Shown here: positions 1 through 64,000 of the stretch, piece by piece
How the letters are laid out: each line of letters begins with the position of its first letter
Position numbering within the stretch: the first letter of the stretch is position 1
Assembly (NCBI GenBank): GCA_030692045.1
Contig: JAUYCX010000045.1
Span: 94,086-158,085 of the forward strand
Direction: 5' to 3'
Origin: Candidatus Omnitrophota bacterium
GTDB lineage: Bacteria; Omnitrophota; Gorgyraeia; JAUYCX01
Length of the DNA: 64,000 nucleotides
The notes under the pieces: generated by a model
Told to the model about the DNA's origin: nothing
The model's database searches: none
Seen by the model: the letters and a program-made list of their open reading frames with translations, nothing else
Made by a program: the position numbers and the translations under genes

Positions 1-801
1 CTCGCTTATAGGAGCAAATCGAAAGTCAGAAAGTAACCTTTTGAATTTAGAAAGTGCTTTTTTTAAACCCACATAGTGTGTAAAACTTCTTACAAAAGGT
101 ATTTTTAGTCTGGGTTGCTTATAGTCTATTTCCCAAGGATGCAGATAAATATTAGCTGGTAAATTATTAGAGTTAAGTTTTTTTATAGCCAGTTTTATAA
201 AGCTGTAAGGTAAAATTCTAAAATAAGCTCCTCCGGCAACTGGAAAATTCTTTCCTAATATTCTAATTGTAGAAGGAGGAAATTCTATTAGGCCATTACG
301 AATTTCATAAATATTTGTTTTTGCTTTAGGAATCCCGTATCGAGGATGCGTTACTGGAAATATGCTACAATCATATTTAATTCCAGCATTCCTTAAAACA
401 TCCAGTGCCCATAAAGATTCTTTTACAATGGAAAAGTCTGGTGCACGAAATCCCAAAATTTTTTTAGAAGTTATTGCGCTTAGAATCTCGATGGAATTTT
501 TGAGGTCCCTTTCAAATTCATCCCTTGTCTGTCTATAAACTAAAAAATGGTTGAAACTATGGCTGGCTACCTCATGGCCATATTCACTAATTTTTCTAAC
601 TAAATCGGGAAAATTCTGCGCAATAATTCCCAAAATAAAAAATGTCGCCCTCACATTATATTCCTTTAGAACTTCCAAAAGTTGTGTTGTATTTTCTATA
701 ACGCGGCTTTCAAAAATGTGATTTTCTTTTTCAATAACGCTACTTTTAATACCGCATATATGAAACCACTCTTCAACATCAATACCTAAGGCATTAATCA
801 T
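1..801 (-). CDS. Polysaccharide deacetylase, XrtA/PEP-CTERM-type (3' end cut by window)
   Basis: Probable NodB-fold deacetylase that removes acetyl groups from an exported polysaccharide. I translated it by hand from ATG at 801; 267 codons are present and the frame is still open at base 1. The N-terminus has DVEEWFH (from residue 8), the usual start of the DUF3473-containing deacetylases found in exosortase-linked EPS loci, then TFFILG and HEVASHSFNH, giving the metal-binding His-x3-His. The start overlaps the stop of the downstream-coordinate glycosyltransferase by 8 bp, so the two are probably translationally coupled. The family call is firm; the substrate is unknown. Confidence 0.88.
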   Translation of the reverse strand, partial: MINALGIDVEEWFHICGIKSSVIEKENHIFESRVIENTTQLLEVLKEYNVRATFFILGIIAQNFPDLVRKISEYGHEVASHSFNHFLVYRQTRDEFERDLKNSIEILSAITSKKILGFRAPDFSIVKESLWALDVLRNAGIKYDCSIFPVTHPRYGIPKAKTNIYEIRNGLIEFPPSTIRILGKNFPVAGGAYFRILPYSFIKLAIKKLNSNNLPANIYLHPWEIDYKQPRLKIPFVRSFTHYVGLKKALSKFKRLLSDFRFAPISE

Positions 802-1969
802 ATTCTAATGTATTTTTTAGTAACTCTTCGTAAACTTTAATAATATCGGCAACCATCTTTTCTGAGGAGAATTTAAAACTTACAAACTCCTCTGCCGCAT
901 CAGACATCGCCTGTCTTAAACTATCATCTTTGATAAGCTTAAGCAACGCACCTGCTAAAGAAGATGCATCCTTTGTCTTTACCAAAAAAGCAGTTTTATT
1001 TTCACAGACGATATCGGGTATTCCACCAATTCTGGTTGCTACAACTGGCTTACCTGCTACCTGCGCCTCTAAAATGACGCGCCCCATCCCCTCATATAAA
1101 GATGCCAAACAAAAGATATCAAACACCTGCAAAACCTCAGCCACATCATTGCGTATGCCAGTAAAAATAACATTTTCTCTTATACCAAGCTCTGTGGCTA
1201 AGTTCTCTAAAGATTTTCTCAATGGTCCATCACCCACAAAAGTAAATACTACATCCTTTACCTCATTTAAGACAAGTGGAACTGACTTTAAGACAAATTC
1301 ATGGCCCTTTCCCTCGTCCAAACGGCCGACAATTCCTACAACAAATTTATTTTCTGGTATGCCTAATTCCTGTTTTTTTTCCGCAATATTTGAATGTAAT
1401 TTAAATTTTTCAATCTCAACTCCACTGTAAATGGTAATAAATTTATCTCTACTTGCCACCTTTGCTTTGATAAATTCATCCTTAAGTGGTTCAGAAATAG
1501 TAATCAATTTGTCAGTTATTTTAGCTGCCAATTTCTCTAAAAATAAAAAAAATCTTTTTTGAAACCAATTTAAATTAGGATAGTTGAAAACACAGCTATG
1601 CAATGTATGCACAACAATTGGTACACCACAAATTCTTGCGGCAAACCTACCTAAAATTCCTGCCTTGGAATTATGCGTGTGAACAATAGTGAATTTTTCT
1701 TGCCTAATTAAACCTATAATCTCAAATAAGGCAAGTAAATCGTCAAAAATATTTATTTTATTTTTAAGATGGGGTAAGATTACAACCGCTAAATCTTTTT
1801 TTAGTGCCTCATCAACAAGTGGGCCTTCAGAACCGCAGGCAAGTATGGGGATAAATTTATCTTGAGGTAATCCGGCCATACTAAGAAGCGTATTTGTACC
1901 AGACCCACCCACGATGCCACGGGTATGAATATGTAAAACCTTAATCTGGGAATTTAGTTGTATTACCAT
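794..1969 (-). CDS. Family 4 glycosyltransferase (GT-B)
   Basis: Transfers a sugar from an activated donor during polysaccharide assembly at the inner membrane; donor and acceptor are unknown. The 391-residue protein has the two-domain GT-B layout: an N-terminal part with GIVGGSGTNTLL and VVHTLHS, and a C-terminal GT4 domain with GRLDEGKGHEFVL, a nucleotide-sugar region EGMGRVILEAQVAGKPVVAT (near residue 300) and GGIPDIV. Its ATG is directly next to the stop of the GT9 gene (1970), and its own stop overlaps the deacetylase start, as expected inside one EPS operon. Confidence 0.88.
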   Translation of the reverse strand: MVIQLNSQIKVLHIHTRGIVGGSGTNTLLSMAGLPQDKFIPILACGSEGPLVDEALKKDLAVVILPHLKNKINIFDDLLALFEIIGLIRQEKFTIVHTHNSKAGILGRFAARICGVPIVVHTLHSCVFNYPNLNWFQKRFFLFLEKLAAKITDKLITISEPLKDEFIKAKVASRDKFITIYSGVEIEKFKLHSNIAEKKQELGIPENKFVVGIVGRLDEGKGHEFVLKSVPLVLNEVKDVVFTFVGDGPLRKSLENLATELGIRENVIFTGIRNDVAEVLQVFDIFCLASLYEGMGRVILEAQVAGKPVVATRIGGIPDIVCENKTAFLVKTKDASSLAGALLKLIKDDSLRQAMSDAAEEFVSFKFSSEKMVADIIKVYEELLKNTLEYD

Positions 1970-3028
1970 TTAATATTTTTTAAGTTCTTTTTCAACTGAC
2001 TCCATTACAAGTTCTGGACTAATATCATCAAAACAAATAAACTCCTTGCAATTATTTTTATAACAGGGTCTGCAATCAACATCCTTTTTAATTAAAGTTA
2101 CATTATCTTTCATGAAGGGAAGGTTTTCCTCTGAGCTTGCTCCAATTAAAACTATTAAAGGCACTCCTAAAGCATTAGCAATATGCATTGGCCCTGTATC
2201 ATTGGTTATATAAATACGGCACAATTTTATTAAAAGAATTAATTCGGATAATCCCAAAAGTCCAGAGGTAACAACTACATTTTCTCCTACCTCATTTTTT
2301 ATTATTTGTGCCAAATTTTTCTCGTGGATACTTCCAGTTATAACTAATTTAGCATTGTAATATTTGGTAATAAGCTTGCTAAGAATTACAAATTTCTCAA
2401 TTGGCCAACGTCGAGTAAGCCTTCTCGCACCTGGATTTATTCCGATAACAAGGTTGGTTTCAGCAATTCCTTGAGAACTTAATAATTCCTTTACAGATAA
2501 TTCCCTTTCTTGACTATACCAAACTTCTAATCTTTTATCTTGGGTTGCTATTCCCAAATCCGCTAAACAATCGAGCATACATTCAACCTGATGTTTTTTA
2601 AAATTCATAGAATCCTCAATTTTAAAATCATAGAAAAAGCCTTTTCCTTCGGTATTTCTGCCGATAGTCTTTTTAGGTCTTATTAAAAATAGCATACAAA
2701 ATATCTTAAACGCTCCCCAAAAAGAATAAAGGCTGTAAAGGTTAATTGCGACATCAAAGTTTCCCTTTCTTAACTTAAAAATGGTAATAAAATTTTTAAA
2801 AACGCCCTTAAAAGAAAAAACTTTCTCCAAAACAAAAATCTCATTTACATAAGCACAGTTTTGGAGTAATTCCCAATTCTGCGCCAAAATAAGAATGGTA
2901 ATTTCTTTATCCGGGAATTTATTCTTAAGTGCTCTTAAAGCTGGAGATGCCATCACGCAATCGCCCAATCCAGCCAATAGAATTACCAAGATATTGTCTA
3001 TCTTTTTTATAGAAATTTCCTGCACCAT
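1970..3028 (-). CDS. Family 9 glycosyltransferase (heptosyltransferase-like)
   Basis: GT9 proteins add heptose or related sugars to a lipid-linked or LPS-type acceptor. Seen here: the LAGLGDCVMASPALRALK start, GINPGARRLTRRWP in the middle, NDTGPMHIANALGVPLIVL near residue 290 and a Cys-rich tail (CRPCYKNNC) common in this family. I chose the ATG at 3028 (MVQEISIKK) over a TTG at 3052, because the extra residues MGFIYFRI are not part of the fold. Either start overlaps the 3' end of the amidotransferase gene (22 or 46 bp), so coupling is likely. No strong Shine-Dalgarno is seen. Confidence 0.87.
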   Translation of the reverse strand: MVQEISIKKIDNILVILLAGLGDCVMASPALRALKNKFPDKEITILILAQNWELLQNCAYVNEIFVLEKVFSFKGVFKNFITIFKLRKGNFDVAINLYSLYSFWGAFKIFCMLFLIRPKKTIGRNTEGKGFFYDFKIEDSMNFKKHQVECMLDCLADLGIATQDKRLEVWYSQERELSVKELLSSQGIAETNLVIGINPGARRLTRRWPIEKFVILSKLITKYYNAKLVITGSIHEKNLAQIIKNEVGENVVVTSGLLGLSELILLIKLCRIYITNDTGPMHIANALGVPLIVLIGASSEENLPFMKDNVTLIKKDVDCRPCYKNNCKEFICFDDISPELVMESVEKELKKY

Positions 3029-4872
3029 AATTCTAAAATAAATAAAGCCCAAATCTGATGTGTATTAACTTGGGTACCGTTAAAATGATTTTTGATTAGG
3101 GAATTTACCGCCTTCGGGTTGAAAAACTTTCTCTTTTTTATATTATCTTCGGAAAGAACCTCAAAGACGAATTCCCTTAAATCCTCTCTTAACCAATCAG
3201 CCAAAGGTACCATAAACCCTTGCTTTCTTTTATTTAAAATTTCTGATGGCAATAAATCCTTGATCGTTTTTCTAAACAAACTCTTTAGCTTAAACCCCTT
3301 CAGCTTTTCATTAAAAGAAATTGAAGAAAGCAGTTCTATCAATTTATGGTCACAGAAGGGGACTCTTAACTCCAGAGAATTTGCCATAGACATTCTGTCT
3401 GCCATAATCAAAAGGTCGTCGGGTAGATATGTATGGATATCTAAATAACTTATTTTATTCATAGGTTCAAGAGAGGCAATTTCCTGCAGATGTTTTTGAT
3501 GTATGGCAAAACTATTTTCATCTTTAAGAAGCTCTTTAAAATTATTTGAATAAAGTTCATTTTTCATCTCAGAATTAAAATAGGAAATCCAGTGAATATA
3601 TCTTTCTTCTAAAGGAAAAACTCCTGTTTTTAAATATCGCTTTATTCTTCCTGTAATATTGCCGCTTTTTCTGCTTTCTGGAATAAGATTCGCGATACCG
3701 CTAAGTGCACCCCTGAAAATTAAAGGCAGTGAGTTATAATATCGCGCTGTCAAAACTCCTAAATATCTTGGATACCCCCCGAAAACTTCATCTCCACCTA
3801 TTCCTGAAAGCGCAACAGTAACAAATTTCCTTGCTTCCTGACAGATTAAATAATTAAGTATGGCTGATGAATCTGCAAACGGCTCATCAAAATAGCTTAC
3901 AATAGTTGGCAAAATTTTAATGATATCGGGTTTTACAATAAATTGATGATGTTTTGTCTGAAATAATTTCGCAATAATATCTGAATATTGCAACTCATTG
4001 TACGAAGAAAACCTATCTTCAAAACCTATAGAAAATGTTTCAACTGGATTGTTTAAAACCTGACTCATTAAACCCACAATTGTGCTAGAGTCAAGGCCAC
4101 CGCTTAATAATGCTCCTAATGGGACATCGCTTATCATATGTAATTTTACAATCTCTTTTAAATTTTCTTTTATTTCTTCAATATAATTATCTTCTGAATT
4201 TTCTTTTAAGCGAAATTCTAATTGCCAATATTTCTTGATTTCTAATTTAGCGTTTCTAAAACTTAAAATGTGTCCGGGTAAAAGCTTGAAAATATCTTCA
4301 AAAATTGTTAAGGGAGCTGGTATATAAAGAAAGGTTAAATATTTATCTAAGGCGGTAAAATTTAATCTGTGTGAAACATTATTATCTTGCAGAAGAGATT
4401 TTATTTCTGAACCGAATATAAGGCGGTTATTTATGAAACTATAGTAAAGGGGTTTTATGCCAACCCTGTCTCTGGCTAAAAGTAATCTTTTATCATTCTT
4501 ATCCCAAATGGCAAAGGCAAACATTCCGCGTAAATATTTTACACACTCGTCCCTATATTCTTCATAAAGATGAACAACTACCTCTGTGTCGGTTTGAGTA
4601 TAAAAGATATGGCCTTTTTTTACGAGGCTATCGCGAAGTTCTTTAAAATTATAAATCTCTCCATTAAAAACAATCCAGATAGTCTTATCTTCGTTATGAA
4701 TTGGCTGGTCACCTGTATTTAAATCTATGACTTTAAGCCGGCGTATACCTAGACCTATATCAGCGTCAAGATAAAAACCTTCAGAATCAGGGCCTCGATG
4801 AATAATGCTTTTAGTCATATTCTTTAAGGCATCTTCATCAAATTTGCCAACTATCCCACAAATTCCACACAT
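3007..4872 (-). CDS. asnB: Asparagine synthase (glutamine-hydrolysing) / EPS amidotransferase
   Basis: A two-domain enzyme that takes ammonia from glutamine and uses ATP to amidate a carboxylate. Residues 1-190 form the Ntn glutaminase, with catalytic Cys2 (MCGICGIVG). Residues from about 240 form the synthetase, with the PP-loop SGGLDSSTIVG and SGIGGDEVFGGYPRY. Its 621 residues match full-length AsnB. In EPS/exosortase loci a close relative occurs regularly (the XrtA-system amidotransferase), so modification of a sugar carboxylate is an alternative to making asparagine. It is complete and shows none of the reduction expected of a lasso-peptide cyclase. Confidence 0.9.
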   Translation of the reverse strand: MCGICGIVGKFDEDALKNMTKSIIHRGPDSEGFYLDADIGLGIRRLKVIDLNTGDQPIHNEDKTIWIVFNGEIYNFKELRDSLVKKGHIFYTQTDTEVVVHLYEEYRDECVKYLRGMFAFAIWDKNDKRLLLARDRVGIKPLYYSFINNRLIFGSEIKSLLQDNNVSHRLNFTALDKYLTFLYIPAPLTIFEDIFKLLPGHILSFRNAKLEIKKYWQLEFRLKENSEDNYIEEIKENLKEIVKLHMISDVPLGALLSGGLDSSTIVGLMSQVLNNPVETFSIGFEDRFSSYNELQYSDIIAKLFQTKHHQFIVKPDIIKILPTIVSYFDEPFADSSAILNYLICQEARKFVTVALSGIGGDEVFGGYPRYLGVLTARYYNSLPLIFRGALSGIANLIPESRKSGNITGRIKRYLKTGVFPLEERYIHWISYFNSEMKNELYSNNFKELLKDENSFAIHQKHLQEIASLEPMNKISYLDIHTYLPDDLLIMADRMSMANSLELRVPFCDHKLIELLSSISFNEKLKGFKLKSLFRKTIKDLLPSEILNKRKQGFMVPLADWLREDLREFVFEVLSEDNIKKRKFFNPKAVNSLIKNHFNGTQVNTHQIWALFILELWCRKFL

Positions 4873-4898
4873 ATCTTTAAATCAACAATACATATCAG

Positions 4899-5633
4899 TT
4901 AAAAGAAATTCTGCTTAATGCCAAAGGCTACCAAATTTTTTAAAGTAAAAAAGTATTGTTTATAATATTTGATTAAATTTATTACTCTTAAATTAGATAC
5001 CCCGGAATCCCTACCCTTCCAACTAACTGGCATAAAGGCATGTCTAACATTTTTTATCCGAGCTTTAAGGGGAATCTCCAAAGTAATGTTGAACTCGGTG
5101 GCCTCAAGAGGCATAAGCGACACAAGGGCTTCTCGACGGATTGCCTTAAAGGCATTAGTAATATCAGAGTTATCTATTTTAAAAATTATTTTTAATAAAT
5201 GATTTGCTATTCTATTAATAATTAATTTTAAAATGGGATAATGATACACACGGCCCCCTTTCATAAATCTCGAGCCATAAACCAAATCATATCCTTCTAA
5301 AATCTTTCTATATAATCTTACTAAATCTGCAGGGTCATCTGAGCCATCTGCCATAAAAGGAATTATAACTTTGCCCTTCGACTCTTTAAAACCATCTTTT
5401 AGGGCTCTACCAAAACCAAAGGGCATTGCCCTTTTAACTACCCTTATTTTTGGATACATAAAACTTAACTTCTGAGAAACAGCTTGAGTATCATCTAAAC
5501 TATTATCGTTAACAATAATTACCTCAAATTCAATTTTTTCTTTCTCTAATTCAGAAATTAAGGGAGGAATTATCTTGTGTAAATTTTTGGTTTCATTTCT
5601 TGCAGGAACAATAACAGATAATGATTCTTCCAT
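4899..5633 (-). CDS. Family 2 glycosyltransferase, polyprenyl-phosphate sugar synthase-like
   Basis: GT-A fold enzyme that probably moves a sugar from a nucleotide donor to polyprenyl phosphate or to the growing glycan. The start LSVIVPARNETKNL is typical of GT2, followed by NDNSLDDT (donor Asp), FMADGSDDPADL (metal-binding Asp cluster), GSRF and NAFKAIRREAL, as in dolichol-phosphate-mannose synthases. It has 244 residues and no C-terminal membrane domain. Only 1 bp separates it from the methyltransferase gene upstream. Such lipid-linked sugars would suit the GT39-like membrane proteins encoded at 7.5-11 kb; that link is inference. Confidence 0.86.
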   Translation of the reverse strand: MEESLSVIVPARNETKNLHKIIPPLISELEKEKIEFEVIIVNDNSLDDTQAVSQKLSFMYPKIRVVKRAMPFGFGRALKDGFKESKGKVIIPFMADGSDDPADLVRLYRKILEGYDLVYGSRFMKGGRVYHYPILKLIINRIANHLLKIIFKIDNSDITNAFKAIRREALVSLMPLEATEFNITLEIPLKARIKNVRHAFMPVSWKGRDSGVSNLRVINLIKYYKQYFFTLKNLVAFGIKQNFF

Positions 5634-5634
5634 C

Positions 5635-6363
5635 TTACGGCTTCTTAGCTACTCCAAAAATCCAGGAACCAAAATATTTTGATAGCCAAATTTTATCAAA
5701 CATCTTCTCCAGAAAATTATAAACTTTTAGTATTGGACGCATTAAGGAAATTTCTACATAACTATAAGTAATACCACTGGCACAAAAAATCTTATATTCA
5801 TCGCTATATTTTTTAAATTGAACCTCTAAGTCTTTTTTACTTAAAAGCCTTTCGTTTTTTGTTATTCCCTTGGTAGAGCGTAAAGGCGAATATCTGTCTC
5901 TATAGAGAAACATTACTAAATTTGCCCGGTGTGGATCAAATGAAAAAATTTTCCCGCCTGTTTTTAAAACTCTAAAAGCTTCCCATATAACTTTTTCAAG
6001 GTTTGGAAAATGGTGCAAAACCGCACAAAATGTTACAATATCAAAGGCATTATCTTTAAAACATAAACTTTCTGCATCGCAAACCAAATATGTTGCTTGA
6101 TTTTGTTTTCTTGCCGTAGCAATAGAAATAGCTGAAATATCCACACCTATTGCCTTTGCTCCTAATTTACTAAATTGACTTGTAAGAACCCCTGTACCAC
6201 ATCCTATGTCTAAAAGACACTTTCCCCTTACTGATATTATCTCATTTTGAAATAAATTTATAAGTTTATGTTTACCATTATTATCAAATACATCGTACTC
6301 AGAGGCTGCCTTAACAAAATTATTAAAAAAACTTAACTCTTCTCTCTTATTCTGATGTTCCAT
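5635..6363 (-). CDS. Class I SAM-dependent methyltransferase
   Basis: Rossmann-fold methyltransferase (Methyltransf_11 type). Visible motifs: LLDIGCGTGVLT (SAM-binding motif I, near residue 55), VDISAISIATAR, ENAFDIVTF-like motif KDNAFDIVTFCAVLHHFPN, and VLKTGGKIFSFDPH after it. It has 242 residues, with a hydrophobic C-terminus (SWIFGVAKKP). It sits between two glycosyltransferases and probably methylates a sugar or a lipid carrier; the target cannot be read from sequence. Confidence 0.82.
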   Translation of the reverse strand: MEHQNKREELSFFNNFVKAASEYDVFDNNGKHKLINLFQNEIISVRGKCLLDIGCGTGVLTSQFSKLGAKAIGVDISAISIATARKQNQATYLVCDAESLCFKDNAFDIVTFCAVLHHFPNLEKVIWEAFRVLKTGGKIFSFDPHRANLVMFLYRDRYSPLRSTKGITKNERLLSKKDLEVQFKKYSDEYKIFCASGITYSYVEISLMRPILKVYNFLEKMFDKIWLSKYFGSWIFGVAKKP

Positions 6364-6397
6364 TTTTTCTATATAGTTTTTATTAAAAATGTATGTT

Positions 6398-7510
6398 TTA
6401 TGTTATAGCCTTCACTTCTTTAAAAATTTCTAAAATTTTAGTTGCCGAATTCTCTACTCTAAAATTTTTTGCTTGTTCTAAGCCTTTTGCTGACAAATTT
6501 CTTCGCAAAGACTCATCTGTAATAATTATCTGCAAACCATTAGAAATATCATTAACATCCATTGGATTTACATATAAACCCGCATCGCCTACTACCTCTG
6601 GCAAGGAAGTAGAATTAGAAATAATTACAGGCGCTCCGCAGGCCATGGCTTCTAATGCCGGCAGACCAAATCCCTCATGCAAAGAAACCAAAACTAAAAC
6701 TGCTGCGGCATTGTATAAATATACTAAATCATCTTCAATTACAAGGTCTAAAAAAACTACATTATTAACAAGGTTATATTTCTTAACTAAATAAAATAAA
6801 TAGGAATAATTCCTATCAATTTTACCAACAATAACCAATTGGTGTCTATCTTTCAAAACTTTAGGCAGTAAGTTATAAGCTTGAATAAGCCTCGATAAAT
6901 TTTTATGAGGCTTAAGATTCCCCACATACAGGATAAAATCTTTATTAAGCTTTGCGAATCTCCTCTTTAATTTTTCAAAAGCTATATCTCTATCTATTGG
7001 CATAAAACTTCTTTCAATGCTATCATATACAATCCTGACTTTCTCAGAACTACAGCCCAAAAATTTTATAACCTCTTTTTTGGAATATTCTGAAACGGCA
7101 ATTATAATATAAGCCCTTTCCCAAATAAAGCGGCTATAACATTGTCTTAGCCAGTTTGCAATGGGATTACTGGAGTTTAAAAAATGAAGGTCATGGCAGG
7201 TAACAATAATTTTGGCTTTAGAAATTATAGGGGCGGAATATGAAGGAGAAAAGAAGATATCTAAGCCTTCTTTCTTTATCTGGTCTAAAAGGACTTTTTG
7301 GTCCCAATAAAGTTTATAAAATTCTGGGATAAATCTTAATTTCATATGCTTAGAAAAATTTAGTTGTCGAGTTCTTTGATTTCCAAAAAGCACATACTCA
7401 TTTTCCTTGTCGCTAACATTAACATAGTTCAGGAAATTTAAAGTAAATCTTCCAATACCAGTAAATTTTCCCTCTTCTAATTCTCTTATATCAATTCCTA
7501 TACGCATCAA
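6398..7510 (-). CDS. Family 4 glycosyltransferase
   Basis: GT-B enzyme of 370 residues, mannosyltransferase-like. Evidence: the start IGIDIRELEEGKFTGIGRF, typical of GT4 mannosyl- and rhamnosyltransferases; YVGNLKPHKNLSRLIQAY near residue 195; VSLHEGFGLPALEAMACG with donor-binding EGFGLPxLE; and NSTSLPEVVGDAGL. The first two codons are both Met; the second (7507) could be the true start. The gene is 3 bp from the membrane protein gene upstream, within the same operon. Confidence 0.88.
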   Translation of the reverse strand: MMRIGIDIRELEEGKFTGIGRFTLNFLNYVNVSDKENEYVLFGNQRTRQLNFSKHMKLRFIPEFYKLYWDQKVLLDQIKKEGLDIFFSPSYSAPIISKAKIIVTCHDLHFLNSSNPIANWLRQCYSRFIWERAYIIIAVSEYSKKEVIKFLGCSSEKVRIVYDSIERSFMPIDRDIAFEKLKRRFAKLNKDFILYVGNLKPHKNLSRLIQAYNLLPKVLKDRHQLVIVGKIDRNYSYLFYLVKKYNLVNNVVFLDLVIEDDLVYLYNAAAVLVLVSLHEGFGLPALEAMACGAPVIISNSTSLPEVVGDAGLYVNPMDVNDISNGLQIIITDESLRRNLSAKGLEQAKNFRVENSATKILEIFKEVKAIT

Positions 7511-7513
7511 GAA

Positions 7514-9187
7514 TTATTTTCTTTGCCAAATTGTATGTTCTTTAAGTTCTGTAAAAGTATATTTTTCTTTTAGCTGTGAAAATACAGAAGGGTCTAAGAA
7601 AATATTTTTGTAGCTAAAAATAGGGTTATAAGTAAAAGCATAAATAATTGTATCAACTTTATCTTTTTCTATTAGCCTTAAAAATTTATCTCTCCTGTTC
7701 CAGAATTTTTCATATCCTTGAAAAACCTTTATATCTGCATAGTAAAGTATATCTTCCGGAGCAATTATTCTTTTATCTTTGTTTTTAACTGCTATTTCTT
7801 TACATAAATTGGCGACTCTCTTAAACTCCCTGATATCTCTGCCATAACAAAGTGTGGTAAAAAAGTCAACCTTCCTTAAATAAATATTTGTGTAAAAATT
7901 ATTTATTAGAATAAAAGTGGCTAACAAAAAACAGAAGGTTTGCCAAAAACTTGATTCGCGGATTATCCTTCGACTGATCTCAACAAATAGAAATAGAAGC
8001 AGAAAACAAAAGATTATTTGCAAGCTAAAAGTCTTAATAAAACTCGATATTGGGCTGGTGGCAAAAATACTCAATTTTCTCAAGGTATAATTTATTTGAT
8101 AAATGGGATCTGGCAGAATAAAATTATTTAGAAAAACTAAGATAATAGCAGCAATAATATAAATAAAAAAGTTATTCTTAAAACTTTTTAAATCAAAACT
8201 TAGAATTGCATTCGCTATTATAATTGAAATAATTGGTAGCATGGGGTATTGATATTTTGCAAAACCAAAAAATAATCCACCAATTAATGTATACCCCATA
8301 AAAATACATATAGAATAAATAATTAAAAAGTCATTAGAATTTAGCTCTTTATTCTTTAGGCCAATTACTTTTATGCGTCTTAAAATAATCGCTATCCAAA
8401 AAAGTATTATATAAATACCGAACCATAAAGACACTCTAAGAATTCTTAAAGAAAACTCTTGAATTGGCCCAAAGGAAACGCCCCTTATAAACTTTCTAAT
8501 AATAAGCAGGTGAGTAATAATACCTCCGGAAAAAGGAAAATTAAAAATCCGTGAATAGATTCTCCACATCAAGAGGAAAACTAAAATAGAACTTAATGAT
8601 ATTATAAATATTTTAAGTGCATTTTTAGTATCTTTTTTAAAGATAAAAAATAATAACATTGACCCCATCAAAATAAAAGGGGTCGTAAATTTTGCCCACA
8701 AAGAACAAAAAAATAATAAGGTTAGAAAAAAGCCTGTTTTAAAATTTAAAGAATACATATTTTTGCTAAAATAAAAAACAGTTAGCATCAAAACTACGGT
8801 TAAAACTGTATTATCAATATCTAAAATCATGGAACCTTGAATTGCCATAGGATGAAGAGCGAATATAAGGCAAGCCAAAAACCCTACCCTCTCGTTATGA
8901 AATGCCTGCTGAGATAATTTATAGATAAGGATTAAATTTAAGAGAAAACAAATAATGCCAATTATTCTTAAGCCATTATCAAAGACTCCAAATAATTGTG
9001 AAAAAAACCTAAGAATGTGCAGGTATAAAGGAGGGTGGAGTCTCGGACCAAAATCTGAAATTGACAAAGGAACTTTTGCAGAATTAGCAAAATAGATATC
9101 ATCTGCAACTAACGGTTTCCAAATGTGGGGAAAAACAAGAATAAGATAAATAAAGAAAAAAACCAAAATAAACTTAAAATATTTCAT
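7514..9187 (-). CDS. Polytopic GT39/ArnT-like glycosyltransferase
   Basis: Integral membrane protein of 557 residues with roughly ten or more hydrophobic segments in its first 420 residues and a small soluble C-terminal part (IREFKRVANLCKE onward). The early loop has ADDIYFA and HPPLYLHILR, and a later one DIDNTVLTV; this placement of acidic and His residues matches the GT39/PMT_2 family, which uses polyprenyl-phosphate sugars as donors on the outer face of the inner membrane. Its ATG overlaps the previous stop by 4 bp. The family is likely; donor and acceptor are unknown. Confidence 0.75.
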   Translation of the reverse strand: MKYFKFILVFFFIYLILVFPHIWKPLVADDIYFANSAKVPLSISDFGPRLHPPLYLHILRFFSQLFGVFDNGLRIIGIICFLLNLILIYKLSQQAFHNERVGFLACLIFALHPMAIQGSMILDIDNTVLTVVLMLTVFYFSKNMYSLNFKTGFFLTLLFFCSLWAKFTTPFILMGSMLLFFIFKKDTKNALKIFIISLSSILVFLLMWRIYSRIFNFPFSGGIITHLLIIRKFIRGVSFGPIQEFSLRILRVSLWFGIYIILFWIAIILRRIKVIGLKNKELNSNDFLIIYSICIFMGYTLIGGLFFGFAKYQYPMLPIISIIIANAILSFDLKSFKNNFFIYIIAAIILVFLNNFILPDPIYQINYTLRKLSIFATSPISSFIKTFSLQIIFCFLLLFLFVEISRRIIRESSFWQTFCFLLATFILINNFYTNIYLRKVDFFTTLCYGRDIREFKRVANLCKEIAVKNKDKRIIAPEDILYYADIKVFQGYEKFWNRRDKFLRLIEKDKVDTIIYAFTYNPIFSYKNIFLDPSVFSQLKEKYTFTELKEHTIWQRK

Positions 9188-11067
9188 CTAATTTTATATA
9201 AATTGAAAATCCTACTATGGATGAGTTCTAAATATTTATCTCTTATGGCTTCATCATTCAATAACTCTATTAGAGGTTTATAATCTTTTGTTAATTCTTC
9301 AAGTAATTTTATACTCCACTTCTTTTCAATAAATACTTTACGGTTACAAAAATCTTTGGGAATGAAAATATGTGTTATGCCTAATTCTTTAAGATACATC
9401 ATCAAACTATCTACATCATAATTTTTATATAAAATATGCGTTTGATGACCTAAATCCCCATAAGTAAATTTTCGCTCTAGATAATAGCAACATTCGAAGT
9501 CAATCAACAATATATTTGAATCTTTAGGCAAATTATGGTTTATGAAATCTATATCTTGATAAAAATTAAGCTTTTTAGAAAGATAGGATTTAGTAGTTTG
9601 CATTCCTAAAATTACAGGAATCTTATCTTTGTGGTCTAAGATTATGTTAATTGTGCTTATCAAAAACCATGAAAATATAATAATATAAATAACTTTTTTA
9701 AATTTAATATCAAAAGCAATTACTCTTTCAATCGCATAAGCTGTACAAATACTTAAAAGCGTAATAATAGCTGGCAGGAATCTCTGTTGTTGACTTAAAA
9801 ACCAAAACCATACAGTCAAATATAAACCGCTAAAGAATAAAAGATGAATTATTATTCTCTTTTTTTCTTTAAAAAATAACAAAACAGGAAGAAAAACAAA
9901 AAATAAAGGATTAAGATATGAACCGCCAAATTTGTCAGGATTAAAGGTTAAATACCAAGGAAGTAGCAAATAATTAATAAGGGTTCGTTTTATCCCATAT
10001 TTTAATAATGCATATTCCATATACTTAAGATACTCGGGTGTCAAGTGTAACCCACCGAATATCCGATAAAAAATCGGCCAAAAAGGATTTCCGGTAGAAA
10101 TAAAATTTCTTATATACCAATAAGAAGGAATTAAAACTGCTAAAGGAATAAATACTAACAACTGACTAAATAAAAAGTTTAAGTTTTTCTTATCTATAAA
10201 CAAAACTTTAATTATTATTCCTAAAACTATTAAAGAAAAGGAGACAATACTTAAGTATTTTACACCCATAGAAAACCCAATCATTATTCCTGCGATAACT
10301 AACCAGAACTTTTTTGAAGTATCCCACCAATTAAAAAATGCGTAAATTGCTAAAAACTCATAAAAATAGACAAATAAATCCACAAATGCCATTGTGGAGA
10401 GATACCCACCAACGATAGGCATAGTATAAAAAATCGTAGAAGCCAAAAGACAAACATTGAAAGAAAAATATTTTCTAGAGAAGGAAAAAATTGAAATGGC
10501 TAACATTATCCCCATTGCAAAATTAATTAATTTTGCCAGAATATCACTCTTTAATCCCATGCCTAAAAGATAAAGCATCTCTGCATTCTTAGGGAAGGTA
10601 AGAAAGGAGGGTAAAAAATTATAAGTTAAGTTGATATGAGCCAGATAACTTTTGGGCTGCATCAAATGGAAGGCTAAACCATCCCAATCCGTAGGAGGTG
10701 CTAATGCACCAAAGAGACTAAAAATAACTTGGACTAAGAGTATGGCTAATAATGAATAGGTAAATAAACTCTTTTTTGTATTAAAAAAAGTTTCTATTTT
10801 TTGAATTAGAATGAGGGCAATTCTTATTATCTGGGGAAATATAAAAATTATTATAAGAGAAATTAATCCATAAAAACAAATTCTATCTAACAGATTTAAT
10901 AAATATAGGGCTAATGTAAGATAACTTAATACTGCCCATCCTAAACCAGAAGAAAAAACAAATTCTTCCCAAAAATTTGTAAAATTAATTTTAACTATTT
11001 GATAAATCTTCTTGCCTAAACCAGCAGAAATTAATATTAGAATAATCAAAAAAATGATTTCAATCAT
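9184..11067 (-). CDS. Polytopic GT39/ArnT-like glycosyltransferase
   Basis: Second membrane glycosyltransferase candidate, 627 residues, with about twelve hydrophobic segments. The first external loop carries PPTDWDGLAFHLMQPKSY, a form of the acidic DxD/His loop of GT39 enzymes, followed by FPKNAEMLYLL. A soluble C-terminal part (from about residue 480) contains LPKDSNILLIDFECCYYLERK. The Shine-Dalgarno AGGAAGA is 9 nt before the ATG. It shares little sequence with its neighbour at 7514-9187 beyond the general layout, so they are probably not recent duplicates. Confidence 0.75.
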   Translation of the reverse strand: MIEIIFLIILILISAGLGKKIYQIVKINFTNFWEEFVFSSGLGWAVLSYLTLALYLLNLLDRICFYGLISLIIIFIFPQIIRIALILIQKIETFFNTKKSLFTYSLLAILLVQVIFSLFGALAPPTDWDGLAFHLMQPKSYLAHINLTYNFLPSFLTFPKNAEMLYLLGMGLKSDILAKLINFAMGIMLAISIFSFSRKYFSFNVCLLASTIFYTMPIVGGYLSTMAFVDLFVYFYEFLAIYAFFNWWDTSKKFWLVIAGIMIGFSMGVKYLSIVSFSLIVLGIIIKVLFIDKKNLNFLFSQLLVFIPLAVLIPSYWYIRNFISTGNPFWPIFYRIFGGLHLTPEYLKYMEYALLKYGIKRTLINYLLLPWYLTFNPDKFGGSYLNPLFFVFLPVLLFFKEKKRIIIHLLFFSGLYLTVWFWFLSQQQRFLPAIITLLSICTAYAIERVIAFDIKFKKVIYIIIFSWFLISTINIILDHKDKIPVILGMQTTKSYLSKKLNFYQDIDFINHNLPKDSNILLIDFECCYYLERKFTYGDLGHQTHILYKNYDVDSLMMYLKELGITHIFIPKDFCNRKVFIEKKWSIKLLEELTKDYKPLIELLNDEAIRDKYLELIHSRIFNLYKIR

Positions 11068-11088
11068 TTAAAATCTTCCTGATAATAA

Positions 11089-11187
11089 TCAAACATTCTT
11101 AAAATTTCTTAAAAAAATTAAGAAAAATAATAAATAGGCGAAAATTATCCATGCCCGAATAAACCATTTTTTGAATTTTTCGAACAT
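11089..11187 (-). CDS. Possible 32-residue single-pass membrane peptide
   Basis: Small open frame found by reading the gap between two genes. It starts MFEKFKKWF, continues with a hydrophobic stretch of about 15 residues (IIFAYLLFFLIFL) and ends RNFKNV, then TGA. A strong ribosome site (AAGGTGGTGA, 8 nt before the ATG) overlaps the last codons and stop of the upstream radical SAM gene, which suggests coupled translation. The pattern, a basic amphipathic start, one membrane span and a basic end, is typical of small membrane peptides. No family is recognised and the frame could be chance. Confidence 0.42.
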   Translation of the reverse strand: MFEKFKKWFIRAWIIFAYLLFFLIFLRNFKNV

Positions 11188-11195
11188 CTTAAAAA

Positions 11196-12590
11196 TCACC
11201 ACCTTTTCCAAAACATTGCTTGTAAGGCGCGAATTATTGTATCTATCCGAACAAATATAAATTCGTTAGGATTCCTAAGTGCTTTCTTAAAATATCTAAA
11301 GCTTAAATAGAATTCCCGATAAGCTAATTTGGCTAAACGCCTGCAATCTTCATTTGACAAATTTGGATAATTAGGCTCTTTTCCCAACAAACAATTATGT
11401 TCTACTAACCAATCATAGAAAGGCGTTGAAGGATACGGAATAATTAATTGAAATTGAGCAGTATCAGGATCTAATTCTTTTGCCCATTTAATGGTTTCTA
11501 AAATTCCTTCTTTAGTTTCTCCATTAAATCCTATAGCAAAGTCAGCATGAATCCTTAAACCTGCCTCTTTTGCATCTTTATTAAATTCAATCATTCTTTC
11601 TTTGGTAATACCTTTTTTAATATTTTTTAAGACTTCGGGATTGCTTGATTCATAACCAACATGGAGATTACGGCAACCAGCTTTTTTCATAAGCCTTAAA
11701 GTTTCAAACTCCATATTTGGCCGAACATAACATGACCAAGAAATTCTAATATCCTTCCTCAAAAGGCTCTGGGATAATTCAACTGCCCTTTCTGAAGTTA
11801 AGGTATCATCTTGAACCATAATTGATTTTACACTTGGGGTTTGGTGTTTGACAAACCTAAATTCTTCAGTAACATTGTCAATTGAGCGAAGATTATAAAC
11901 TGACCCGGTAATAAAAGAGTGAACCCAAAGACAAAATGAACATATTCCCCAGACACAGCCACGTCCTGTCATTAAATCAATAAAGGGATAATATTCAGAA
12001 GGAGCTTTATAATATTTAAGATTAAGATGGCGATTAAAAAAGTCTGTAACAAAAGGGATATTGTCAAGTTGAGCTGTATTTAACAATGTCCTTAACTCAT
12101 TATGTTTAATATCTGCATCAATTTTATAATACAAATTTTTTATTTCAGAATATGGAAGGCCTTGCAATAATTCTAAAATTGGATATTCAAATTCTCCCTT
12201 AATTGCTAGTTTGATGTTTTTAGTTTTCTGAAGTATCTTATCCGGCCAAATTGAGACATACGGACCAACAAATACTGCCTGACAATTTAGCTTATTAACT
12301 AATTCTTGTGAAAAATTTATATCATTATCTTCGCTCTTAAGCCCGCTATAAATTACTAAAAGGTCTGGTTTATAATCTAAAATAATTTGTTTGCACTCTT
12401 TATGGCTTAATCCATAAGCAGGCGCATCGATGAGCTTAACTTCAAACCCATATTTTTCTAAGAATGCTCCACAATATCCTAACCAAATGGGATACCACTG
12501 CGTTTTGGAAAGCGAGACAAAATCACAACGGGCATTACGCATATACTCGGGTAGATACGGTGGGCTTAATAATAATATTTTTTTACTCAA
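11196..12590 (-). CDS. B12-binding radical SAM protein with CX4CX2C cluster motif
   Basis: Residues 1-170 form a cobalamin-binding-type domain (LLLSPPYLPEYMR, LVIYSG, AVFVGPYVS, AIKGEFEYPILEL). The radical SAM domain follows, with RGCVWGICSFC near residue 212. That motif has four residues between the first two cysteines, where CX3CX2C is usual. Later motifs are SWSCYVRPNMEF, GYESSNPEVL and DFAIGFNGETKEG, standard for the family. Family members methylate or rearrange unactivated carbons, or act without cobalamin. Total length is 464. It starts a run of nine radical SAM genes; the substrate is unknown. Confidence 0.85.
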   Translation of the reverse strand: MSKKILLLSPPYLPEYMRNARCDFVSLSKTQWYPIWLGYCGAFLEKYGFEVKLIDAPAYGLSHKECKQIILDYKPDLLVIYSGLKSEDNDINFSQELVNKLNCQAVFVGPYVSIWPDKILQKTKNIKLAIKGEFEYPILELLQGLPYSEIKNLYYKIDADIKHNELRTLLNTAQLDNIPFVTDFFNRHLNLKYYKAPSEYYPFIDLMTGRGCVWGICSFCLWVHSFITGSVYNLRSIDNVTEEFRFVKHQTPSVKSIMVQDDTLTSERAVELSQSLLRKDIRISWSCYVRPNMEFETLRLMKKAGCRNLHVGYESSNPEVLKNIKKGITKERMIEFNKDAKEAGLRIHADFAIGFNGETKEGILETIKWAKELDPDTAQFQLIIPYPSTPFYDWLVEHNCLLGKEPNYPNLSNEDCRRLAKLAYREFYLSFRYFKKALRNPNEFIFVRIDTIIRALQAMFWKRW

Positions 12591-13341
12591 TGCTTACCTT
12601 CCTGGCAACAATACTCAATAGGGGAGCACTCGACGAACAAAACTTCTTATAACCAAAAATTTTATTCGTAAATCTGCTTAAGCCAAACCAATGATTGAAG
12701 CTATCTATAATCTCAAATCCTAACTCTTTTAGACAATGCTCTAATTCTTGTTTGTCTATCCCATCTGAATGGAATTCAGCTAAGTCATAAATTCTCTCAT
12801 CAATGCCTGCGGATATATATTTATCCTTACGCCTTGATACCCTCCTATAAATTTTAAGCAATAATTTAAATCTCTTGGCAAATCTTTTATCTAAATCATG
12901 GTCGATATATAAAATCCCACCTTTTTTTAATACGTGATGTATTTCATCTAACATAACTCTAAAATCATAAAAATGATGTATGGCAGAAAATAATACTACA
13001 ATATCTATTGTTTCATCTTTTAAAGGAATAAAATCTACATCCGCACAAATAACTCCATCTGCAAATTGAGAAACCTTTTTTAAAATATTTTCTGATATGT
13101 CCAAGCCATACAATCTTTTAAATAAACCTTGTGCCGCTTTAATTACAAAACCACTTCCGCAGCCTATGTCTAACAAAACAGATTTTTCATTTACAATTAT
13201 TGACAATCCTTCTAACCGATTTCTTAACCAGCTAAGAAGATTGCGGGAGCGCCTTCCATCAATCTTTTCATAATTATCTTTTATAGTGTCATATAAAAGC
13301 TTATTTGCTTGCTTAACGCTAAGTTTTTCTTTATCGCCCAT
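12583..13341 (-). CDS. Class I SAM-dependent methyltransferase
   Basis: A 252-residue methyltransferase with LLDIGCGSGFVIKAA (motif I, near residue 57), GLDISENILKK, DETIDIVVLFSAIHHFYD and VLKKGGILYIDHD. The start overlaps the stop of the epimerase gene by 11 bp, and its own stop overlaps the next radical SAM gene by 8 bp, so it is embedded in the operon. The C-terminal region (HWFGLSRFTNKIFGYKKF) is basic and partly hydrophobic, which would suit a membrane-bound substrate; that is inference. Confidence 0.82.
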   Translation of the reverse strand: MGDKEKLSVKQANKLLYDTIKDNYEKIDGRRSRNLLSWLRNRLEGLSIIVNEKSVLLDIGCGSGFVIKAAQGLFKRLYGLDISENILKKVSQFADGVICADVDFIPLKDETIDIVVLFSAIHHFYDFRVMLDEIHHVLKKGGILYIDHDLDKRFAKRFKLLLKIYRRVSRRKDKYISAGIDERIYDLAEFHSDGIDKQELEHCLKELGFEIIDSFNHWFGLSRFTNKIFGYKKFCSSSAPLLSIVARKVSIE

Positions 13342-14326
13342 TACAAATTAGACCTTCTTTAAGGTAGTATTTAAACGCCTCAGTAACTGCTTCTTCTAAT
13401 GTTTCCTTTGGACTCCAGCCCAAGCTTTCCCTGGCTTTTTGAGAGCTATAATATTTGTAATTATAAGATTCTTTAATTATTTGAGGTGTTATTAAATTGA
13501 AGCCTCTTTTTCTGAAAGTGAGTTTATCTTTCAAAAAAGCAGCAACATTCGCAGGTAAATATGTCCATCTGGGTAAAATAAATTTTATCCCGCCTTTGCC
13601 TAAAACAGTTGCAATGCGATTAAATAATTCAAAAAATGTAAGATTCTCATTACAAAAGATATAACGCTCTCCTGGCCTTCCTTTTTGAGCCAACAATATT
13701 AGACCATCAATTAAATCATTTACAGTAACATAACTTGTGCCGCCAGGTGGAGCAAACTTTATTTTATTCTCATAAATTGCCTTTATAATACTACCAGAAT
13801 TTAACCTTCTATCACCAGCTCCATATACTGTCGCAATATTAGCAATAGAGATATTTGCACCCTTTTTAACATATTCCTGCACAACCTCCTCAGCCTTCAT
13901 TTTGGTATAAGCATAAACATTTGATTTAGGTATCTTGGGCTTAGCAGTTTCATCTATAATTTGGTTTTCATCTTTCGAATAGCCTAAAACCGCACAGGCA
14001 CTTAGATGTACAACCTTTTTTACTTTAGCTTGATAGGCGGCTTCTAAAACATTACGCGTGCCTTCTACATTAACCTTATATGCTTTTTGAAAATTACCTT
14101 CCTGAAAGGATATATAGGCAGCACAGTGAAATAATATATCACACCCATTAACGTTTGAAATAAAACTTTCTGGACTCAATATATCACCAAAGACAATTGT
14201 TGTTTTTTCATTAATTTCTTTATCTGTCTTTCTAAATAAAGTATATACCTGATTATTAACAACCAGTTTCTTAACTAAGTTGCTACCAATAAACCCCGAG
14301 GCACCTGTTATAAATATTTTATTCAT
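13331..14326 (-). CDS. NAD(P)-dependent extended SDR epimerase/dehydratase
   Basis: Rossmann enzyme of the extended SDR family, 331 residues. It has the ITGASGFIGSNLVKKL nucleotide-binding start, FHCAAYISF, VNVEGTRNVLEAA, the catalytic YAYTKMKAEE (YxxxK, near residue 143) and a substrate domain ending in SLGWSPKETLEEAV. The overall pattern is closest to dihydroflavonol-reductase/HpnA-like members, which act on sugars or lipid-linked groups. It overlaps both neighbouring genes by a few bases. Exact substrate not predictable. Confidence 0.85.
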   Translation of the reverse strand: MNKIFITGASGFIGSNLVKKLVVNNQVYTLFRKTDKEINEKTTIVFGDILSPESFISNVNGCDILFHCAAYISFQEGNFQKAYKVNVEGTRNVLEAAYQAKVKKVVHLSACAVLGYSKDENQIIDETAKPKIPKSNVYAYTKMKAEEVVQEYVKKGANISIANIATVYGAGDRRLNSGSIIKAIYENKIKFAPPGGTSYVTVNDLIDGLILLAQKGRPGERYIFCNENLTFFELFNRIATVLGKGGIKFILPRWTYLPANVAAFLKDKLTFRKRGFNLITPQIIKESYNYKYYSSQKARESLGWSPKETLEEAVTEAFKYYLKEGLICNGR

Positions 14327-15749
14327 AACTTATATTTTCATTCCAATTTAAGAAAGAGAGGGCTCCTCTAATATAGCGATTAAAATCACTTAGAGAACGT
14401 ATTCGTCTCAATTGATTAAAAATGTACCTTGGCCTTATATAATATCTTCTGTATGCCAAATTATAGAATTGCTTTAATTCCGAGGGGGTTACGTCGCAAA
14501 GTTTTATCATTGGCGTAGCTCCATTTGCCTTATCATAAATTTCTCTGCCTTCATATAACAACAAGCCATTGCTTTTGGCTTCTTCAAACAACTTTGTGCC
14601 GGGCATCGGACTGATTATATTATAAATGACAAAATCTGTATCTAACTCTAAAGAGAACTCTATTGTTCGTTTGATAGTTTGTTTCGTCTCTCCTGGAAAG
14701 CCTAAAATATAGAAAGCCCTTGTCTCCATACCGGCTTCTTTGGTCCATTGAATAGCCTTTTTGGCATCTTTCAGAGAAGAATCCTTATCTATCTTTTCGA
14801 GGATATTCTCATCACCAGACTCTATCCCGTAGCCTACGGCGAAACATCCACTTTTCTGCATCTTATTTAATAGCGGGGGATCAATAAGATTAACTCTAGT
14901 ACTACAACTCCATGTAAAATCCAATTTTTTTTGTAATAAAAGTTCGCATAATTCTGCTGTTTTTTTCTTATCAAGGGTAAAAACGTCGTCGTTAAAAAGA
15001 ACTTCACGGATACCGTAATCATTTACTAATGTCTCTATTTCTTGCATTGTCTTAAAGGGAGATTGAACTCTGTATTGTAACCCAAAAATGCTGCTTGAAC
15101 AAAAGGTGCACCTAAAAGGACAACCCCTAGAAGTAATCATATTTGCCGCTGGAAGTCTCCTATATGTCCCGTGTGCAGGATGATATAATCTCATATTTAT
15201 CAGATCTCTGGCAGGAAACGGAAGTGTATCTAAATCTATCGTTTTATGCTGACCTTGTGTTCGTACTATTTTCCCACCTTCCTTGTAAACTATATTTGGC
15301 ACACCATTAATACCCACTTTTCTGTATATAGATTCTAATAATTCTGCAAAGATAACTTCGCCCTCTCCTATAACAGCTATATCAATATTGGCAGAGCTAC
15401 TAATACACTCTTCTGGCTGTACAGATACATGAGGTCCGCCGACAACAATAATACAATGAGGAAAGTTTTCTTTAACTATCTCTGCTGTTTTTAGAACCCC
15501 TGAAAATGTTGCAGTGCAGACAGTTATCCCTACGATATCAGGCTGAAAATCTTTTAATTCTTTCTGAAATCCTTCAAAATCAAGTTTATAAGCGGATGAG
15601 TCCAGTATGCAAACGTCAATATTTCTACATCTTTCTCTTACATAAGCTGCTATATACAGCAAGCCCAATGGCGGTAAAACTGCACCTGTTTTACTATAAA
15701 CATTATACTCTACCAAAGAATATGGTGGGTTTATTAATAAGACATTCAT
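14319..15749 (-). CDS. B12-binding-domain radical SAM protein
   Basis: A 476-residue class B-type protein. N-terminal cobalamin-domain signatures: VLLINPPYS, PPLGLLYIAAYV, DIVGITVCTATFS, IIVVGGPHVSVQPE and AVIGEGEVIF. The radical SAM motif is SRGCPFRCTFCSS (CX3CX2C, near residue 207), followed by SCSTRVNLI, YGIESGDENIL and RAFYILGFPGETKQT. Such proteins include methyltransferases and the hopanoid enzymes HpnJ/HpnP; the present target is unknown. It shares the gene order rSAM-epimerase-methyltransferase-rSAM with its neighbours. Confidence 0.9.
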   Translation of the reverse strand: MNVLLINPPYSLVEYNVYSKTGAVLPPLGLLYIAAYVRERCRNIDVCILDSSAYKLDFEGFQKELKDFQPDIVGITVCTATFSGVLKTAEIVKENFPHCIIVVGGPHVSVQPEECISSSANIDIAVIGEGEVIFAELLESIYRKVGINGVPNIVYKEGGKIVRTQGQHKTIDLDTLPFPARDLINMRLYHPAHGTYRRLPAANMITSRGCPFRCTFCSSSIFGLQYRVQSPFKTMQEIETLVNDYGIREVLFNDDVFTLDKKKTAELCELLLQKKLDFTWSCSTRVNLIDPPLLNKMQKSGCFAVGYGIESGDENILEKIDKDSSLKDAKKAIQWTKEAGMETRAFYILGFPGETKQTIKRTIEFSLELDTDFVIYNIISPMPGTKLFEEAKSNGLLLYEGREIYDKANGATPMIKLCDVTPSELKQFYNLAYRRYYIRPRYIFNQLRRIRSLSDFNRYIRGALSFLNWNENISYE

Positions 15750-15797
15750 AAATAATGGATCTTTTTCTCCTTAGAAAGCTAAAAATTTAATCTTTCT

Positions 15798-16217
15798 TTA
15801 TAATTTCTCATTCGTTTTTCTTGAGCGGCAATAACTAATTGCTGACCACCATCTGTAGTATATACGTTTAAGATATAAAGCCTGGGCTATATCAACAATG
15901 TAATGCAATATAACACCCAATAAACAGGCGTAAAGAAATAACGAGCTAAAGATAAAAGTAATTAAACTAAAAAAAATAAAAAATTCTATGGTATGAAATA
16001 TACAAAGACAAAAACGTTCAACATCCCTATGGGCATCAAAATATTCCATTGCTTTTCTTATATGCAATTTACGAAATTTGTATATATAGTAGAGATAATG
16101 ATCTGCATCTAGAAAAGAGGCAAAACAGAAAAAACCTATCGCGTTCTTGATGCCAAGAAATCTATAAACAATGATAGAAAAAATCCCTCCGCTAATAACA
16201 TGAATGGGTAAATTCAT
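15798..16217 (-). CDS. Small membrane protein resembling YdjM/metal-dependent hydrolases
   Basis: A 139-residue protein with about three membrane segments. Conserved-looking polar groups inside or next to the membrane are His6, DADHYLYY (near residue 37), HTIEF (near 72) and GVILHYIVD (near 100). This His/Asp pattern is that of membrane-bound metal-dependent hydrolases of the YdjM type. The C-terminus is basic. It lies 4 bp from the TIGR04076-like gene upstream. Family assignment is from pattern only; phospholipid or other lipid hydrolysis is a guess. Confidence 0.55.
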   Translation of the reverse strand: MNLPIHVISGGIFSIIVYRFLGIKNAIGFFCFASFLDADHYLYYIYKFRKLHIRKAMEYFDAHRDVERFCLCIFHTIEFFIFFSLITFIFSSLFLYACLLGVILHYIVDIAQALYLKRIYYRWWSAISYCRSRKTNEKL

Positions 16218-16221
16218 TTAA

Positions 16222-16821
16222 TCAAGCTTCCTTCCAAACGCCGTATACTATACCCTCATGGTCGGGACAGTGAATATTTACAATCTCGCCTTGCTTTTGC
16301 CAAGGCAAACTATAACCTAACAAATATGACAAAAGAAACGGATAAATGCCATGGAAGGATGCAGGACACAATTCATCGAGTCTTCGAGTATTAAACCAGT
16401 AAGTTTTACCAGCAACGTATCCAGCAGGACAACTTCCTTTATTCTCTGTTACTTTTAATTTGATACACCAATGAAGGTCTGCCCAATCCAATCGAATTGA
16501 CATTTTAGATAGAAGATATACAAATAATTTCCAAACTATGCGGATAAATAATGGCAGAGCGGGAATTCGGGTAATTTCAAAAGTAATACCTTTAGGATTG
16601 GGACAAAAAAGAGTAATTTTCTTATTTTTAAATTCATTTTTATCCGCATCATATAGAAAAGCTAAACAATAAGGATAAGCAACATAAAAAGCATCCAAAC
16701 AGAAATCACGCACGATATCATCAGACTTATAAACTTGCCCCTTACGCTTATGATACTTACAAATTTTTTTCATAACCAATGTATCAAGGACAAATTCTGG
16801 TAATTTAAAACAGCTTTTCAT
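16222..16821 (-). CDS. Protein with two TIGR04076-like modules
   Basis: A 199-residue protein made of two copies of one module. The C-terminal copy (about 121-199) has SCPAGYVAGKTYWF, CPASFHGIYPFLL, SLPW and IHCPDHEGIVY. The N-terminal copy (about 14-88) repeats this pattern in diverged form: CKYHKRKGQVY, FCLDAFYVAYPYCLAFL and LFCPNPKGITF. The single module (about 80 residues, Cys-x-x-Gly, CPxxFHxxYPY, CP near the end) resembles TIGR04076, a family of unknown function in anaerobes. The gene abuts its doubled neighbour at 16822. Function unknown; the conserved Cys/His positions suggest metal or redox chemistry. Confidence 0.68.
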   Translation of the reverse strand: MKSCFKLPEFVLDTLVMKKICKYHKRKGQVYKSDDIVRDFCLDAFYVAYPYCLAFLYDADKNEFKNKKITLFCPNPKGITFEITRIPALPLFIRIVWKLFVYLLSKMSIRLDWADLHWCIKLKVTENKGSCPAGYVAGKTYWFNTRRLDELCPASFHGIYPFLLSYLLGYSLPWQKQGEIVNIHCPDHEGIVYGVWKEA

Positions 16822-17343
16822 TTAGATAACCTCAAATAAAAATTCTGCATTACCACAATAGCTATGTGGGCACTTTAAAATAGGCTTACAGTCTTTATCT
16901 GTCCAGGGTAATTTTTCGCCCTTAGCCAATAAGTTAAGATATGGGATAAAAGCATCTAATGCTTTTGGGCAAAATTTAAATGTGTCAGGACTTAAAATAA
17001 AGATGTCTCCTTTTTTATGCCCTTTAAGACACTCTCCCCGTGCTCCAATTACTTCAACACGCACCGTATCCCTTGTATCAGAAAGAAAAACCTTCATCTC
17101 TAATGCATCTTTTGGATTAGGGCATTGAACAATAACTCCATTTTTAGGTCTAACCCATCTAAACCGACCACCATTTATCAAGGTTAAATAGTATGGATAA
17201 ATGGAATGAAAGGCAAAGATGCATAAACCCTGCGGTGTAAGATCTTCAGCAGCAAGAGCTTCCTTCATCGCGAACTTACATCTATGAATATCTCGCGAAT
17301 ATATAGAAATATTACTTAGCTTAAAATAATTACAATTACACAC
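16822..17343 (-). CDS. Second protein with two TIGR04076-like modules
   Basis: A 173-residue paralogue of the next gene, also double. The N-terminal copy (about 8-85) has CIFAFHSIYPYYLTL, a Trp in FRWV, and VIVQCPNPKD. The C-terminal copy (about 94-173) has ARGECLKGHKKGDIF, FCPKALDAFIPYLNLL, LPWTD and LKCPH. The stop is immediately followed by the ATG at 16821, so the two are co-translated, and both follow the radical SAM/SPASM gene at 17369. Four related modules in a row suggest a hetero-oligomer. No function is established for this family as far as I know. Confidence 0.68.
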   Translation of the reverse strand: MCNCNYFKLSNISIYSRDIHRCKFAMKEALAAEDLTPQGLCIFAFHSIYPYYLTLINGGRFRWVRPKNGVIVQCPNPKDALEMKVFLSDTRDTVRVEVIGARGECLKGHKKGDIFILSPDTFKFCPKALDAFIPYLNLLAKGEKLPWTDKDCKPILKCPHSYCGNAEFLFEVI

Positions 17344-17368
17344 TTTCGCTTGGTTCCACCTCCATTAA

Positions 17369-18457
17369 TCATATATTGTTAGTGATTTGATTCTTTACTC
17401 TTCGACTAAAGGTTTGTTTGAGTGTTACTAGCAGACCATCTGTCAAGCCTCGCAGAGACATAATTCTATTCCACTCAGGAACTCCAGGGCAGAAACAAGT
17501 TAGACACCTCAATCTTGCCATATTATCCCAAGCTTTTTGAAAACCATCTTTGAGTATATTCATCGGCTGAAAGTGATCCGTGTTCCAAAGAGCTGCGCAA
17601 GGATATAAGTCTCCGTTTGCATCTACATAAAACATTGTATTTCCGAAAGGACACTTATTTTTATAAAATTTTCTGTGTTCTATATCATCTTGGAAAATAA
17701 TTTTATTATAAGGTAAAGGGTAGTTAATCACATAATCCAGAGCGGCTTGAGAAAAAAGTACCCGCCGTCCTTGTTGACGAAGTTTCTTCAACTTAATAAA
17801 AACATTTTTAATCTCCCCATCGCTTAATGTAACCTCCTCTGCTCTTACAATATCTTCACAAAGAAATTCAGCGGTTATAGCGAAGGTAACATAAAGGTCA
17901 AACTTATCTGCTAAATTTAAAAGAAATTCTAAACTGTTCTGACTTTGTTTAGTCATAACAGCATTAATGCGCACAACTACGCCGTTTTCTCTTGCTATCT
18001 TAATTGCATCAAGGGCATACTTGAAACTTCCTTTGCCTCTATTGGCATCATTTGCAACTTCATCTCCATCAAGGCTTACCATAAGTGAATTAATCTTTTT
18101 TACCACATTGATCATTTTGGGAACCAATATTCCATTGGTAGTCATATCACAGATAATCTTTTTACTTTGAATATGCCCAATAATTTCTTCAATATCAGGA
18201 TGAAGTAAAGGCTCCCCTCCCATCAGGCAAATCATTCGACAACCCATAGTAAATATTTCATCAATAAGTTGTTTCCACTCTTGAGTACTTAATTCCTTTC
18301 TTTTTTTAGTTGTATCTACAAAACAATAGCGACAGTGCATATTGCAACGATCGGTAAGAAGCAAATAGGCGACTACCGGACTGCGTTGACCTAAAATTTT
18401 ACATTGCATTACCTTATTAAACAAACGCGCTCGCTTGACTAACAGATTACTTAACAT
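17369..18457 (-). CDS. Radical SAM/SPASM protein
   Basis: A 362-residue enzyme: N-terminal amphipathic basic helix (about 1-25); radical SAM motif TDRCNMHCRYCFVD (near 35); GGEPLLHPDI; TTNGILV; SLDGDEVANDANRGKGSF; and a C-terminal Cys-rich region, CPFGNTMFYVDANGDLYPC then CLTCFCPG, which would bind an auxiliary cluster. It is clearly paralogous to the protein at 20238 (same NDANRG-type motif and same DANxDLYPC). The basic N-terminal helix and the long hydrophobic/basic tail suggest membrane association. No small precursor peptide is next to it, so a non-peptide substrate is possible. Confidence 0.88.
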   Translation of the reverse strand: MLSNLLVKRARLFNKVMQCKILGQRSPVVAYLLLTDRCNMHCRYCFVDTTKKRKELSTQEWKQLIDEIFTMGCRMICLMGGEPLLHPDIEEIIGHIQSKKIICDMTTNGILVPKMINVVKKINSLMVSLDGDEVANDANRGKGSFKYALDAIKIARENGVVVRINAVMTKQSQNSLEFLLNLADKFDLYVTFAITAEFLCEDIVRAEEVTLSDGEIKNVFIKLKKLRQQGRRVLFSQAALDYVINYPLPYNKIIFQDDIEHRKFYKNKCPFGNTMFYVDANGDLYPCAALWNTDHFQPMNILKDGFQKAWDNMARLRCLTCFCPGVPEWNRIMSLRGLTDGLLVTLKQTFSRRVKNQITNNI

Positions 18458-18472
18458 TATTTTTTAATGTAA

Positions 18473-19252
18473 TTATCCTTCGCGCTTTAGTAGCCTCCAA
18501 AATAAACAATAAAGTGAAGAAGGCATTCCTCTTAAAATATACATAAATAAATGAAAGTACCAAGGGAAAACAATATGTGGCTTTCCTTTCTTAACTCCAT
18601 CAATAATCTTTTGAGCAGCTTTTTGTGCAGTTAACCAAATTAAGGTATTTTGTTTTTCTTCAACATCAGTCATCTCTGTCATCACAAAATATGGACTTAC
18701 TAAAATTAATTTGATATTGGTTGCCATTAAATCTATCTGATAGCTCTCTATCAATGCCGAAATAGCTGCCTTGGAAGCAGCATAAGGGCCGTTACCCGGT
18801 AAACCTCTAAAGGCAGCAAGGCTAGAAGTTACAACAATTGTTCCGCGATTTTCTTTTTGCATATCTACTAATAAACTTTCCAACCAATAAACAACTCCAA
18901 AAAAATTAGTCTTAAAGATATCTTCTATCTGCTTACTATTGATATTTTGAACAATAGAGGTATCTTTTATTCCCGCGTTTAGAAAGGCGATATCTATATC
19001 TCCAACCTCTGAACAGATCTTTTGATACAATTCATTAACTTTTTCTTTTATAGTCACATCGCAAATATAAAATTTGATATTACTTTTCCCAATCTTATTA
19101 ACAATGGCTTCTAATTTTTCTTTCCGTCGAGCAAGTAAAATTATATTTCTACAATCCAGTTTAGAAAATTCTTCTACCAAAGCTTCACCGATACCACTGG
19201 AAGCGCCAGTTATAATAATATTTTTATCCTTAAAATAATCTTTAGTGTACAT
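18473..19252 (-). CDS. Classical short-chain dehydrogenase/reductase
   Basis: NAD(P)-dependent oxidoreductase of 259 residues. Seen: IITGASSGIGEALVEEF (cofactor site, residues 12-28), ICDV, FLNAGI (the NAG motif), VVTSSLAAFRG (catalytic Ser) and YAASKAAISA (YxxxK, near 155). The C-terminus HLFMYILRGMPSSLYCLFWRLL is hydrophobic, as in membrane-attached SDRs that act on lipids. The gene lies between two radical SAM genes with short spacers. Substrate unknown; a lipid-like ketone or alcohol is plausible. Confidence 0.86.
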   Translation of the reverse strand: MYTKDYFKDKNIIITGASSGIGEALVEEFSKLDCRNIILLARRKEKLEAIVNKIGKSNIKFYICDVTIKEKVNELYQKICSEVGDIDIAFLNAGIKDTSIVQNINSKQIEDIFKTNFFGVVYWLESLLVDMQKENRGTIVVTSSLAAFRGLPGNGPYAASKAAISALIESYQIDLMATNIKLILVSPYFVMTEMTDVEEKQNTLIWLTAQKAAQKIIDGVKKGKPHIVFPWYFHLFMYILRGMPSSLYCLFWRLLKREG

Positions 19253-19258
19253 AATTTT

Positions 19259-20245
19259 TCAATATCTCATTTTGCAAATTAGGCTTTCCATATAAGGAAT
19301 TAACTTATTTAAGATAAACTGATCAATAAATGAGCTACTCAATACTTGCAAGATAGTTGGCTGGAACATATTACATTTTTTACATATAAGGCTGTGTTCA
19401 TATTTTCCAAAAATTAATAATTTCCTTAATTCTTGCATCTTCTCATTGTTCCACAATTCTTTTAGGGAAAATTGGTTCAAATTACCTAAGGCATAATCAG
19501 CATTTATATCCTGACAACAAGGAACTACAACTCCATCCCATTTGATATGCGGGTTGCTCCATGGCCAAAAACAAGGCCAACAACGTTTCCTGTTTATAAA
19601 TCTTGCTGCAGCCTTATCAGCGCTATAAGTAATCTGCCTTATTCGCAGGGCGTCAACTCCTTTTATATTCCATAAATTTCTAAAACTTTCAATTTCTCTC
19701 TCTGTCTCTTGCATATAAATGCATTGAATAACCAAAAAGGTTTTTAAGTCCTTACTTAATTTAGTCTTAATAAATTTCTTTATGTTATTAACTACTTCTT
19801 CGTAACAAGCGCCTAACCTTACCCTTTCATAGGTCTGTTTAGATGCACCATCAAAACCAAACATCAAATAATCTAATCCTGATACCGCAATACCATCAAT
19901 TATATCCTGATTCATAATTGTTGCGTTAGTGGAAATACCGGTTCTTATACCCTTTTCTCGACAATATTCAATCATGCTAAAAATATCTTTATGCAAAAAA
20001 GGTTCACCCAAATCCTGAAGCCATACAAATTCCAAATATTCTTTGCCTTCATCAATTATTTTCTTAAATAATTCAAAGTCCATATCACCTAAGTTCCGAG
20101 ACATTTGCTGACGGGCACACATAATGCATTTAAGGTTACACCTATTGGTAAGTTCTATGCCAATTACTCGGGGAAAACCACTAACTCGGACTTTTTTGCA
20201 AAGATAACTCTTAGCTAATTCATACCTATTTTTAATTTTATTCAT
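19259..20245 (-). CDS. Radical SAM/SPASM-like protein
   Basis: A 328-residue protein with TNRCNLKCIMCARQQM (CX3CX2C, near 32-45), WLQDLGEPFLHKDIF, GISTNAT, FGFDGASKQTYERVR and a C-terminal cluster region CWPCFWPWSNPHIKW, VVPCCQDINADYALGN, CKKCNMF. This layout (IELTNRCNLKC with VVPCCQD) is that of many uncharacterised SPASM proteins linked to polysaccharide and lipid loci. The start overlaps the stop of the next radical SAM gene by 8 bp. Substrate unknown. Confidence 0.87.
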   Translation of the reverse strand: MNKIKNRYELAKSYLCKKVRVSGFPRVIGIELTNRCNLKCIMCARQQMSRNLGDMDFELFKKIIDEGKEYLEFVWLQDLGEPFLHKDIFSMIEYCREKGIRTGISTNATIMNQDIIDGIAVSGLDYLMFGFDGASKQTYERVRLGACYEEVVNNIKKFIKTKLSKDLKTFLVIQCIYMQETEREIESFRNLWNIKGVDALRIRQITYSADKAAARFINRKRCWPCFWPWSNPHIKWDGVVVPCCQDINADYALGNLNQFSLKELWNNEKMQELRKLLIFGKYEHSLICKKCNMFQPTILQVLSSSFIDQFILNKLIPYMESLICKMRY

Positions 20246-21290
20246 TTAGCTTAAATTTCTTTCCTGAATAGCATTTAACTAAATCATATATGACTGCTGC
20301 ATCCAAAGATAACAAAAGATTTAGATTATTGCTGCAGGGAGAAAAACAGGTCTTACAATTATGGTTGTTTATATATTCCCAGGCCTCTTTAAGGCCTACT
20401 TTAAGGATGTTCTTTACTTTTATTACACCTACCAACTGAGGACAAGGATACAAGTCAGCGTTAGCATCAATAATCGCAGAGTACCTACCTGCATTACATT
20501 TTATGTATTTAAAATCTGGTGTCTCACCCATTATCTTATCATTTGAAAAGTCCTTCCAATTATAGGAATGTTCGTATACCTTGGATGCAAAAAGGATAGG
20601 TGCGCCTTTTTTCTTCTCTTGAATAATCTGTCTTAAAATTGCCTTATACTCCTGAATACTGGGAAGTAGTTCGTCTACCGCTTTCTTTCCTCCCTCACAG
20701 ACCTGGGTAATCATTGGGGTAAAGGTTAGATAAAAATTGTATGTCTTGGCTGTATCAATCAAAAACGCTAAATCCTTAAGGTTATTTTTGGTCAAAACTG
20801 TGCTGGTTTGTATAGAAACGTGATTTTCACAAGCGACCCTTATCGCCTCCATGGCTTTTAAAAAACTACCCTGTCCCCGATTTGCATCGTGACTTTCCTC
20901 ACTTCCGTCCAAACTTATACACAATAAATCCAGCTTTTTACATTCCTTAAGTTTTTCTGGAATGAAATAACCATTTGTAGTCATAGTGCACTCCATACCT
21001 TTAGATTTAATGTAATCAATAATCTGGCCTATATCTTTTCTAAGCAGCGGCTCTCCGCCTACTAAACTCAATCGCTGGGTACCGGCCTTGGCTAATTCAT
21101 CAATTATATAAAAGACACTTTTTGTATCTAAGTCCTTGTGCTCTCTTTCGTAATATTTAGCATAGCAATAAGAACATCGAGAATTACAATTGTTGGTTAC
21201 ATTAAATTGCATAACTAAAGGGATGAATTTATGAGTTAGTCTGGCCTTAAGGAGTCTTAGGAAAAATAAGGCACTATTTACCATAAACAT
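20238..21290 (-). CDS. Radical SAM/SPASM protein, paralogue of the one at 17369
   Basis: A 350-residue enzyme with TNNCNSRCSYCYAKYY (near 32-45), VGGEPLLRKDI, TTNGYFIP, SLDGSEESHDANRGQGSF and a SPASM region KCNAGRYSAIIDANADLYPC followed by CKTCFSPC. It matches the protein at 17369 along its length, including the HDANRG motif, the PILF stretch and the hydrophobic C-terminal helix after the last cysteines. The first Met or the third residue (21284) could be the start. Two such paralogues three genes apart imply consecutive or alternative substrates. Confidence 0.87.
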   Translation of the reverse strand: MFMVNSALFFLRLLKARLTHKFIPLVMQFNVTNNCNSRCSYCYAKYYEREHKDLDTKSVFYIIDELAKAGTQRLSLVGGEPLLRKDIGQIIDYIKSKGMECTMTTNGYFIPEKLKECKKLDLLCISLDGSEESHDANRGQGSFLKAMEAIRVACENHVSIQTSTVLTKNNLKDLAFLIDTAKTYNFYLTFTPMITQVCEGGKKAVDELLPSIQEYKAILRQIIQEKKKGAPILFASKVYEHSYNWKDFSNDKIMGETPDFKYIKCNAGRYSAIIDANADLYPCPQLVGVIKVKNILKVGLKEAWEYINNHNCKTCFSPCSNNLNLLLSLDAAVIYDLVKCYSGKKFKLNE

Positions 21291-21338
21291 CTTAAATACA
21301 CTTCACTTAATAGACTTTAGAAATCTTTCTCTCATTGA

Positions 21339-22754
21339 TCAATATCCATATTTGAATATGTAGCGAAATATTAATTGATAGTAATGGGCTACTATCTTTC
21401 CTAATTTAAACAAACCCAATGTTTTTATCATTATAATCAAGCGCCTTATAGACAAGTGGAACTTGATAGCAAAGGTCATTTTTAACTTAATTAATTCCTG
21501 GTTCGACATATTACTTAAATTTATATGTAGCCGAACAAACGGATTTGAAATATACTTACTAATTTCTAAATTTTCTATTTCTTTTTTTGCAGCCAACTCG
21601 TTATACATCCTGGTTCCGGGAAAAGGAACCACAAACGAAGAATCTGCAAAGGTAAGCAAGCTTTCTCTTGCAAATTGTATGGTTTTAAAAACATCTTCTC
21701 TTGTTTCATCCGGAAAGCCGAGCATAAAAAAACCTGTTGTCGCTATTCTTTCTGTAGCTAATAAATTGATTGACTGCTTTGCCCTCTTAAGGGAAAGATT
21801 TTTTCCAATTGCTTCCTGAATCTTTTCTGAGCCAGATTCAATACCTAACGCCACATGATATGTACCTGCCTTTAAAAGTAGTCGAGCCAACTCTGCGTCA
21901 ACCTGATCTGCGCGAATTCCCACGGCAAAATTGAACAAGAGACCAAAATTTTTCTTTATAATCTCTCTCATAATTTCTTTGGCAACTTTGAGGTTAGCGT
22001 TAAAGCAATCATCCAAAACAAGTATTTCTTGCGCATGATAACTAGATCTTAGCATAGCTAATTCTCCTATTATCCTATCTATATTTCTATAGCGAATTTC
22101 CTTTCCAAAAATATTATGGCAAAAACTACAATGGTAGGGACAACCGCGCGAAAACATTATCGGCATAACTCTCTTTTTAAGAAAGAAAGGAAAATGAACT
22201 TCTTTGGGGCGTGCTGCAAAATATTTCTCAACATTAACCAGATGGTATGCTGGATAGGAAAGTTTATCCACGGGGACAAATAGCGGTTGACCTTTATTAA
22301 CAAGTCTCTCTTTGGAAAAAAGACGTCTATCCTCGGCAATGTCTTTTCCTTGCAATAGTTCAGATAAAAGAAAATAAAATGGCTCTTCTCCTTCTCCAAC
22401 GATACAATAATCTATCAATTCATCAGAAAGGACATTCTCTGGTTCTGCCGAGGCATAGCTTCCGCCAACGATTATTTTCGCATTGAGAAAACAAGGACGA
22501 ATGAGCCTTATGAGTGAATGAAGCGCCGCTTTATCCACAGACATAGCCGAAAGACCAATAATGTTAGGAATCCAATTATTGGTCAGATTATCAATTTCTG
22601 CTTTGGGGTCGTCGCATAATTGTGTATCTAATATTTTTATCTTAACTTGGGGGATATGCTGTTCTATATATCCAGCCAGATACATAATTCCAATGGGAAA
22701 GGTGATAATCCGACTAATATTACTATCAATAACTCGTATTAGCAGAATATTCAT
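21339..22754 (-). CDS. B12-binding-domain radical SAM protein
   Basis: A 471-residue protein. The N-terminal domain has PIGIMYLAGYIEQH, IIGLSAMSVDKAAL, KIIVGGSYASAEPENVL and CIVGEGEEPF. The cluster motif is SRGCPYHCSFCHN (near 200), then ILVLDDCFN, ADQVDAELARLLLKAG, ALGIESGSEKIQ and GFFMLGFPDETREDV. A C-terminal basic/hydrophobic region (RRLIIMIKTLGLFKLGKIV) may contact membrane. It is homologous to the next gene and to those at 11196 and 14319, but not a near-identical duplicate. Confidence 0.89.
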   Translation of the reverse strand: MNILLIRVIDSNISRIITFPIGIMYLAGYIEQHIPQVKIKILDTQLCDDPKAEIDNLTNNWIPNIIGLSAMSVDKAALHSLIRLIRPCFLNAKIIVGGSYASAEPENVLSDELIDYCIVGEGEEPFYFLLSELLQGKDIAEDRRLFSKERLVNKGQPLFVPVDKLSYPAYHLVNVEKYFAARPKEVHFPFFLKKRVMPIMFSRGCPYHCSFCHNIFGKEIRYRNIDRIIGELAMLRSSYHAQEILVLDDCFNANLKVAKEIMREIIKKNFGLLFNFAVGIRADQVDAELARLLLKAGTYHVALGIESGSEKIQEAIGKNLSLKRAKQSINLLATERIATTGFFMLGFPDETREDVFKTIQFARESLLTFADSSFVVPFPGTRMYNELAAKKEIENLEISKYISNPFVRLHINLSNMSNQELIKLKMTFAIKFHLSIRRLIIMIKTLGLFKLGKIVAHYYQLIFRYIFKYGY

Positions 22755-22786
22755 ATGAAATACTTCAATTTATTCAGATAAAAATC

Positions 22787-24154
22787 TTAGGCCTGCATAA
22801 GATTTTCCAGATATTTCTTTAGCATCTTCTTAAGGCTTTTAAGATCTATATCTTTCAGCAAATTTAAAATATTTTTTAAATTCATAAAGGGATAACGAAT
22901 AAATATTATTCGCTTAACTTTGCCTAAATCAAGTTTAGAACAATAAGGCATCTTTTTACCGCCTGGATCATATAATGCCCAATCGCTCTTTAAACTACCT
23001 TCTTTTGACAAACTCTTAAAGAGTTCGGTTCCGGGAAAGGGAATTGCGATATTACATTGGAAAGCATCTGCATTTAATTGTTTTAATAAATTAAGAATAT
23101 ATTTAGCATAGCTAACTTCGTTTAAGTGTTTGGTGTCTGGAAAAAGTATCACATATGCATCTGCAGCAAGGCCTGCCTTTCGTGAGTTGGTGAAAGCATC
23201 GAATATCTTTTGGCTGGTAGTATCCTTTTTAATATCTTCTAAAAGCGCAACATCCTCAACCCCATACATGACTCTTTTGCAACCAGCTTCTTTCATTAAC
23301 TTTAACATCTCTAAATTAACAGGCTCAACCCTCATATTACATAACCAATTTATTTTGATATTTCTCTTTAATAATTCTTCACAAAATTTAATTACTTGCA
23401 ATTCACTTATATTAAAGGTGGCGTCAAGGAATAAAACTTCCTCTATACCAAATCGGCGATTTAAGAATTTAAGTTCCTCTGCTATCCTTTCAGGAGATTG
23501 AGTTCTATATCTTCTACTAAAAAAAGTCGGATTTAAACAATAAGTGCACCTAAAAGGACATCCTCGTGAAGATAGCATTGCAGTAAATAATCTGCCTCTG
23601 TCTACATAAACTGCTGAATAGCGGTTTAGTTCAATCATACTTAAGTCAAGATAGGGAATAGAGTCTAAATCTTCAAATAAATTAGGAGTTCGATTTATGT
23701 TATAAGGAATTGATATTCCATCTATTCCTTGAGCGTTCAGATTATTATTTACCAAGTCCCTTAAAGCCTTTTCAGGATCACCATAAAGAACATAATCAAA
23801 ACCATTTTGAAAGGCCTCTTCTGGTAGAGCAATGGCATGTGAGCCAAAAGCAATCTTTTTTACCTCTCGGGGGGTTACCTTTACAATTTCGTAATCATAT
23901 ACTGCAGAAGCTGTAGCCAAATTTAACACAAGAGCATCTGGCTTAAATTCCTTAAGAAACATTTTATAAACATCCAACGGCTTCTTATATAACCTTAAGT
24001 CCAATACTCTAGCCAGATGTCCATCTTGACTTAAGGTAGTAGCAATACTTACTAGGTCAACAGGAGGAATTAGACTACCGAAAAAGCTTGTCTCTTGGCA
24101 TAACCATACCTTCACCATATCTCTTTTTAAAGTAGTTACATAAAGAATCTTCAT
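22787..24154 (-). CDS. B12-binding-domain radical SAM protein
   Basis: A 455-residue protein beginning ILYVTTLKRDMVKVW, with a cobalamin-domain region (IAFGSHAIALPEEAF, VLYGDPEKAL) and a radical SAM domain marked by SRGCPFRCTYCLNPTFF (near 200), EVLFLDATFN, NWLCNMRVEPVN and MYGVEDVALLEDIKKDT. The usual GIESG is replaced by GVEDV. C-terminally PFPGTELFKSLSKEG is typical of the family. It lies in the same direction as and 11 bp from a SPASM protein. Probably acts on a small molecule or lipid; unknown. Confidence 0.88.
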   Translation of the reverse strand: MKILYVTTLKRDMVKVWLCQETSFFGSLIPPVDLVSIATTLSQDGHLARVLDLRLYKKPLDVYKMFLKEFKPDALVLNLATASAVYDYEIVKVTPREVKKIAFGSHAIALPEEAFQNGFDYVLYGDPEKALRDLVNNNLNAQGIDGISIPYNINRTPNLFEDLDSIPYLDLSMIELNRYSAVYVDRGRLFTAMLSSRGCPFRCTYCLNPTFFSRRYRTQSPERIAEELKFLNRRFGIEEVLFLDATFNISELQVIKFCEELLKRNIKINWLCNMRVEPVNLEMLKLMKEAGCKRVMYGVEDVALLEDIKKDTTSQKIFDAFTNSRKAGLAADAYVILFPDTKHLNEVSYAKYILNLLKQLNADAFQCNIAIPFPGTELFKSLSKEGSLKSDWALYDPGGKKMPYCSKLDLGKVKRIIFIRYPFMNLKNILNLLKDIDLKSLKKMLKKYLENLMQA

Positions 24155-24165
24155 ATTTATTAGAT

Positions 24166-25257
24166 TCAGTTTAGTTTCTTTTTTATGTCGAATATCTGTT
24201 CAATTTTCATTGGTGAACCGTCAGGATTATAGAAATTGTTTTCTGACATTTTTAGTATAAAATCTCTATCTTCTGCCGCTAGGCAACGTTTATAATAGTC
24301 TTTGAAAAAATCATATTTTAACGCCCTGTCTCGAATTTCCTTAAGACTTTGTTTCCTAATATTTCCTAAAGAAAAATGTAAAAAGGGACAAGCCAAAACA
24401 TCACCATAAGGAGTCAGATAAAGAATTTCTTTTACTGCTCCACAGCCCCAGTTTATGTAATTGGCCTCAAAATCAGTCCTAAGCAAGGGATATCTTTTTA
24501 ATAAATCGTCAATATATTCTCGATCATCTGTTGTTAAGAGTACCCCTTGGTTATCTTTCCATCTACCCAAAGGAGAAGCCAAAGCAATAAACATTATCAC
24601 TCCCAGCTCATGTGCCAAATCTAATAATCGGATAAAACCTTCAGAGCGAATATTCTGGTGAGAGGCCGTGGCTCCAATAGTAACCTGTAGGCCCATTTTT
24701 AATGACAATCTTATAGCATTTAAGGTCTTATCAAAACTACCAACTACTCCTCGAAAGCGGTCATGCTCTTCTGGAATCCCGCTATCCAAACTTACTGTCA
24801 GGATATCTACCCCGGCTTTCTTTAGTCTATGAATCATCTTTTCATCAATAAGCACAGCGTTGGTAGTTACCGAAACTAAATTTTTATGTGGCTGGCAGGC
24901 TTTAATGTAATCATATAGCTTGGCAAACATAGTTGGCTCTCCACCCTGGAAGGAAAAATTTACCGCTCCTAAATCCATTGCCTCTTGTGCAACTCTTCCA
25001 AATTCTTGAGGATTTATAAACGGTCGTTCTTTTTTCTCCAATGCCGTAGCAAAACAATGCTCACACTTCAGATTACATCCATAATCAATAGCAAAATCTA
25101 CATATCTAAGGGGCGCAGATTTTAAAAATAGGATTTTAAGATATGTCAGAGTTAATCTGGCTACTAAAAGAGGCTTCTTTGGCCTGAAGGCATAGCGAAA
25201 ATTTAAAATATATCTATTAATTCTTCTTAACACCAGAATAGTTTTTATATTAATCAA
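24166..25257 (-). CDS. Radical SAM/SPASM-like protein
   Basis: A 363-residue protein with a basic N-terminal region of about 55 residues (VLRRINRYILNFRYAFRPKK), the cluster motif DYGCNLKCEHCFATAL, FQGGEPTMF, TTNAVLI, SLDSGIPEEHDRFRG and a C-terminal set of cysteines in NWGCGAVKEIL, YGDVLACPFLHF and YKRCLAAED. Fewer C-terminal cysteines than a full SPASM domain, so perhaps one auxiliary cluster (twitch-like). It overlaps the GT2 gene upstream by 8 bp. Substrate unknown. Confidence 0.86.
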   Translation of the reverse strand: MINIKTILVLRRINRYILNFRYAFRPKKPLLVARLTLTYLKILFLKSAPLRYVDFAIDYGCNLKCEHCFATALEKKERPFINPQEFGRVAQEAMDLGAVNFSFQGGEPTMFAKLYDYIKACQPHKNLVSVTTNAVLIDEKMIHRLKKAGVDILTVSLDSGIPEEHDRFRGVVGSFDKTLNAIRLSLKMGLQVTIGATASHQNIRSEGFIRLLDLAHELGVIMFIALASPLGRWKDNQGVLLTTDDREYIDDLLKRYPLLRTDFEANYINWGCGAVKEILYLTPYGDVLACPFLHFSLGNIRKQSLKEIRDRALKYDFFKDYYKRCLAAEDRDFILKMSENNFYNPDGSPMKIEQIFDIKKKLN

Positions 25258-25936
25258 TAAATCTATATTTAATTAATGCCCAGATAGCTGGAATTGCATC
25301 CTTCCAGGTAATCTTTTTACCTTCTGAATAATCCCTGCCATAATAAATAATAGGCATTTCCACTACTTTAAGTCTTTTCTTAAAAATTTTGGCGGTTATC
25401 TCTGCCTCGAACTCAAACCTATTTGAGCGAATTTTTATATCGCGAAGCACATTGCTTTTAAATACCTTACAGCCAGTTTCTATATCATCGAGCATTGTAT
25501 CGTAAAGGATATTTGCAAGAAATGTCAAAACCTTATTTCCAAAATAATGCCATGCCAGAAAAACACGGTGAACCCCTAAGAATCGCGAGCCATAAACTAC
25601 ATCTGCAAAACCATCAGTTATTGGTTTTATTAAATTGGGGTATTGCTCAGGAGGATATTCTAAATCTGCATCTTGAATTATGATAATATCTCCTGAAGAT
25701 TCTTTTAAAGCAGTGCGAATAGCTGCTCCTTTTCCTAAATTATGCTTATGATGAAATATTTTAATATGCTCTGAATTAATCTTGTTTAACCTCTCGGCAG
25801 TACCATCTGTAGAGCCATCATTTATAATTATAATTTCCTTTTCAATATTAACAGCTTCTATTTTTTTAACAATTTCACAAATAGTCTTTTCTTCATTAAA
25901 GACTGGAACAATTACAGATATCTTCATTTTTATCAA
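25250..25936 (-). CDS. Family 2 glycosyltransferase (polyprenyl-phosphate sugar synthase-like)
   Basis: A 228-residue GT-A enzyme: ISVIVPVFNEEKTICEI, IINDGSTDGTAE, HNLGKGAAIRTAL, IIIQDADLEYPPEQYP (DxD metal site) and VYGSRFLG, then ETGCKVFKSNVL. This matches dolichol-/undecaprenyl-phosphate glycosyltransferases such as DPM1-type enzymes without membrane domain. It would feed a lipid-linked sugar to GT39-type enzymes. The ATG overlaps the previous stop by 4 bp; its stop overlaps the radical SAM start. Confidence 0.88.
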   Translation of the reverse strand: MIKMKISVIVPVFNEEKTICEIVKKIEAVNIEKEIIIINDGSTDGTAERLNKINSEHIKIFHHKHNLGKGAAIRTALKESSGDIIIIQDADLEYPPEQYPNLIKPITDGFADVVYGSRFLGVHRVFLAWHYFGNKVLTFLANILYDTMLDDIETGCKVFKSNVLRDIKIRSNRFEFEAEITAKIFKKRLKVVEMPIIYYGRDYSEGKKITWKDAIPAIWALIKYRFID

Positions 25937-27096
25937 CTCCTCACTTTATCGTAACTGCTTGTCTGCCTATAAAAAGGAAAACTTAAACCATCAAGAAGTA
26001 ATATTGCATTAGTGATTATAAATACAGAGAAAGGGAAATGGCTTACTTTTCCGATAGACTCCTTTCTGCCTCTTTTTAATATAAAATGCACAATCAAAGA
26101 AGAGATAAAAAGAAAGATAAAAGAAAAAATTACTAATGAGGTAAGCGCCTTTCCAGCTAAAATCATAGAGATGCTTCCAATTATAAAAAATGGAATTATC
26201 CAAGGAATAACCACAACTTGCAAGAATTTTGTTAAAAAAATAAATTTCCAGCGAGGCTGCATATACGCAAGCAAATAGACAAATCTCAATAATTCTATTA
26301 TATAGGCATTGCCTTTTCTAAATTTGTGCTGCAATAATGTCATTGTCCGGTCAGGACACCTCGTCTCATAGGCAATTGCTTTTTCTACATATTTTGTTTT
26401 TTTGCCCTTTGTATTTGCATAAAAGGAAATATAAATATCATCGGCAATACAATCTGCGGGGAATGTTTTTATTAATCCCTTTCTAAAAGCATAGCAGGGC
26501 GCAGCTACTATCGAAGAAGAATGGGCTCTACTTTCCAAAAAGCGAATGCGATTTTGTAGAAACCAATATTCCCTCTCAAAGGACAATCTACTCTCAGGAA
26601 TGACATTTGCACCAACTACAGATATATCCTTATCCGTTTTAAAAACATTTACTAGTTCCTTTAATATATTTTTACTTAACATCGTGTCCATATCTGTGTT
26701 AACGATTATTTCACTTTTTATTTCTGGTAATATGTAATTAATTTGATTAATCTTTCCTTGGCAACCGGTTTGAACAATCTTAATGTATTTAATATTTGCT
26801 GTGTTTCTTTGCAAAAGCTCAAGTGTCCCATCATTAGAATTGCCATCCAGAAAAATAATCTCAAGCTTATCCTTTGGATAATCTAAGCCAAGCAAATTTT
26901 TTACCTTTTCTTCTGCAAGAGAAGACTCATTAAAACAAGGCACTAAAATCGAAACATAAGGATAGTCTTCTATTTCTTCTTTATGTTCATATCTCTTGCC
27001 AGTAATAATTAAAATATAAAGCATTATCACATATCCGCTGTAAACCCAGAAAATTAAAAAAACCATTAAAAGATAAACTATTATTGAAATAAACAT
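25933..27096 (-). CDS. Membrane-bound family 2 glycosyltransferase
   Basis: A 387-residue processive-type GT2: one N-terminal membrane span (VYLLMVFLIFWVYSGYVIMLY), then YVSILVPCFNESSLAEEKV, FLDGNSNDGT, NTDMDTML (DxD), IADDIYISF and LLQHKFRKGNA in place of the QxxRW motif of cellulose-synthase-like enzymes. About three membrane spans close the protein. It could elongate or link a surface glycan across the inner membrane. A Shine-Dalgarno (AAGGAGG) precedes the ATG. Confidence 0.86.
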   Translation of the reverse strand: MFISIIVYLLMVFLIFWVYSGYVIMLYILIITGKRYEHKEEIEDYPYVSILVPCFNESSLAEEKVKNLLGLDYPKDKLEIIFLDGNSNDGTLELLQRNTANIKYIKIVQTGCQGKINQINYILPEIKSEIIVNTDMDTMLSKNILKELVNVFKTDKDISVVGANVIPESRLSFEREYWFLQNRIRFLESRAHSSSIVAAPCYAFRKGLIKTFPADCIADDIYISFYANTKGKKTKYVEKAIAYETRCPDRTMTLLQHKFRKGNAYIIELLRFVYLLAYMQPRWKFIFLTKFLQVVVIPWIIPFFIIGSISMILAGKALTSLVIFSFIFLFISSLIVHFILKRGRKESIGKVSHFPFSVFIITNAILLLDGLSFPFYRQTSSYDKVRS

Positions 27097-27120
27097 TTAT
27101 CCTCCTTAAAAAAATTGTCT

Positions 27121-28227
27121 CTAATTAAGCAAGCCTATATAAACTTGTTGAATCTTTTTTACATTGGTATCTAAATCAAACATTACCTCTGCTCGTTTTC
27201 GGCCAACTAATCCCATTTTATTTGCCTTATCCTTGCTGATAAGTAAATCTATTATGGCATTAGCCATGGCCTTTGTATCTTTTCTTAAAACAAGTATGCC
27301 TGTTAATTTATCTTGAACTACTTCGGGAATACCCCCCACATTGGTAGCCACAACAGACCTTTCCATAGCCATTGCTTCAACAATAGACCTGCCCAAACCC
27401 TCACTAACTGAAGGTAAAACAAATAAATCTAAACTGGCTAAGATTTCTGGAATATCATCTCTATAACCTGTAAAAATCACATTATTATTAAGTTTTAATT
27501 GGGAGGTTAAACTTTCTAACTTTTTTCTTTTTTCTCCCTCGCCTACAATTAAAAAATGACATTCTGGAATATTATCCACAACTATTCTTGCGGCCTTCAA
27601 AAGATATTTATGGCCTTTATACCAATCTAATCTACCCACTGTTCCCACCAAAGGCGTCTCTTGCACAAAATTTAACTCTTCTCTTATATTACTTTTGGTT
27701 AAAGAAGGATTAAATTTCCTTAAGTCTATGCCGTTATAAATTGTGATAACCCTGGCTTCTCTATTTTTCATCCAACTAAATCTGTTATTCACAGCGTTAG
27801 ATATTGCTATAATCTTTGTAGATAGTTTTGCCAGAAATCTATCCAATAAAGCATCGGAATCTGCAACTCGGACATGCCAAATTAAAGGAACATTCTTTTT
27901 CTTTGCTGCAATTCCGGCATAAAGGCAAGCTCTTGAGCCATTTGCATGAATTAAATCTATATTTCTATCACGAATTAATTTTCTTAATCCCAAAACTGAT
28001 TTAATAAAACTACTAATATTAAATCTCTTGAGACTTTTCATCTGAATAATTTTTACTTCGATATTAAGCTCTTTTAATCTCTTTACCAAACTACCCTCAG
28101 TTGGACACACAACTATTGGCTCAAATTTCTCTTTATCCAATCTTTCTAAAAGGTTCAGTAAACTTATTTGGCCGCCGCCAATTATATCCCCAAAGTTCTC
28201 CACATAAAGAATGTTAAATCTATTCAT
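27121..28227 (-). CDS. Family 4 glycosyltransferase
   Basis: A 368-residue GT-B enzyme with FGDIIGGGQISLLNLLE, HANGSRACLYAGIAA, LIWHVRVADSD, GTVGRLDWYKGHKYLLKAA and the donor-site stretch LPSVSEGLGRSIVEAMAM, followed by GGIPEVVQDKLTG. It is a distant relative of the enzyme at 794-1969. Three bases separate it from the upstream GT2 gene. Specific sugar unknown. Confidence 0.89.
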   Translation of the reverse strand: MNRFNILYVENFGDIIGGGQISLLNLLERLDKEKFEPIVVCPTEGSLVKRLKELNIEVKIIQMKSLKRFNISSFIKSVLGLRKLIRDRNIDLIHANGSRACLYAGIAAKKKNVPLIWHVRVADSDALLDRFLAKLSTKIIAISNAVNNRFSWMKNREARVITIYNGIDLRKFNPSLTKSNIREELNFVQETPLVGTVGRLDWYKGHKYLLKAARIVVDNIPECHFLIVGEGEKRKKLESLTSQLKLNNNVIFTGYRDDIPEILASLDLFVLPSVSEGLGRSIVEAMAMERSVVATNVGGIPEVVQDKLTGILVLRKDTKAMANAIIDLLISKDKANKMGLVGRKRAEVMFDLDTNVKKIQQVYIGLLN

Positions 28228-28230
28228 TAA

Positions 28231-28995
28231 CTATTTTTTAGAATAATTTTGTTTTTCCCATAATTTGGCATAGGTCATAAATAAGCCTAAGCTTGCAGAA
28301 AATGAAATGAAAAATCCCCGCCAACCCTCCATAAATCCTCTCTGTAGAAAATATTTTCGCACAAAAAAATACATTGGCTTTATAAAGAATAGGAGTAAAA
28401 AATTACCTCTATTTATGCGGATACCTTTTTCATATTCTTCTTTAGCTACAACTGATGTGTAACGGTTAAACTTCTCAAAATATTCATTCAAGCTTCCATA
28501 ACTATAATGCATAATATGTCCTCTTAAATATCCCACACTACCTAAAGGACAACCTGGTTCATGAATTCTTCCGCTAAATGATACTTTGCCTTTTTTAAAT
28601 AATCTTAGCACATTCGCATACCAGCCGCATCCCTTAATCCATTTGCCTAAGAAATAAGTTCTTCTGCGTATATAATAGGCATCCAATTTATCTTTTTGCT
28701 CCAGTAAAGAGACTATCTCTTGCTTTAATTCATCGGATACTCGTTCATCAGCGTCTAACGCAAGAATCCACTCATTTGAAGCCTTAGAAATAGCAAACAT
28801 TCTATCTGGTTCACAAAAATCCTTGTTCTCTGTAATATAAATTTTATCTGTAAATTCTTTGGCAATCTCAACTGTTTTATCAGCGCTTGATTGGTCAACC
28901 AAAACAATTTCACCTGCCCATTTAACAGATCCTAAACAATCGCGAATATTGCTTTCTTCGTTTCGAGTTATTATTATTACTGATAATTTATCCAT
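28231..28995 (-). CDS. Family 2 glycosyltransferase, WaaE/KdtX-like
   Basis: A 254-residue enzyme with LSVIIITRNEESNIRDCL, VLVDQSSADKTVEIA, ALDADERVSDEL (the D-A-D metal site), RRRTYFLGKWIKGCGWYANVLRLF and RIHEPG. These motifs match LPS core beta-1,4-glucosyltransferases of the WaaE/KdtX type, including the hydrophobic C-terminal part (GWRGFFISFSASLGLFMTY). Probably adds a hexose to a lipid-linked acceptor. Confidence 0.87.
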   Translation of the reverse strand: MDKLSVIIITRNEESNIRDCLGSVKWAGEIVLVDQSSADKTVEIAKEFTDKIYITENKDFCEPDRMFAISKASNEWILALDADERVSDELKQEIVSLLEQKDKLDAYYIRRRTYFLGKWIKGCGWYANVLRLFKKGKVSFSGRIHEPGCPLGSVGYLRGHIMHYSYGSLNEYFEKFNRYTSVVAKEEYEKGIRINRGNFLLLFFIKPMYFFVRKYFLQRGFMEGWRGFFISFSASLGLFMTYAKLWEKQNYSKK

Positions 28996-29034
28996 AACTA
29001 ACCCAAATATATAAATTTTGTTATTTATAAAAAT

Positions 29035-30861
29035 TTAGTTTCTATTAATTAAATAAATATTAAAATGGTTATTTTGATAAGCTAATTTAAAATTCAACTT
29101 ACTTGCCTTTTCTTTAACAATATATGTGGCGCCATATTTATTCCCCAATTTAATAACTTCTTTTTCGTTTAAATTATCATAGTTATATCTGCATTCTGGG
29201 ACAAAATTTAAAACAGTAGTTCCCAAATTGTTAAATCCTAAATCATTCATTCTCTGCCACCATTCAAGTCCAAATTTAACATCGAACAAACCTAATCCTC
29301 CATCCTTGTTTTCTGCAACTATCCCTCTTTGAGAATGAATTCTAAAACCTTCAAGATAAGGCGGGGTTATAAAAACTATTTTGGCAGATGTATTCTCTTT
29401 TGCCCAAACTTGTGTCTTAACCCAATCTGATCTAAAGTTTTGTTCTTCAACATCTTTGGGTGATAAAACTTTTAAAAAGACTAAGAAGATAAAAAATAAA
29501 ATTAATAACGATAACGCTCTCTTAGAAAACTTAATTCTCTCAGTCCCTGCCAAATTCAAAAAATAAACTAAAAAAGTGAACATTATATAAAAAAAAATAA
29601 TATTATATGCGCCCAAATTAATAAATCTGAAAAACTTATTTATTAATTTAGCTTGGGAGTTTAATTGTAAAAAAGAACCCAAGGTAAAACCCAGAATTCC
29701 TCCTAATCCTAGCGTAGTAAGAGAATATGAAAAAATCTTGTTCTTCCGAAATTCAAATGCTAAATGTAAGAATGCAAAACAAACGATAAGCCTTGGCATT
29801 GAGAAAAATATGGAAGATAAAGTCCCGGCAACAAGTAATTTTGTGACTAAATTTTCTTTAGGAAAATTTATTAAATAATGACTTATATAAATTACAAGAA
29901 ATAATACAAAAAACATTGTGCTTCTCCACAGCTCAAGTTTAAGGATAATCGGCACAGGAAACATTTCTACAAAAATAGTACCTATAAAGCATAAAAAGGC
30001 TATAGCCCCACAAAAAATTACTATATCATTATGCTTTTCTGAAGGATGCGAGAACTTAAGCACAATAAATGCCCAGAGAAACCAACCAAAATAATTAAAA
30101 TAATCACCAGGTCCCCAACTAAAAGGAAAAAGATGCCAAAAGGCGCGAAAATGCATTATCGCCAGCCACTGTTTAAGCATATCTGCCGAAATCTTATCAA
30201 ACAAATTTTGGGAGAATAATCGAGGAGCAATAAAAAATAGTGGCAAAAACAATAATAATATCGCTTGTAAAATCCGATGTCTTGGTAAATATCTCATCCT
30301 TATTATGAAATAAAATAAAAACATTACCGCCACACTAAAAGCTTCTATGCCATGGATATAAAACATCAAACCAACTATAAAACAAGCGATACGGTATCTT
30401 TCTTTTAAAAAAAGATAAATTGCTAATAATGAGAACGGGATAACCATAATTGATGGTTCAAAAAGACATTGATGTATACCAATAAAAGTTACGGACATTC
30501 CCATCTTTGGAATTAATAATAAAAAAACCGATAAATAGGCTGTAATTGTATCTTTAAACAGGAGTAACGATAAATAAAAAATAAATAAACCAGTAGCAAT
30601 TGTAGTTACAAAGGTTAAAATTGTAAAAATTATTTTCAAATCAATATATTGCGCAAGAAATCCTGTTATTAAGAAAAATAGGGAATGATACGCTGATTGT
30701 GAATTTACGAATAAATCTGTGGGGTAGAGGCTATGGTTTGCATTATTTAAAACGATAGGAATATAGTAACTACTTTCTATTGAATAGCCTAAAAATAAAA
30801 AGCCAAAAATAGTTAAGGCCAATATTGGCAAAAATGGTTTTCTAAAAATAGATATCTTCAT
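29035..30861 (-). CDS. Large polytopic membrane protein, possibly a glycosyltransferase
   Basis: A 608-residue protein with about eleven to thirteen hydrophobic segments and a soluble C-terminal part of roughly 130 residues (from SPKDVEEQNFRSDW). The first outer loop contains NHSLYPTDLFVNSQSAYHS, with acidic and His residues in the position used by GT-C enzymes. I recognise no exact family. The neighbours (GT2, GT4, radical SAM) and the layout make a GT-C-type transferase the best guess; a polymerase or translocase is possible. Confidence 0.6.
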   Translation of the reverse strand: MKISIFRKPFLPILALTIFGFLFLGYSIESSYYIPIVLNNANHSLYPTDLFVNSQSAYHSLFFLITGFLAQYIDLKIIFTILTFVTTIATGLFIFYLSLLLFKDTITAYLSVFLLLIPKMGMSVTFIGIHQCLFEPSIMVIPFSLLAIYLFLKERYRIACFIVGLMFYIHGIEAFSVAVMFLFYFIIRMRYLPRHRILQAILLLFLPLFFIAPRLFSQNLFDKISADMLKQWLAIMHFRAFWHLFPFSWGPGDYFNYFGWFLWAFIVLKFSHPSEKHNDIVIFCGAIAFLCFIGTIFVEMFPVPIILKLELWRSTMFFVLFLVIYISHYLINFPKENLVTKLLVAGTLSSIFFSMPRLIVCFAFLHLAFEFRKNKIFSYSLTTLGLGGILGFTLGSFLQLNSQAKLINKFFRFINLGAYNIIFFYIMFTFLVYFLNLAGTERIKFSKRALSLLILFFIFLVFLKVLSPKDVEEQNFRSDWVKTQVWAKENTSAKIVFITPPYLEGFRIHSQRGIVAENKDGGLGLFDVKFGLEWWQRMNDLGFNNLGTTVLNFVPECRYNYDNLNEKEVIKLGNKYGATYIVKEKASKLNFKLAYQNNHFNIYLINRN

Positions 30862-30891
30862 AAAAACATCACTACTCTATTAATAAGCTAC

Positions 30892-31989
30892 TTAAGTTCC
30901 GAATGGATGTAATTTATGATAAATTCCTAAATTAAATTCGAAATCAATACAAGAATAACATTTACATCCTCTTCCCATTAAATCAGACTTGTTTAAATTT
31001 ATTGATTCTCTACGAAAATTCTGATATCTTTGCGAATACCATATCTCTTTAAAAGAATTATGGTTTATATTGCCCAAGATAACATCATAGCAGCCGCAAC
31101 AAGGAACTACATTTCCATCTGACAAAATTCTAGAAGTAACCCATCCCACATAACAAGGAATTTGAGAGTAATAAGTAGAGGTATATACCCCTGTAGTAAG
31201 CCCTTGTAAAATGAATTCTTGATAAAAATCCATACTTGTTTCTATACCGAATTGCTTAGCTTTCTCTTTTGCATCTTTAAACAAATCTTTTAACTCGTCT
31301 AACTGGCTATTATTTAGAAGAAGTTCTCTAGTCTCAGGAATTACATCTATTCTTTTAATTCCTATAGATTCTGCTCCTACCTCTTTTGCTAACTCAACTA
31401 TTTTTACTGTATCTTGGTAGTTAAGGTTACAAATTACATTTATTATCTGTATCTTAGGAGTTTTGCGATTAAATTTCTTTTTAAGTTCTGACAATAACTG
31501 TATCTGTGATTTAATCCTTTCAAGGGTTCCCTCTTTTTGGTTAGGATGAATCTTTAGATAAGTGATAGGGGCAGCTGTTTGAAGGCTAAAATCTATATGG
31601 TCAACACCCAATTCAAAAAGATTCTTTGTTTTGTAGTCATTAAGATGCACGCCTGCGGTAATAAGCGATACTTCAAAACCATTTTTCTTAAGCGTTTCGA
31701 TAACCTCAAATATCTTAGGATACAAAAGTGGTTCTCCTTGACCACCTAATATAACTCTCTTCACCTGAAGTCTTTTGAAATCTTTAACTAATTGTAAAAA
31801 AATATTATAATCAATTTGTTTATTCAACCACTCTTGAGAGGGTGGGTTTTTTAATAGAGGCGACCAATACCAACACATTATACAGCCAACCGAACAATTC
31901 CGTGTAAGGTCAAGTGAAACCTCAATTGGGCCGGTAAATACCCTTCCTGCGATAATTCCCAACGCTACTTTTATTTTTTTTATTAACAC
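30892..31989 (-). CDS. Radical SAM/SPASM-like protein
   Basis: A 365-residue protein with a short basic N-terminus, the cluster motif TRNCSVGCIMCWYWSP (near 30-43), LGGQGEPLLYPKIF, SLITAGVHL, FSLQTAAPITYLK and C-terminal cysteines in QIPCYVGWV, NVVPCCGCYDVILGN and GRGCKCYSCIDF. That is the SPASM pattern. It is the ninth and last radical SAM protein of the 11-32 kb stretch and is separated from the rest by five glycan genes. Substrate unknown. Confidence 0.86.
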   Translation of the reverse strand: MLIKKIKVALGIIAGRVFTGPIEVSLDLTRNCSVGCIMCWYWSPLLKNPPSQEWLNKQIDYNIFLQLVKDFKRLQVKRVILGGQGEPLLYPKIFEVIETLKKNGFEVSLITAGVHLNDYKTKNLFELGVDHIDFSLQTAAPITYLKIHPNQKEGTLERIKSQIQLLSELKKKFNRKTPKIQIINVICNLNYQDTVKIVELAKEVGAESIGIKRIDVIPETRELLLNNSQLDELKDLFKDAKEKAKQFGIETSMDFYQEFILQGLTTGVYTSTYYSQIPCYVGWVTSRILSDGNVVPCCGCYDVILGNINHNSFKEIWYSQRYQNFRRESINLNKSDLMGRGCKCYSCIDFEFNLGIYHKLHPFGT

Positions 31990-32032
31990 TTTACCTCGTA
32001 TTTAATATCTTACAAACTAAAAATAATCTTTC

Positions 32033-33013
32033 TTATAAACTTTTAATCTTTCTGCAATAGAGGCGAAAGCAACTTCCGCAATTTATTAAAGATAAAAATA
32101 AAGAAATTATCAGACAAAAGCATTCATAAATAAGGCGTAATAATTTAAATAAAATTTTATATTTTTTTAGTCCTAATAAAATAACTGATTCGTTTCTTCC
32201 TTTTGCATCTGGAACAAGTTCAAGGTGAAGGTATCTTAAGAGACTTCTCTTAAGAGTGATAAAATCAATGCGTGGGTTAACAAAATAATCCTTTTTAATA
32301 ATCGTTAATCCTGCTGAATTCAGGATTTTTTTCAAGCTTTGCGGGTGAAAATGATGGATGTGCAGAGGAATATTTAAAGCATACCATTTGCCCTTGAAAA
32401 ATTTGCGCTGGCAACTAGCAAAATCTGGAGATTCAATAATCACAACCCCGTTATCTTTTAGAATTTTATTAATCTTTTTAAGTGTTTCTAACGGACTATC
32501 CAAATGTTCTAGAACATGCCAGAGGGTAATTACATCGAAAAAACTTTCCGGTAAATCTATATAAAGTAAATCACTATTGTATAAACTTTTTATTTTAAAT
32601 TCTGCTTTTGTATAAACATATAAATCATGAGAAAGCTCATTTCCAAAGACTTCCCATCCAGAGTTTTCCATTTCGAATAAAAACTCCCCTCTGCCAAAGC
32701 CAATATCTAGAACTCTGCCGCCGCTTTTAAATCTTATGATCAATTTCGACCTATCTGGATTTAGAAAATCAAAAATGTCATTTTTTGTAATTTTCTTATA
32801 AATATCTTTAGAGTAATAATCTATTAAATTCTTGGGATGAGGATTCAGAAATACTAATTGGCATCTATTGCATTTGACAAGATTAAATACCGAAGAAGAA
32901 GGAATTAAATAATTATGGCTACTAAATAACAAAGTAAAATCATCATAACCGCAAAGATTACATTTGTCCCATTGTATTACCTTTTCCTCTTTTAAATTGC
33001 GTTCTTTCAGCAA
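32033..33013 (-). CDS. Class I methyltransferase with N-terminal zinc-ribbon-like region
   Basis: A 326-residue protein. Residues 18-21 (CNLC) and 49-52 (CNRC) form two CxxC pairs, as in the zinc-binding N-terminal region of sugar C-methyltransferase-like proteins. The methyltransferase domain follows: VLDIGFGRGEFLFEM (near 101), FDVITLWHVLEHLDSPLETL, LKDNGVVIIESPD. The C-terminal part is hydrophobic. It likely methylates a sugar nucleotide or the growing glycan. Confidence 0.83.
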   Translation of the reverse strand: MLKERNLKEEKVIQWDKCNLCGYDDFTLLFSSHNYLIPSSSVFNLVKCNRCQLVFLNPHPKNLIDYYSKDIYKKITKNDIFDFLNPDRSKLIIRFKSGGRVLDIGFGRGEFLFEMENSGWEVFGNELSHDLYVYTKAEFKIKSLYNSDLLYIDLPESFFDVITLWHVLEHLDSPLETLKKINKILKDNGVVIIESPDFASCQRKFFKGKWYALNIPLHIHHFHPQSLKKILNSAGLTIIKKDYFVNPRIDFITLKRSLLRYLHLELVPDAKGRNESVILLGLKKYKILFKLLRLIYECFCLIISLFLSLINCGSCFRLYCRKIKSL

Positions 33014-33020
33014 AATTTAT

Positions 33021-34103
33021 TTATCCTTTAGTCTCTATAATGGAAAGTATTTTTCCTAACCTCTTCTCATAAGTATGCTCAGCATGCGCCCTTTTTTGAC
33101 CCTGTTTTGCTATGGCTTTACGATCCTGTGGATGATTCAAATAATATTTTATTTTCTGCTTCAATTCTTGCACATCACTGTAACAAACTATCTCTTTATC
33201 TATCTCATATAAATTGGCCAGATAAGAACTCTCATTTGTCAAAACAAATGCTCCGCAAGCTGTAGCTTCAAATACGCGCGGATTAATATCAAAGGCTTTT
33301 TTATCAGTGCCAAAAAAGATATGGATATCAAGAGCAATATCTGATGAATTATAAATTTTAGTTGCTTCCTGCAAATAGACATGTTTTTTTTTATAGAAAC
33401 GATAAAGTAAAGGGTCTTTTTCTTTCCAATTACCCCAGATACCTAAATCAAATTCTCTTAGATGCCTTAAAATTTCTATGCGTCTTGCGTCTAACGAACT
33501 AACCAGCGAACCAATAAAACAAACTTCACTTGCGTAATACCCTCTCTCTTTTTGCGTTAAATTCAAACTTTTATGTATACTGGGGTCGCAAGCTAAAGGT
33601 ATGCTTCTTACGCAGGGAGCATCTATTTTTATATTTTTTAAAACTTCTTCTGAATCATAGATAAAAAAATAATCATAATGAGGTGCGATTTGTTGCACAA
33701 AAGACATACGCTCACCTCGAGGATCAATTACTGTGTCGGTAAACCAATTTGCAGTAATTATGCCCTGCCTTTTAATCTCCTCTAAGGTTGTAGCAGAGAT
33801 ATTATCTCCCATTAAAACCAACATAATGTCGGGCTTGAATTGCCTAACCTCTTCTAATAATGCTCTATTCATAGTCTTTTTTTCTAAAGAATTGACAAAT
33901 GAAATCTGTTGGCGAGAAAATTTATAAACTTTTTTTATTGTTTTTTTGAAAAAACCCCCGAGGGTGTTCCTAAAACATTTACTCTCTCGAAAGTCAAAAA
34001 CCTGCGGATTAAACCCAAGGTTTATCAATGCATTCTTACAATAATTGCCAATTACTCCCAATACAGTATCTTTGGAAAATGGCGCAACCAATAAAATCTT
34101 CAT
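33021..34103 (-). CDS. CgeB-like glycosyltransferase
   Basis: A 360-residue GT-B-like protein. The N-terminal half (ILLVAPFSKDTVLGV, FKPDIMLVLMGDN, ANWFTDTVIDPRGERMSF, YDYFFIYDSEEVL) and the C-terminal half (IYNSSDIALDIHIFFG, FEATACGAFVLTNES, LNHPQDRKAIAKQGQ) match the CgeB/Glyco_trans_1_2 family, which glycosylates cell-surface or spore polymers. It overlaps the flippase stop by 1 bp. Confidence 0.82.
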   Translation of the reverse strand: MKILLVAPFSKDTVLGVIGNYCKNALINLGFNPQVFDFRESKCFRNTLGGFFKKTIKKVYKFSRQQISFVNSLEKKTMNRALLEEVRQFKPDIMLVLMGDNISATTLEEIKRQGIITANWFTDTVIDPRGERMSFVQQIAPHYDYFFIYDSEEVLKNIKIDAPCVRSIPLACDPSIHKSLNLTQKERGYYASEVCFIGSLVSSLDARRIEILRHLREFDLGIWGNWKEKDPLLYRFYKKKHVYLQEATKIYNSSDIALDIHIFFGTDKKAFDINPRVFEATACGAFVLTNESSYLANLYEIDKEIVCYSDVQELKQKIKYYLNHPQDRKAIAKQGQKRAHAEHTYEKRLGKILSIIETKG

Positions 34104-35626
34104 TATTTAAAAATTTCTAATCCTACTATTTTTTTTAACAAATCTTTATCATAGTTATCAATATATTTAACTATTAGCATTAAAACAAAGAATAAAACTA
34201 AATATAAAAGGCTAAAAGTTATCAAACCCAACCAGTTAAATTGGGAAAAATTATTGATAAACATTAAGCCAAATAAAAATGGGATAAGTCCTAAAGTCAA
34301 TGGTTTTAAGAAAACCTGAGTAAGAGAATTTAAAAAGGGGATATGGCTTACTTTATAAAACAGAAAAAGAAAATAAATTGCGGCAATTGTAAGTGCCGAT
34401 ATAGTGCCAAAAACAACTCCAAAATATCCTATCTTTATAACCAAAATTATGCTTAACAGCGCATTCAGCACCATTGCCAGAATTGAGCTTCTCATAGCAT
34501 ATTCTGGTTTGCCAATGCCATTTAAAATACAAAAGCCAGGACCAGTTAATACATTTATAAAATAAGCTATAACTAATAATTGTAGTGTTAATATTGCCTT
34601 CTCATACCCCTTACCTAACCAAAGTGAAATAAACGGCTTAGCCAATAAAATTGTTAAAAGTGTAGCGGGTAAAGCCAATAAAACAACATACTTCATTGAA
34701 CGATAATATAATTCCACCAATCCTTTTTTTTCTGACTTCGCATCTAATTCAGAAGCAGCTGGTTGTATAACAGTAATTAGCATCATCGGAAGCTCCATTA
34801 AACGAGAGGCAACCTCAGAGGCTATAGAGTAAAATGCAACAAGGCTAACATTCAAAAAATATGCTAATAAAAATTTATCCATCTGAAAATGAAACAGACC
34901 TGCAAATCGGGAAATTTGTATTTTAAATCCGAAGCCAAACAATGTTTTAAAAGTCTGCCAGGAAGATAAAAAGGGATTAAACTTTAACTGCGGCAATAAC
35001 TTAAAAACTGCCGCAAAATTTATAATGCTAGCGATTAAAAAAACTATTGCATTATTAATCATTAATCCCGGCAGGCCAAGACCATTTTTTAAGAAAAAAA
35101 TAGTCCCTAAAAATTTAGGTATGGATATAGCTATTTCGATTTTGTTAGTAACATCCAACCGCTGTAAGCCTTTTTGAATGGCAAAGAAAGAGCTAAAGAC
35201 ATTTAACAGGCCAAAAATTACAACTGCGAGTAAAAAAACAAAAGAAACCTCTTTTTGTAAAGGCGCTGGTATTTTAAAAATAGCCAGTAGAATTTTAATA
35301 TTTAGAAAAGCCAAAACAATTATTATGACAGCGAATATAGAGTAAAATGCAAAGCCAGTATTTGTAACTTTATTTATTTTGTTATAATCTTTTTTTGCAT
35401 AAAACTCTGCTATATACTTTACAAATGAGTAACCTACTCCCAAATCCAAAAGACCAAAATAACCCGTAAGAACACCGACCAGTGCGAAGACTCCATATCT
35501 TTCTATGCCAATGTGTTTAATTATATAAGGTGTTAAAAAAAAGGTAATTAATACATTCCAAAAGCGGCCGATAATATTAAAAACGGTATTTCGGATTACT
35601 TTATGTAAAATATCTTGTTCAGACAT
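34103..35626 (-). CDS. Polysaccharide flippase (Wzx/MATE-like, MurJ-Wzx superfamily)
   Basis: A 507-residue protein with twelve to fourteen membrane segments and no long soluble part. The start VFNIIGRFWNVLITFFLTPYIIKHIGIERYGVFALVG is that of Wzx-type polysaccharide transporters, and GLPGLMINNAIVFLIASIIN and LLSIILVIKIGYFGVVFG fit the fold. It would flip lipid-linked repeat units to the periplasmic side for the Wzy-type polymerase at 36784. The stop overlaps the next start by 1 bp. Confidence 0.9.
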   Translation of the reverse strand: MSEQDILHKVIRNTVFNIIGRFWNVLITFFLTPYIIKHIGIERYGVFALVGVLTGYFGLLDLGVGYSFVKYIAEFYAKKDYNKINKVTNTGFAFYSIFAVIIIVLAFLNIKILLAIFKIPAPLQKEVSFVFLLAVVIFGLLNVFSSFFAIQKGLQRLDVTNKIEIAISIPKFLGTIFFLKNGLGLPGLMINNAIVFLIASIINFAAVFKLLPQLKFNPFLSSWQTFKTLFGFGFKIQISRFAGLFHFQMDKFLLAYFLNVSLVAFYSIASEVASRLMELPMMLITVIQPAASELDAKSEKKGLVELYYRSMKYVVLLALPATLLTILLAKPFISLWLGKGYEKAILTLQLLVIAYFINVLTGPGFCILNGIGKPEYAMRSSILAMVLNALLSIILVIKIGYFGVVFGTISALTIAAIYFLFLFYKVSHIPFLNSLTQVFLKPLTLGLIPFLFGLMFINNFSQFNWLGLITFSLLYLVLFFVLMLIVKYIDNYDKDLLKKIVGLEIFK

Positions 35627-35635
35627 AAAAATACC

Positions 35636-36751
35636 TTACCATCCGCTTTTAATTGTTTTTATAATTCTCTTTAAGTCTTCGTCGGTCAATTTGGTATGAA
35701 GGGGAATTGAGGTATATTTATCTTCTACCTTATTCATCACAGGCAAATCTAATTTCCTGCCCCCAAATATTGGATAAATATCGCACCTTACATGAACCAT
35801 ATGAGACTCAATTCCATTACCGCAAAGTTTCTTTGTAAATCCTTGCCTATCTTGAACCTTAATTGTAAAAAGCCAGTTTGCACTTTGCCTGTCATTTTTG
35901 CTTTCTAAGAGCTCTAAGCCGGCAACATTATTCAAATTTTTACGATAAATATCGGCAATTCTTCTTCTGCGAGCTAAAACCTTGGCTAAGTCATCCAGCT
36001 GAAGTATAAGAATTGTCGCGGCAATATCATTCATATGATATTTGAAACCTATTTCTTTTATCTGATATTTTGAATAGATATCACCCTTAAACTCTCTATC
36101 TATTCCATACCATCTTAAAAGCTTTGCCCGTTTGTAATCATTTTCATTTTGTACAGTTAAAATACCGCCATCGCCAGAAGTAATCTGTTTTATTGCCTGA
36201 AAGGAGAAACAAGAATAATTGCTGATATTACCAATTGGCTTATCCTTATAATAAGCGCCCACAGCATGAGCTGCATCTTCTATTACAGGCAGATTTTTAG
36301 CTTTTGCGATTTGTAATATCTCATCCATATCGCAAGGATAGCCTGCCCAGTGCACAACTATTATTGCCTTTGTTTTATCAGTGATTTTTTGTCTTATACT
36401 ATTTGGGTCGATATTCAAAGTATTTTCCTGAATATCAGCGAATACTGCTCTAGCTCTTTGATAAAGTATGGGAATATTGGTTGCCGAACAAGTCATCGGG
36501 GTTGTGATTACTTCATCGCCATCTTTAACATCAGCTAAAATAAGAGATAAATGCAAGGCGGCTGTGCAATTATTCACTGAAACAACATAAGGCAAATTAA
36601 ACATAGAACTAAATTTTCTCTCCAGACTATCAACCTGAGGACCTTGTCCTATCCAGCGGCTGTTTAATATTTCTGGCAATTTTTTTTCTACTTTTCTGGA
36701 CATATGCGGCCAGAACAGGGCGATTACTTTCTTATTCTTTTTTCTTTCCAT
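35636..36751 (-). CDS. DegT/DnrJ/EryC1/StrS-family aminotransferase
   Basis: PLP-dependent enzyme of 371 residues that makes an amino sugar from a keto sugar nucleotide. Seen: SRWIGQGPQVDSLERKF, VNNCTAALHLSL, DEVITTPMTCSATN, VIEDAAHAVGAYYKDKPIG with the cofactor-binding Asp, and FSFQAIKQITSGDGG with the Schiff-base Lys. That Lys is present, so it should be an active aminotransferase, not a dehydratase relative. The repeat unit therefore probably contains an amino sugar. Confidence 0.9.
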   Translation of the reverse strand: MERKKNKKVIALFWPHMSRKVEKKLPEILNSRWIGQGPQVDSLERKFSSMFNLPYVVSVNNCTAALHLSLILADVKDGDEVITTPMTCSATNIPILYQRARAVFADIQENTLNIDPNSIRQKITDKTKAIIVVHWAGYPCDMDEILQIAKAKNLPVIEDAAHAVGAYYKDKPIGNISNYSCFSFQAIKQITSGDGGILTVQNENDYKRAKLLRWYGIDREFKGDIYSKYQIKEIGFKYHMNDIAATILILQLDDLAKVLARRRRIADIYRKNLNNVAGLELLESKNDRQSANWLFTIKVQDRQGFTKKLCGNGIESHMVHVRCDIYPIFGGRKLDLPVMNKVEDKYTSIPLHTKLTDEDLKRIIKTIKSGW

Positions 36752-36783
36752 TTCTTATTTATCCTTTTTAAAATTATTAAAAA

Positions 36784-38256
36784 TCATTGATAAGCTAATT
36801 TCTCTTCGAGGTTTGTAGGTGGAAGACTAATTTTTTCTATCTCAGGCAAGACCATCACACATGCAGCCAAAAACCACATTGGTTCGGAAATTCTAACTAT
36901 TACAAAAATATTTGCTCCAAATCCCACAATCAACAATCCAATAAACCCGCATAAAAATCCTAAGGACAACCCCAAGCTAAAATTATCATAAACATTGTGA
37001 TAAATTTGCCAGCAATTCTTAAGTACAGCAAATATCAACCACAATAAAGGAAAAAAACCAATTAGCCCTAATTCTGCTAAGCTTCTGGCATACTGACCAT
37101 CAATAAACCTTATACCAGTAACACCATGGCCAAAAAGTGGTCTCTCTTTAAGTTTACCAAATGCGTATAACCAGCTATTTACACGAGCTGTTGCTGACTT
37201 ATCTAATTTAATCCCCAAATCCAGGGCTGTAGCTATTTCTTCTTTGCCTGCAAAGGTATATCTGATTCTATCAATTGTTTTCTTTGGCGCGATAAGTGGC
37301 ACAAATAATATACTCATTGCCAAAACAGTAAACAGAAACAACTTAGCCCTCTTGGACATAAATGTAATTGATAGATACGAAAAAATAAACCCTAAGTACG
37401 CACTCCTGGAAAGCGTTAATAATAGCGGATAAATATTAAAGCAAAATAAACCTGCCAAAATAGTTTTAGTAACTGAGAATTCTCTAAATAAAAAAATCCC
37501 CAGGGTTACAGAGAGGCATAATAATAGGTATGCTGCAAGGGTATTTGGTTCTGTATGTTCTCCCTCAAAAGGGGCTGAGGGCCTATCAGAAGAACCCATC
37601 TGCGAATAAGTATAGGTGCCAATGATAAATGAGGTTAATAAAAAACAAAACAAAAATATTTTCAGCTGCCTCATCTCATTTAAATTATTTACAAAAAGAA
37701 AATAAATCATAAAGAATTCGATATATTTCATCATATAAAAAAATCCATTTTTAATGTTTACATTACCTGCGCCTATACCTAAAGCTGTGCAAAAAATATT
37801 TGTAGCGATATACAAAAATATAGGGCCATTTAAAGGAGTTTTTCTTACAAGACCCAGCTCTTTATTAATGGTTATTTTCGTAAGCCAAACAAAAAAAACT
37901 GCAATTATCAGAAAATCTTCAATTCTTAAAGAAACCCCTCTTTCTCCTGCGCCCACCCCGGCGCCTCCAATTTCTGGAGATAAAAGCATTGAAAATATTA
38001 ATATTACAAGTGCAAAATTAGTATTTACTAAGGTAACTAAGCCAACAGCTATAGCAGCAAGTAATCCAATTACAGCCAAAGGTGAAAATTTAGAAATATT
38101 AAATCCAACGCCAAATGCAATAATTGATATGGCAAGAAGGAATAAAACTGCACCCAGACTCATCTGCCCTAATTTATATGATGAATATGGTTCATAAAAA
38201 AATAAAAAGGGATTTCTCCCTTTTAATTTAAAAATTCTAAGTAAAATTTTGTGCAT
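36784..38256 (-). CDS. O-antigen ligase/Wzy-type polymerase
   Basis: A 490-residue membrane protein with about ten to twelve spans and one large periplasmic loop. The loop includes the Wzy_C-type stretch (LTLSRSAYLGFIFSYLSI; RVNSWLYAFGKLKERPLFGHGVTG). It polymerises or ligates repeat units on the periplasmic side. The region ALLLSPEIGGAGVGAGERGVS is a gene-specific loop. Located between aminotransferase and co-polymerase genes, as is usual for Wzx/Wzy loci. Confidence 0.87.
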   Translation of the reverse strand: MHKILLRIFKLKGRNPFLFFYEPYSSYKLGQMSLGAVLFLLAISIIAFGVGFNISKFSPLAVIGLLAAIAVGLVTLVNTNFALVILIFSMLLSPEIGGAGVGAGERGVSLRIEDFLIIAVFFVWLTKITINKELGLVRKTPLNGPIFLYIATNIFCTALGIGAGNVNIKNGFFYMMKYIEFFMIYFLFVNNLNEMRQLKIFLFCFLLTSFIIGTYTYSQMGSSDRPSAPFEGEHTEPNTLAAYLLLCLSVTLGIFLFREFSVTKTILAGLFCFNIYPLLLTLSRSAYLGFIFSYLSITFMSKRAKLFLFTVLAMSILFVPLIAPKKTIDRIRYTFAGKEEIATALDLGIKLDKSATARVNSWLYAFGKLKERPLFGHGVTGIRFIDGQYARSLAELGLIGFFPLLWLIFAVLKNCWQIYHNVYDNFSLGLSLGFLCGFIGLLIVGFGANIFVIVRISEPMWFLAACVMVLPEIEKISLPPTNLEEKLAYQ

Positions 38257-38262
38257 ACTTAA

Positions 38263-40185
38263 CTATGTAGTATCCTTTATCTTGCTTGCTTCTTCGTTTT
38301 CCTTTTCCTCTGTGCGGTAATATTTATACTTGTAATGGTAATAGTAAGGATAATATCCTGTATCTAGATAGGTTTCAGGCCTAATGTGATTTAAAACCAC
38401 GCCCAAAACCTTTGCCCCTATGGTTTCTAATTGAATCTTTGCCCTTAACAGAGCACTCCTGGCAGTTCTACCCATTTCATAAACCAATACCACGCCATCC
38501 ATCTTGGGAGCCAAGATTGCTGAATCAGAAATAGAAAGCACGGGCGGAGAGTCAAATAAAACAACTTCGAATTTATCTTTTAGTTCATCAATTAAAGAAA
38601 GCATCTTTTTTGAGCCCAAAAGCTCTGCAGGGTTATGAGCAATGTGACCGCTGGTTATGATATGTAAATTATCTAATCCTGGATTTTTTACAGCATCATC
38701 AAAACCCAATTTACCTAACATTATATCTGTTAAGCCTTTTATGCAGTCTTCTAAATGAACTTCACCTGCCAGCAACTCATTTACACCTACATCTCTTTCA
38801 ATACCCAACAACTTATTTACACAAGGCCTTCTTAAATCCGTATCTACAACCAATGTCTTCATTCCCATTTGAGCTAAGGTTAAAGCTAATCCCATTAAGA
38901 CTGTTGACTTTCCCTCTCGAGGTCCCGTACTGGTAATAAGCAAAACCTTTTTCTGTTCGCTAAGTTTTAAATTTGTCCTTAAAATACGAAACGACTCTGC
39001 CATTTGCGAAAGCGGCTTTAGATGCACAATTAAACCTACCTTAAGGTCATCTTCCTCAGTCTGTGATTTCTGGGATTTATATTTCTTACCTAATCCGCGA
39101 GCCTCTTTTGCTTCTGATTTAACTGAAGGGATGACTGCTAAGACCGGCAACTTTAGAACGCTCTCCACATCTTCTATGGTGCCAATTGAGGTATCCAAAC
39201 TCTCAGAGATAAATGCAAAGATAAAACTCATCATTAAGCCCACCACACTTCCCACCATAAGAGCAAATTTTTTGTTTGGTCTAATAGGATATTTTGGTTC
39301 AATTGCGGGATTGACAATTGAGGCATCAGCGGTTTGTTGTGCTTCATTTATTCTGGCTTCTTCGAATTTCTCGCGCAGCATTGTATAAAGCTTCTCATTT
39401 ACACTTACATCTCTTTTTAAGCGGGCAAATTCAAACTCGGCTTTGGGGAGTTTTTTTAACTGCTCCTGAATATCCTGAATTTGTTCTCTTAATCTAATTA
39501 CCTGAGGATGTTTTTCTGTTGCCTTAGTTAAAATATCTGCTAACTCACCCTGTAAAGCAATTAATCTATTTTCTAAAGCCACGGCAATTCCTGAAACAGT
39601 TTCTTTTTCTTTAAACGACCTTAGGGTTTCTTCGCCCTTCTTAAGCCTTTCTGCAACCGTTGCCAATTGTTTTTGAATAAACTCACGCACCTGAAAAGCC
39701 TCTTTGTTTCTCTGTCTAAAATTCTCCTCCACATAAACCTCAGCTATTTTGTTGACAATATCTCTGGCTCTTTTTGGCTCACTAGAAGTAAGGGTTATTC
39801 TAATAATACTTGTTACCTGTTGGCGTTCTGTTCCAATATTTGCTTCTATCTCTCCCACTATTTCTTCAATCTTTTCCGTAGAAGAGTTTTTGTCAATTAA
39901 TTTAAGCCTTCTGGCAGCCTCTTCTATCACGGGTCTACTTCTAATAACCTTTTCCTCTGTCAATAAGAAATCTCCTCCATAACCCATAATCCTTTCGGTT
40001 AAAGCACCAATTACAGTCTTTCGCTGCTCAACTCTAACCATTGCTGAGGCTTCATAAATTGGGGTTTGTAAATTATTATAAACTGCTGTTGCGATAACCG
40101 AAGAGATGAATGTTAAAAGTATTATAATCCTTCTCTTCTTTAGGATGCGCCAATAATCGCGAATATTTAGTTCGTATTGTGCCAT
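38263..40185 (-). CDS. Wzc-like polysaccharide co-polymerase and tyrosine kinase
   Basis: A 640-residue inner-membrane protein that controls chain length and export. Domains: N-terminal Wzz segment with a membrane span (about 17-35), a periplasmic coiled-coil region with GNVR-type PKYPIRPNKKF and second span (about 285-330), then a BY-kinase with Walker A GPREGKST, Walker A' VVDTDLRRP and Walker B VLFDSPP. The C-terminus has a dense tyrosine cluster (ten Tyr in about 20 residues), the usual autophosphorylation tail. Starts 1 bp after the export protein stop. Confidence 0.93.
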   Translation of the reverse strand: MAQYELNIRDYWRILKKRRIIILLTFISSVIATAVYNNLQTPIYEASAMVRVEQRKTVIGALTERIMGYGGDFLLTEEKVIRSRPVIEEAARRLKLIDKNSSTEKIEEIVGEIEANIGTERQQVTSIIRITLTSSEPKRARDIVNKIAEVYVEENFRQRNKEAFQVREFIQKQLATVAERLKKGEETLRSFKEKETVSGIAVALENRLIALQGELADILTKATEKHPQVIRLREQIQDIQEQLKKLPKAEFEFARLKRDVSVNEKLYTMLREKFEEARINEAQQTADASIVNPAIEPKYPIRPNKKFALMVGSVVGLMMSFIFAFISESLDTSIGTIEDVESVLKLPVLAVIPSVKSEAKEARGLGKKYKSQKSQTEEDDLKVGLIVHLKPLSQMAESFRILRTNLKLSEQKKVLLITSTGPREGKSTVLMGLALTLAQMGMKTLVVDTDLRRPCVNKLLGIERDVGVNELLAGEVHLEDCIKGLTDIMLGKLGFDDAVKNPGLDNLHIITSGHIAHNPAELLGSKKMLSLIDELKDKFEVVLFDSPPVLSISDSAILAPKMDGVVLVYEMGRTARSALLRAKIQLETIGAKVLGVVLNHIRPETYLDTGYYPYYYHYKYKYYRTEEKENEEASKIKDTT

Positions 40186-40186
40186 A

Positions 40187-41287
40187 TTATCTCTTAGGCG
40201 AAGGTCTTGTGCGAATAGTCTTAAGAGCCGAGACTGCAGAAGCAGAACTGGTTAAAGGTTCCAAAAGCTTTGTCATAATGTAATTGGCATCGGAAATAAG
40301 GCTTTTAGGAACATAGATAATGTCTCTTGGCTCAATAGGAATATTCTGAGAAAAATCTCTGCCGGTTATAGCCTTACTTAAATTAACCTTGATTACTTGG
40401 GGATTATTTAAATCGCCTCTTAAAACAAATACATTTCTTAAAATTGCGTCTTTGCTATATCCGCCTGCCACACCCAGCGCCTCTACGATTCTTATATTTG
40501 AAGCTTCATATACACCCGGATCACCCACTTCTCCCAGAATAATTACTTTATTTCCACCAAAATCAGTTATTTGCACAAACACATCTAAAATTAAATCTGG
40601 ATTATTCAAAAGTTTGGAAATTCCATGAGATAAAGACAAACGTAATTCATCCGGGCTTAAACCCTCTGCTTGGATATCGCCTACGGGTGGAAGAGAAATC
40701 TTGCCATCTGAACGCACCTTTACATTGTCAAAGCTTAAATCAACAATTTTAATAAAGGGCAAAACCCCAACCTCAGCCTTTCCAAAGCCAAACTGTTTTA
40801 CCATTATTGAAACCTCTGGAGACTTGATAAATTCAGAAAGTTTTTTAGTCAATAAATCATCCAACGCGGTTAAAGACATTCCATCTACACGTATATCCCC
40901 CACCAATGGATAGGAAATTTTTCCATCTGGACGCACAATCACATCTTTTTGCAAGTCTGGCCACTGCCACACAGCAATTTCTAATACATCGCCTTTATTG
41001 ATAGCATATTCTTCTTGTTCAAGTTCTCCTTCCTTTTTCTTTGCGCCCAAATTCTGCCATACACTTATACTTAAGGTATCTTCTTTGCCAATGATATAAT
41101 TAAAGGATTTTTGTGGTGAAATTTTTGTAGTGGAAGGGCTTTTATTTATAACTTCCTTGGCCCTTTCCAAACTCTTTGAGATTGATTCTTCTCTTGGGCT
41201 TAAGGCAAAACAGGCGGGTTCAGTAGTGGTAAAAAAAAATAGAAAACCACCTAATAAGATATAACTAAGTTTATCTATCTTAATCAT
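40187..41287 (-). CDS. Wza-like polysaccharide export protein with doubled export domain
   Basis: Outer-membrane/periplasmic exporter of 366 residues. A signal peptide is visible (SYILLGGFLFFFTTTEPACF). The export domain (YAINKGDVLEIAVWQWPDL, VRPDGKISYPLVGDI, about 95-150) is followed by a second copy (VRSDGKISLPPVGDIQAEG, about 205-225) and by an SLBB-like region with ILGEVGDPGVYE. I preferred ATG 41287 to a TTG at 41323, because a promoter with TTGATT and TATATT lies at 41323-41295 and would overlap the longer start. First gene of the region A operon. Confidence 0.88.
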   Translation of the reverse strand: MIKIDKLSYILLGGFLFFFTTTEPACFALSPREESISKSLERAKEVINKSPSTTKISPQKSFNYIIGKEDTLSISVWQNLGAKKKEGELEQEEYAINKGDVLEIAVWQWPDLQKDVIVRPDGKISYPLVGDIRVDGMSLTALDDLLTKKLSEFIKSPEVSIMVKQFGFGKAEVGVLPFIKIVDLSFDNVKVRSDGKISLPPVGDIQAEGLSPDELRLSLSHGISKLLNNPDLILDVFVQITDFGGNKVIILGEVGDPGVYEASNIRIVEALGVAGGYSKDAILRNVFVLRGDLNNPQVIKVNLSKAITGRDFSQNIPIEPRDIIYVPKSLISDANYIMTKLLEPLTSSASAVSALKTIRTRPSPKR

Positions 41288-41294
41288 GTAATTT

Positions 41295-41323
41295 AATATA
41301 TCAAATTTTAAATTCAAAATCAA
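41295..41323 (-). promoter_or_regulatory. Sigma-70-type promoter of the polysaccharide operon, leaderless
   Basis: Reading the minus strand: TTGATT (41323-41318), 17-nt spacer, TATATT (41300-41295), then 7 nt and the ATG at 41287. Transcription should begin at or within one base of the ATG, so the mRNA would be leaderless; no Shine-Dalgarno fits in this space. Confidence 0.7.
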
Positions 41324-41396
41324 GCATATATTCGATAACTATTGTAGCTTAAAGAGTTACAAAAAAATGAGCTTATTTTTTCTTATTTTTTTATGC

Positions 41397-41402
41397 TATA
41401 AT
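41397..41402 (+). promoter_or_regulatory. Extended -10 promoter of the plus-strand glycosyltransferase, leaderless
   Basis: A perfect extended -10, TGC TATAAT (TG at 41394-41395, hexamer 41397-41402), six bases before the ATG at 41409. The -35 region is weak, which an extended -10 can tolerate. The transcript would start at about the ATG. It forms a divergent promoter pair with the minus-strand promoter at 41295-41323. Confidence 0.65.
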
Positions 41403-41408
41403 AAATTT

Positions 41409-42299
41409 ATGCAACTTTCTATTATTATTGTAAATCATAATGCGCAAAAGCTGCTTGAAGATTGCTTGGATTCAATTTACAAAAATACACCCAAACTTGA
41501 TTTTGAAATAATTGTAATTGACAACAATTCCTGCGATAAAAGCCTGTTTGCCATAAAAACCAATTTTAAAGAGGTGAAACTTATTGAAAATAGAGCCAAT
41601 GTTGGTTTTGCTAAAGCAGTTAATCAAGGCATGGGACAAGCCAAGGGTCAATTCCTACTTTGTCTTAATAATGATACGATTGTTTTGCCATCCAGTTTGA
41701 ATAAACTATCACATTTTATGAATTCTCACTCCTCTGTAATTGCAGCAGGAGGTAAGGTATTAAATCCCAACGGTTCAATACAATTTTCCTGCAGGAGATT
41801 TCCGAATTATCAAACCTTTCTGTTTAATAGACATTCTCTCTTAACACGCATCTTTAAGAATAACAAATTCTCTAAAAATTATTTAATGTCTGATTGGCCT
41901 CACAATGAAGCCTGCGCTGTAGACTGGGCATCTGCTTGTTATTTAATTATGAGAAGAGAGGCAATTGAAAAAGTTGGATTGATGGATGAAAGATTTTTTA
42001 TGTATTGCGAGGATGTAGACTGGTGCTTGCGAGCAAAAAAATTAGGATTTAAGATTTATTATGTGCCTGATTGCCCCATAATTCATCTTGATAAAGGTTA
42101 TGGCAAGAATTTTAACAGAAAGATAATTGAACACCACAAAAGTATGTACTACTTTTATAAAAAAAATTTAAGAAAAACTCTCTTTATGGATTTACCGGTT
42201 TTAATCTTTATTAACATTCGAGCTGGATTTATATTGCTACTTAATTATCTGAAGTTGATTTTATGTAAGATTAAAGATTATCCTAAAGAGATGTTCTAA
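41409..42299 (+). CDS. Family 2 glycosyltransferase, rhamnosyltransferase-like
   Basis: Lone plus-strand gene between two minus-strand operons. The 296-residue GT-A protein has LSIIIVNHNAQKLLEDCLDS, VIDNNSCDKS, NVGFAKAVNQGM, LCLNNDTIVLP, WASACYLIMRREAIEKVG and FFMYCEDVDWCLRAKKLG: the pattern of rhamnosyl-/galactofuranosyl-type GT2 enzymes (WbbL-like). I chose ATG 41409, not 41367, because the GT2 fold begins directly there and the promoter TATAAT lies inside the longer frame. The last 39 bp overlap the 3' end of the convergent nucleotidyltransferase gene. Confidence 0.88.
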   Translation: MQLSIIIVNHNAQKLLEDCLDSIYKNTPKLDFEIIVIDNNSCDKSLFAIKTNFKEVKLIENRANVGFAKAVNQGMGQAKGQFLLCLNNDTIVLPSSLNKLSHFMNSHSSVIAAGGKVLNPNGSIQFSCRRFPNYQTFLFNRHSLLTRIFKNNKFSKNYLMSDWPHNEACAVDWASACYLIMRREAIEKVGLMDERFFMYCEDVDWCLRAKKLGFKIYYVPDCPIIHLDKGYGKNFNRKIIEHHKSMYYFYKKNLRKTLFMDLPVLIFINIRAGFILLLNYLKLILCKIKDYPKEMF

Positions 42300-43478
42300 A
42301 CGGTAAGAAAATTTTTTCCTACTTTTTCTTTGGCCTTTATCATAATGATATATAAGCCATTCTCGACTGGGAAAAAGCATTTTTATAACTACACGGATTG
42401 TATTAAAAAGTCCATCCATTAAAAATAACTGAGAGATAATTTTTTTAAAGGAGTGCTCAACGTCAGGTAAAGACAAAATTCTCTTCTTGGAAATTAAAAA
42501 ATCTACTAGAATGAGTATTCTTGTATTTGGTTTTAACGCCTCTAAAATATCCTCAGATATTATCTTGCCAAATAATTGTTGTGTAAGGACTAAACTATAA
42601 TAAACTATTCTTTTCATCTTATAAAGCCTTGCCTTAACAATCAAATATGGCCAATCTATATCTTTTTGATAGGTAAGAATCACCTCTCGAATATCACAAA
42701 ATCTAAATAAGCCAGCAAAAGAATGAACTATTGCATGATGCATACATAAATGCATTATTAAATGGTTAGGATTAAGTATTCTTAAATCTCCCTGAGAGCC
42801 TTTAATTATTTTTGATTTATTCCAAATTTCCTCATCTAAATCAATTCTAAAAACATCTTGAAAACGTTCATACTGAGATAAATTTGTATGGATATCTAAA
42901 AATACCCCTCCTTCTTTATAAAGATATACTTCTCCGCCGAATTTCTCTAAACTCTCTTGGTCTAAAAAGTCTGGTTTCTGGTAGCCAGCACCTTGTAAAA
43001 CTGCTCTAATTTTAGTTAGATTTTTTCTTTTTACCAACAAATCTACATCGCTCATTGGTCTTAAGCCGATATTTTTATAGACTGTCTCTAAAAGACTAGC
43101 GCCCTTTAGAACAATTGCCTCTATTCCTTCTTGATTTAATAACAGGACAACTTTATGAAGCTCTAATTGTATCAACCAGTTCCTCTCTAAAATTTTATAG
43201 TAAAATTGTTTCAGCCTATCTTTAGATTCTTTAGGGATAGTTGACCAGACCTCGTCCAACATTGATAGATGCAAATAAAGAAACTGAGCCACGCCTTGCC
43301 GTGCAGCTTTTTCAACCAAACTAAACCAGTCTAAATGAGAAGCAGCTAATGACTTTAACCTCTCTTTAATCTCATCATCTATCGTAGTCCTACTGCAATA
43401 AATTAAAAAATCCCTTTCTAAAAAACTTGTTTCTCTTTCTTTGCTTTTAGTAATAAATAATGTGGGATTAAACATCAA
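42261..43478 (-). CDS. Nucleotidyltransferase-fold protein of the HPr-kinase/PqqD system
   Basis: A 405-residue protein of the NTP_transf_5 type (uncharacterised nucleotidyltransferase). Core: IEAIVLKGASLLETVYKNIGLRPMSDVDLLVKR near 140, with the catalytic-type DVD; then YLYKEGGVFLDIH and LIMHLCMHHAIVHSFAGLFRFCDI. The same family travels with PqqD-like and HPr-kinase-like genes in lasso-peptide and EPS-linked cassettes. Its target, perhaps the modified peptide or a carrier, is unknown. Overlaps the ABC transporter stop by 4 bp. Last gene of the RiPP-like operon. Confidence 0.78.
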   Translation of the reverse strand: MMFNPTLFITKSKERETSFLERDFLIYCSRTTIDDEIKERLKSLAASHLDWFSLVEKAARQGVAQFLYLHLSMLDEVWSTIPKESKDRLKQFYYKILERNWLIQLELHKVVLLLNQEGIEAIVLKGASLLETVYKNIGLRPMSDVDLLVKRKNLTKIRAVLQGAGYQKPDFLDQESLEKFGGEVYLYKEGGVFLDIHTNLSQYERFQDVFRIDLDEEIWNKSKIIKGSQGDLRILNPNHLIMHLCMHHAIVHSFAGLFRFCDIREVILTYQKDIDWPYLIVKARLYKMKRIVYYSLVLTQQLFGKIISEDILEALKPNTRILILVDFLISKKRILSLPDVEHSFKKIISQLFLMDGLFNTIRVVIKMLFPSREWLIYHYDKGQRKSRKKFSYRLEHLFRIIFNLT

Positions 43479-45232
43479 AGTTTTATATCAATTCTTTCTT
43501 CCTCTATTTGGCTGGCAAATAATTCTCGATAGTTTAGGTTTTGTTTTACTAATTCTTCATGATAACCTATACTGATTTTATCTGCATTTTCTAAAAAATA
43601 GACTAAATCCATCTTTTTAACCGTAGAAAGGCGATGAGAAATAACAATTAAGGTTGTATTTTTAAATTCTCGTCTTAAGTTATCAATAATGCTGTCTTCG
43701 GTCTGAGAATCAACTGAAGACATACCTTCGTCGATGATTAATATCTTTGGGGTTTTTATAATTGCCCTGGCTAAGGCAATCCTCTGTTTCTGCCCTTCAG
43801 AGAGTCTTATACCTTCATTTCCTATTACAGTCTCAAATTTTTCTGGCAAATCTTTAATAAAATCATAAGCGCAAGAAATCTCTGCAGAGCGCAATATCTC
43901 CTTATCAGTTGCCTTAGGATAAGCATATCTTATATTGTTTCTTATAGTATCATTCCAGAGAATTGGCTTCTGTAAAACTACTCCTATCCGTTCACGTAGC
44001 GAGTTATTTTTTATTAAATTTATATCCTGTCCATCTATAAATATATTTCCTTCGGATAACTGATAAAGTTTTAATATAAGACTAACAATTGTGGTCTTAC
44101 CACAACCCGAATGCCCAACCAAACCAACTGCGAAGCCGCCATTTATTTTAAAACTTAATTCCTGGATAACTTTTTTATTAGGATAATAGCCAAAACTTAC
44201 ATCTTTAAATTCCATCTCTCCTAATAAAAACAAAAATTCTTTTGAATTTATGTTATCGCTTTCTTGCGGCCAAGATTCCAATATATCTACAAGTCTCTGA
44301 AGAGAAATATTTCCTAATGTTACACGTATAAACAAAGCAACCAAACCACCCTGTAGAGCGATCAATTGATTTAGATAAAGCATTATAGCGGCAAAACTAC
44401 CTAAAGTTATCTGGCCTTTTATAATATTATAACCACCGTAAATTGTTATTATGCCAATAATCAATCTATTAATCCAGCTATCCAGAATGGAGTTGAGCGT
44501 ATCTAATTTAACGCTAGTTATATTTAATCTAAGATTATTTATTAGATGTTTTGTGAAACGTCTAAGTTCCGTCTTTTCTTTTGCAAATGCCTTGACTAAC
44601 TGTATATTGGAAAAATTCTCCCTTACCACTTCAAACATATTCTGAGTGCTAATAATCAATTCTTCAGATTTCTTTCTTATCCTGCGGATAAGCAAAAAAG
44701 TCGGAAGATATAAAAATGGTACGGCCACAAAAAGAAAAATAGTTATTTTCCAATGCATAATTAAAATGATTGCCAAGATAAATAAAAATTTGGGAATAGT
44801 ATAACATAATTCAGGAATAATACTGGTTATAAAACTAGCCACATTTTGACTTTCAGCATTTAATTTATAGATATATTCGCCAATTGGTCTTTTTTGAAAA
44901 AAACTGTAAGGCAAATTTTCTAACTTTTGGAATATTGCCCTTTCTAAGCTAAATCTCACCTTTATATTTATATAATTTTTTAGATAATGCTCTAAACTAG
45001 TACATAGACTACTAATAATAAAAACTAACCCAGCTAAAACTAAAAGTTTGGTAAAAATATAAAAATCTTTTTTGGCATAGGCTTCATCTATGACTAATTT
45101 TGCCAAATATGGACCTGCCAATGGAAGAATGGCTGTTGTAAAATTTAGAAACAATACAATAATCTCTTTTCTCCAATAGGGCTTTAGATATTTAAGAAAA
45201 TTAATAAAATTTCTTAAGCTATTTTTGTTCAT
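43475..45232 (-). CDS. ABC exporter, membrane plus ATPase domains fused
   Basis: A 585-residue half-transporter with six membrane segments (1-310) and an ATPase domain (about 335-570): VGLVGHSGCGKTTIVSLIL (Walker A), RIGVVLQKPIL (Q-loop), RLSEGQKQRIALARAI (signature with LSEGQ) and KILIIDEGMSSVD (Walker B). It has no N-terminal C39 peptidase domain, so leader removal needs another enzyme; the S26-type peptidase at 49269 is a candidate. It would export the mature peptide. The ATG overlaps the kinase stop by 4 bp. Confidence 0.87.
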   Translation of the reverse strand: MNKNSLRNFINFLKYLKPYWRKEIIVLFLNFTTAILPLAGPYLAKLVIDEAYAKKDFYIFTKLLVLAGLVFIISSLCTSLEHYLKNYINIKVRFSLERAIFQKLENLPYSFFQKRPIGEYIYKLNAESQNVASFITSIIPELCYTIPKFLFILAIILIMHWKITIFLFVAVPFLYLPTFLLIRRIRKKSEELIISTQNMFEVVRENFSNIQLVKAFAKEKTELRRFTKHLINNLRLNITSVKLDTLNSILDSWINRLIIGIITIYGGYNIIKGQITLGSFAAIMLYLNQLIALQGGLVALFIRVTLGNISLQRLVDILESWPQESDNINSKEFLFLLGEMEFKDVSFGYYPNKKVIQELSFKINGGFAVGLVGHSGCGKTTIVSLILKLYQLSEGNIFIDGQDINLIKNNSLRERIGVVLQKPILWNDTIRNNIRYAYPKATDKEILRSAEISCAYDFIKDLPEKFETVIGNEGIRLSEGQKQRIALARAIIKTPKILIIDEGMSSVDSQTEDSIIDNLRREFKNTTLIVISHRLSTVKKMDLVYFLENADKISIGYHEELVKQNLNYRELFASQIEEERIDIKL

Positions 45233-46152
45233 TTCATTATCCTATCTAATATCGGCCAGAAATTATCATCTTTCCTAAAATACATCTCATAGGCAGGAAT
45301 GGTTTTAAAAAAATCTGCCAGCCTAAAAAATATTCTTTTTGCCAGCGGTAGCTCTGTATATAAAAAGAAATGAATATACTGTGAAAGAACTCTTACTAAA
45401 GCTTCTTGCGGGCTTATGGGTTCAAAATGAAGAGGCCTTGACTTATTTAAGAAAAATACTGCCTTTATGGGAACCGCAAGGGAGGCCTTTGGTCTAATAA
45501 ATGTATTCTGCCTCCAAGGGGTAGCAAAAGCGAGAAACTTATTCTCAATTTTTCTAATTGCAATTATATCGTCACCTAAAACAGAATATCGTTTAGACAA
45601 CTTGGTTAGTGTAGTTTTGCCACCTCCTGCTTTAGCAAAAAATAGATAAGCCACATTTTCTTTAGCCACACAAGCGCAATGTAGCAATACACCTTCCATA
45701 TAAGCCAAGATTTGTGAGTAGATAAAAGTAATTAAGCGAGAATAAGCTATTCCTGGCTCATTGATTACATTTTCTTTGAAATAGAAATGCCTGAGCTTTC
45801 TTTCTTTAGGATTAATTTCTACTGGCTCATTAAAATAAAAGGAGATTCTCGGTAGGAGCTTGGGATATCTACTATAAAGATAAAATAGGTTCTTTTGTTT
45901 TTCCTGCCAGTCATTTAAAGGTAGATTAGAATAATGAAATCTTTCTTTTATAAAACTAATTTTATGTTTAAGGCAGGCGGCGTAAGAAAAGAAATCGGTT
46001 TTCTCTATACCTAAAGATTCAAGGTGCCATATTTGTTTGTGAGGCTTCTTAGAATTATTTGTAAATCCTCTAAAAGATGTAGGTATGCACTCATTGTCTT
46101 TAAATTTTATACATAATGGTATACCGGCTATAGTAAATATAACTTTCTTCAT
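45229..46152 (-). CDS. HPr kinase-related protein
   Basis: A 307-residue protein resembling the C-terminal domain of HPr kinase/phosphorylase. P-loop: FFAKAGGGKTTLTKL (near 168). The following GDDIIAI matches the Asp-Asp pair of the HprK/PEP-carboxykinase fold. It lacks the N-terminal domain of classical HprK, and no HPr is nearby. Relatives occur in lasso-peptide clusters (paeninodin PadeK modifies the precursor) and in the HPr-rel-A system with PqqD and nucleotidyltransferase. A peptide kinase role is inference. Confidence 0.78.
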   Translation of the reverse strand: MKKVIFTIAGIPLCIKFKDNECIPTSFRGFTNNSKKPHKQIWHLESLGIEKTDFFSYAACLKHKISFIKERFHYSNLPLNDWQEKQKNLFYLYSRYPKLLPRISFYFNEPVEINPKERKLRHFYFKENVINEPGIAYSRLITFIYSQILAYMEGVLLHCACVAKENVAYLFFAKAGGGKTTLTKLSKRYSVLGDDIIAIRKIENKFLAFATPWRQNTFIRPKASLAVPIKAVFFLNKSRPLHFEPISPQEALVRVLSQYIHFFLYTELPLAKRIFFRLADFFKTIPAYEMYFRKDDNFWPILDRIMK

Positions 46153-46197
46153 TACAGATACACATTAACCACCATTAGTCATCTTCTAATCTCTTTT

Positions 46198-46464
46198 TTA
46201 ACTGCATACAATCAACATTCTTTTCTTTAGCTGATGTATGAGCCTGTTAATATCTCTTCTGGTTTTGGATAAACCTATTTGGTACTTATGGCTAAAGAAT
46301 CTGGATATCTGATTTAATGACCTGGGTTTTTTACAGAAATTCCACACCAAACGAGCAGTGTCATTACAAACATAAGAACGATAAGTTCTACAATTAAATA
46401 TCACGATGCTATTTGGAAGATGAGCAACACAAATATCTTTTGATTGCCTAACTTTCATCTTCAT
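46198..46464 (-). CDS. PqqD-like protein 2 (RiPP recognition element)
   Basis: An 88-residue protein with a diverged PqqD fold: IVIFNCRTYRSYVCNDTARLVWNFC in the place of the usual beta strands and helix, then a winged-helix-like part SLNQISRFF to DINRLIHQLKKRMLI. It probably binds a precursor leader. The sequence is Cys- and Arg-rich and differs strongly from PqqD-like protein 1, so each may serve a different modifying enzyme. Start overlaps the end of the first PqqD gene by 17 bp; ATG 46458 is an equal choice. Confidence 0.7.
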   Translation of the reverse strand: MKMKVRQSKDICVAHLPNSIVIFNCRTYRSYVCNDTARLVWNFCKKPRSLNQISRFFSHKYQIGLSKTRRDINRLIHQLKKRMLIVCS

Positions 46465-46729
46465 CCAGAAACTTAAGTTTTTTGAGTTCTGCTATGAACT
46501 TCTCTAAATCTTCTTTTATTTTATTCTCATCCGAGGTATCAAATGCATCCATAATTTTTTGCACTAAGATTTCTAAAGAAGCGCTACCATCTAAATTACT
46601 CCAGATAAATTTTCCGGTTTCATTAAGCACTTTTACGGCGCCTGTATCAGGGTCAAATAAAAGGGCTTCATCGCCTTCCTCGCGAAATACAATCCTTGTG
46701 CTTGCCTTGGGATTATAATTTGATGACAT
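46448..46729 (-). CDS. PqqD-like protein 1 (RiPP recognition element)
   Basis: A 93-residue PqqD-family protein: RIVFREEGDEALLFDPDTGAV, then KVLNETGKFIWSNLDGSASL and the helical KIMDAFDTS, ending LKKLKFLDEDES. PqqD domains bind RiPP leaders and deliver them to the radical SAM partner. The start lies inside the 3' end of the radical SAM gene (17-bp overlap), so translation is coupled to it. This pairing is what is expected of a leader-binding subunit for that enzyme. Confidence 0.85.
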   Translation of the reverse strand: MSSNYNPKASTRIVFREEGDEALLFDPDTGAVKVLNETGKFIWSNLDGSASLEILVQKIMDAFDTSDENKIKEDLEKFIAELKKLKFLDEDES

Positions 46730-47783
46730 TGTCTTTTAACTGTGTTTGCGTTTCATTCAGCCAGCAATAGAGACTGCGGTCCTTAACTCCCCCGGGATAA
46801 TAATAAGGATAACAGCGGTGTCCAATAAAACAGATATATTGATACTGGCAGCTTTTACACTCAGGTAAATCATCTAAATTTATTTCCATCGGTCTTCTAA
46901 ACTCATTCATCTGTTGAGAATTCTGCCAGATATCTACTAAAGTTTGCTGTTTTAGATTGCCGCATTTCACATCCCAAATTAACTCACAAGGTGTAACCCA
47001 GCCATCAGGTCTGATATTGCATTTATTGCCAGCTGCGCCGCAGGGTGAAACCACAATCTTATCTCTTGTTGGTTGATAGTGTTTCATCTGGTTTAATTTT
47101 TCTTTTTGACAAAGATAGGTACTGGTTTTATAAATAAAATCGGGGAATTCTTCATTAGCCCTACAGACCTCATTGATAGCTTCTAATTCCTCATCTGGTG
47201 AAAGATAAACCTGTTTTATAAAACAAGCGGCATTACCAGCAAAAAAGACATGATTAAAACGAATGGTATTAGCCTTTAACTCTTTAGCTAATAAAACCAT
47301 CCCTTTTACATCTTTATAGTTTATTTTAGTTAATGTCGCAGAGAGTAGAACTGAGACGCCTTCAGCTAAAAGCGACTCTATGCCTTTAATATTTTTCTTA
47401 AATGTGCCTTCCCCTCTTGTTTTATCCATTACTTCTTGTTTTGAACCATCAAAGCTAACTGCAATGTTTTTTATTTTATGCTGTTTAAGCCACTTAGCTA
47501 TTGAACGGTCAATTAATGTGCCGTTGGTATTTAAGGAAAGTTGTAGGGGGTATTTGTTTAAATGCTCAACAACAAGAAAAAAATCCGGATGCACTAATGG
47601 CTCACCGCCAAAGATATTTACTTTAAATACTTTGGCTTCTGCCAACTGGTCAATAACCCTAAGGAGCTCAGCCGTACTAAGGTCTGGCTCACAATTAGGT
47701 AAATTCCTGTTTAAACAATGTTTACAGCTGAGATTGCAACTGCTGGTTATATTTAGGCAAACCTCAAATGGCGCAGAATACAT
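46713..47783 (-). CDS. Radical SAM/SPASM peptide-modifying enzyme 2
   Basis: A 356-residue enzyme with TSSCNLSCKHCLNRNL (cluster motif near 13-23), FGGEPLVHPDFF, LNTNGTLI, SFDGSKQEVMDKTRGEGTF and a C-terminal SPASM domain: SPCGAAGNKCNIRPDGWVTPC then CKSCQYQYICFIGHRCYPY and YCWLNE. That is a full two-auxiliary-cluster set, as in anSME- or PqqE-type peptide-modifying enzymes. It follows the precursor gene by 38 bp and overlaps the PqqD gene; a role in modifying the Cys/Gly-rich peptide is the natural reading. Confidence 0.88.
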   Translation of the reverse strand: MYSAPFEVCLNITSSCNLSCKHCLNRNLPNCEPDLSTAELLRVIDQLAEAKVFKVNIFGGEPLVHPDFFLVVEHLNKYPLQLSLNTNGTLIDRSIAKWLKQHKIKNIAVSFDGSKQEVMDKTRGEGTFKKNIKGIESLLAEGVSVLLSATLTKINYKDVKGMVLLAKELKANTIRFNHVFFAGNAACFIKQVYLSPDEELEAINEVCRANEEFPDFIYKTSTYLCQKEKLNQMKHYQPTRDKIVVSPCGAAGNKCNIRPDGWVTPCELIWDVKCGNLKQQTLVDIWQNSQQMNEFRRPMEINLDDLPECKSCQYQYICFIGHRCYPYYYPGGVKDRSLYCWLNETQTQLKDNVIKL

Positions 47784-47821
47784 ATTTTCTTTAACCTATC
47801 ATCTTTACCTTTATCTTGCCT

Positions 47822-48142
47822 TTATCCTGTTTCAAGAGAACTACCATTAAAACAACCTACGCCAGGAGTACCACCATTGCAACAGTAAACAGTTGCTGAG
47901 GGACCAAAATTGCAATACGCTTTACCAGCGACGTCATGGCCAATGGCACAACTTGAACCAACCAAACCGCCAGCCTCACAAAGACTACCTCCTGGACCCG
48001 AACCAGCAACGCAGCAAGGCGTTGTTCCGCTGGGTCCAGCTTGACACAAGGTTGTAGTTGCGCCTACCACATTTAAATTAGGACCGCCTATATCAAAGAC
48101 TAAAGGTGGTGAATATGCTTTGCGTTTAATATCTTTGGACAT
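47822..48142 (-). CDS. Cys/Gly-rich RiPP precursor peptide (106 aa, three 22-residue repeats)
   Basis: Probable substrate of the two radical SAM enzymes on either side. I chose ATG 48142 because AAAGGAG lies 7 nt upstream; a longer frame to 48199 starts inside the previous radical SAM gene. Residues 1-32 are the leader, with KAYSPPLVFDIG, matching YxxPxVxxxG of leaders recognised by PqqD-like domains. Residues 33-106 are core: nine Cys and eighteen Gly in the last 76 residues. Cys33, 55 and 77 are 22 apart, as are Cys43, 65 and 87; units 1 and 3 have Cys-Cys (43-44, 87-88), and each unit begins CxxG. A shorter fourth unit starts at Cys97. No relative is recognised. Confidence 0.85.
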   Translation of the reverse strand: MSKDIKRKAYSPPLVFDIGGPNLNVVGATTTLCQAGPSGTTPCCVAGSGPGGSLCEAGGLVGSSCAIGHDVAGKAYCNFGPSATVYCCNGGTPGVGCFNGSSLETG

Positions 48143-48161
48143 AGCTTTCTCCTTTCTATTA

Positions 48162-49259
48162 TTATATAAGTCTTGAAATCGGAAATAATCCTTGCTCATA
48201 CGCTTGTTGACAAAATGAGAATGGCGCTACAAAAGAGCCTTTAGCATAAAATGCCTCAGCTCGGCATTTACCCAAACAATAGTATCTTAATATACACTTG
48301 CCGCAGACCCCTTTTAAATTATAAGGCACATTCTTTCTGATATCTTCTAATATAGGATGATTGCACCATATATCTTTAATGCTATCTTGACCAACTTTTC
48401 CTAACACCAAGGTATCTAAGCTATCTCCAATACCACAAATAGAGAGCCTGCCATCAGCTAATATTCCCAATATGTTTAAGATACTGCAGTTATATAAATC
48501 TCTTAACCGACCATTCTTTAAAGGTTGAAAGGCGGGTGGAATATCAAAATGCACTGCAAAAGCAGGCTCTTTCTGCAGTTGCTGCATAAGTTGTTTATAA
48601 CAATCTATGACTTCTTTTACACTTAAGACTTCTTGGTCTTTTAGCATCTTATCAGCGCGGGCAATGCAACTTATAATATTTATCTTTACTGAATTAACGC
48701 CTAACGAGCGAGATAGCTCAATTACTGATTTTAGATAATCTTTGTTTTGTCTCCAAAGAGAAATTATTAGCTGAACATTTAAGTTATGTTCTTTTAAGAA
48801 TTTTATACCCTCAATAGCCTCAGCAAACGAGCCCTTTATGCCCCTTAATAACTCATGTATTCGAGCATTAGGCCCGTCAATTGAAACTGCTACTTGACTA
48901 ACCTTGACCTGTTTTAAAGCCCGGGCTTCTTTCTGTTTAATTAAAGTAGCATTGGTTTCAAAAGTAACATTTAGGTTTCTATCTTTAATGTAATCTAACA
49001 ATTCAAATATATCAGCTCTTAAGAAAGGCTCACCGCCAGTTATCTTAACTGAATTCATGCCTAATTTTTGACATTCATCCAAGGCCAAAAAAAGAGATTT
49101 TACATCTAACTCATTATCTTTGGGGGTTCTATCTGTAGAAAATTCAGGGTCTATCCAGCAGTGGCGACATCTAAGATTGCAATACTTGGAAAAATATAGA
49201 TATACACAGTTTAAGCTGAATTTGGTTTTTGTTTCTTCTTGGGTTAATTGCGCCTGCAT
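48162..49259 (-). CDS. Radical SAM/SPASM peptide-modifying enzyme 1
   Basis: A 365-residue enzyme with SKYCNLRCRHCWID (near 28-42), KITGGEPFLRADIF, TFETNATLI, SIDGPNARIHELLRGIKGSF and SPASM cysteines in YNCSILNILGILADG, RLSICGIG, GVCGKCILRYYCLGKCRAEAF and FSFCQQ. It belongs to the peptide-modifying SPASM group and precedes the precursor gene by 19 bp. It differs clearly from enzyme 2, so the two probably perform different steps, such as two bond types or two cysteine sets. Spacing to the peptidase gene upstream is 9 bp. Confidence 0.88.
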   Translation of the reverse strand: MQAQLTQEETKTKFSLNCVYLYFSKYCNLRCRHCWIDPEFSTDRTPKDNELDVKSLFLALDECQKLGMNSVKITGGEPFLRADIFELLDYIKDRNLNVTFETNATLIKQKEARALKQVKVSQVAVSIDGPNARIHELLRGIKGSFAEAIEGIKFLKEHNLNVQLIISLWRQNKDYLKSVIELSRSLGVNSVKINIISCIARADKMLKDQEVLSVKEVIDCYKQLMQQLQKEPAFAVHFDIPPAFQPLKNGRLRDLYNCSILNILGILADGRLSICGIGDSLDTLVLGKVGQDSIKDIWCNHPILEDIRKNVPYNLKGVCGKCILRYYCLGKCRAEAFYAKGSFVAPFSFCQQAYEQGLFPISRLI

Positions 49260-49268
49260 AATTTATTA

Positions 49269-49787
49269 TTACTTAAACAAGTTTCCTAAAGCAAAATAAA
49301 AACCTCTCACAGAATATTTTAAATATGTGATTATAAAATTAGGGATATATCTTTTAAATTTTTGAAAAAATAAAAATGCCCTGCCCAGAAATACATACAA
49401 TAAGTCATAGCCCTTATTTTTATTTAAAATATTTTTTGGGGGAGAATCCTTATAAAAGGCAGCTTCAACCCTGCCAATTAAATTTGCTTGGCTTATCTGA
49501 TTGAGGCCACCAAGAGGCTGGTTATCTCCTTTAGTTACAAACAAAATCTTTCCATTATTACGAATTAAATCTATTACCCGATGAGCCACTATTGTAGTGT
49601 CTTGTTTATAGACTATAATATCAGCAATCTTTATTGCTTGCGCTGGTATATTCGATATGGTCAGCATCATCGAATCTTTTAAGGTGGGATACATACTTTT
49701 ACCGTTGAAAAGTAGATTAACTTTATCTCTCGTTGCAATTGCCTGTCTAATTAATTCAATATTATGCATAAAAAGTATGTCTGTCAA
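49269..49787 (-). CDS. S26-type (SipW-like) peptidase
   Basis: A 172-residue S24/S26-fold protease. The nucleophile region is FNGKSMYPTLKDS (Ser near 31), followed by DIIVYKQDTTIVAHRVIDLI. The AHR motif places a His where most bacterial signal peptidases have the catalytic Lys, as in SipW/ER-type S26B enzymes, and FVTKGDNQ closes the domain. No N-terminal membrane anchor is seen; a hydrophobic C-terminal stretch (YLKYSVRGFYFALGNLF) may anchor it. Position and motif suggest it trims the peptide leader or a linked surface protein. An alternative start is Met7 (49769). Confidence 0.8.
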   Translation of the reverse strand: MTDILFMHNIELIRQAIATRDKVNLLFNGKSMYPTLKDSMMLTISNIPAQAIKIADIIVYKQDTTIVAHRVIDLIRNNGKILFVTKGDNQPLGGLNQISQANLIGRVEAAFYKDSPPKNILNKNKGYDLLYVFLGRAFLFFQKFKRYIPNFIITYLKYSVRGFYFALGNLFK

Positions 49788-49795
49788 ACTTTTAT

Positions 49796-50914
49796 CTATT
49801 TATTTATATCTAACTCATCAACATTAACCGGCTTTTTGACATATATTGTGGGGTTTGTGGATAAATCAATGATTCTTTCTTCGGCAAGTTTTCTTTCTTG
49901 GGGGTCTAATACAATCCTGACTATTGGCTTAAGCGGAGAGTCTTTATTTACTTTAGTAACTATCCCCATTTCGTTTGTGCTTAACTGTACCCAGCTGCCT
50001 AAGGGAAAAATGCCAATTTTCTCAATTAATACCTTTAAAAATTTGAAATCAAAATGTTCCTTATTCTTTAAAATATCTCTTATTGCCTCATAGGGATGTA
50101 ATCTTTCACGATAAGAGCGCGGATGAGTCAATGCTTCATAGTTATCTACAGTTGCCACAATCTTAGCGTATTCATCAATATCATTGCCCTTTAATCCCTT
50201 TGGATAGCCTCTTCCATTTGTCCTTTCGTGATGTTCTTGTGCAACATAAATAGCAGCTTGAGAAATATCCTTGACCATCTCTAACATATCCATTCCATAG
50301 ATTGGATGTTGTTTGATTTTATTGTATTCTTCATCTGTTAATTTACCAACCTTGCTGGAAACATCTGTTACCTTGACCATGCCTATATCATGTAAAAAGG
50401 AAGCCACCCCTAACTCACTTAGTTGCTCCTTTGTATAGACTAAACCTATGCCTAACATAATTGAAAGTATGGAAACATTGACGCTATGCGCATAAAGATA
50501 ATTCTCAGGCGTAGAATTGTTGGTTAGGTTTATCAAATCCACATTGCCCAGACTTAACTGGTTAACTAATTTATCTATGTGCTCCTTGATTTCTTTTACT
50601 TCAATGGGTTCGTTCTTTAGGCCTTGCTCTAATATTGCCTTTATTAATGCCAAAGAATCCTGATATAATTTCTCTGTCTCCTCAAGGGAAGAGACTTTTA
50701 TTTTGCTTAGCATTATATCCGAGGCATCTTTTATTGAAATTGGCTGAGTTGCTTCTGTAATGGGGAAAGCTTCTTTTTGAATCTCCTTTATAGGAATTTT
50801 TGAAGTGGTTGGCTTTAAAGATTGGTCTTCTTTTTCAACTTCTGGAGGAGATTTTTCTTCTTTGGGGGTTTCCTGCGGTGTTTCTTTCTTGAAAAAATCT
50901 GACATTTTAACCAT
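49796..50914 (-). CDS. HD-GYP domain protein (cyclic-di-GMP phosphodiesterase)
   Basis: A 372-residue protein. Residues 1-75 are low-complexity, acidic and Pro-rich; the HD-GYP domain (about 125-310) has HSVNVSILSIMLG, SFLHDIGMVK, HPIYGMDMLEMV, EHHERTNGRGYPKGL and DNYEALTHPRSYR. All the expected His/Asp ligands and the GYP motif are present, so hydrolysis of c-di-GMP is likely. It has no receiver or membrane domain. It is the first gene of the RiPP-like operon, 8 bp ahead of the peptidase. Methionine 4 (50905) is another possible start. Confidence 0.88.
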   Translation of the reverse strand: MVKMSDFFKKETPQETPKEEKSPPEVEKEDQSLKPTTSKIPIKEIQKEAFPITEATQPISIKDASDIMLSKIKVSSLEETEKLYQDSLALIKAILEQGLKNEPIEVKEIKEHIDKLVNQLSLGNVDLINLTNNSTPENYLYAHSVNVSILSIMLGIGLVYTKEQLSELGVASFLHDIGMVKVTDVSSKVGKLTDEEYNKIKQHPIYGMDMLEMVKDISQAAIYVAQEHHERTNGRGYPKGLKGNDIDEYAKIVATVDNYEALTHPRSYRERLHPYEAIRDILKNKEHFDFKFLKVLIEKIGIFPLGSWVQLSTNEMGIVTKVNKDSPLKPIVRIVLDPQERKLAEERIIDLSTNPTIYVKKPVNVDELDINK

Positions 50915-50922
50915 AGTGTTTT

Positions 50923-50952
50923 AGTATAACATAGGGCAAAAACCCTTGTCAA
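50923..50952 (-). promoter_or_regulatory. Sigma-70-type promoter of the RiPP-like operon, leaderless
   Basis: Minus strand: TTGACA (50952-50947), 18-nt spacer, TATACT (50928-50923), with TG forming an extended -10 just before it. The ATG at 50914 is eight bases after the hexamer, so the transcript should start at or next to the ATG. This is the best promoter in the window by consensus. Confidence 0.75.
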
Positions 50953-50980
50953 AACATAATTTTGAGGTTATAATTCAAAT

Positions 50981-51193
50981 GACGACACAACTTACGTCAC
51001 ATTGTTCCGTAAGTTGTATGTCGGAATTTGACCCAGCACTAATTTTACTGACAGCTCTGGTTTCGGAATAAAACGGTATCATTTTAAAAACCCAAAATTT
51101 CCATTCAGAAGCACATTAGTAAAATTAGTGCTGGATTTAATTCGTAGACGGCTTCGCTTATAATTTACGCCGTTCTTACGAACTCCGTAAATT
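50981..51193. repeat. Composite repeat, copy 1 (hairpin + inverted pair + hairpin)
   Basis: Noncoding block between the HD-GYP promoter and the SurA-like gene. Parts: hairpin ACAACTTACG/CGTAAGTTGT (50987-50996 with 51008-51017); a perfect 15-bp inverted pair CCAGCACTAATTTTA (51033-51047) and its complement (51120-51134) enclosing 72 bp; and hairpin AATTTACG/CGTAAATT (51162-51169 with 51186-51193). A second copy of the same layout lies at 61220-61437. A possible -10 for the SurA-like gene (TATAAT, 51159-51164) falls inside the right hairpin. Confidence 0.75.
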
Positions 51194-51206
51194 ATCTACT
51201 CATTAA

Positions 51207-52685
51207 ATGCTCAAGCAATTAAGAAAAAAAGGAAATGTCAAAAAGATACTCTGGTTTTTGGCAATAATAATTGTGCCTGCCTTTATGCTTTGGGGTTCCG
51301 GGAGTTTAATTAGGAGCCAAGGAAAAGAAAATTATGCCGGCCGTATCTTTGGCAAAAAAATTTCTTTTGAAGAATTTAATGACAGCCTTCAGGCAGTTAA
51401 AACTCAAGCCATAATGCAGTTTGGCGACGATTTCTACAAAATTCAAAAATTCCTGAATTTGGAGCAAGAGACCTGGAATAGATTAATACTTTTACATGAG
51501 GTAATTAAACGCAAAATAAAAATAAAAGACGCAGAGGTAATTGAGGCAATTAAAAAACTTCCATTCTTTAAAGAAAATGGTAAGTTTGATTCCAAAATTT
51601 ACGAAGATATCTTAAGGTATAACTTCCATCTTCCAGCTCGAACCTTTGAGGAACAAACTCGACACTCTTTAAGTTTTGCTAAATTATTTGAAGAAGTAAC
51701 ACAAAATATAAATATTGAAGATAGTGAACTTCTAAATGAGTATAAGAAAGTCAACGAAAAATTAAGGTTGAGCTATTTTTTATTCACACCTTCGCAATTT
51801 GAAAAAAATATTACAATTGATGCAATAGAGATTAAAGATTATTTTGAGCAGCACAAGGAAGATTTTAAAAAACCCCCCTCAATAAATATTCAGTATCTGG
51901 GTATAGATTTTTCTTCTAAGTTGGAGCCTCAAGAAAAAAGGACAATAAAAGATAAATTAAACGAGGTTTATGAAGAATTAAAAAATAATCCGGATTTTGA
52001 GAAAGCGGCTTTGAAATTTTTTCTTCCTATAAAAGAGACAGGGTTTTTTAGTCAAGAAGGACCTATACCCACAATTGGCTGGTCAAACGAATTCCTAAAA
52101 ACAGCTTTTAGGCTTAAACTTCATGAAATATGCCCTGCTCTTGAAACTCCAAAAGGGATTTATATCTTGAAACTGAAAGAAAAGAAAGATTCTTACATAC
52201 CAACCCTTGCTGAAGCTGAGCCAGATGTTAAAAAGATATTGACTTCAAAAAAGGCAATAGAAATAGCAGGCGCAAAGGCAAAAGAAGCTTTAGAGAAAAT
52301 CAAAAAAATTTATCAGACCGCGAGAAGAATAGATTTTGTGAGGCTTTCTAAACTTTTAAGCTTAGAACTAAAAAATACGCCACTTTTCAAATACGGCGAC
52401 TATATCCCCAATATCGGTGTTGCCAAAGAATTTCAGGAGGCTGCTTTTAAATTAAAGGACTCAAAGAGCAAAATGAGTGATATTATTGCTTTAACACAAG
52501 GATTTTGCATCTTAAAACTCGAGGATTATCAGAAGATTGACGAGAAAAAATTTGTCCAAGAAAAAGAGGAATTTAGGAAAGTGCTTTTAGAAAAGAAAAG
52601 AAAAGATGCCTTTAATAACTTTTTTGAAAAATTAAGACTTGAGGCTCGCCTACAAAGCAATATTCCAGAAGCAGCATTCAAATAA
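51207..52685 (+). CDS. SurA/PpiD-like periplasmic chaperone with parvulin-type repeats
   Basis: A 492-residue protein with an N-terminal membrane anchor (ILWFLAIIIVPAFMLWGSG, about 14-32) and a SurA_N-type helical region (FEEFNDSLQAVKTQ onward). Two parvulin-like stretches follow: WSNEFLKTAFRLKLHEI with KGIYILKLKEKKD, and EFQEAAFKLKD with GFCILKLEDYQK. It would act in the periplasm as a chaperone/prolyl isomerase for outer-membrane proteins such as the Wza-like exporter; that partner is inference. No clear Shine-Dalgarno is seen. Ends 13 bp before the convergent rubrerythrin-like gene. Confidence 0.82.
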   Translation: MLKQLRKKGNVKKILWFLAIIIVPAFMLWGSGSLIRSQGKENYAGRIFGKKISFEEFNDSLQAVKTQAIMQFGDDFYKIQKFLNLEQETWNRLILLHEVIKRKIKIKDAEVIEAIKKLPFFKENGKFDSKIYEDILRYNFHLPARTFEEQTRHSLSFAKLFEEVTQNINIEDSELLNEYKKVNEKLRLSYFLFTPSQFEKNITIDAIEIKDYFEQHKEDFKKPPSINIQYLGIDFSSKLEPQEKRTIKDKLNEVYEELKNNPDFEKAALKFFLPIKETGFFSQEGPIPTIGWSNEFLKTAFRLKLHEICPALETPKGIYILKLKEKKDSYIPTLAEAEPDVKKILTSKKAIEIAGAKAKEALEKIKKIYQTARRIDFVRLSKLLSLELKNTPLFKYGDYIPNIGVAKEFQEAAFKLKDSKSKMSDIIALTQGFCILKLEDYQKIDEKKFVQEKEEFRKVLLEKKRKDAFNNFFEKLRLEARLQSNIPEAAFK

Positions 52686-52698
52686 CGTAACTAAAAGT

Positions 52699-53175
52699 TT
52701 AAAACCCTTGCTTTTTAAGACCGAATAATTTTAAGAGGTGCTCCTTTTCCTCGAGCAAGACATCATCTACAATTGCGCCTTCTTCCTTTGGCACAAAATT
52801 TTTCATTTCTCCATAAAAAATTATGGAATCCTTTTCAAAACCAATGCCCATATCAATTGCCTGCGAATCAGAATTTATATCTTTAGCGATTTTCTTTAAA
52901 TCAGCCTCTTTTCTAAAGATATTTTCCGAAGCCAATGCCTCTAAATACAATTCATATTCTCCCGGATAACTTTGCACAGGTTGATAATCACCAACATCTT
53001 CTAAAAGTTGCTCAAAGGTTTTCTTATGCTTTTCTTCCTCTTTGGCTAAGAAACCAAAGACCTCTTGAGTTGTAAAGTTTTTTGTCCTTTCTTTTATTCC
53101 GTTGTAAAAGGCAAGGCCGTTCTTTTCAATCTGGATTGCGATTTTTAAAATTTCACTGGCTTTAAAGATATTCAT
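52699..53175 (-). CDS. Rubrerythrin-like diiron protein without rubredoxin domain
   Basis: A 158-residue four-helix ferritin-like protein. Likely iron ligands: Glu in AIQIEKNGLAFY (near 17), EEEKH (near 47-51), FEKDSIIFYGEM (near 114) and EEKEHLLKLF (near 142). The rubredoxin half is absent; a separate rubredoxin is encoded at 55363. It probably reduces peroxide with electrons from the adjacent ferredoxin or that rubredoxin. A Shine-Dalgarno, AAGGAAG, precedes the ATG. Confidence 0.83.
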   Translation of the reverse strand: MNIFKASEILKIAIQIEKNGLAFYNGIKERTKNFTTQEVFGFLAKEEEKHKKTFEQLLEDVGDYQPVQSYPGEYELYLEALASENIFRKEADLKKIAKDINSDSQAIDMGIGFEKDSIIFYGEMKNFVPKEEGAIVDDVLLEEKEHLLKLFGLKKQGF

Positions 53176-53188
53176 TTATCTTCCTTTA

Positions 53189-53368
53189 TTATTCAACCTT
53201 AATTGACTCAACCGGACATTGGCTGGCAACCTCTTTTAAATCATGGGTATCACAGCTTTGAGTTTTTACATGTGCTAAGCCATCATCCTTAAGCACAAAA
53301 ACCTCTGGACAGGCCTGTTCACATAAACCACAACCAATACAAGTTGTCTCATCAACAGTTACCTTCAT
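53189..53368 (-). CDS. Small [4Fe-4S]-type ferredoxin, 59 aa
   Basis: Short gene read by hand: MKVTVDETTCIGCGLCEQAC, then PEVFVLKDDG and a final SQCPVESIKVE. It has the CxxCxxC plus remote CP of a single-cluster ferredoxin (the fourth Cys is in CEQACP or the later CP). The GGGAG site lies about 12 nt before the ATG. It could serve as electron carrier for the pyruvate oxidoreductase at 55.7-58.5 kb and for the many radical SAM enzymes; both are inference. Confidence 0.85.
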   Translation of the reverse strand: MKVTVDETTCIGCGLCEQACPEVFVLKDDGLAHVKTQSCDTHDLKEVASQCPVESIKVE

Positions 53369-53389
53369 TTTCTGTAAACTCCCTTCTTC

Positions 53390-53475
53390 AATGACGACAC
53401 AACTTATGCCTGCCTGCCGTCAGGCAGGGAGTCCACCAAAGTTTTGTGGCGGACTCCGTAAGTTATGTCTTCATT
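53390..53475. repeat. Branched hairpin repeat (three-way junction type)
   Basis: An outer stem, AATGA.GACA.AACTTA (53390-53406) against TAAGTT.TGTC.TCATT (53459-53475), encloses two inner hairpins: GCCTGCCGTCAGGC-type (about 53408-53427) and GGAGTCC...GGACTCC (about 53428-53457). It sits between the ferritin-like gene, whose stop it overlaps, and the ferredoxin gene. It shares the base-stem sequence with the hairpins at 50987, 54138 and 63764. Confidence 0.65.
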
Positions 53476-53950
53476 TGACCAACAAATTCTCAAACATCTC
53501 CTCGTGGGTAACTTCTTCAGCTAAAATATGTGTTACCAATTGATAGGTTACATCATCCTTACCTAAAGTCTTTTTGGCTATTTTTTTGTAAACATCAATT
53601 GCACCTGCCTCAGCATCAGTTACAATTTGAATTATCTTATCGTAATCGGCATAATTTTTAGGTATCCCAGGATAGGGGGCATTGCCGTTTTTCTCGATTT
53701 CCATAGGGTGAGCGGTGGGAGAACCGCCATATTTAATAATCAAATCTGCTAATTCCCCAGCATGCTCTAATTCATCCTTGGCAATCTTCATTAAAAACTC
53801 TGACATATCCTCATAGCCTGGACCTTCAACAATCTGGGCCATATACCAGTAGGCATAGAATGCCAGCCACTCATCACAATAAGCCTTGTTTAAATCCTTA
53901 ATCACTTCTTTTAAATCTAGCTCTACTATTTTTCTGGCTTGTTTACCCAT
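53471..53950 (-). CDS. Ferritin-like protein (Dps-like/DpsL type)
   Basis: A 159-residue four-helix diiron protein: LNKAYCDEWLAFYAYWYMAQI (Glu near 29), AKDELEHAGELADLI (ExxH near 65), DAEAGAIDVYKKIA (Glu near 115) and LAEEVTHEEMFENLL (ExxH near 149). Paired ExxH motifs and the Trp/Tyr-rich first helix suggest peroxide detoxification and iron binding, as in Dps-like ferritins of archaea and anaerobes. A strong SD-like AAAGGGGTGG lies 6 nt before the ATG. Confidence 0.83.
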   Translation of the reverse strand: MGKQARKIVELDLKEVIKDLNKAYCDEWLAFYAYWYMAQIVEGPGYEDMSEFLMKIAKDELEHAGELADLIIKYGGSPTAHPMEIEKNGNAPYPGIPKNYADYDKIIQIVTDAEAGAIDVYKKIAKKTLGKDDVTYQLVTHILAEEVTHEEMFENLLVK

Positions 53951-53967
53951 TTAAACCACCCCTTTCC

Positions 53968-54114
53968 TTAATCTGATTTCTTCATTGGCTTGCCACAGCA
54001 AATTGGCGTTTTCTTTGGCTCTTTATCAAACTCCTGAGTTGAGCTACAATCTTCATCAGCGCATTTGTAAATAATTTTCTTGGAAACTGGTCCGCAACAA
54101 CCTCCACGCCACAT
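53968..54114 (-). CDS. Small zinc-ribbon-like protein, 48 aa
   Basis: Read by hand: MWRGGCCGPVSKK, then KCADEDCSSTQEF and ICCGKPMKKSD. Six cysteines in three pairs (CC, C-x4-C, CC) make a metal-ribbon-like protein. The SD is GGGGGTGAT, near-perfect against the 16S tail, 5 nt from the ATG. It follows the ferritin-like gene by 17 bp on the upstream side and may be co-transcribed with it. Function unknown; a redox or iron-handling role fits the neighbourhood. Confidence 0.65.
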   Translation of the reverse strand: MWRGGCCGPVSKKIIYKCADEDCSSTQEFDKEPKKTPICCGKPMKKSD

Positions 54115-54137
54115 CTTTAATCACCCCCTTTAATAAT

Positions 54138-54174
54138 GACACAATCCGCCGCGAAACTTGGCGGATTGTTTGTC
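54138..54174. repeat. Hairpin repeat between FprA and the zinc-ribbon gene
   Basis: GACA + CAATCCGCC (54138-54150) pairs with GGCGGATTG + TGTC (54160-54174, with a two-base bulge); the loop is 9 nt. The flank TGTCGGAATT is the same as beside the hairpin at 51017, which marks it as a family member. It lies directly after the FprA stop on the minus strand and may also serve as a terminator, though no T-run follows. Confidence 0.6.
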
Positions 54175-54178
54175 GGAA

Positions 54179-55366
54179 TTATTTAATTTTCTTAATTATC
54201 CCTTCAGCAAATCTTCTGCAGCTGGCTAAATCCTCTTCATTCGGCGTATACTTTACCTCTAAACCGGGCTCAACTACTAAACAACCCGCTTTTTTCAAAA
54301 CTTCATTTATTCCCCCAACAGCCCCCCCTGCCCAACCGTGAGAACCAAATGCCGCCGCAATCCTCCCCTTAGGCTGCAAGCCTTTTAAAAACTCCAAAAA
54401 CCCTGCGGTGTTGGGAAGCATATCGTTATCGTGGGTAGAGCTGCCGATAAGTATTGCCTTTGCGTCAAGCATATCTGCAATAATATCCGTCCTATCGGTA
54501 TCTGGAATGCTATAAATTAGCGTTTCAATACCTTTTTCCATAAAAGTTTCGGAAATTGCCTGCGCCATTTTGCGGGTGGCGCCCCACATCGTCTCGTAGG
54601 CGATAATAACCTTGTCCTTAGTTTCGTTAGATGCCCAGTTCAAGTACGCCTCGACAATCTTTAAGGGATTTTTTCTCCAGATAACGCCGTGGCTAGGCGC
54701 AATCATATCAATCTTTATCTGGGAATCGATTATTTCTTGAATCTTCTTTTTAATTACCGCCCCCAATGGCCAAAGTATATTTGCATAATACTTTGATGCT
54801 TCATCCATAATAATAGTTTCATCTACTTCGTCATTAAATCTCTTGCTGGTTGCCAGATGCTGGCCAAAGGCGTCATTTGGAAGTAGCAAGGAGTCTTCGG
54901 GTATATAAGTAAACATACTGTCAGGCCAATGAATCATTGGCGCTTCAATAAATCTTAAGGTTCTTTTACCTAACTTAACCGTATCGCCGGTTTTTACCAC
55001 CTGAAAATCCCAATTGCCATAGTAGTGCCGAATTAAACCCTCCTTACCTTTGGCAGAACAAACTACCTTTGCTTTAGGTTGCAATTCCATAATTATCGGT
55101 ACTGCTCCTGAATGGTCTGTTTCAATATGGTTAACCACCATGTAGTCGATCTTTTTAGGGTCAACTATCTCTTTTATCCGGTCCAGCATCTCCTGATAAA
55201 ATGGGCCGTATACAGCGTCGATTAATGCAATTTTATCGTCTACAATAAGATAGGCATTATAAGTAGTGCCCCTGCGGGTTTCATAGGTGTGGCCGTGAAA
55301 GGTGCGTATATCCCAGTCAATTGCTCCTACCCAATAAATACCTTTAACAACTTCTATGGCTTTCAT
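54179..55366 (-). CDS. fprA: Flavodiiron protein (oxygen/NO reductase)
   Basis: A 395-residue enzyme that reduces oxygen (or NO) to water (or N2O) with electrons from rubredoxin. The metallo-beta-lactamase domain (1-250) has the diiron motif [10 protein letters not shown] (near 81-90), a further ligand in [13 protein letters not shown], and PSHGVIWR. The flavodoxin domain (about 255-395) has [15 protein letters not shown] and [12 protein letters not shown]. Start ATG overlaps the rubredoxin stop as ATGA, so the two are coupled, consistent with their working as a pair. Confidence 0.93.
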
Positions 55367-55524
55367 ATTACCCTCTCAAACATAGACTTATCCACACCGC
55401 ACTCTGGACAAACCCAGGTATCTGGCAAATCTGAAAATGGTGTTCCAGGCGCAATCCCTTGCGTAGAGTCACCTTTGGCTGGGTCGTAAATGTAACCACA
55501 GACGGTGCAACGGTATTTGTCCAT
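55363..55524 (-). CDS. Rubredoxin, 53 aa
   Basis: Read by hand from ATG 55524: [19 protein letters not shown], a middle with [14 protein letters not shown], ending MFERVI. Both CxxCG knuckles (residues 6-10 and 39-43) and the conserved aromatic residues are present. It donates electrons to the flavodiiron protein encoded in the overlapping gene. The stop TGA shares two bases with the next ATG. Confidence 0.94.
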
Positions 55525-55567
55525 TTTAAACCAACCTGTTTTTATGGTCTCTTTAACTAAATTGGTT

Positions 55568-55686
55568 AAACTCTAAATCCTAAACAAATCCAAAATCCTA
55601 AACCCAAAATCCAAAACAATAGTTTTAGAGTTTTGAATTTTGAGTTTTGAGTTTGTTTAGGGTTTAGTGTTTCGGATTTAGGGTTT
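55568..55686. repeat. Long imperfect inverted repeat with TTTAGGG-like units
   Basis: Gap between the rubredoxin and porB genes. The 19-nt left arm (55568-55586) and right arm (55668-55686) are complementary at 17 of 19 positions. The left half is rich in CTAAA/CCAAAA units, the right half in TTTAGGG and GAGTTTTGA units. There is no open frame of note. Likely an intergenic repeat that forms a 119-nt hairpin. Confidence 0.6.
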
Positions 55687-55690
55687 AATT

Positions 55691-56575
55691 TCATTTTAAA
55701 TTAACAGTATCTACTAAGCCGTATTTCTGGATATTATTGTCGGCAATTTCCTGAACTAATTTTACCTGTTCAGGTGAGCTTAAAAGATGTTTGAATCTTC
55801 CTTGAATTTTTAAATATTCTTCTACTGGTTTGGGCTTTATTTTTCTAACCGTTGCAAGCTTTCCATTTTCATATTCAATGATTGGATAAAGCCCGGTTTC
55901 AACTGCCAGCTTAGCCACCTCGAGAGTATCATATGATTCGTGGCGCCAACCCAAGGGGCAGGGTACATGTATCTGTATGTATTTTGGGCCCTTTATTGAC
56001 AATGCCTTTTTAACTTTCTTTTGAATATCCGCAATATTAGCAACAGAAGCGGTTGCCACATACGGTATTGCGTGGGCATTGGCAATCTCTGGCATAGGTT
56101 TTTTGAATTTTATATTTCCGAAGGACTGTGCGCCTGACGGAGAGGTTGTGGTATTTGCAGCAAAAGGGGTTAAGCCGCTTCGCTGAGCGCCCGTATTCAT
56201 ATAGGCCTCATTGTCGTAACAAACATATAGAATATCATGGCCTCTTTCCCACATTCCCGATAGCGCCTGAAACCCAATATCAGCGGTTCCTCCGTCGCCA
56301 GCCTGAGCAATAACATTAATTTTATCCTTTATGCCTAAATAAATAAGAGCTGACTCTACGCCTGATGCAACTGCTGCGGCATTTTCAAATAAAGAATGTA
56401 TCCAGGGAACCTCCCAAGCACTTTCCGGATATCTGGTGGTAAAAACCTCTAAGCACCCTGTATTATTGCAGACAATAGTATTTGGCCCAGCAGCATCAAT
56501 GACTAATCGAGCAGCAATTGCCTGTCCGCAGCCAGCGCAAGCAGTATGCCCTGGAGAAAGTAAAGTCTTAGCCAT
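55691..56575 (-). CDS. porB: Pyruvate:ferredoxin oxidoreductase, beta subunit
   Basis: A 294-residue TPP-binding subunit. CAGCGQAIAARL and NNTGCLEVF hold the cluster cysteines; IAQAGDGGTADIGFQAL and CYDNEAYMNTGAQRSGLTP form the TPP site (GDGG...N). It oxidises pyruvate to acetyl-CoA with the alpha subunit and passes electrons to the delta subunit. It is the last gene in the order C-D-A-B, as in Thermotoga-type four-subunit enzymes, and overlaps porA by 1 bp. Confidence 0.92.
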   Translation of the reverse strand: MAKTLLSPGHTACAGCGQAIAARLVIDAAGPNTIVCNNTGCLEVFTTRYPESAWEVPWIHSLFENAAAVASGVESALIYLGIKDKINVIAQAGDGGTADIGFQALSGMWERGHDILYVCYDNEAYMNTGAQRSGLTPFAANTTTSPSGAQSFGNIKFKKPMPEIANAHAIPYVATASVANIADIQKKVKKALSIKGPKYIQIHVPCPLGWRHESYDTLEVAKLAVETGLYPIIEYENGKLATVRKIKPKPVEEYLKIQGRFKHLLSSPEQVKLVQEIADNNIQKYGLVDTVNLK

Positions 56576-57747
56576 TATTTAGTCTCCAAAAGATTTTCCT
56601 TAACACCCATAAATTCGCAATCAGTTTGTTTTTCTAAAAGACGATTAAATATTTCACGGATTGATGACTTAGTAATATCTCGTCCACCTAAGCCAATTAC
56701 AAATCCGCTAATCTTTGGCTGATTATCGCTTCCCTGAAATACGCTTAACAAATCTGTGTAAAGCGGCCCATATGCACCTAAAGAAATTGACTTATCCAAA
56801 ACTCCAATCTCTGGAATATCTTTTAAGGCCTCATAAATTGTTTGTTTGGGAAATGGTCTATAAGTTGTGATTTTTAAAGCCCCAACCTTTTTGCCTTCAT
56901 TCCTTAAGTCGTCAACTGTGTCTTTAATTGTGCCAACAACTGAGCCCATTGCAACAATAACCTGTTTTGCGCCTTCCAATTTATAACCTTCAACCAAGCC
57001 GCTGGGCGTTCTTGAAAAAATCTTTTTAAATTCTGCATTGATTTGAGGGATTAAATTCAAAACAACCTCTTGGGTCTTTTGAATTGCATAGCGCGTCTCA
57101 AGATAATAATCCGGGTCAGCCAAAAAACCCAAGGTCATAGGATTTTCTGGGTCAAGTTTATATAAAGGTTCGTAAGGAGGTAAGAATTTATCCACTAATT
57201 CCTGCTCCGGGATATCCGCGGCCTCAACGCCATGAGTTAAAATATATCCATCCATATTTATCATTACTGGAAGCATTATCTGGTGGTCTTCGCTTAAACG
57301 ATAGCCCATAATATGCAAATCAACGGCCTCTTGATTATTCTCAGCAAATTGTATAATCCAGCCACTGTCCCTAACTGTCATCACATCCTGCTGGTCATTC
57401 CAGATATTGATGGGCGCAGAAATTGCCCGGTTAGCACAGGTTAAAACCAAGGGCAATCTCATTCCCGCAATATTAAAAATAACTTCTGCCATATACAAAA
57501 GTCCTTGCGAACTTGTGGCTGTAAAGCTACGCACGCCTGTTGCCACAGCACCCAAAACCAAAGAAGCTGCAGAGTGTTCACTCTCCACATTCACAAACTG
57601 GCTGTTTAACTCTCCGTTAGACACCATTGTTGCCAATTCCTCTACGATATGCGTCTGAGGAGTAATTGGATATGCAGAAATTACTCCGGGCTTACACAGC
57701 TTTACGGCCTTGGCAACAGCTAAAGAACCTTCAATAAATTCTTTCAT
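56575..57747 (-). CDS. porA: Pyruvate:ferredoxin oxidoreductase, alpha subunit
   Basis: A 390-residue subunit with SAYPITPQTHIVEELA, ESEHSAASLVLGAVATG, FTATSSQGLLYMAEVIFN and LGAYGPLYTDL, the pattern of the pyrimidine-binding half of the 2-oxoacid:ferredoxin oxidoreductases. Substrate choice between pyruvate and branched oxoacids is not fixed by motif; pyruvate is the usual one for this size and order. Start overlaps the delta gene by 1 bp. Confidence 0.9.
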   Translation of the reverse strand: MKEFIEGSLAVAKAVKLCKPGVISAYPITPQTHIVEELATMVSNGELNSQFVNVESEHSAASLVLGAVATGVRSFTATSSQGLLYMAEVIFNIAGMRLPLVLTCANRAISAPINIWNDQQDVMTVRDSGWIIQFAENNQEAVDLHIMGYRLSEDHQIMLPVMINMDGYILTHGVEAADIPEQELVDKFLPPYEPLYKLDPENPMTLGFLADPDYYLETRYAIQKTQEVVLNLIPQINAEFKKIFSRTPSGLVEGYKLEGAKQVIVAMGSVVGTIKDTVDDLRNEGKKVGALKITTYRPFPKQTIYEALKDIPEIGVLDKSISLGAYGPLYTDLLSVFQGSDNQPKISGFVIGLGGRDITKSSIREIFNRLLEKQTDCEFMGVKENLLETK

Positions 57748-58001
57748 TATTTTTCTTTTTCCATCACAATATCTTTTTTAGGACAAATAATTGCGCAACC
57801 ACCGCAGCCCTTGCAATATTCCAAATCACAAATATAAGTATTCTTATCCTCGCCTTTAATGCAGCCTTCAGGGCAAAACAAAAGACACATATTGCAGGCA
57901 ATGCAGTTTTTCTGCAGGAATTTTGGTTTTTGCTCTGTGCGCCAAGATCCGGTTTTGTTGGCGCGGCTCTTGCCTGGTTTTGCTACTTTTGCTGCGAACA
58001 T
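57747..58001 (-). CDS. porD: Pyruvate:ferredoxin oxidoreductase, delta subunit
   Basis: An 84-residue ferredoxin-like subunit with two [4Fe-4S] sites: NCIACNMCLLFCPEGC and YCKGCGGCAIICPKKDI. The N-terminal GSWRTEQKPKF is typical of PorD. It transfers electrons from the TPP subunit to free ferredoxin. Its ATG directly follows the gamma subunit stop. Confidence 0.93.
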   Translation of the reverse strand: MFAAKVAKPGKSRANKTGSWRTEQKPKFLQKNCIACNMCLLFCPEGCIKGEDKNTYICDLEYCKGCGGCAIICPKKDIVMEKEK

Positions 58002-58547
58002 TTATTTTAATCCCTTTATATACTCAAATCCGCGTTTGGCTGCTTCGATATTTAAATCTGCTATCTTACCAGAAAAACGCTTTTTTATTGCCTGACTTAA
58101 AGAATCTAAATCAAACTCGCCTGTTGCAGCGGCAAAAGCACCTAAAAGGGCAGTGTTACCTAAAGGTCTAGCGATTACCTCCTGAGCAATTTTGTTTGCC
58201 GGCACAACATAAATCTTTTGCTTGCCCTGTTTTTGCGGTAAAGTCAAGTCTTCGCGTTCATTAATAACTGCTATACCATCTGGTTTAAAACCAGTAAAAC
58301 AGTCAAATCCTCGCATTAAAGTAGCATCCATTATTATAATGTAGTCTGGCTCATAAACTTGACTGCGCAGGCGAATTGGTTCAGCATCAAATCTTACAAA
58401 AGCATTCATTGGCGCACCCATACGGGCTGCGCCAAAACTGGGAAAGGCATAAGCAAATTTCCCCTTAAGAAATAATGCCTGACCTAAAATTGTGGCAGTG
58501 GTAATTGCCCCCTGCCCAGCGCGGGCATGGATGCGGATTTCTTTCAT
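58002..58547 (-). CDS. porC: Pyruvate:ferredoxin oxidoreductase, gamma subunit
   Basis: A 181-residue subunit, start MKEIRIHARAGQGAITTATIL; the AGQG and FPSFGAARMGAPMNAFVRF stretches are those of the gamma domain, which contributes to CoA binding. It is the first gene of the por operon, behind the promoter at 58585-58613. Confidence 0.92.
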   Translation of the reverse strand: MKEIRIHARAGQGAITTATILGQALFLKGKFAYAFPSFGAARMGAPMNAFVRFDAEPIRLRSQVYEPDYIIIMDATLMRGFDCFTGFKPDGIAVINEREDLTLPQKQGKQKIYVVPANKIAQEVIARPLGNTALLGAFAAATGEFDLDSLSQAIKKRFSGKIADLNIEAAKRGFEYIKGLK

Positions 58548-58584
58548 TTTTTAACCTTGAGGATTTTTAATAAAAGGTTGTTGT

Positions 58585-58613
58585 ATTATATTAAAATGCC
58601 TCGATTAAATCAA
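58585..58613 (-). promoter_or_regulatory. Sigma-70-type promoter of the por operon
   Basis: Minus strand: TTGATT (58613-58608), 17-nt spacer, TATAAT (58590-58585). The leader to ATG 58547 is about 30 nt and contains AAGG before the start. Unlike three other promoters in this window it gives a normal leader. Confidence 0.72.
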
Positions 58614-58641
58614 GTTTTTTTTGGCAAGAGCCTTTTTTGGC

Positions 58642-60018
58642 TTAAGGTGCGTTCTTCATCCTCTGTTTAAGGCTATTTAAGAAATCATCTCTTAATGCCT
58701 TAAGCCCAGGGCTAATTAAAACAGGATATTTTTGAGCATTATTTATGCGCTTGAATTTTTTAGGTAAGCAGTCTAAGTTTTCCTTTGTTACTTTACGTAT
58801 TTCATTTAAGCTTGGACTCTTATATATAAATTTGCCATTTTCTACCACTTTAATTAGCAGCGGGGTGCCTTCTATTGATTCGTTTTCTAAAGCCAAGATA
58901 TCTTTTTCAAATTGACCTTTTTTATCCATTATGCGAAAAATCTGTTTTCTCCCAGGGAAGGTTAACTTATCTTTGCTAAGTTTCATTGTGGGGATAAAAT
59001 TACCATTCTCATCACTTACCTCGCTAATCTTATAAATCACATCACAGTAGGGAGCATCACTGGAAGTGCCCATATTGGTTCCCACTCCAAAATTGTCAAT
59101 TCTGGCTTTGCGCTTTAACAACCTCTCAATTTTATACTCATCCAAATTGCCGCTTGCGAATATCTTCACATAAGAAAGACCTGCTTTATTCAACTGAACC
59201 CTTACCTTCTGAGAAATAGAAGCCAAGTCTCCGCTATCCAGGCGTACTGCCAAAAGCCGATGTCCCTTTGCTTCTAATTCCTTTGCCACTGTGATTGCAT
59301 TTCTTAAACCCTTTAAATTATCATAAGTGTCTATAAGTAGTGTTGAGTTATTAGGAAAGGTTTTGGTAAATGACTGAAATGCCTTTAACTCTTCTTTGAA
59401 GCTCATTACATATGAATGCGCCATTGTACCTGCAACTGGAATTTGGTAAATTTTTCCAGCCAGGCAATTGGAAGTGCCAAGGCAACCTGCAATATAACTT
59501 GCGCGAGCAACCTTAATTGCAGCAGAAACACCCTGTGTGCGGCGCAAGGAAAAATCAAAAACACCCTTGCCCTTTGCCGCATAAACTACCCTCGAGGCTT
59601 TAGTAGCAATGGTAGTCTGAAGGTTAATGCTATTTAAAAGAAAACTCTCAATTATCTGCGCCTCAATAATTGGAGCAACCACCTTAATAACCGGCTCGTT
59701 AGGAAAGAATATGGTTCCCTCTGGTAGAGCGAAAATACTTCCCCTAAATTTTAAATTTCCTAAAAAATTTAAGAAATCATCTTTAAAAATCTTTAAGTTC
59801 TTAAGATAATCTAAAGACTCTAAATCAAAATGAAGCTCTTTTAAATATTCCAAACAATCCTCTAAACCACAAGCCACAAAATAAGAGCGGTTCTTTGGGC
59901 TTCGACGGATAAATAAATCAAACACAGCCTGTGTATTAAGTTTATGTTCAAAGTAGCCAGCTGTCATAGTTAGTTCATAAAAATCAGTTAGCAGGGAATA
60001 ATTATTTATTCTCATCAT
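58642..60018 (-). CDS. pncB: Nicotinate phosphoribosyltransferase
   Basis: A 458-residue enzyme that joins nicotinate and PRPP in the NAD salvage pathway. Seen: LLTDFYELTMTAGYF at the start, FDFSLRRTQGVSAA, and GTMAHSYVMSF with the His that is phosphorylated in this family; VRLDSGDLASIS and NFGVGTNMGTS are the substrate-binding loops. Length is usual for the family. Second codon ATG (60015) is an equal start. Confidence 0.93.
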   Translation of the reverse strand: MMRINNYSLLTDFYELTMTAGYFEHKLNTQAVFDLFIRRSPKNRSYFVACGLEDCLEYLKELHFDLESLDYLKNLKIFKDDFLNFLGNLKFRGSIFALPEGTIFFPNEPVIKVVAPIIEAQIIESFLLNSINLQTTIATKASRVVYAAKGKGVFDFSLRRTQGVSAAIKVARASYIAGCLGTSNCLAGKIYQIPVAGTMAHSYVMSFKEELKAFQSFTKTFPNNSTLLIDTYDNLKGLRNAITVAKELEAKGHRLLAVRLDSGDLASISQKVRVQLNKAGLSYVKIFASGNLDEYKIERLLKRKARIDNFGVGTNMGTSSDAPYCDVIYKISEVSDENGNFIPTMKLSKDKLTFPGRKQIFRIMDKKGQFEKDILALENESIEGTPLLIKVVENGKFIYKSPSLNEIRKVTKENLDCLPKKFKRINNAQKYPVLISPGLKALRDDFLNSLKQRMKNAP

Positions 60019-60030
60019 TTTTTTATTAAC

Positions 60031-60534
60031 TTAGATTTTGTCTTTAAAAAGGATTGTTTCGTAGTCTTCTGGCAGGGAATATGTCTTAAGACTTACCTTT
60101 CCATATCTATCTATAAGAAAAAATGTAGGTACACCAACTACTCCGTAAGGCTCAACCAATGCCTCAGCCTCGTCTAAAAGCACAATTAAATTATAATTAT
60201 GTTCTTTCATATAAGATTTAACCAGTGATTTACGTTCGCCTAAATCAACAGTGATAATTTCTGCCCCTTTTGACTTTAAACTAGAGGATATTTCGTTTAG
60301 TTGCTTTATTGCTGTTCTGCAATGCGGGCACCAGGTTGCCCAGAAAAATAAGACAACAGGCTGTTTACCAAAAAAATCCGTTGAGCTAACCTCTTTCTCA
60401 TTCAAATCCATTAGAGAAAATGCAGGCGCGGGTTTACCACTCAAAACATCCCTTTCTACGTTTGCCATTGCAAAACAATTTCCCACACCTAAAACTACCA
60501 GTAATAAAGCCGCCAATCTAATTAAATTTTTCAC
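60031..60534 (-). CDS. TlpA/ResA-type periplasmic thioredoxin
   Basis: A 167-residue protein with an N-terminal signal segment (LAALLLVVLGVGNCFAMA) and a thioredoxin fold: GKPAPAFSLMDLNEKEVSS, VVLFFWATWCPHCRTAI (active site CPHC), GVVGVPTFFLIDRYG. It would pass electrons received from CcdA to periplasmic partners, such as cytochromes or disulphides. Start overlaps the ccdA stop by 4 bp. Confidence 0.87.
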   Translation of the reverse strand: MKNLIRLAALLLVVLGVGNCFAMANVERDVLSGKPAPAFSLMDLNEKEVSSTDFFGKQPVVLFFWATWCPHCRTAIKQLNEISSSLKSKGAEIITVDLGERKSLVKSYMKEHNYNLIVLLDEAEALVEPYGVVGVPTFFLIDRYGKVSLKTYSLPEDYETILFKDKI

Positions 60535-61202
60535 ATCCGCCTCCCTGCTTGAATTAAGAAATACTCCCCTGCCACAATTAAAATTATCCCGCCTATTATT
60601 TTTATTCTAACTAACCATTCGCCTGATTTAGGTAAGCCTAATAAAACAGAACCAAAGGTGCCTACCAAAATAAGTAAGGCGCCTACTCCATAAGCAAAGC
60701 TAAATAATAAACTCATACCAAAAATTAAATTTTGTTTTGTAGCTACATAAACTAAAATTGCTCCTAATGCCGGAGCAGTGCAAGGTCCAACCACTAAACC
60801 TGAAATCATCCCAAACAAAAAAACACTCAATTGGCTAGTGATTTTAATTCTATTGTGCAAATACAGGCCAAATACTGGTATATCAAAAACGCCCAAGAAA
60901 GATAAGCCAAACAGGACAAATACATTTCCTGCAATAATGTAAGAAACTGGGTGCGTGGCAATTTGTCCAAATAACTTTCCGGTAAACGCGGCAAAGGCGC
61001 CTAAGATAGAGTAGGTAACTGCTAAACCTAAAACATAAATACAGCTTAGCCTAAAACCTTTTAATTTAGAGCCTTTACTTTCAATACCAATAAAGCTTAA
61101 GGTTATTGGGGCTAAGGGATAAACGCAAGGCGAGAAACTTACCAACACTCCTGCACCAAAAGCCAAAAACAAATCCCTAATTATATTACTTGAGTGAAGC
61201 AT
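60531..61202 (-). CDS. ccdA: CcdA/DsbD-type membrane electron-transfer protein
   Basis: A 223-residue protein with six membrane spans and two conserved cysteines in FSPCVYPLAPITL (near 25) and VVGPCTAPALGAI (near 140), the redox-active pair of CcdA/DsbD-beta. It carries reducing power from cytoplasmic thioredoxin across the membrane to the TlpA-like protein next door. Confidence 0.9.
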   Translation of the reverse strand: MLHSSNIIRDLFLAFGAGVLVSFSPCVYPLAPITLSFIGIESKGSKLKGFRLSCIYVLGLAVTYSILGAFAAFTGKLFGQIATHPVSYIIAGNVFVLFGLSFLGVFDIPVFGLYLHNRIKITSQLSVFLFGMISGLVVGPCTAPALGAILVYVATKQNLIFGMSLLFSFAYGVGALLILVGTFGSVLLGLPKSGEWLVRIKIIGGIILIVAGEYFLIQAGRRM

Positions 61203-61219
61203 TTAACCACCTCAAATGA

Positions 61220-61437
61220 GCAGACGATTTATGGAACACGTAGTGTGACATAAATTGTAGGACGAAGTCCGTCTGCGAATTTGACCCAGCACTAATTTTT
61301 GAAAGAACGCTTTATTAGGAACAAACGGTAAACTTAGTAATCACCACAACTATTTTGCACAACGCACTATTACAAAAATTAGTGCTGGGTAAGTTCGTGC
61401 AGACAACTTACATCACTTCGTTCTGTAAGTTGTGCAC
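61220..61437. repeat. Composite repeat, copy 2
   Basis: Same layout as the copy at 50981-51193. Left: outer stem GCAGACG/CGTCTGC (61220-61226 with 61270-61276), inner hairpins ATTTATG/CATAAAT and GGAC-GAA-GTCC. Middle: a perfect 17-bp inverted pair, CCCAGCACTAATTTTTG (61285-61301) with 61373-61389, enclosing 71 bp. Right: hairpin ACAACTTACA/TGTAAGTTGT (61403-61412 with 61424-61433). The right hairpin also encodes the last residues and stop of cutA. Confidence 0.75.
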
Positions 61438-61736
61438 TCACTTAACCACCTCAAATAATCTCTTTCACCTGCAATTATAGGCAGAGCTATTATTTCTGGC
61501 ACATCATAGCTGTGCATTGATTTTACAAGCTTTGCTATTTTTTTAAAAAGTAACCGCTTTGTTTTTAAAAATATTAGAATCTCATTAGCATTGTCGATTT
61601 TCCCCTGCCACCAGAACTTTGAAGAAACGCCTTCAATTATATTTGCGCAGGCAGCTAATTTCTTTTTAATTGCTGCCTGCGCAATTTTTTCCGCCTCTTT
61701 TTTATTTGCGCAACTTATAATAATCAAAACATTCAT
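61413..61736 (-). CDS. cutA: CutA family protein
   Basis: A 107-residue trimeric-type small protein: IIISCANKKEAEKIAQAAIKK, AACANIIEGVSSKFWWQGKI, EILIFLKTKRLLF, HSYDVPEIIALPI, RDYLRWLSE. CutA binds divalent metal and has no firm role. The last residues (CTTYRTK) and the stop are encoded by the arm of the repeat at 61220-61437, so the tail looks altered by insertion of the repeat. Confidence 0.87.
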   Translation of the reverse strand: MNVLIIISCANKKEAEKIAQAAIKKKLAACANIIEGVSSKFWWQGKIDNANEILIFLKTKRLLFKKIAKLVKSMHSYDVPEIIALPIIAGERDYLRWLSECTTYRTK

Positions 61737-61759
61737 TAAAATTCTTTCCAGAATTATCC

Positions 61760-62662
61760 TTATTTCTTCTGCGACAAATACCGAAACGCGCTTAAAACCG
61801 CTTTTGCCCCTTCTCCTGCGGCAATGATAATCTGTTTTTCCAGTACATTTGTCACATCTCCGCAGGCAAAGATTCCTTCTGCACTTGTTTGATTTTGTGC
61901 ATCAATAATTATCTCGCCATATTTATTTTTTTCCACAAAATCGATAAAATTACAGCTGGGGATTGACCCAATCTCCACAAATATGCCCTGCACATCCAAA
62001 GAAATTTCTTTATTATCCTTTTCGAGTTTTATTGCCTTTACAAATTTATCCCCAGAAATCTCTTTGGTTTTTGCCAAATTAAATATTTGAACTTTTTGTG
62101 ATGCTTCAACCTTCTGGCGCATTATAGCATCGCCGCCTAATTGCGGATTTATGTTTATGAGATAAATTTTTTCGGCAATTTTAATCAGCTGCAATGTTGC
62201 ATCTAAAGCGGAATTTCCACCGCCGATAACCGCAACATTTTTTTCTCTAAATAGCGGGGCATCACAGGTAGCACAATAGCTTATTCCGCGATTTTTAAAT
62301 TGCTCCTCACCGGGTACATTTAAAAATCGCGGCTGTTTCCCTGAAGCAATAATCAAAGATTTCGTTTCATATGAATCCTTATCGGTTGCAACAGAAATTA
62401 CATCTGCCTTATTTTCAACCCTCTTTACGCTTTCAGGACTCTTCAACTCTACATTGAACTGACGCATATGTTCTTCAAACTTCTGGGTTAGTTGTGGACC
62501 AGTAATAAATTGATAGCCGGTATAATTCTCAACATCCCCAGACCAGGCAGTTTGTCCTCCCACATCCTGACTAATAACAATAAAGTTAATGCCCTTTCTT
62601 GCAGCATAGACTGCTGAGGTTATACCTCCCGGCCCTGCACCAATTATAATTAACTCATACAT
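61760..62662 (-). CDS. trxB: Thioredoxin reductase-like flavoprotein
   Basis: A 300-residue FAD enzyme: IIGAGPGGITSAVYAARKG (FAD), active site CATCDAP (near 133), NAD(P)-site VIGGGNSALDATLQL and the C-terminal FAD motif GIFACGDVT. The HRRxxxR motif that recognises the NADPH phosphate is absent; the place reads LININPQLGGD, as in AhpF-like, NADH-using relatives. It lies 3 bp from the glutaredoxin gene and should reduce that or the thioredoxin-like protein. Confidence 0.9.
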   Translation of the reverse strand: MYELIIIGAGPGGITSAVYAARKGINFIVISQDVGGQTAWSGDVENYTGYQFITGPQLTQKFEEHMRQFNVELKSPESVKRVENKADVISVATDKDSYETKSLIIASGKQPRFLNVPGEEQFKNRGISYCATCDAPLFREKNVAVIGGGNSALDATLQLIKIAEKIYLININPQLGGDAIMRQKVEASQKVQIFNLAKTKEISGDKFVKAIKLEKDNKEISLDVQGIFVEIGSIPSCNFIDFVEKNKYGEIIIDAQNQTSAEGIFACGDVTNVLEKQIIIAAGEGAKAVLSAFRYLSQKK

Positions 62663-62665
62663 ATT

Positions 62666-62896
62666 TTACCTCAATAATTCATCAAGCCTGTTGCGGTCAA
62701 AACCTACAAGTACCTTACCATCAACCACAATTACAGGCACGCCCATCTGACCAGAAAGCTTAGTCATTTCCTCTAATCCTTGCTGGTCAATGGAAACATC
62801 GATGTTTTGAAAACTAATATTTTTTTCCTGAAGGTATGTTTTTGCCCTGATGCAATATGGACAAGCAGGTGTCGTATAAATTTTTACCTCGTGCAT
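62666..62896 (-). CDS. Glutaredoxin-like protein (CPYC)
   Basis: A 76-residue thioredoxin-fold protein: VKIYTTPACPYCIRAKTYL with the CPYC site, GVPVIVVDGKVLVGFD and a C-terminal LDELLR. The NrdH/YruB-like type usually takes electrons from thioredoxin reductase, which is encoded immediately after it. Confidence 0.9.
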   Translation of the reverse strand: MHEVKIYTTPACPYCIRAKTYLQEKNISFQNIDVSIDQQGLEEMTKLSGQMGVPVIVVDGKVLVGFDRNRLDELLR

Positions 62897-62916
62897 CTTC
62901 TTCTCCTTCTAACATC

Positions 62917-63249
62917 TTAGGTTTTGATAAGTCTTAACTCATTGAGCCTGCGAACAATCTCTTCTTTATCTGGAAAATTCTCTCCTCGAGAAACTAAATT
63001 TCCATTTTTAAAATATAAAAGTGTAGGTACCACTTTTACCACAAATTCCTGCCAGACTTTATTGGTATTCACATTTATCTTAAAAAAATTTGCCAAACCT
63101 TGAGAAGTTCTGGCTACCTCTTTTAACCGTTCATCCATAGTTTTACAAATGATGCATTCGGGACTCATACAGTCCAAAACTACTGGCAAAAAGCTTTTTA
63201 AAACCTTCTCATCAAATTGCGAATCATGTATTTCTTCTAAGAGACTCAT
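62917..63249 (-). CDS. Thioredoxin-family protein with CIIC site
   Basis: A 110-residue thioredoxin fold: VVLDCMSPECIICKTMDERL, KINVNTNKVWQEFVVKVVPTLLYF with the cis-Pro, and NGNLVSRGENF. The site is CxxC (32-35) with CIIC in place of CGPC and an extra Cys27. This unusual set could favour metal binding or a different redox potential. Shares the operon with the reductase and flavodoxin genes. Confidence 0.82.
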   Translation of the reverse strand: MSLLEEIHDSQFDEKVLKSFLPVVLDCMSPECIICKTMDERLKEVARTSQGLANFFKINVNTNKVWQEFVVKVVPTLLYFKNGNLVSRGENFPDKEEIVRRLNELRLIKT

Positions 63250-63265
63250 GTACTAATTCATTTTT

Positions 63266-63742
63266 TTATGTCTTTAACTTTTTAAGTAGACTTGCAAATC
63301 TCTGGGCTAATCTTTGACACTCTTTTGTAGCTCTCGCCTCTGGCTTACCAATAGATACAGGCCCATAATGGTCGCCTTTGGGGTCACCTTGAATTATCAT
63401 ACCATGAATGAGCATTGCATTCAAGATATCCAAAATGGTGGTTTCATTGCCTCCGGCGATATTGGTACTTGATGAAAAAGCTGCACCGATTTTACCATCA
63501 AACTTTCCGTGATATTTAACGCTCTTATCCAAAAGCTCCTTTATCTGATAGCTCATTGTGCCATAATATGTTGGTGAGCCAATAATTATCCCATCAGCAG
63601 CCAAAAGGTCTTCTGGAGTTGTTGTGGAAACATCTTTTAACTGCACCTCTAATTGCTCCTGTTGCAAAGTATCAGCTATTATCTTAGCCATTTCCTTAGT
63701 ATTGCCTGATTGCGAATAATAAATTACTAATGCTTTAGCCAT
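63266..63742 (-). CDS. Flavodoxin/NAD(P)H-dependent FMN reductase-like protein
   Basis: A 158-residue protein with the FMN phosphate loop YSQSGNTKEMAKII (residues 8-22), IIIGSPTYYGTMSYQIKELL and AFSSSTNIAGGNETTIL: the WrbA/flavodoxin group. It would carry electrons or reduce quinones. The SD AAAGGAGGTC is 6 nt before the ATG. It is the first gene of the redox operon that runs to cutA. Confidence 0.87.
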   Translation of the reverse strand: MAKALVIYYSQSGNTKEMAKIIADTLQQEQLEVQLKDVSTTTPEDLLAADGIIIGSPTYYGTMSYQIKELLDKSVKYHGKFDGKIGAAFSSSTNIAGGNETTILDILNAMLIHGMIIQGDPKGDHYGPVSIGKPEARATKECQRLAQRFASLLKKLKT

Positions 63743-63763
63743 TTGACCTCCTTTGATGAGCAG

Positions 63764-63826
63764 ATAACTTACGGAGCGAATGAAATGAGCGACGTAAGTT
63801 ATAGCGTCTATTATTTTACTTGTCTA
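63764..63826 (-). promoter_or_regulatory. Candidate promoter of the redox operon, overlapping a hairpin repeat
   Basis: Minus strand: TAGACA (63826-63821), 17-nt spacer, TATAAC (63803-63798). The -10 is part of a hairpin arm, CGTAAGTTAT (63793-63802) pairing with ATAACTTACG (63764-63773), with a 19-nt loop. The leader of about 48 nt would contain most of this hairpin ahead of the strong SD of the flavodoxin-like gene. Confidence 0.45.
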
Positions 63827-63860
63827 TCAGCGTCTGCGAATTAACCCCGAAGCCTGCGCA

Positions 63861-63957
63861 GTCAATTTCTCGCCTGCCGCAGGCAGGCAGGAAATTGACA
63901 AGCGCTTAGCCCCTTCCTTAAAAGGTATCAGGAAGGGCTACCCATCTGGGTTAGGCG
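63861..63957. repeat. Palindrome-rich block at the right edge
   Basis: First part: GTCAATTTC (63861-63869) pairs with GAAATTGAC (63891-63899) around a GCCTGCCGCAGGC palindrome like the one at about 53410. Second part: CGCTTAGCCC (63903-63912) can pair with GGGTTAGGCG (63948-63957) if two G-U pairs are allowed, enclosing CCTTCCT/AGGAAGG. G-U pairs point to an RNA form. The rest of the 63743-64000 gap holds no gene I can support; the window ends here. Confidence 0.45.
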
Positions 63958-64000
63958 AGGGGCATATGTTATCAATATTCCCGACTCACCATTAGAAATC

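What the first reader, a model, noticed from the sequence alone, without database searches (positions are those of the whole stretch)
42261..50914. Candidate new RiPP pathway with two radical SAM/SPASM enzymes, two PqqD-like proteins, kinase, nucleotidyltransferase, peptidase and exporter
Ten minus-strand genes with overlaps or short spacers: HD-GYP, SipW-type peptidase, rSAM 1, Cys/Gly-rich precursor, rSAM 2, PqqD 1, PqqD 2, HPr-kinase-like, ABC exporter, nucleotidyltransferase. The precursor lies between two different SPASM enzymes. The kinase/PqqD/nucleotidyltransferase trio is known from lasso-peptide and EPS-linked (HPr-rel-A) cassettes, but here the lasso cyclase and its protease are missing and radical SAM enzymes take their place. 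I know of no described class with this set.
Basis: partly seen in the sequence, partly recalled or inferred. Interest (0 to 1): 0.93.

Follow-up and report, generated by a model that had tools for sequence, protein, structure and literature searches.

The report
Repeat-peptide cluster with two radical enzymes
This ten-gene cluster encodes a small Cys-x-x-Gly repeat peptide beside two radical SAM enzymes, and the enzymes would likely tie each repeat into a small sulfur ring before a signal-peptidase-like enzyme and a transporter are predicted to trim and export it; relatives with the same kind of repeat peptide occur in many bacterial and some archaeal groups.

Summary
The operon is real: ten minus-strand genes at 42261-50914, gaps -17 to +45 bp. 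The RiPP reading is supported, but not the claim that no described class has this set. NCBIfam holds a 'SynChlorMet cassette' (ScmA precursor, ScmC, D, E, F). The window is a divergent relative: its four Scm-like proteins lie below the curated cut-offs and ScmA does not match its precursor. In 57 of 80 related loci a short ORF has an aromatic-xx-P leader and a core of CxxG repeats, mostly 10-11 residues apart. With ORFs chosen by leader alone, 90% of 393 core cysteines still have Gly at +3. The remaining genes match the kit of the 2026 'linear polyphosphorylated peptides' (S26 leader peptidase, RRE, HprK-like kinase, NTP transferase, MsbA-like exporter; PMC13381572), here with two radical SAM/SPASM enzymes added. 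Streptosactin's Cys31-Gly34 thioether is a chemical precedent for CxxG. Best model: repeated four-residue Cys-Gly rings, RRE-guided, then S26 leader removal and export. Ring chemistry, kinase target and function are inferred, not shown. Polysaccharide-chain (Wzc-like) genes lie nearby in 15 of 50 loci against 0.67 expected.

The parts
49796..50914 (-). HD-GYP protein (HD and GYP letters present in the sequence), predicted c-di-GMP phosphodiesterase
   Evidence: Pfam HD_5 95.7 bits. Relatives in 12 of 77 loci, several -3 to 64 bp from kinase, PqqD or ScmF genes. The other five own-genome hits score at most 82.2 bits.
49269..49787 (-). S26/SipW-type peptidase without an evident N-terminal membrane segment, predicted leader peptidase; the true start is probably the ATG at 49769
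   Evidence: TIGR02228 over cut-off. G29, S31, M32, H69, R70 and G87 invariant in the 33 sequences aligned out of 44; L054, not aligned, has Cys in place of this Ser. N-terminal Kyte-Doolittle maximum 0.77 in the window. AlphaFold2 pLDDT 90.9; SEC11 and SpsB matched by fold, TM by query about 0.4-0.5, and by profile.
48162..49259 (-). Radical SAM/SPASM enzyme 1, ScmF-like
   Evidence: TIGR04251 344.5 bits, cut-off 400. C27, C31, C34 and C258, C275, C319, C322, C328, C332, C350 invariant in a 32-row alignment.
47822..48142 (-). Precursor peptide, 106 aa: leader with YSPPLV, core with 8 CxxG tetrads in 9 Cys
   Evidence: 40% identical to the L011 precursor.
46713..47783 (-). Radical SAM/SPASM enzyme 2, a lineage outside canonical ScmE
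   Evidence: TIGR04250 166.5 bits, cut-off 400. Quick tree: outside the 56-row ScmE clade (SH-aLRT 99), which holds NaphS2 ScmE.
46448..46729 (-). PqqD-like RRE 1, ScmD-like
   Evidence: PF05402 54.9 bits; TIGR04248 51.4, cut-off 100. Only PDB hit at E <= 0.1 is TbiB1, E 0.022, a lasso RRE as I recall.
46198..46464 (-). PqqD-like RRE 2, nearest to lasso-type PqqD models
   Evidence: PF05402 34.1 bits; lasso_PqqD 28 bits, cut-offs 70 and 80. 22% identical to RRE 1 over 65 columns.
45229..46152 (-). HPr-kinase/PEPCK-fold kinase, ScmC-like
   Evidence: TIGR04249 35.8 bits, cut-off 125. H158, G178, K179 and P212 invariant, D194 and D195 in at least 90%, in 40 aligned sequences. AlphaFold2 and Foldseek: 113 PDB matches at E <= 1e-3.
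43475..45232 (-). ABC exporter, MsbA-like, without a C39 peptidase domain
   Evidence: ABC_membrane plus ABC_tran; TIGR02203 MsbA 327.5 bits, below cut-off 602.
42261..43478 (-). NTP_transf_5 nucleotidyltransferase
   Evidence: PF14907 169.1 bits, cut-off 31.2.

Best explanation
The cluster encodes a Cys-x-x-Gly repeat precursor with two radical SAM/SPASM enzymes, and these enzymes likely close each CxxG unit into a four-residue Cys-to-Gly-alpha-carbon thioether ring. Shown: the gene set, the repeat core, the YxxP leader, the conserved catalytic-type residues of the S26 protein and of the kinase, and recurrence in related loci. Inferred steps follow. PqqD-like RREs bind the YSPPLV leader. The ScmF-like and ScmE-like enzymes, perhaps as a pair, act repeatedly on the core (about -2 Da per ring). 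The HprK-like kinase and the nucleotidyltransferase add phosphate and possibly sugar to a hydroxyl of the core. The S26 Ser/His peptidase cuts the leader at a small-x-small site just before the core. The MsbA-like ABC protein exports the product. HD-GYP and nearby polysaccharide genes suggest use at the cell surface under c-di-GMP control.
For: 57 of 80 ScmF loci hold a leader plus CxxG ORF. In 70 precursors 411 of 433 core Cys are in CxxG, spacing mostly 10 (167) or 11 (85); chosen by leader alone, 90% of 393 core Cys have Gly at +3, the next offset 28%. Of 77 loci, SCME is in 67, PqqD 62, kinase 56, precursor 55, S26 40, NTP 36, ABC 27, HD-GYP 12; of 31 loci with 6 kb on both sides 30, 29, 27, 25, 18, 17, 16, 7. 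One ORF (L027:7489-7980) carries a PqqD domain (PF05402) followed by a YEKPRL leader and three CxxG. S26: Ser/His invariant in 33 aligned of 44, little N-terminal hydrophobicity, signal-peptidase fold. In loci with S26, [AVST]x[AG] ends within 5 residues of the first core Cys in 27 of 34 precursors against 12.7 shuffled (0 of 1000 reach it), A-x-G in 15 against 2.8. Precedents: LppS S26 leader peptidase, LppB RRE and LppK kinase (PMC13381572, sections 6, 7, 11, 12 read); streptosactin Cys31-Gly34 and Cys25-Ser28 alpha-thioethers made by a SPASM enzyme (PMC8172795 passages; 4-residue macrocycles, PMC13361665 passages); TrnC and TrnD acting as a pair (PMC12093266 passages). The StsB-family sactipeptide maturase model scores 112 bits on rSAM 2 and 100 on rSAM 1 (cut-off 625).
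Against: No product is known. Other SPASM models (mycofactocin, WgkB, heme enzymes) score as high as or higher than StsB on one or both enzymes, so the enzymes do not by themselves point to sactionine. CxxG could be a turn or metal-binding motif. S26, NTP and ABC genes are missing from about half of the 31 loci with long flanks. The small-x-small site is also enriched, less strongly, in loci without S26 (19 of 31 against 10.5, 2 of 1000), and the clearest A-x-A sites lie there (10 of 31 against 2.8). One S26 relative (L054) has Cys where the others have the catalytic Ser. Only 3 of 70 precursors end in Ser, so a paeninodin-type C-terminal kinase target does not fit; no conserved unique Ser was shown. 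The window precursor has one Cys (C43) outside CxxG.
Confidence: 0.55

Rival explanations
1. The two radical SAM enzymes make a different repeated modification of the CxxGxxA unit, such as a Cys bond to the beta or gamma carbon of the +4 Ser/Thr or the +6 Ala, or a C-C bond or epimerisation; Gly only makes the turn.
For: Position +6 is Ala 47% or Pro 20%, +4 Ser 32% or Thr 12%. The window enzymes also score well against PapB (ranthipeptide), WgkB and mycofactocin models.
Against: Positions +4 and +6 are far less constant than Gly +3, and in the window +6 is Ala in 1 of 8 units. CxxG has a direct thioether precedent.
Confidence: 0.27
2. The CxxG peptide binds metal or Fe-S clusters, or is a structural secreted repeat protein, and the radical SAM enzymes act on few residues only.
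For: Regular Cys spacing of mostly 10-11 residues over up to 12 units; neighbourhood of polysaccharide genes.
Against: RRE, leader motif, two SPASM enzymes and, in about half, a leader-type peptidase travel together, which is RiPP logic; the precursor can be as short as two CxxG units.
Confidence: 0.12
3. The locus is simply a SynChlorMet cassette in the NCBIfam sense, with nothing beyond sequence divergence (this does not exclude the ring chemistry above).
For: Same gene set; TIGR04252 ScmA hits 16 of 35 precursors at E <= 0.1, NaphS2 at 69.1 bits. ScmF is the best model for rSAM 1 by far.
Against: All five curated models are missed at their cut-offs. rSAM 2 lies outside the ScmE clade. S26, NTP, ABC and HD-GYP parts are not among the Scm models that the scans returned.
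Confidence: 0.3

Closest known systems
SynChlorMet cassette (NCBIfam TIGR04248-TIGR04252: ScmD, C, E, F, A)
   Same: Homologous precursor type, ScmC-like kinase, ScmD-like PqqD, two radical SAM/SPASM enzymes; the NaphS2 locus L065, whose ScmA, ScmC and ScmD pass the cut-offs, also has S26, NTP and ABC genes nearby.
   Different: The window's Scm-like proteins fall below the curated cut-offs, ScmA does not match, rSAM 2 is from a separate clade, and there are two PqqD proteins and an HD-GYP gene in the operon.
Linear polyphosphorylated peptides, LPP (PMC13381572, 2026)
   Same: S26/SipW-like leader peptidase with Ser/His and an N-terminal helix, discrete RRE, HprK-like kinase, NTP transferase, MsbA-like exporter, YxxP leader, polysaccharide-locus setting.
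   Different: 'Radical SAM' occurs 0 times in the paper's main text; LPP has another leader consensus (FETxxS) and is described from Bacillota; here two SPASM enzymes and a CxxG core are added.
Streptosactin and other sactipeptides
   Same: SPASM radical SAM enzyme and Cys-x-x-Gly or Cys-x-x-Ser units; unnested four-residue rings are the precedent for the proposed chemistry.
   Different: One enzyme and two rings in streptosactin; here two enzymes, discrete RREs and 2-12 repeats; no thioether has been shown.
Paeninodin/pseudomycoidin lasso peptides
   Same: [Y/W]xxP leader, PqqD-like B1, HprK-like kinase, nucleotidyltransferase.
   Different: No macrolactam synthetase or B2 protease among the ten genes; precursors rarely end in Ser (3 of 70).

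Membership tests
SynChlorMet cassette | ScmF above curated cut-off (400 bits) | tested here: not met
   344.5 bits
SynChlorMet cassette | ScmE above curated cut-off (400 bits) | tested here: not met
   166.5 bits; outside the ScmE clade
SynChlorMet cassette | ScmD above 100 bits and ScmC above 125 bits | tested here: not met
   51.4 and 35.8 bits
SynChlorMet cassette | ScmA precursor model TIGR04252 above 35 bits | tested here: not met
   No match to the window precursor at E <= 0.1 or in the own genome at E <= 1. Of 7 relatives scanned singly, L065 (69.1) and L073 (39.1) pass, L057 (28.6) does not, 4 show no match at E <= 1e-4
SynChlorMet cassette | Co-located homologues of precursor, PqqD, kinase and two SPASM enzymes | tested here: met
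LPP | S26 leader peptidase with catalytic Ser, His, Asp | tested here: met
   S31 and H69 invariant, D88 in at least 90% of 33; cleavage itself untested. That D88 is the counterpart of LppS D93 is an assumption
LPP | Discrete RRE, HprK-like kinase, NTP transferase, MsbA-like exporter | tested here: met
LPP | Leader YxxPxVLxHQxIxFETxxS | tested here: not met
   Only the YxxP part and the hydrophobic residue after it are shared
LPP | Linear product, no further core-modifying enzyme | tested here: not met
   Two radical SAM/SPASM enzymes flank the precursor
Sactipeptide | Cys-S to alpha-carbon thioether | not testable with these tools
   Needs MS/MS or NMR
Sactipeptide | SPASM radical SAM enzyme with Cys-containing core | tested here: met
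Lasso peptide | Macrolactam synthetase and B2 protease in the cluster | tested here: not met
   None among the ten genes

The most novel reading that the evidence does not exclude
A cross-phylum RiPP class of poly-ring repeat peptides: paired radical SAM/SPASM enzymes turn 2-12 CxxG units into a string of four-residue Cys-Gly thioether rings, on the same chain that an LPP-type kinase and nucleotidyltransferase phosphorylate or glycosylate, so that one peptide unites sactipeptide and LPP chemistry and serves as a c-di-GMP-linked companion of exopolysaccharide.
Probability: 0.35. Interest if true: 0.85.

Novelty: new variant of a known kind. Interest (0 to 1): 0.68.

Why it matters
It joins three things that had stood apart: an NCBIfam cassette for which my searches found no paper (0 papers of the open library hold 'SynChlorMet'), the newly described LPP toolkit with its S26 leader peptidase, and the CxxG thioether known from streptosactin. 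If right, it predicts a large family of repeat peptides in bacteria and archaea with a simple mass-spectrometric signature of -2 Da per CxxG, a substrate in which repeat number can be varied, and a testable link between a modified peptide and exopolysaccharide.

Tried and rejected
Protein-database search with the window precursor found nothing (7 candidates, none at E <= 1e-3); the homologues appeared only by reading short ORFs next to ScmF relatives. An iterated HMM of the precursor drifted (87 hits) and was dropped for motif counts with shuffles. First-pass HMMs for PqqD and S26 also drifted onto long ORFs and were rebuilt with length limits. In one search I had set a wrong precursor start, which gave a one-letter query; one search put it right.

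A paeninodin-like kinase target at a C-terminal Ser was rejected: 3 of 70 precursors end in Ser. Cleavage at A-x-A by the cassette's own S26 was rejected as a general rule, because A-x-A sits mostly in loci without S26. Lasso peptide membership was rejected for lack of cyclase and B2. Paper searches for ScmE/ScmF, radical SAM with RiPP/HPr kinase/PqqD, CxxG with radical SAM, HprK-related kinase with PqqD, Omnitrophota RiPPs, and sactipeptide with HprK/signal peptidase gave no description of this system in the rows listed; all but one search list only the top of longer results. RRE-Finder, the 2025 RRE paper, the Tvg paper, the lasso B1 paper and the Cariaco Basin paper were looked at by passages only.

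Counts and dropped rows: the search for related loci confirmed 294 relatives and kept the best 80. 3 of 80 loci (L022, L026, L035) had no ScmF ORF over my threshold and are outside the 77. The 57 of 80 carry no shuffle filter; with one (p < 0.05) precursors are in 55 of the 77 loci. The 70 precursors are the window plus ORFs with leader and shuffle p < 0.05 (two, L046 and L090, added by hand; at least one, L053:6293, looks spurious); one search leaves out five of them, among them the L027 PqqD fusion. The 79 leader-only ORFs include chance ORFs without CxxG. A2 holds 35 precursors, A3 39 kinases beside the window (of 62 over threshold), A4 32 S26 proteins beside the window (of 43), chosen by hand; L054, with Cys for Ser, is not in A4. 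The polysaccharide test used 50 of 59 loci of 10 kb or more; none of the nine left out is among the 16 loci with a Wza or Wzc hit. One search used a profile at E <= 1e-5 but the genome counts a single sequence at E <= 1e-10; at that same threshold 15 of 50 loci hold a Wzc hit. Related loci are not independent, so the P value (4e-19, for 16) is too small.
Full report
What is there. The window lies in contig 91 of a 2.19 Mb, 119-contig assembly. Ten minus-strand genes run from an HD-GYP gene (start 50914) to a nucleotidyltransferase (end 42261), with gaps of 8, 9, 19, 38, -17, -17, 45, -4 and -4 bp. Family scans give: HD_5; S26 signal peptidase over its cut-off; radical SAM/SPASM 1; precursor without a match; radical SAM/SPASM 2; PqqD; PqqD; a kinase-like protein; ABC exporter; NTP_transf_5. 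The precursor start with a good ribosome-binding site is 48142, giving 106 residues with 9 cysteines; 8 of the 9 begin a CxxG tetrad (two overlap), and 0 of 20000 shuffles reach 8.

What it is related to. The best NCBIfam models for both radical SAM enzymes, the first PqqD and the kinase are those of the SynChlorMet cassette: ScmF 344.5 bits (cut-off 400), ScmE 166.5 (400), ScmD 51.4 (100), ScmC 35.8 (125). The precursor model of that cassette, ScmA, does not match the window. It matches 16 of 35 aligned precursors at E <= 0.1; of 7 scanned singly two pass the cut-off, NaphS2 L065 (69.1 bits, cut-off 35) and L073 (39.1), one falls below and four show no match at E <= 1e-4. A quick tree of 87 rows puts the window's second radical SAM enzyme in a group of 11 (SH-aLRT 92) outside the canonical 56-row ScmE clade (99), which contains NaphS2 ScmE. 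Thus the window is a divergent relative of a catalogued cassette, not a curated member.

The precursor family. A scan with a 32-row ScmF alignment confirmed 294 relatives and kept 80 loci. By the record titles these are Thermodesulfobacteriota (21), Omnitrophota (14), Myxococcota (10), Chloroflexota, Bacteroidota, Methanobacteriota and Pseudomonadota (4 each) and others. A phylum sample gave 16 of 384 genomes with ScmF at E <= 1e-70. Of 7070 short unlabelled ORFs in the 80 loci, 79 have three or more CxxG; 68 of these have an aromatic-xx-P leader motif upstream, in 57 of 80 loci, and 62 of 68 beat shuffles at p < 0.01; of the 11 without leader, 3 do. In 70 precursors, 411 of 433 core cysteines are in CxxG; spacing is 10 (167), 11 (85), 9 (28), 12 (21); position +6 is Ala or Pro in 67%, +4 Ser, Gly or Thr in 65%. 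Because that set was picked for CxxG, I repeated the count on ORFs picked by leader alone: 79 ORFs in 59 loci, 393 core cysteines, Gly at +3 in 90%, any other offset at most 28%. That set contains a few chance ORFs without repeats. One ORF, L027:7489-7980, joins a PqqD domain (PF05402 59.6 bits) to a YEKPRL leader and three CxxG.

The rest of the kit. Among 77 loci with ScmF, SCME is found in 67, PqqD 62, kinase 56, precursor 55, S26 40, NTP 36, ABC 27, HD-GYP 12; among 31 loci with 6 kb on both sides, 30, 29, 27, 25, 18, 17, 16, 7. So the radical SAM pair, RRE, kinase and precursor form the core, and S26, NTP and ABC are present in about half. In 43 of 44 S26 proteins a G-x-S-M lies early (median Ser at residue 23, range 4-68 of the ORF as called); of the 23 with at least 19 residues before it, the highest 19-residue Kyte-Doolittle mean is 1.73 (L075, probably called with too early a start), the next 0.97, the window's 0.77. 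L054 has Cys in place of this Ser. Ser31 and His69 are invariant in the 33 aligned. The AlphaFold2 model has pLDDT 90.9 and an N-terminal helix 2-20; the best folds are human SEC11 and S. aureus SpsB (4 matches at E <= 1e-3, TM by query about 0.4-0.5), and the profile finds SEC11C at 1e-17. The kinase model matches PEPCK and HPr kinase (113 PDB matches at E <= 1e-3, TM-scores by query 0.27-0.48 in the 50 rows shown), with invariant H158, G178 and K179 and near-invariant D194 and D195.

Link to published systems. PMC13381572 (sections 6, 7, 11, 12 read) describes linear polyphosphorylated peptides of Bacillota: SipW-like peptidase LppS (S29, H68, D93), RRE LppB, kinase LppK that phosphorylates Ser3 of the core, NTP transferase (no activity seen in the heterologous host), MsbA-like exporter, YxxP leader, often in capsule loci. 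'Radical SAM' occurs 0 times in its main text. The window has the same kit plus two SPASM enzymes and a CxxG core. For the chemistry, streptosactin carries alpha-thioethers Cys31-Gly34 and Cys25-Ser28 (PMC8172795 passages; one passage prints Cys15) in four-residue macrocycles (PMC13361665 passages). Thuricin CD shows two radical SAM enzymes acting as a complex (PMC12093266 passages). Pseudomycoidin is described with a kinase plus nucleotidyltransferase adding phosphate and hexose (PMC8498205 passages).

Mechanism. I propose RRE-guided, repeated closure of CxxG units by the two radical SAM enzymes, tailoring by kinase and nucleotidyltransferase, leader removal by S26 at a small-x-small site next to the first Cys, and ABC export. 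The site is enriched within 5 residues of the first core Cys: 27 of 34 precursors in S26 loci against 12.7 in shuffles (0 of 1000 reach it), and A-x-G in 15 of 34 against 2.8. In the window the candidate is V-V-G before ATTTLC. Against it, loci without S26 show the same enrichment more weakly (19 of 31 against 10.5, 2 of 1000), and A-x-A is commonest there (10 of 31 against 2.8; in S26 loci 4 of 34 against 2.3). Ring chemistry, kinase target and order of steps are not shown by anything here.

Setting. Just beyond a convergent glycosyltransferase (Glycos_transf_2) the window holds a Poly_export protein (Wza-like, 40187-41323) and a Wzz/GNVR/ATPase protein (Wzc-like, 38263-40185). Relatives of one or both lie in 16 of 59 loci of 10 kb or more. 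For 50 of these loci, genome-wide Wzc counts predict 0.67 such loci against 15 observed at the same E-value threshold. The loci include close relatives, so the excess is large but no exact probability should be read from it. HD-GYP proteins sit -3 to 64 bp from kinase, ScmF or PqqD genes in several loci.

Novelty. The cassette type is named in NCBIfam, yet no paper of the searched open library holds its name, and six further searches gave no description in the rows they listed; most of these lists were capped and subscription papers were not searched. New here are the generality of the CxxG core, the match to the LPP kit, the separate lineage of the window's second enzyme and the HD-GYP and polysaccharide link. 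I rate it a new variant of a known kind.

Noticed in passing
window 16222-18457: A radical SAM/SPASM protein (17369-18457, best model StsB sactipeptide maturase at 104 bits, far below its cut-off of 625) is followed by two TIGR04076 family proteins (16822-17343 and 16222-16821, both over the cut-off); possibly another radical SAM system.
   Followed up: partly
window 11196-31989: Many radical SAM genes are interspersed with glycosyltransferases in the polysaccharide region; the ScmF model rings at 23 places in the genome.
   Followed up: no
L027:7489-7980: One ORF fuses a PqqD domain (RRE) to a YxxP leader and a three-CxxG core, so that recognition domain and substrate may be one protein.
   Followed up: partly
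L017:14996-15790: The Syntrophaceae cassette lies next to an XrtA/PEP-CTERM-type ATPase (245 bits, cut-off 324.5), hinting at exosortase-linked polysaccharide loci.
   Followed up: no
L011:12888-14024: The nearest relative has an extra 378-aa protein between its two PqqD genes, weakly like the radical SAM proteins HxsC and HpnH; the window lacks it.
   Followed up: partly
L042, L046 and L072, upstream of ScmF: Bacteroidota loci carry several tiny precursors with two or three CxxG units each.
   Followed up: partly
L017, L018, L020, L023, L028, L031, L036, L044, L048, L055, L077, L079, L085, L086: Precursors of these loci have A-x-A (such as AHAQ, AYAQ) before the core but no S26 gene in the stretch held; which protease removes their leader is unexplained.
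   Followed up: partly
L054:7865-8302: An S26-type protein with Cys where the relatives have the catalytic Ser.
   Followed up: no
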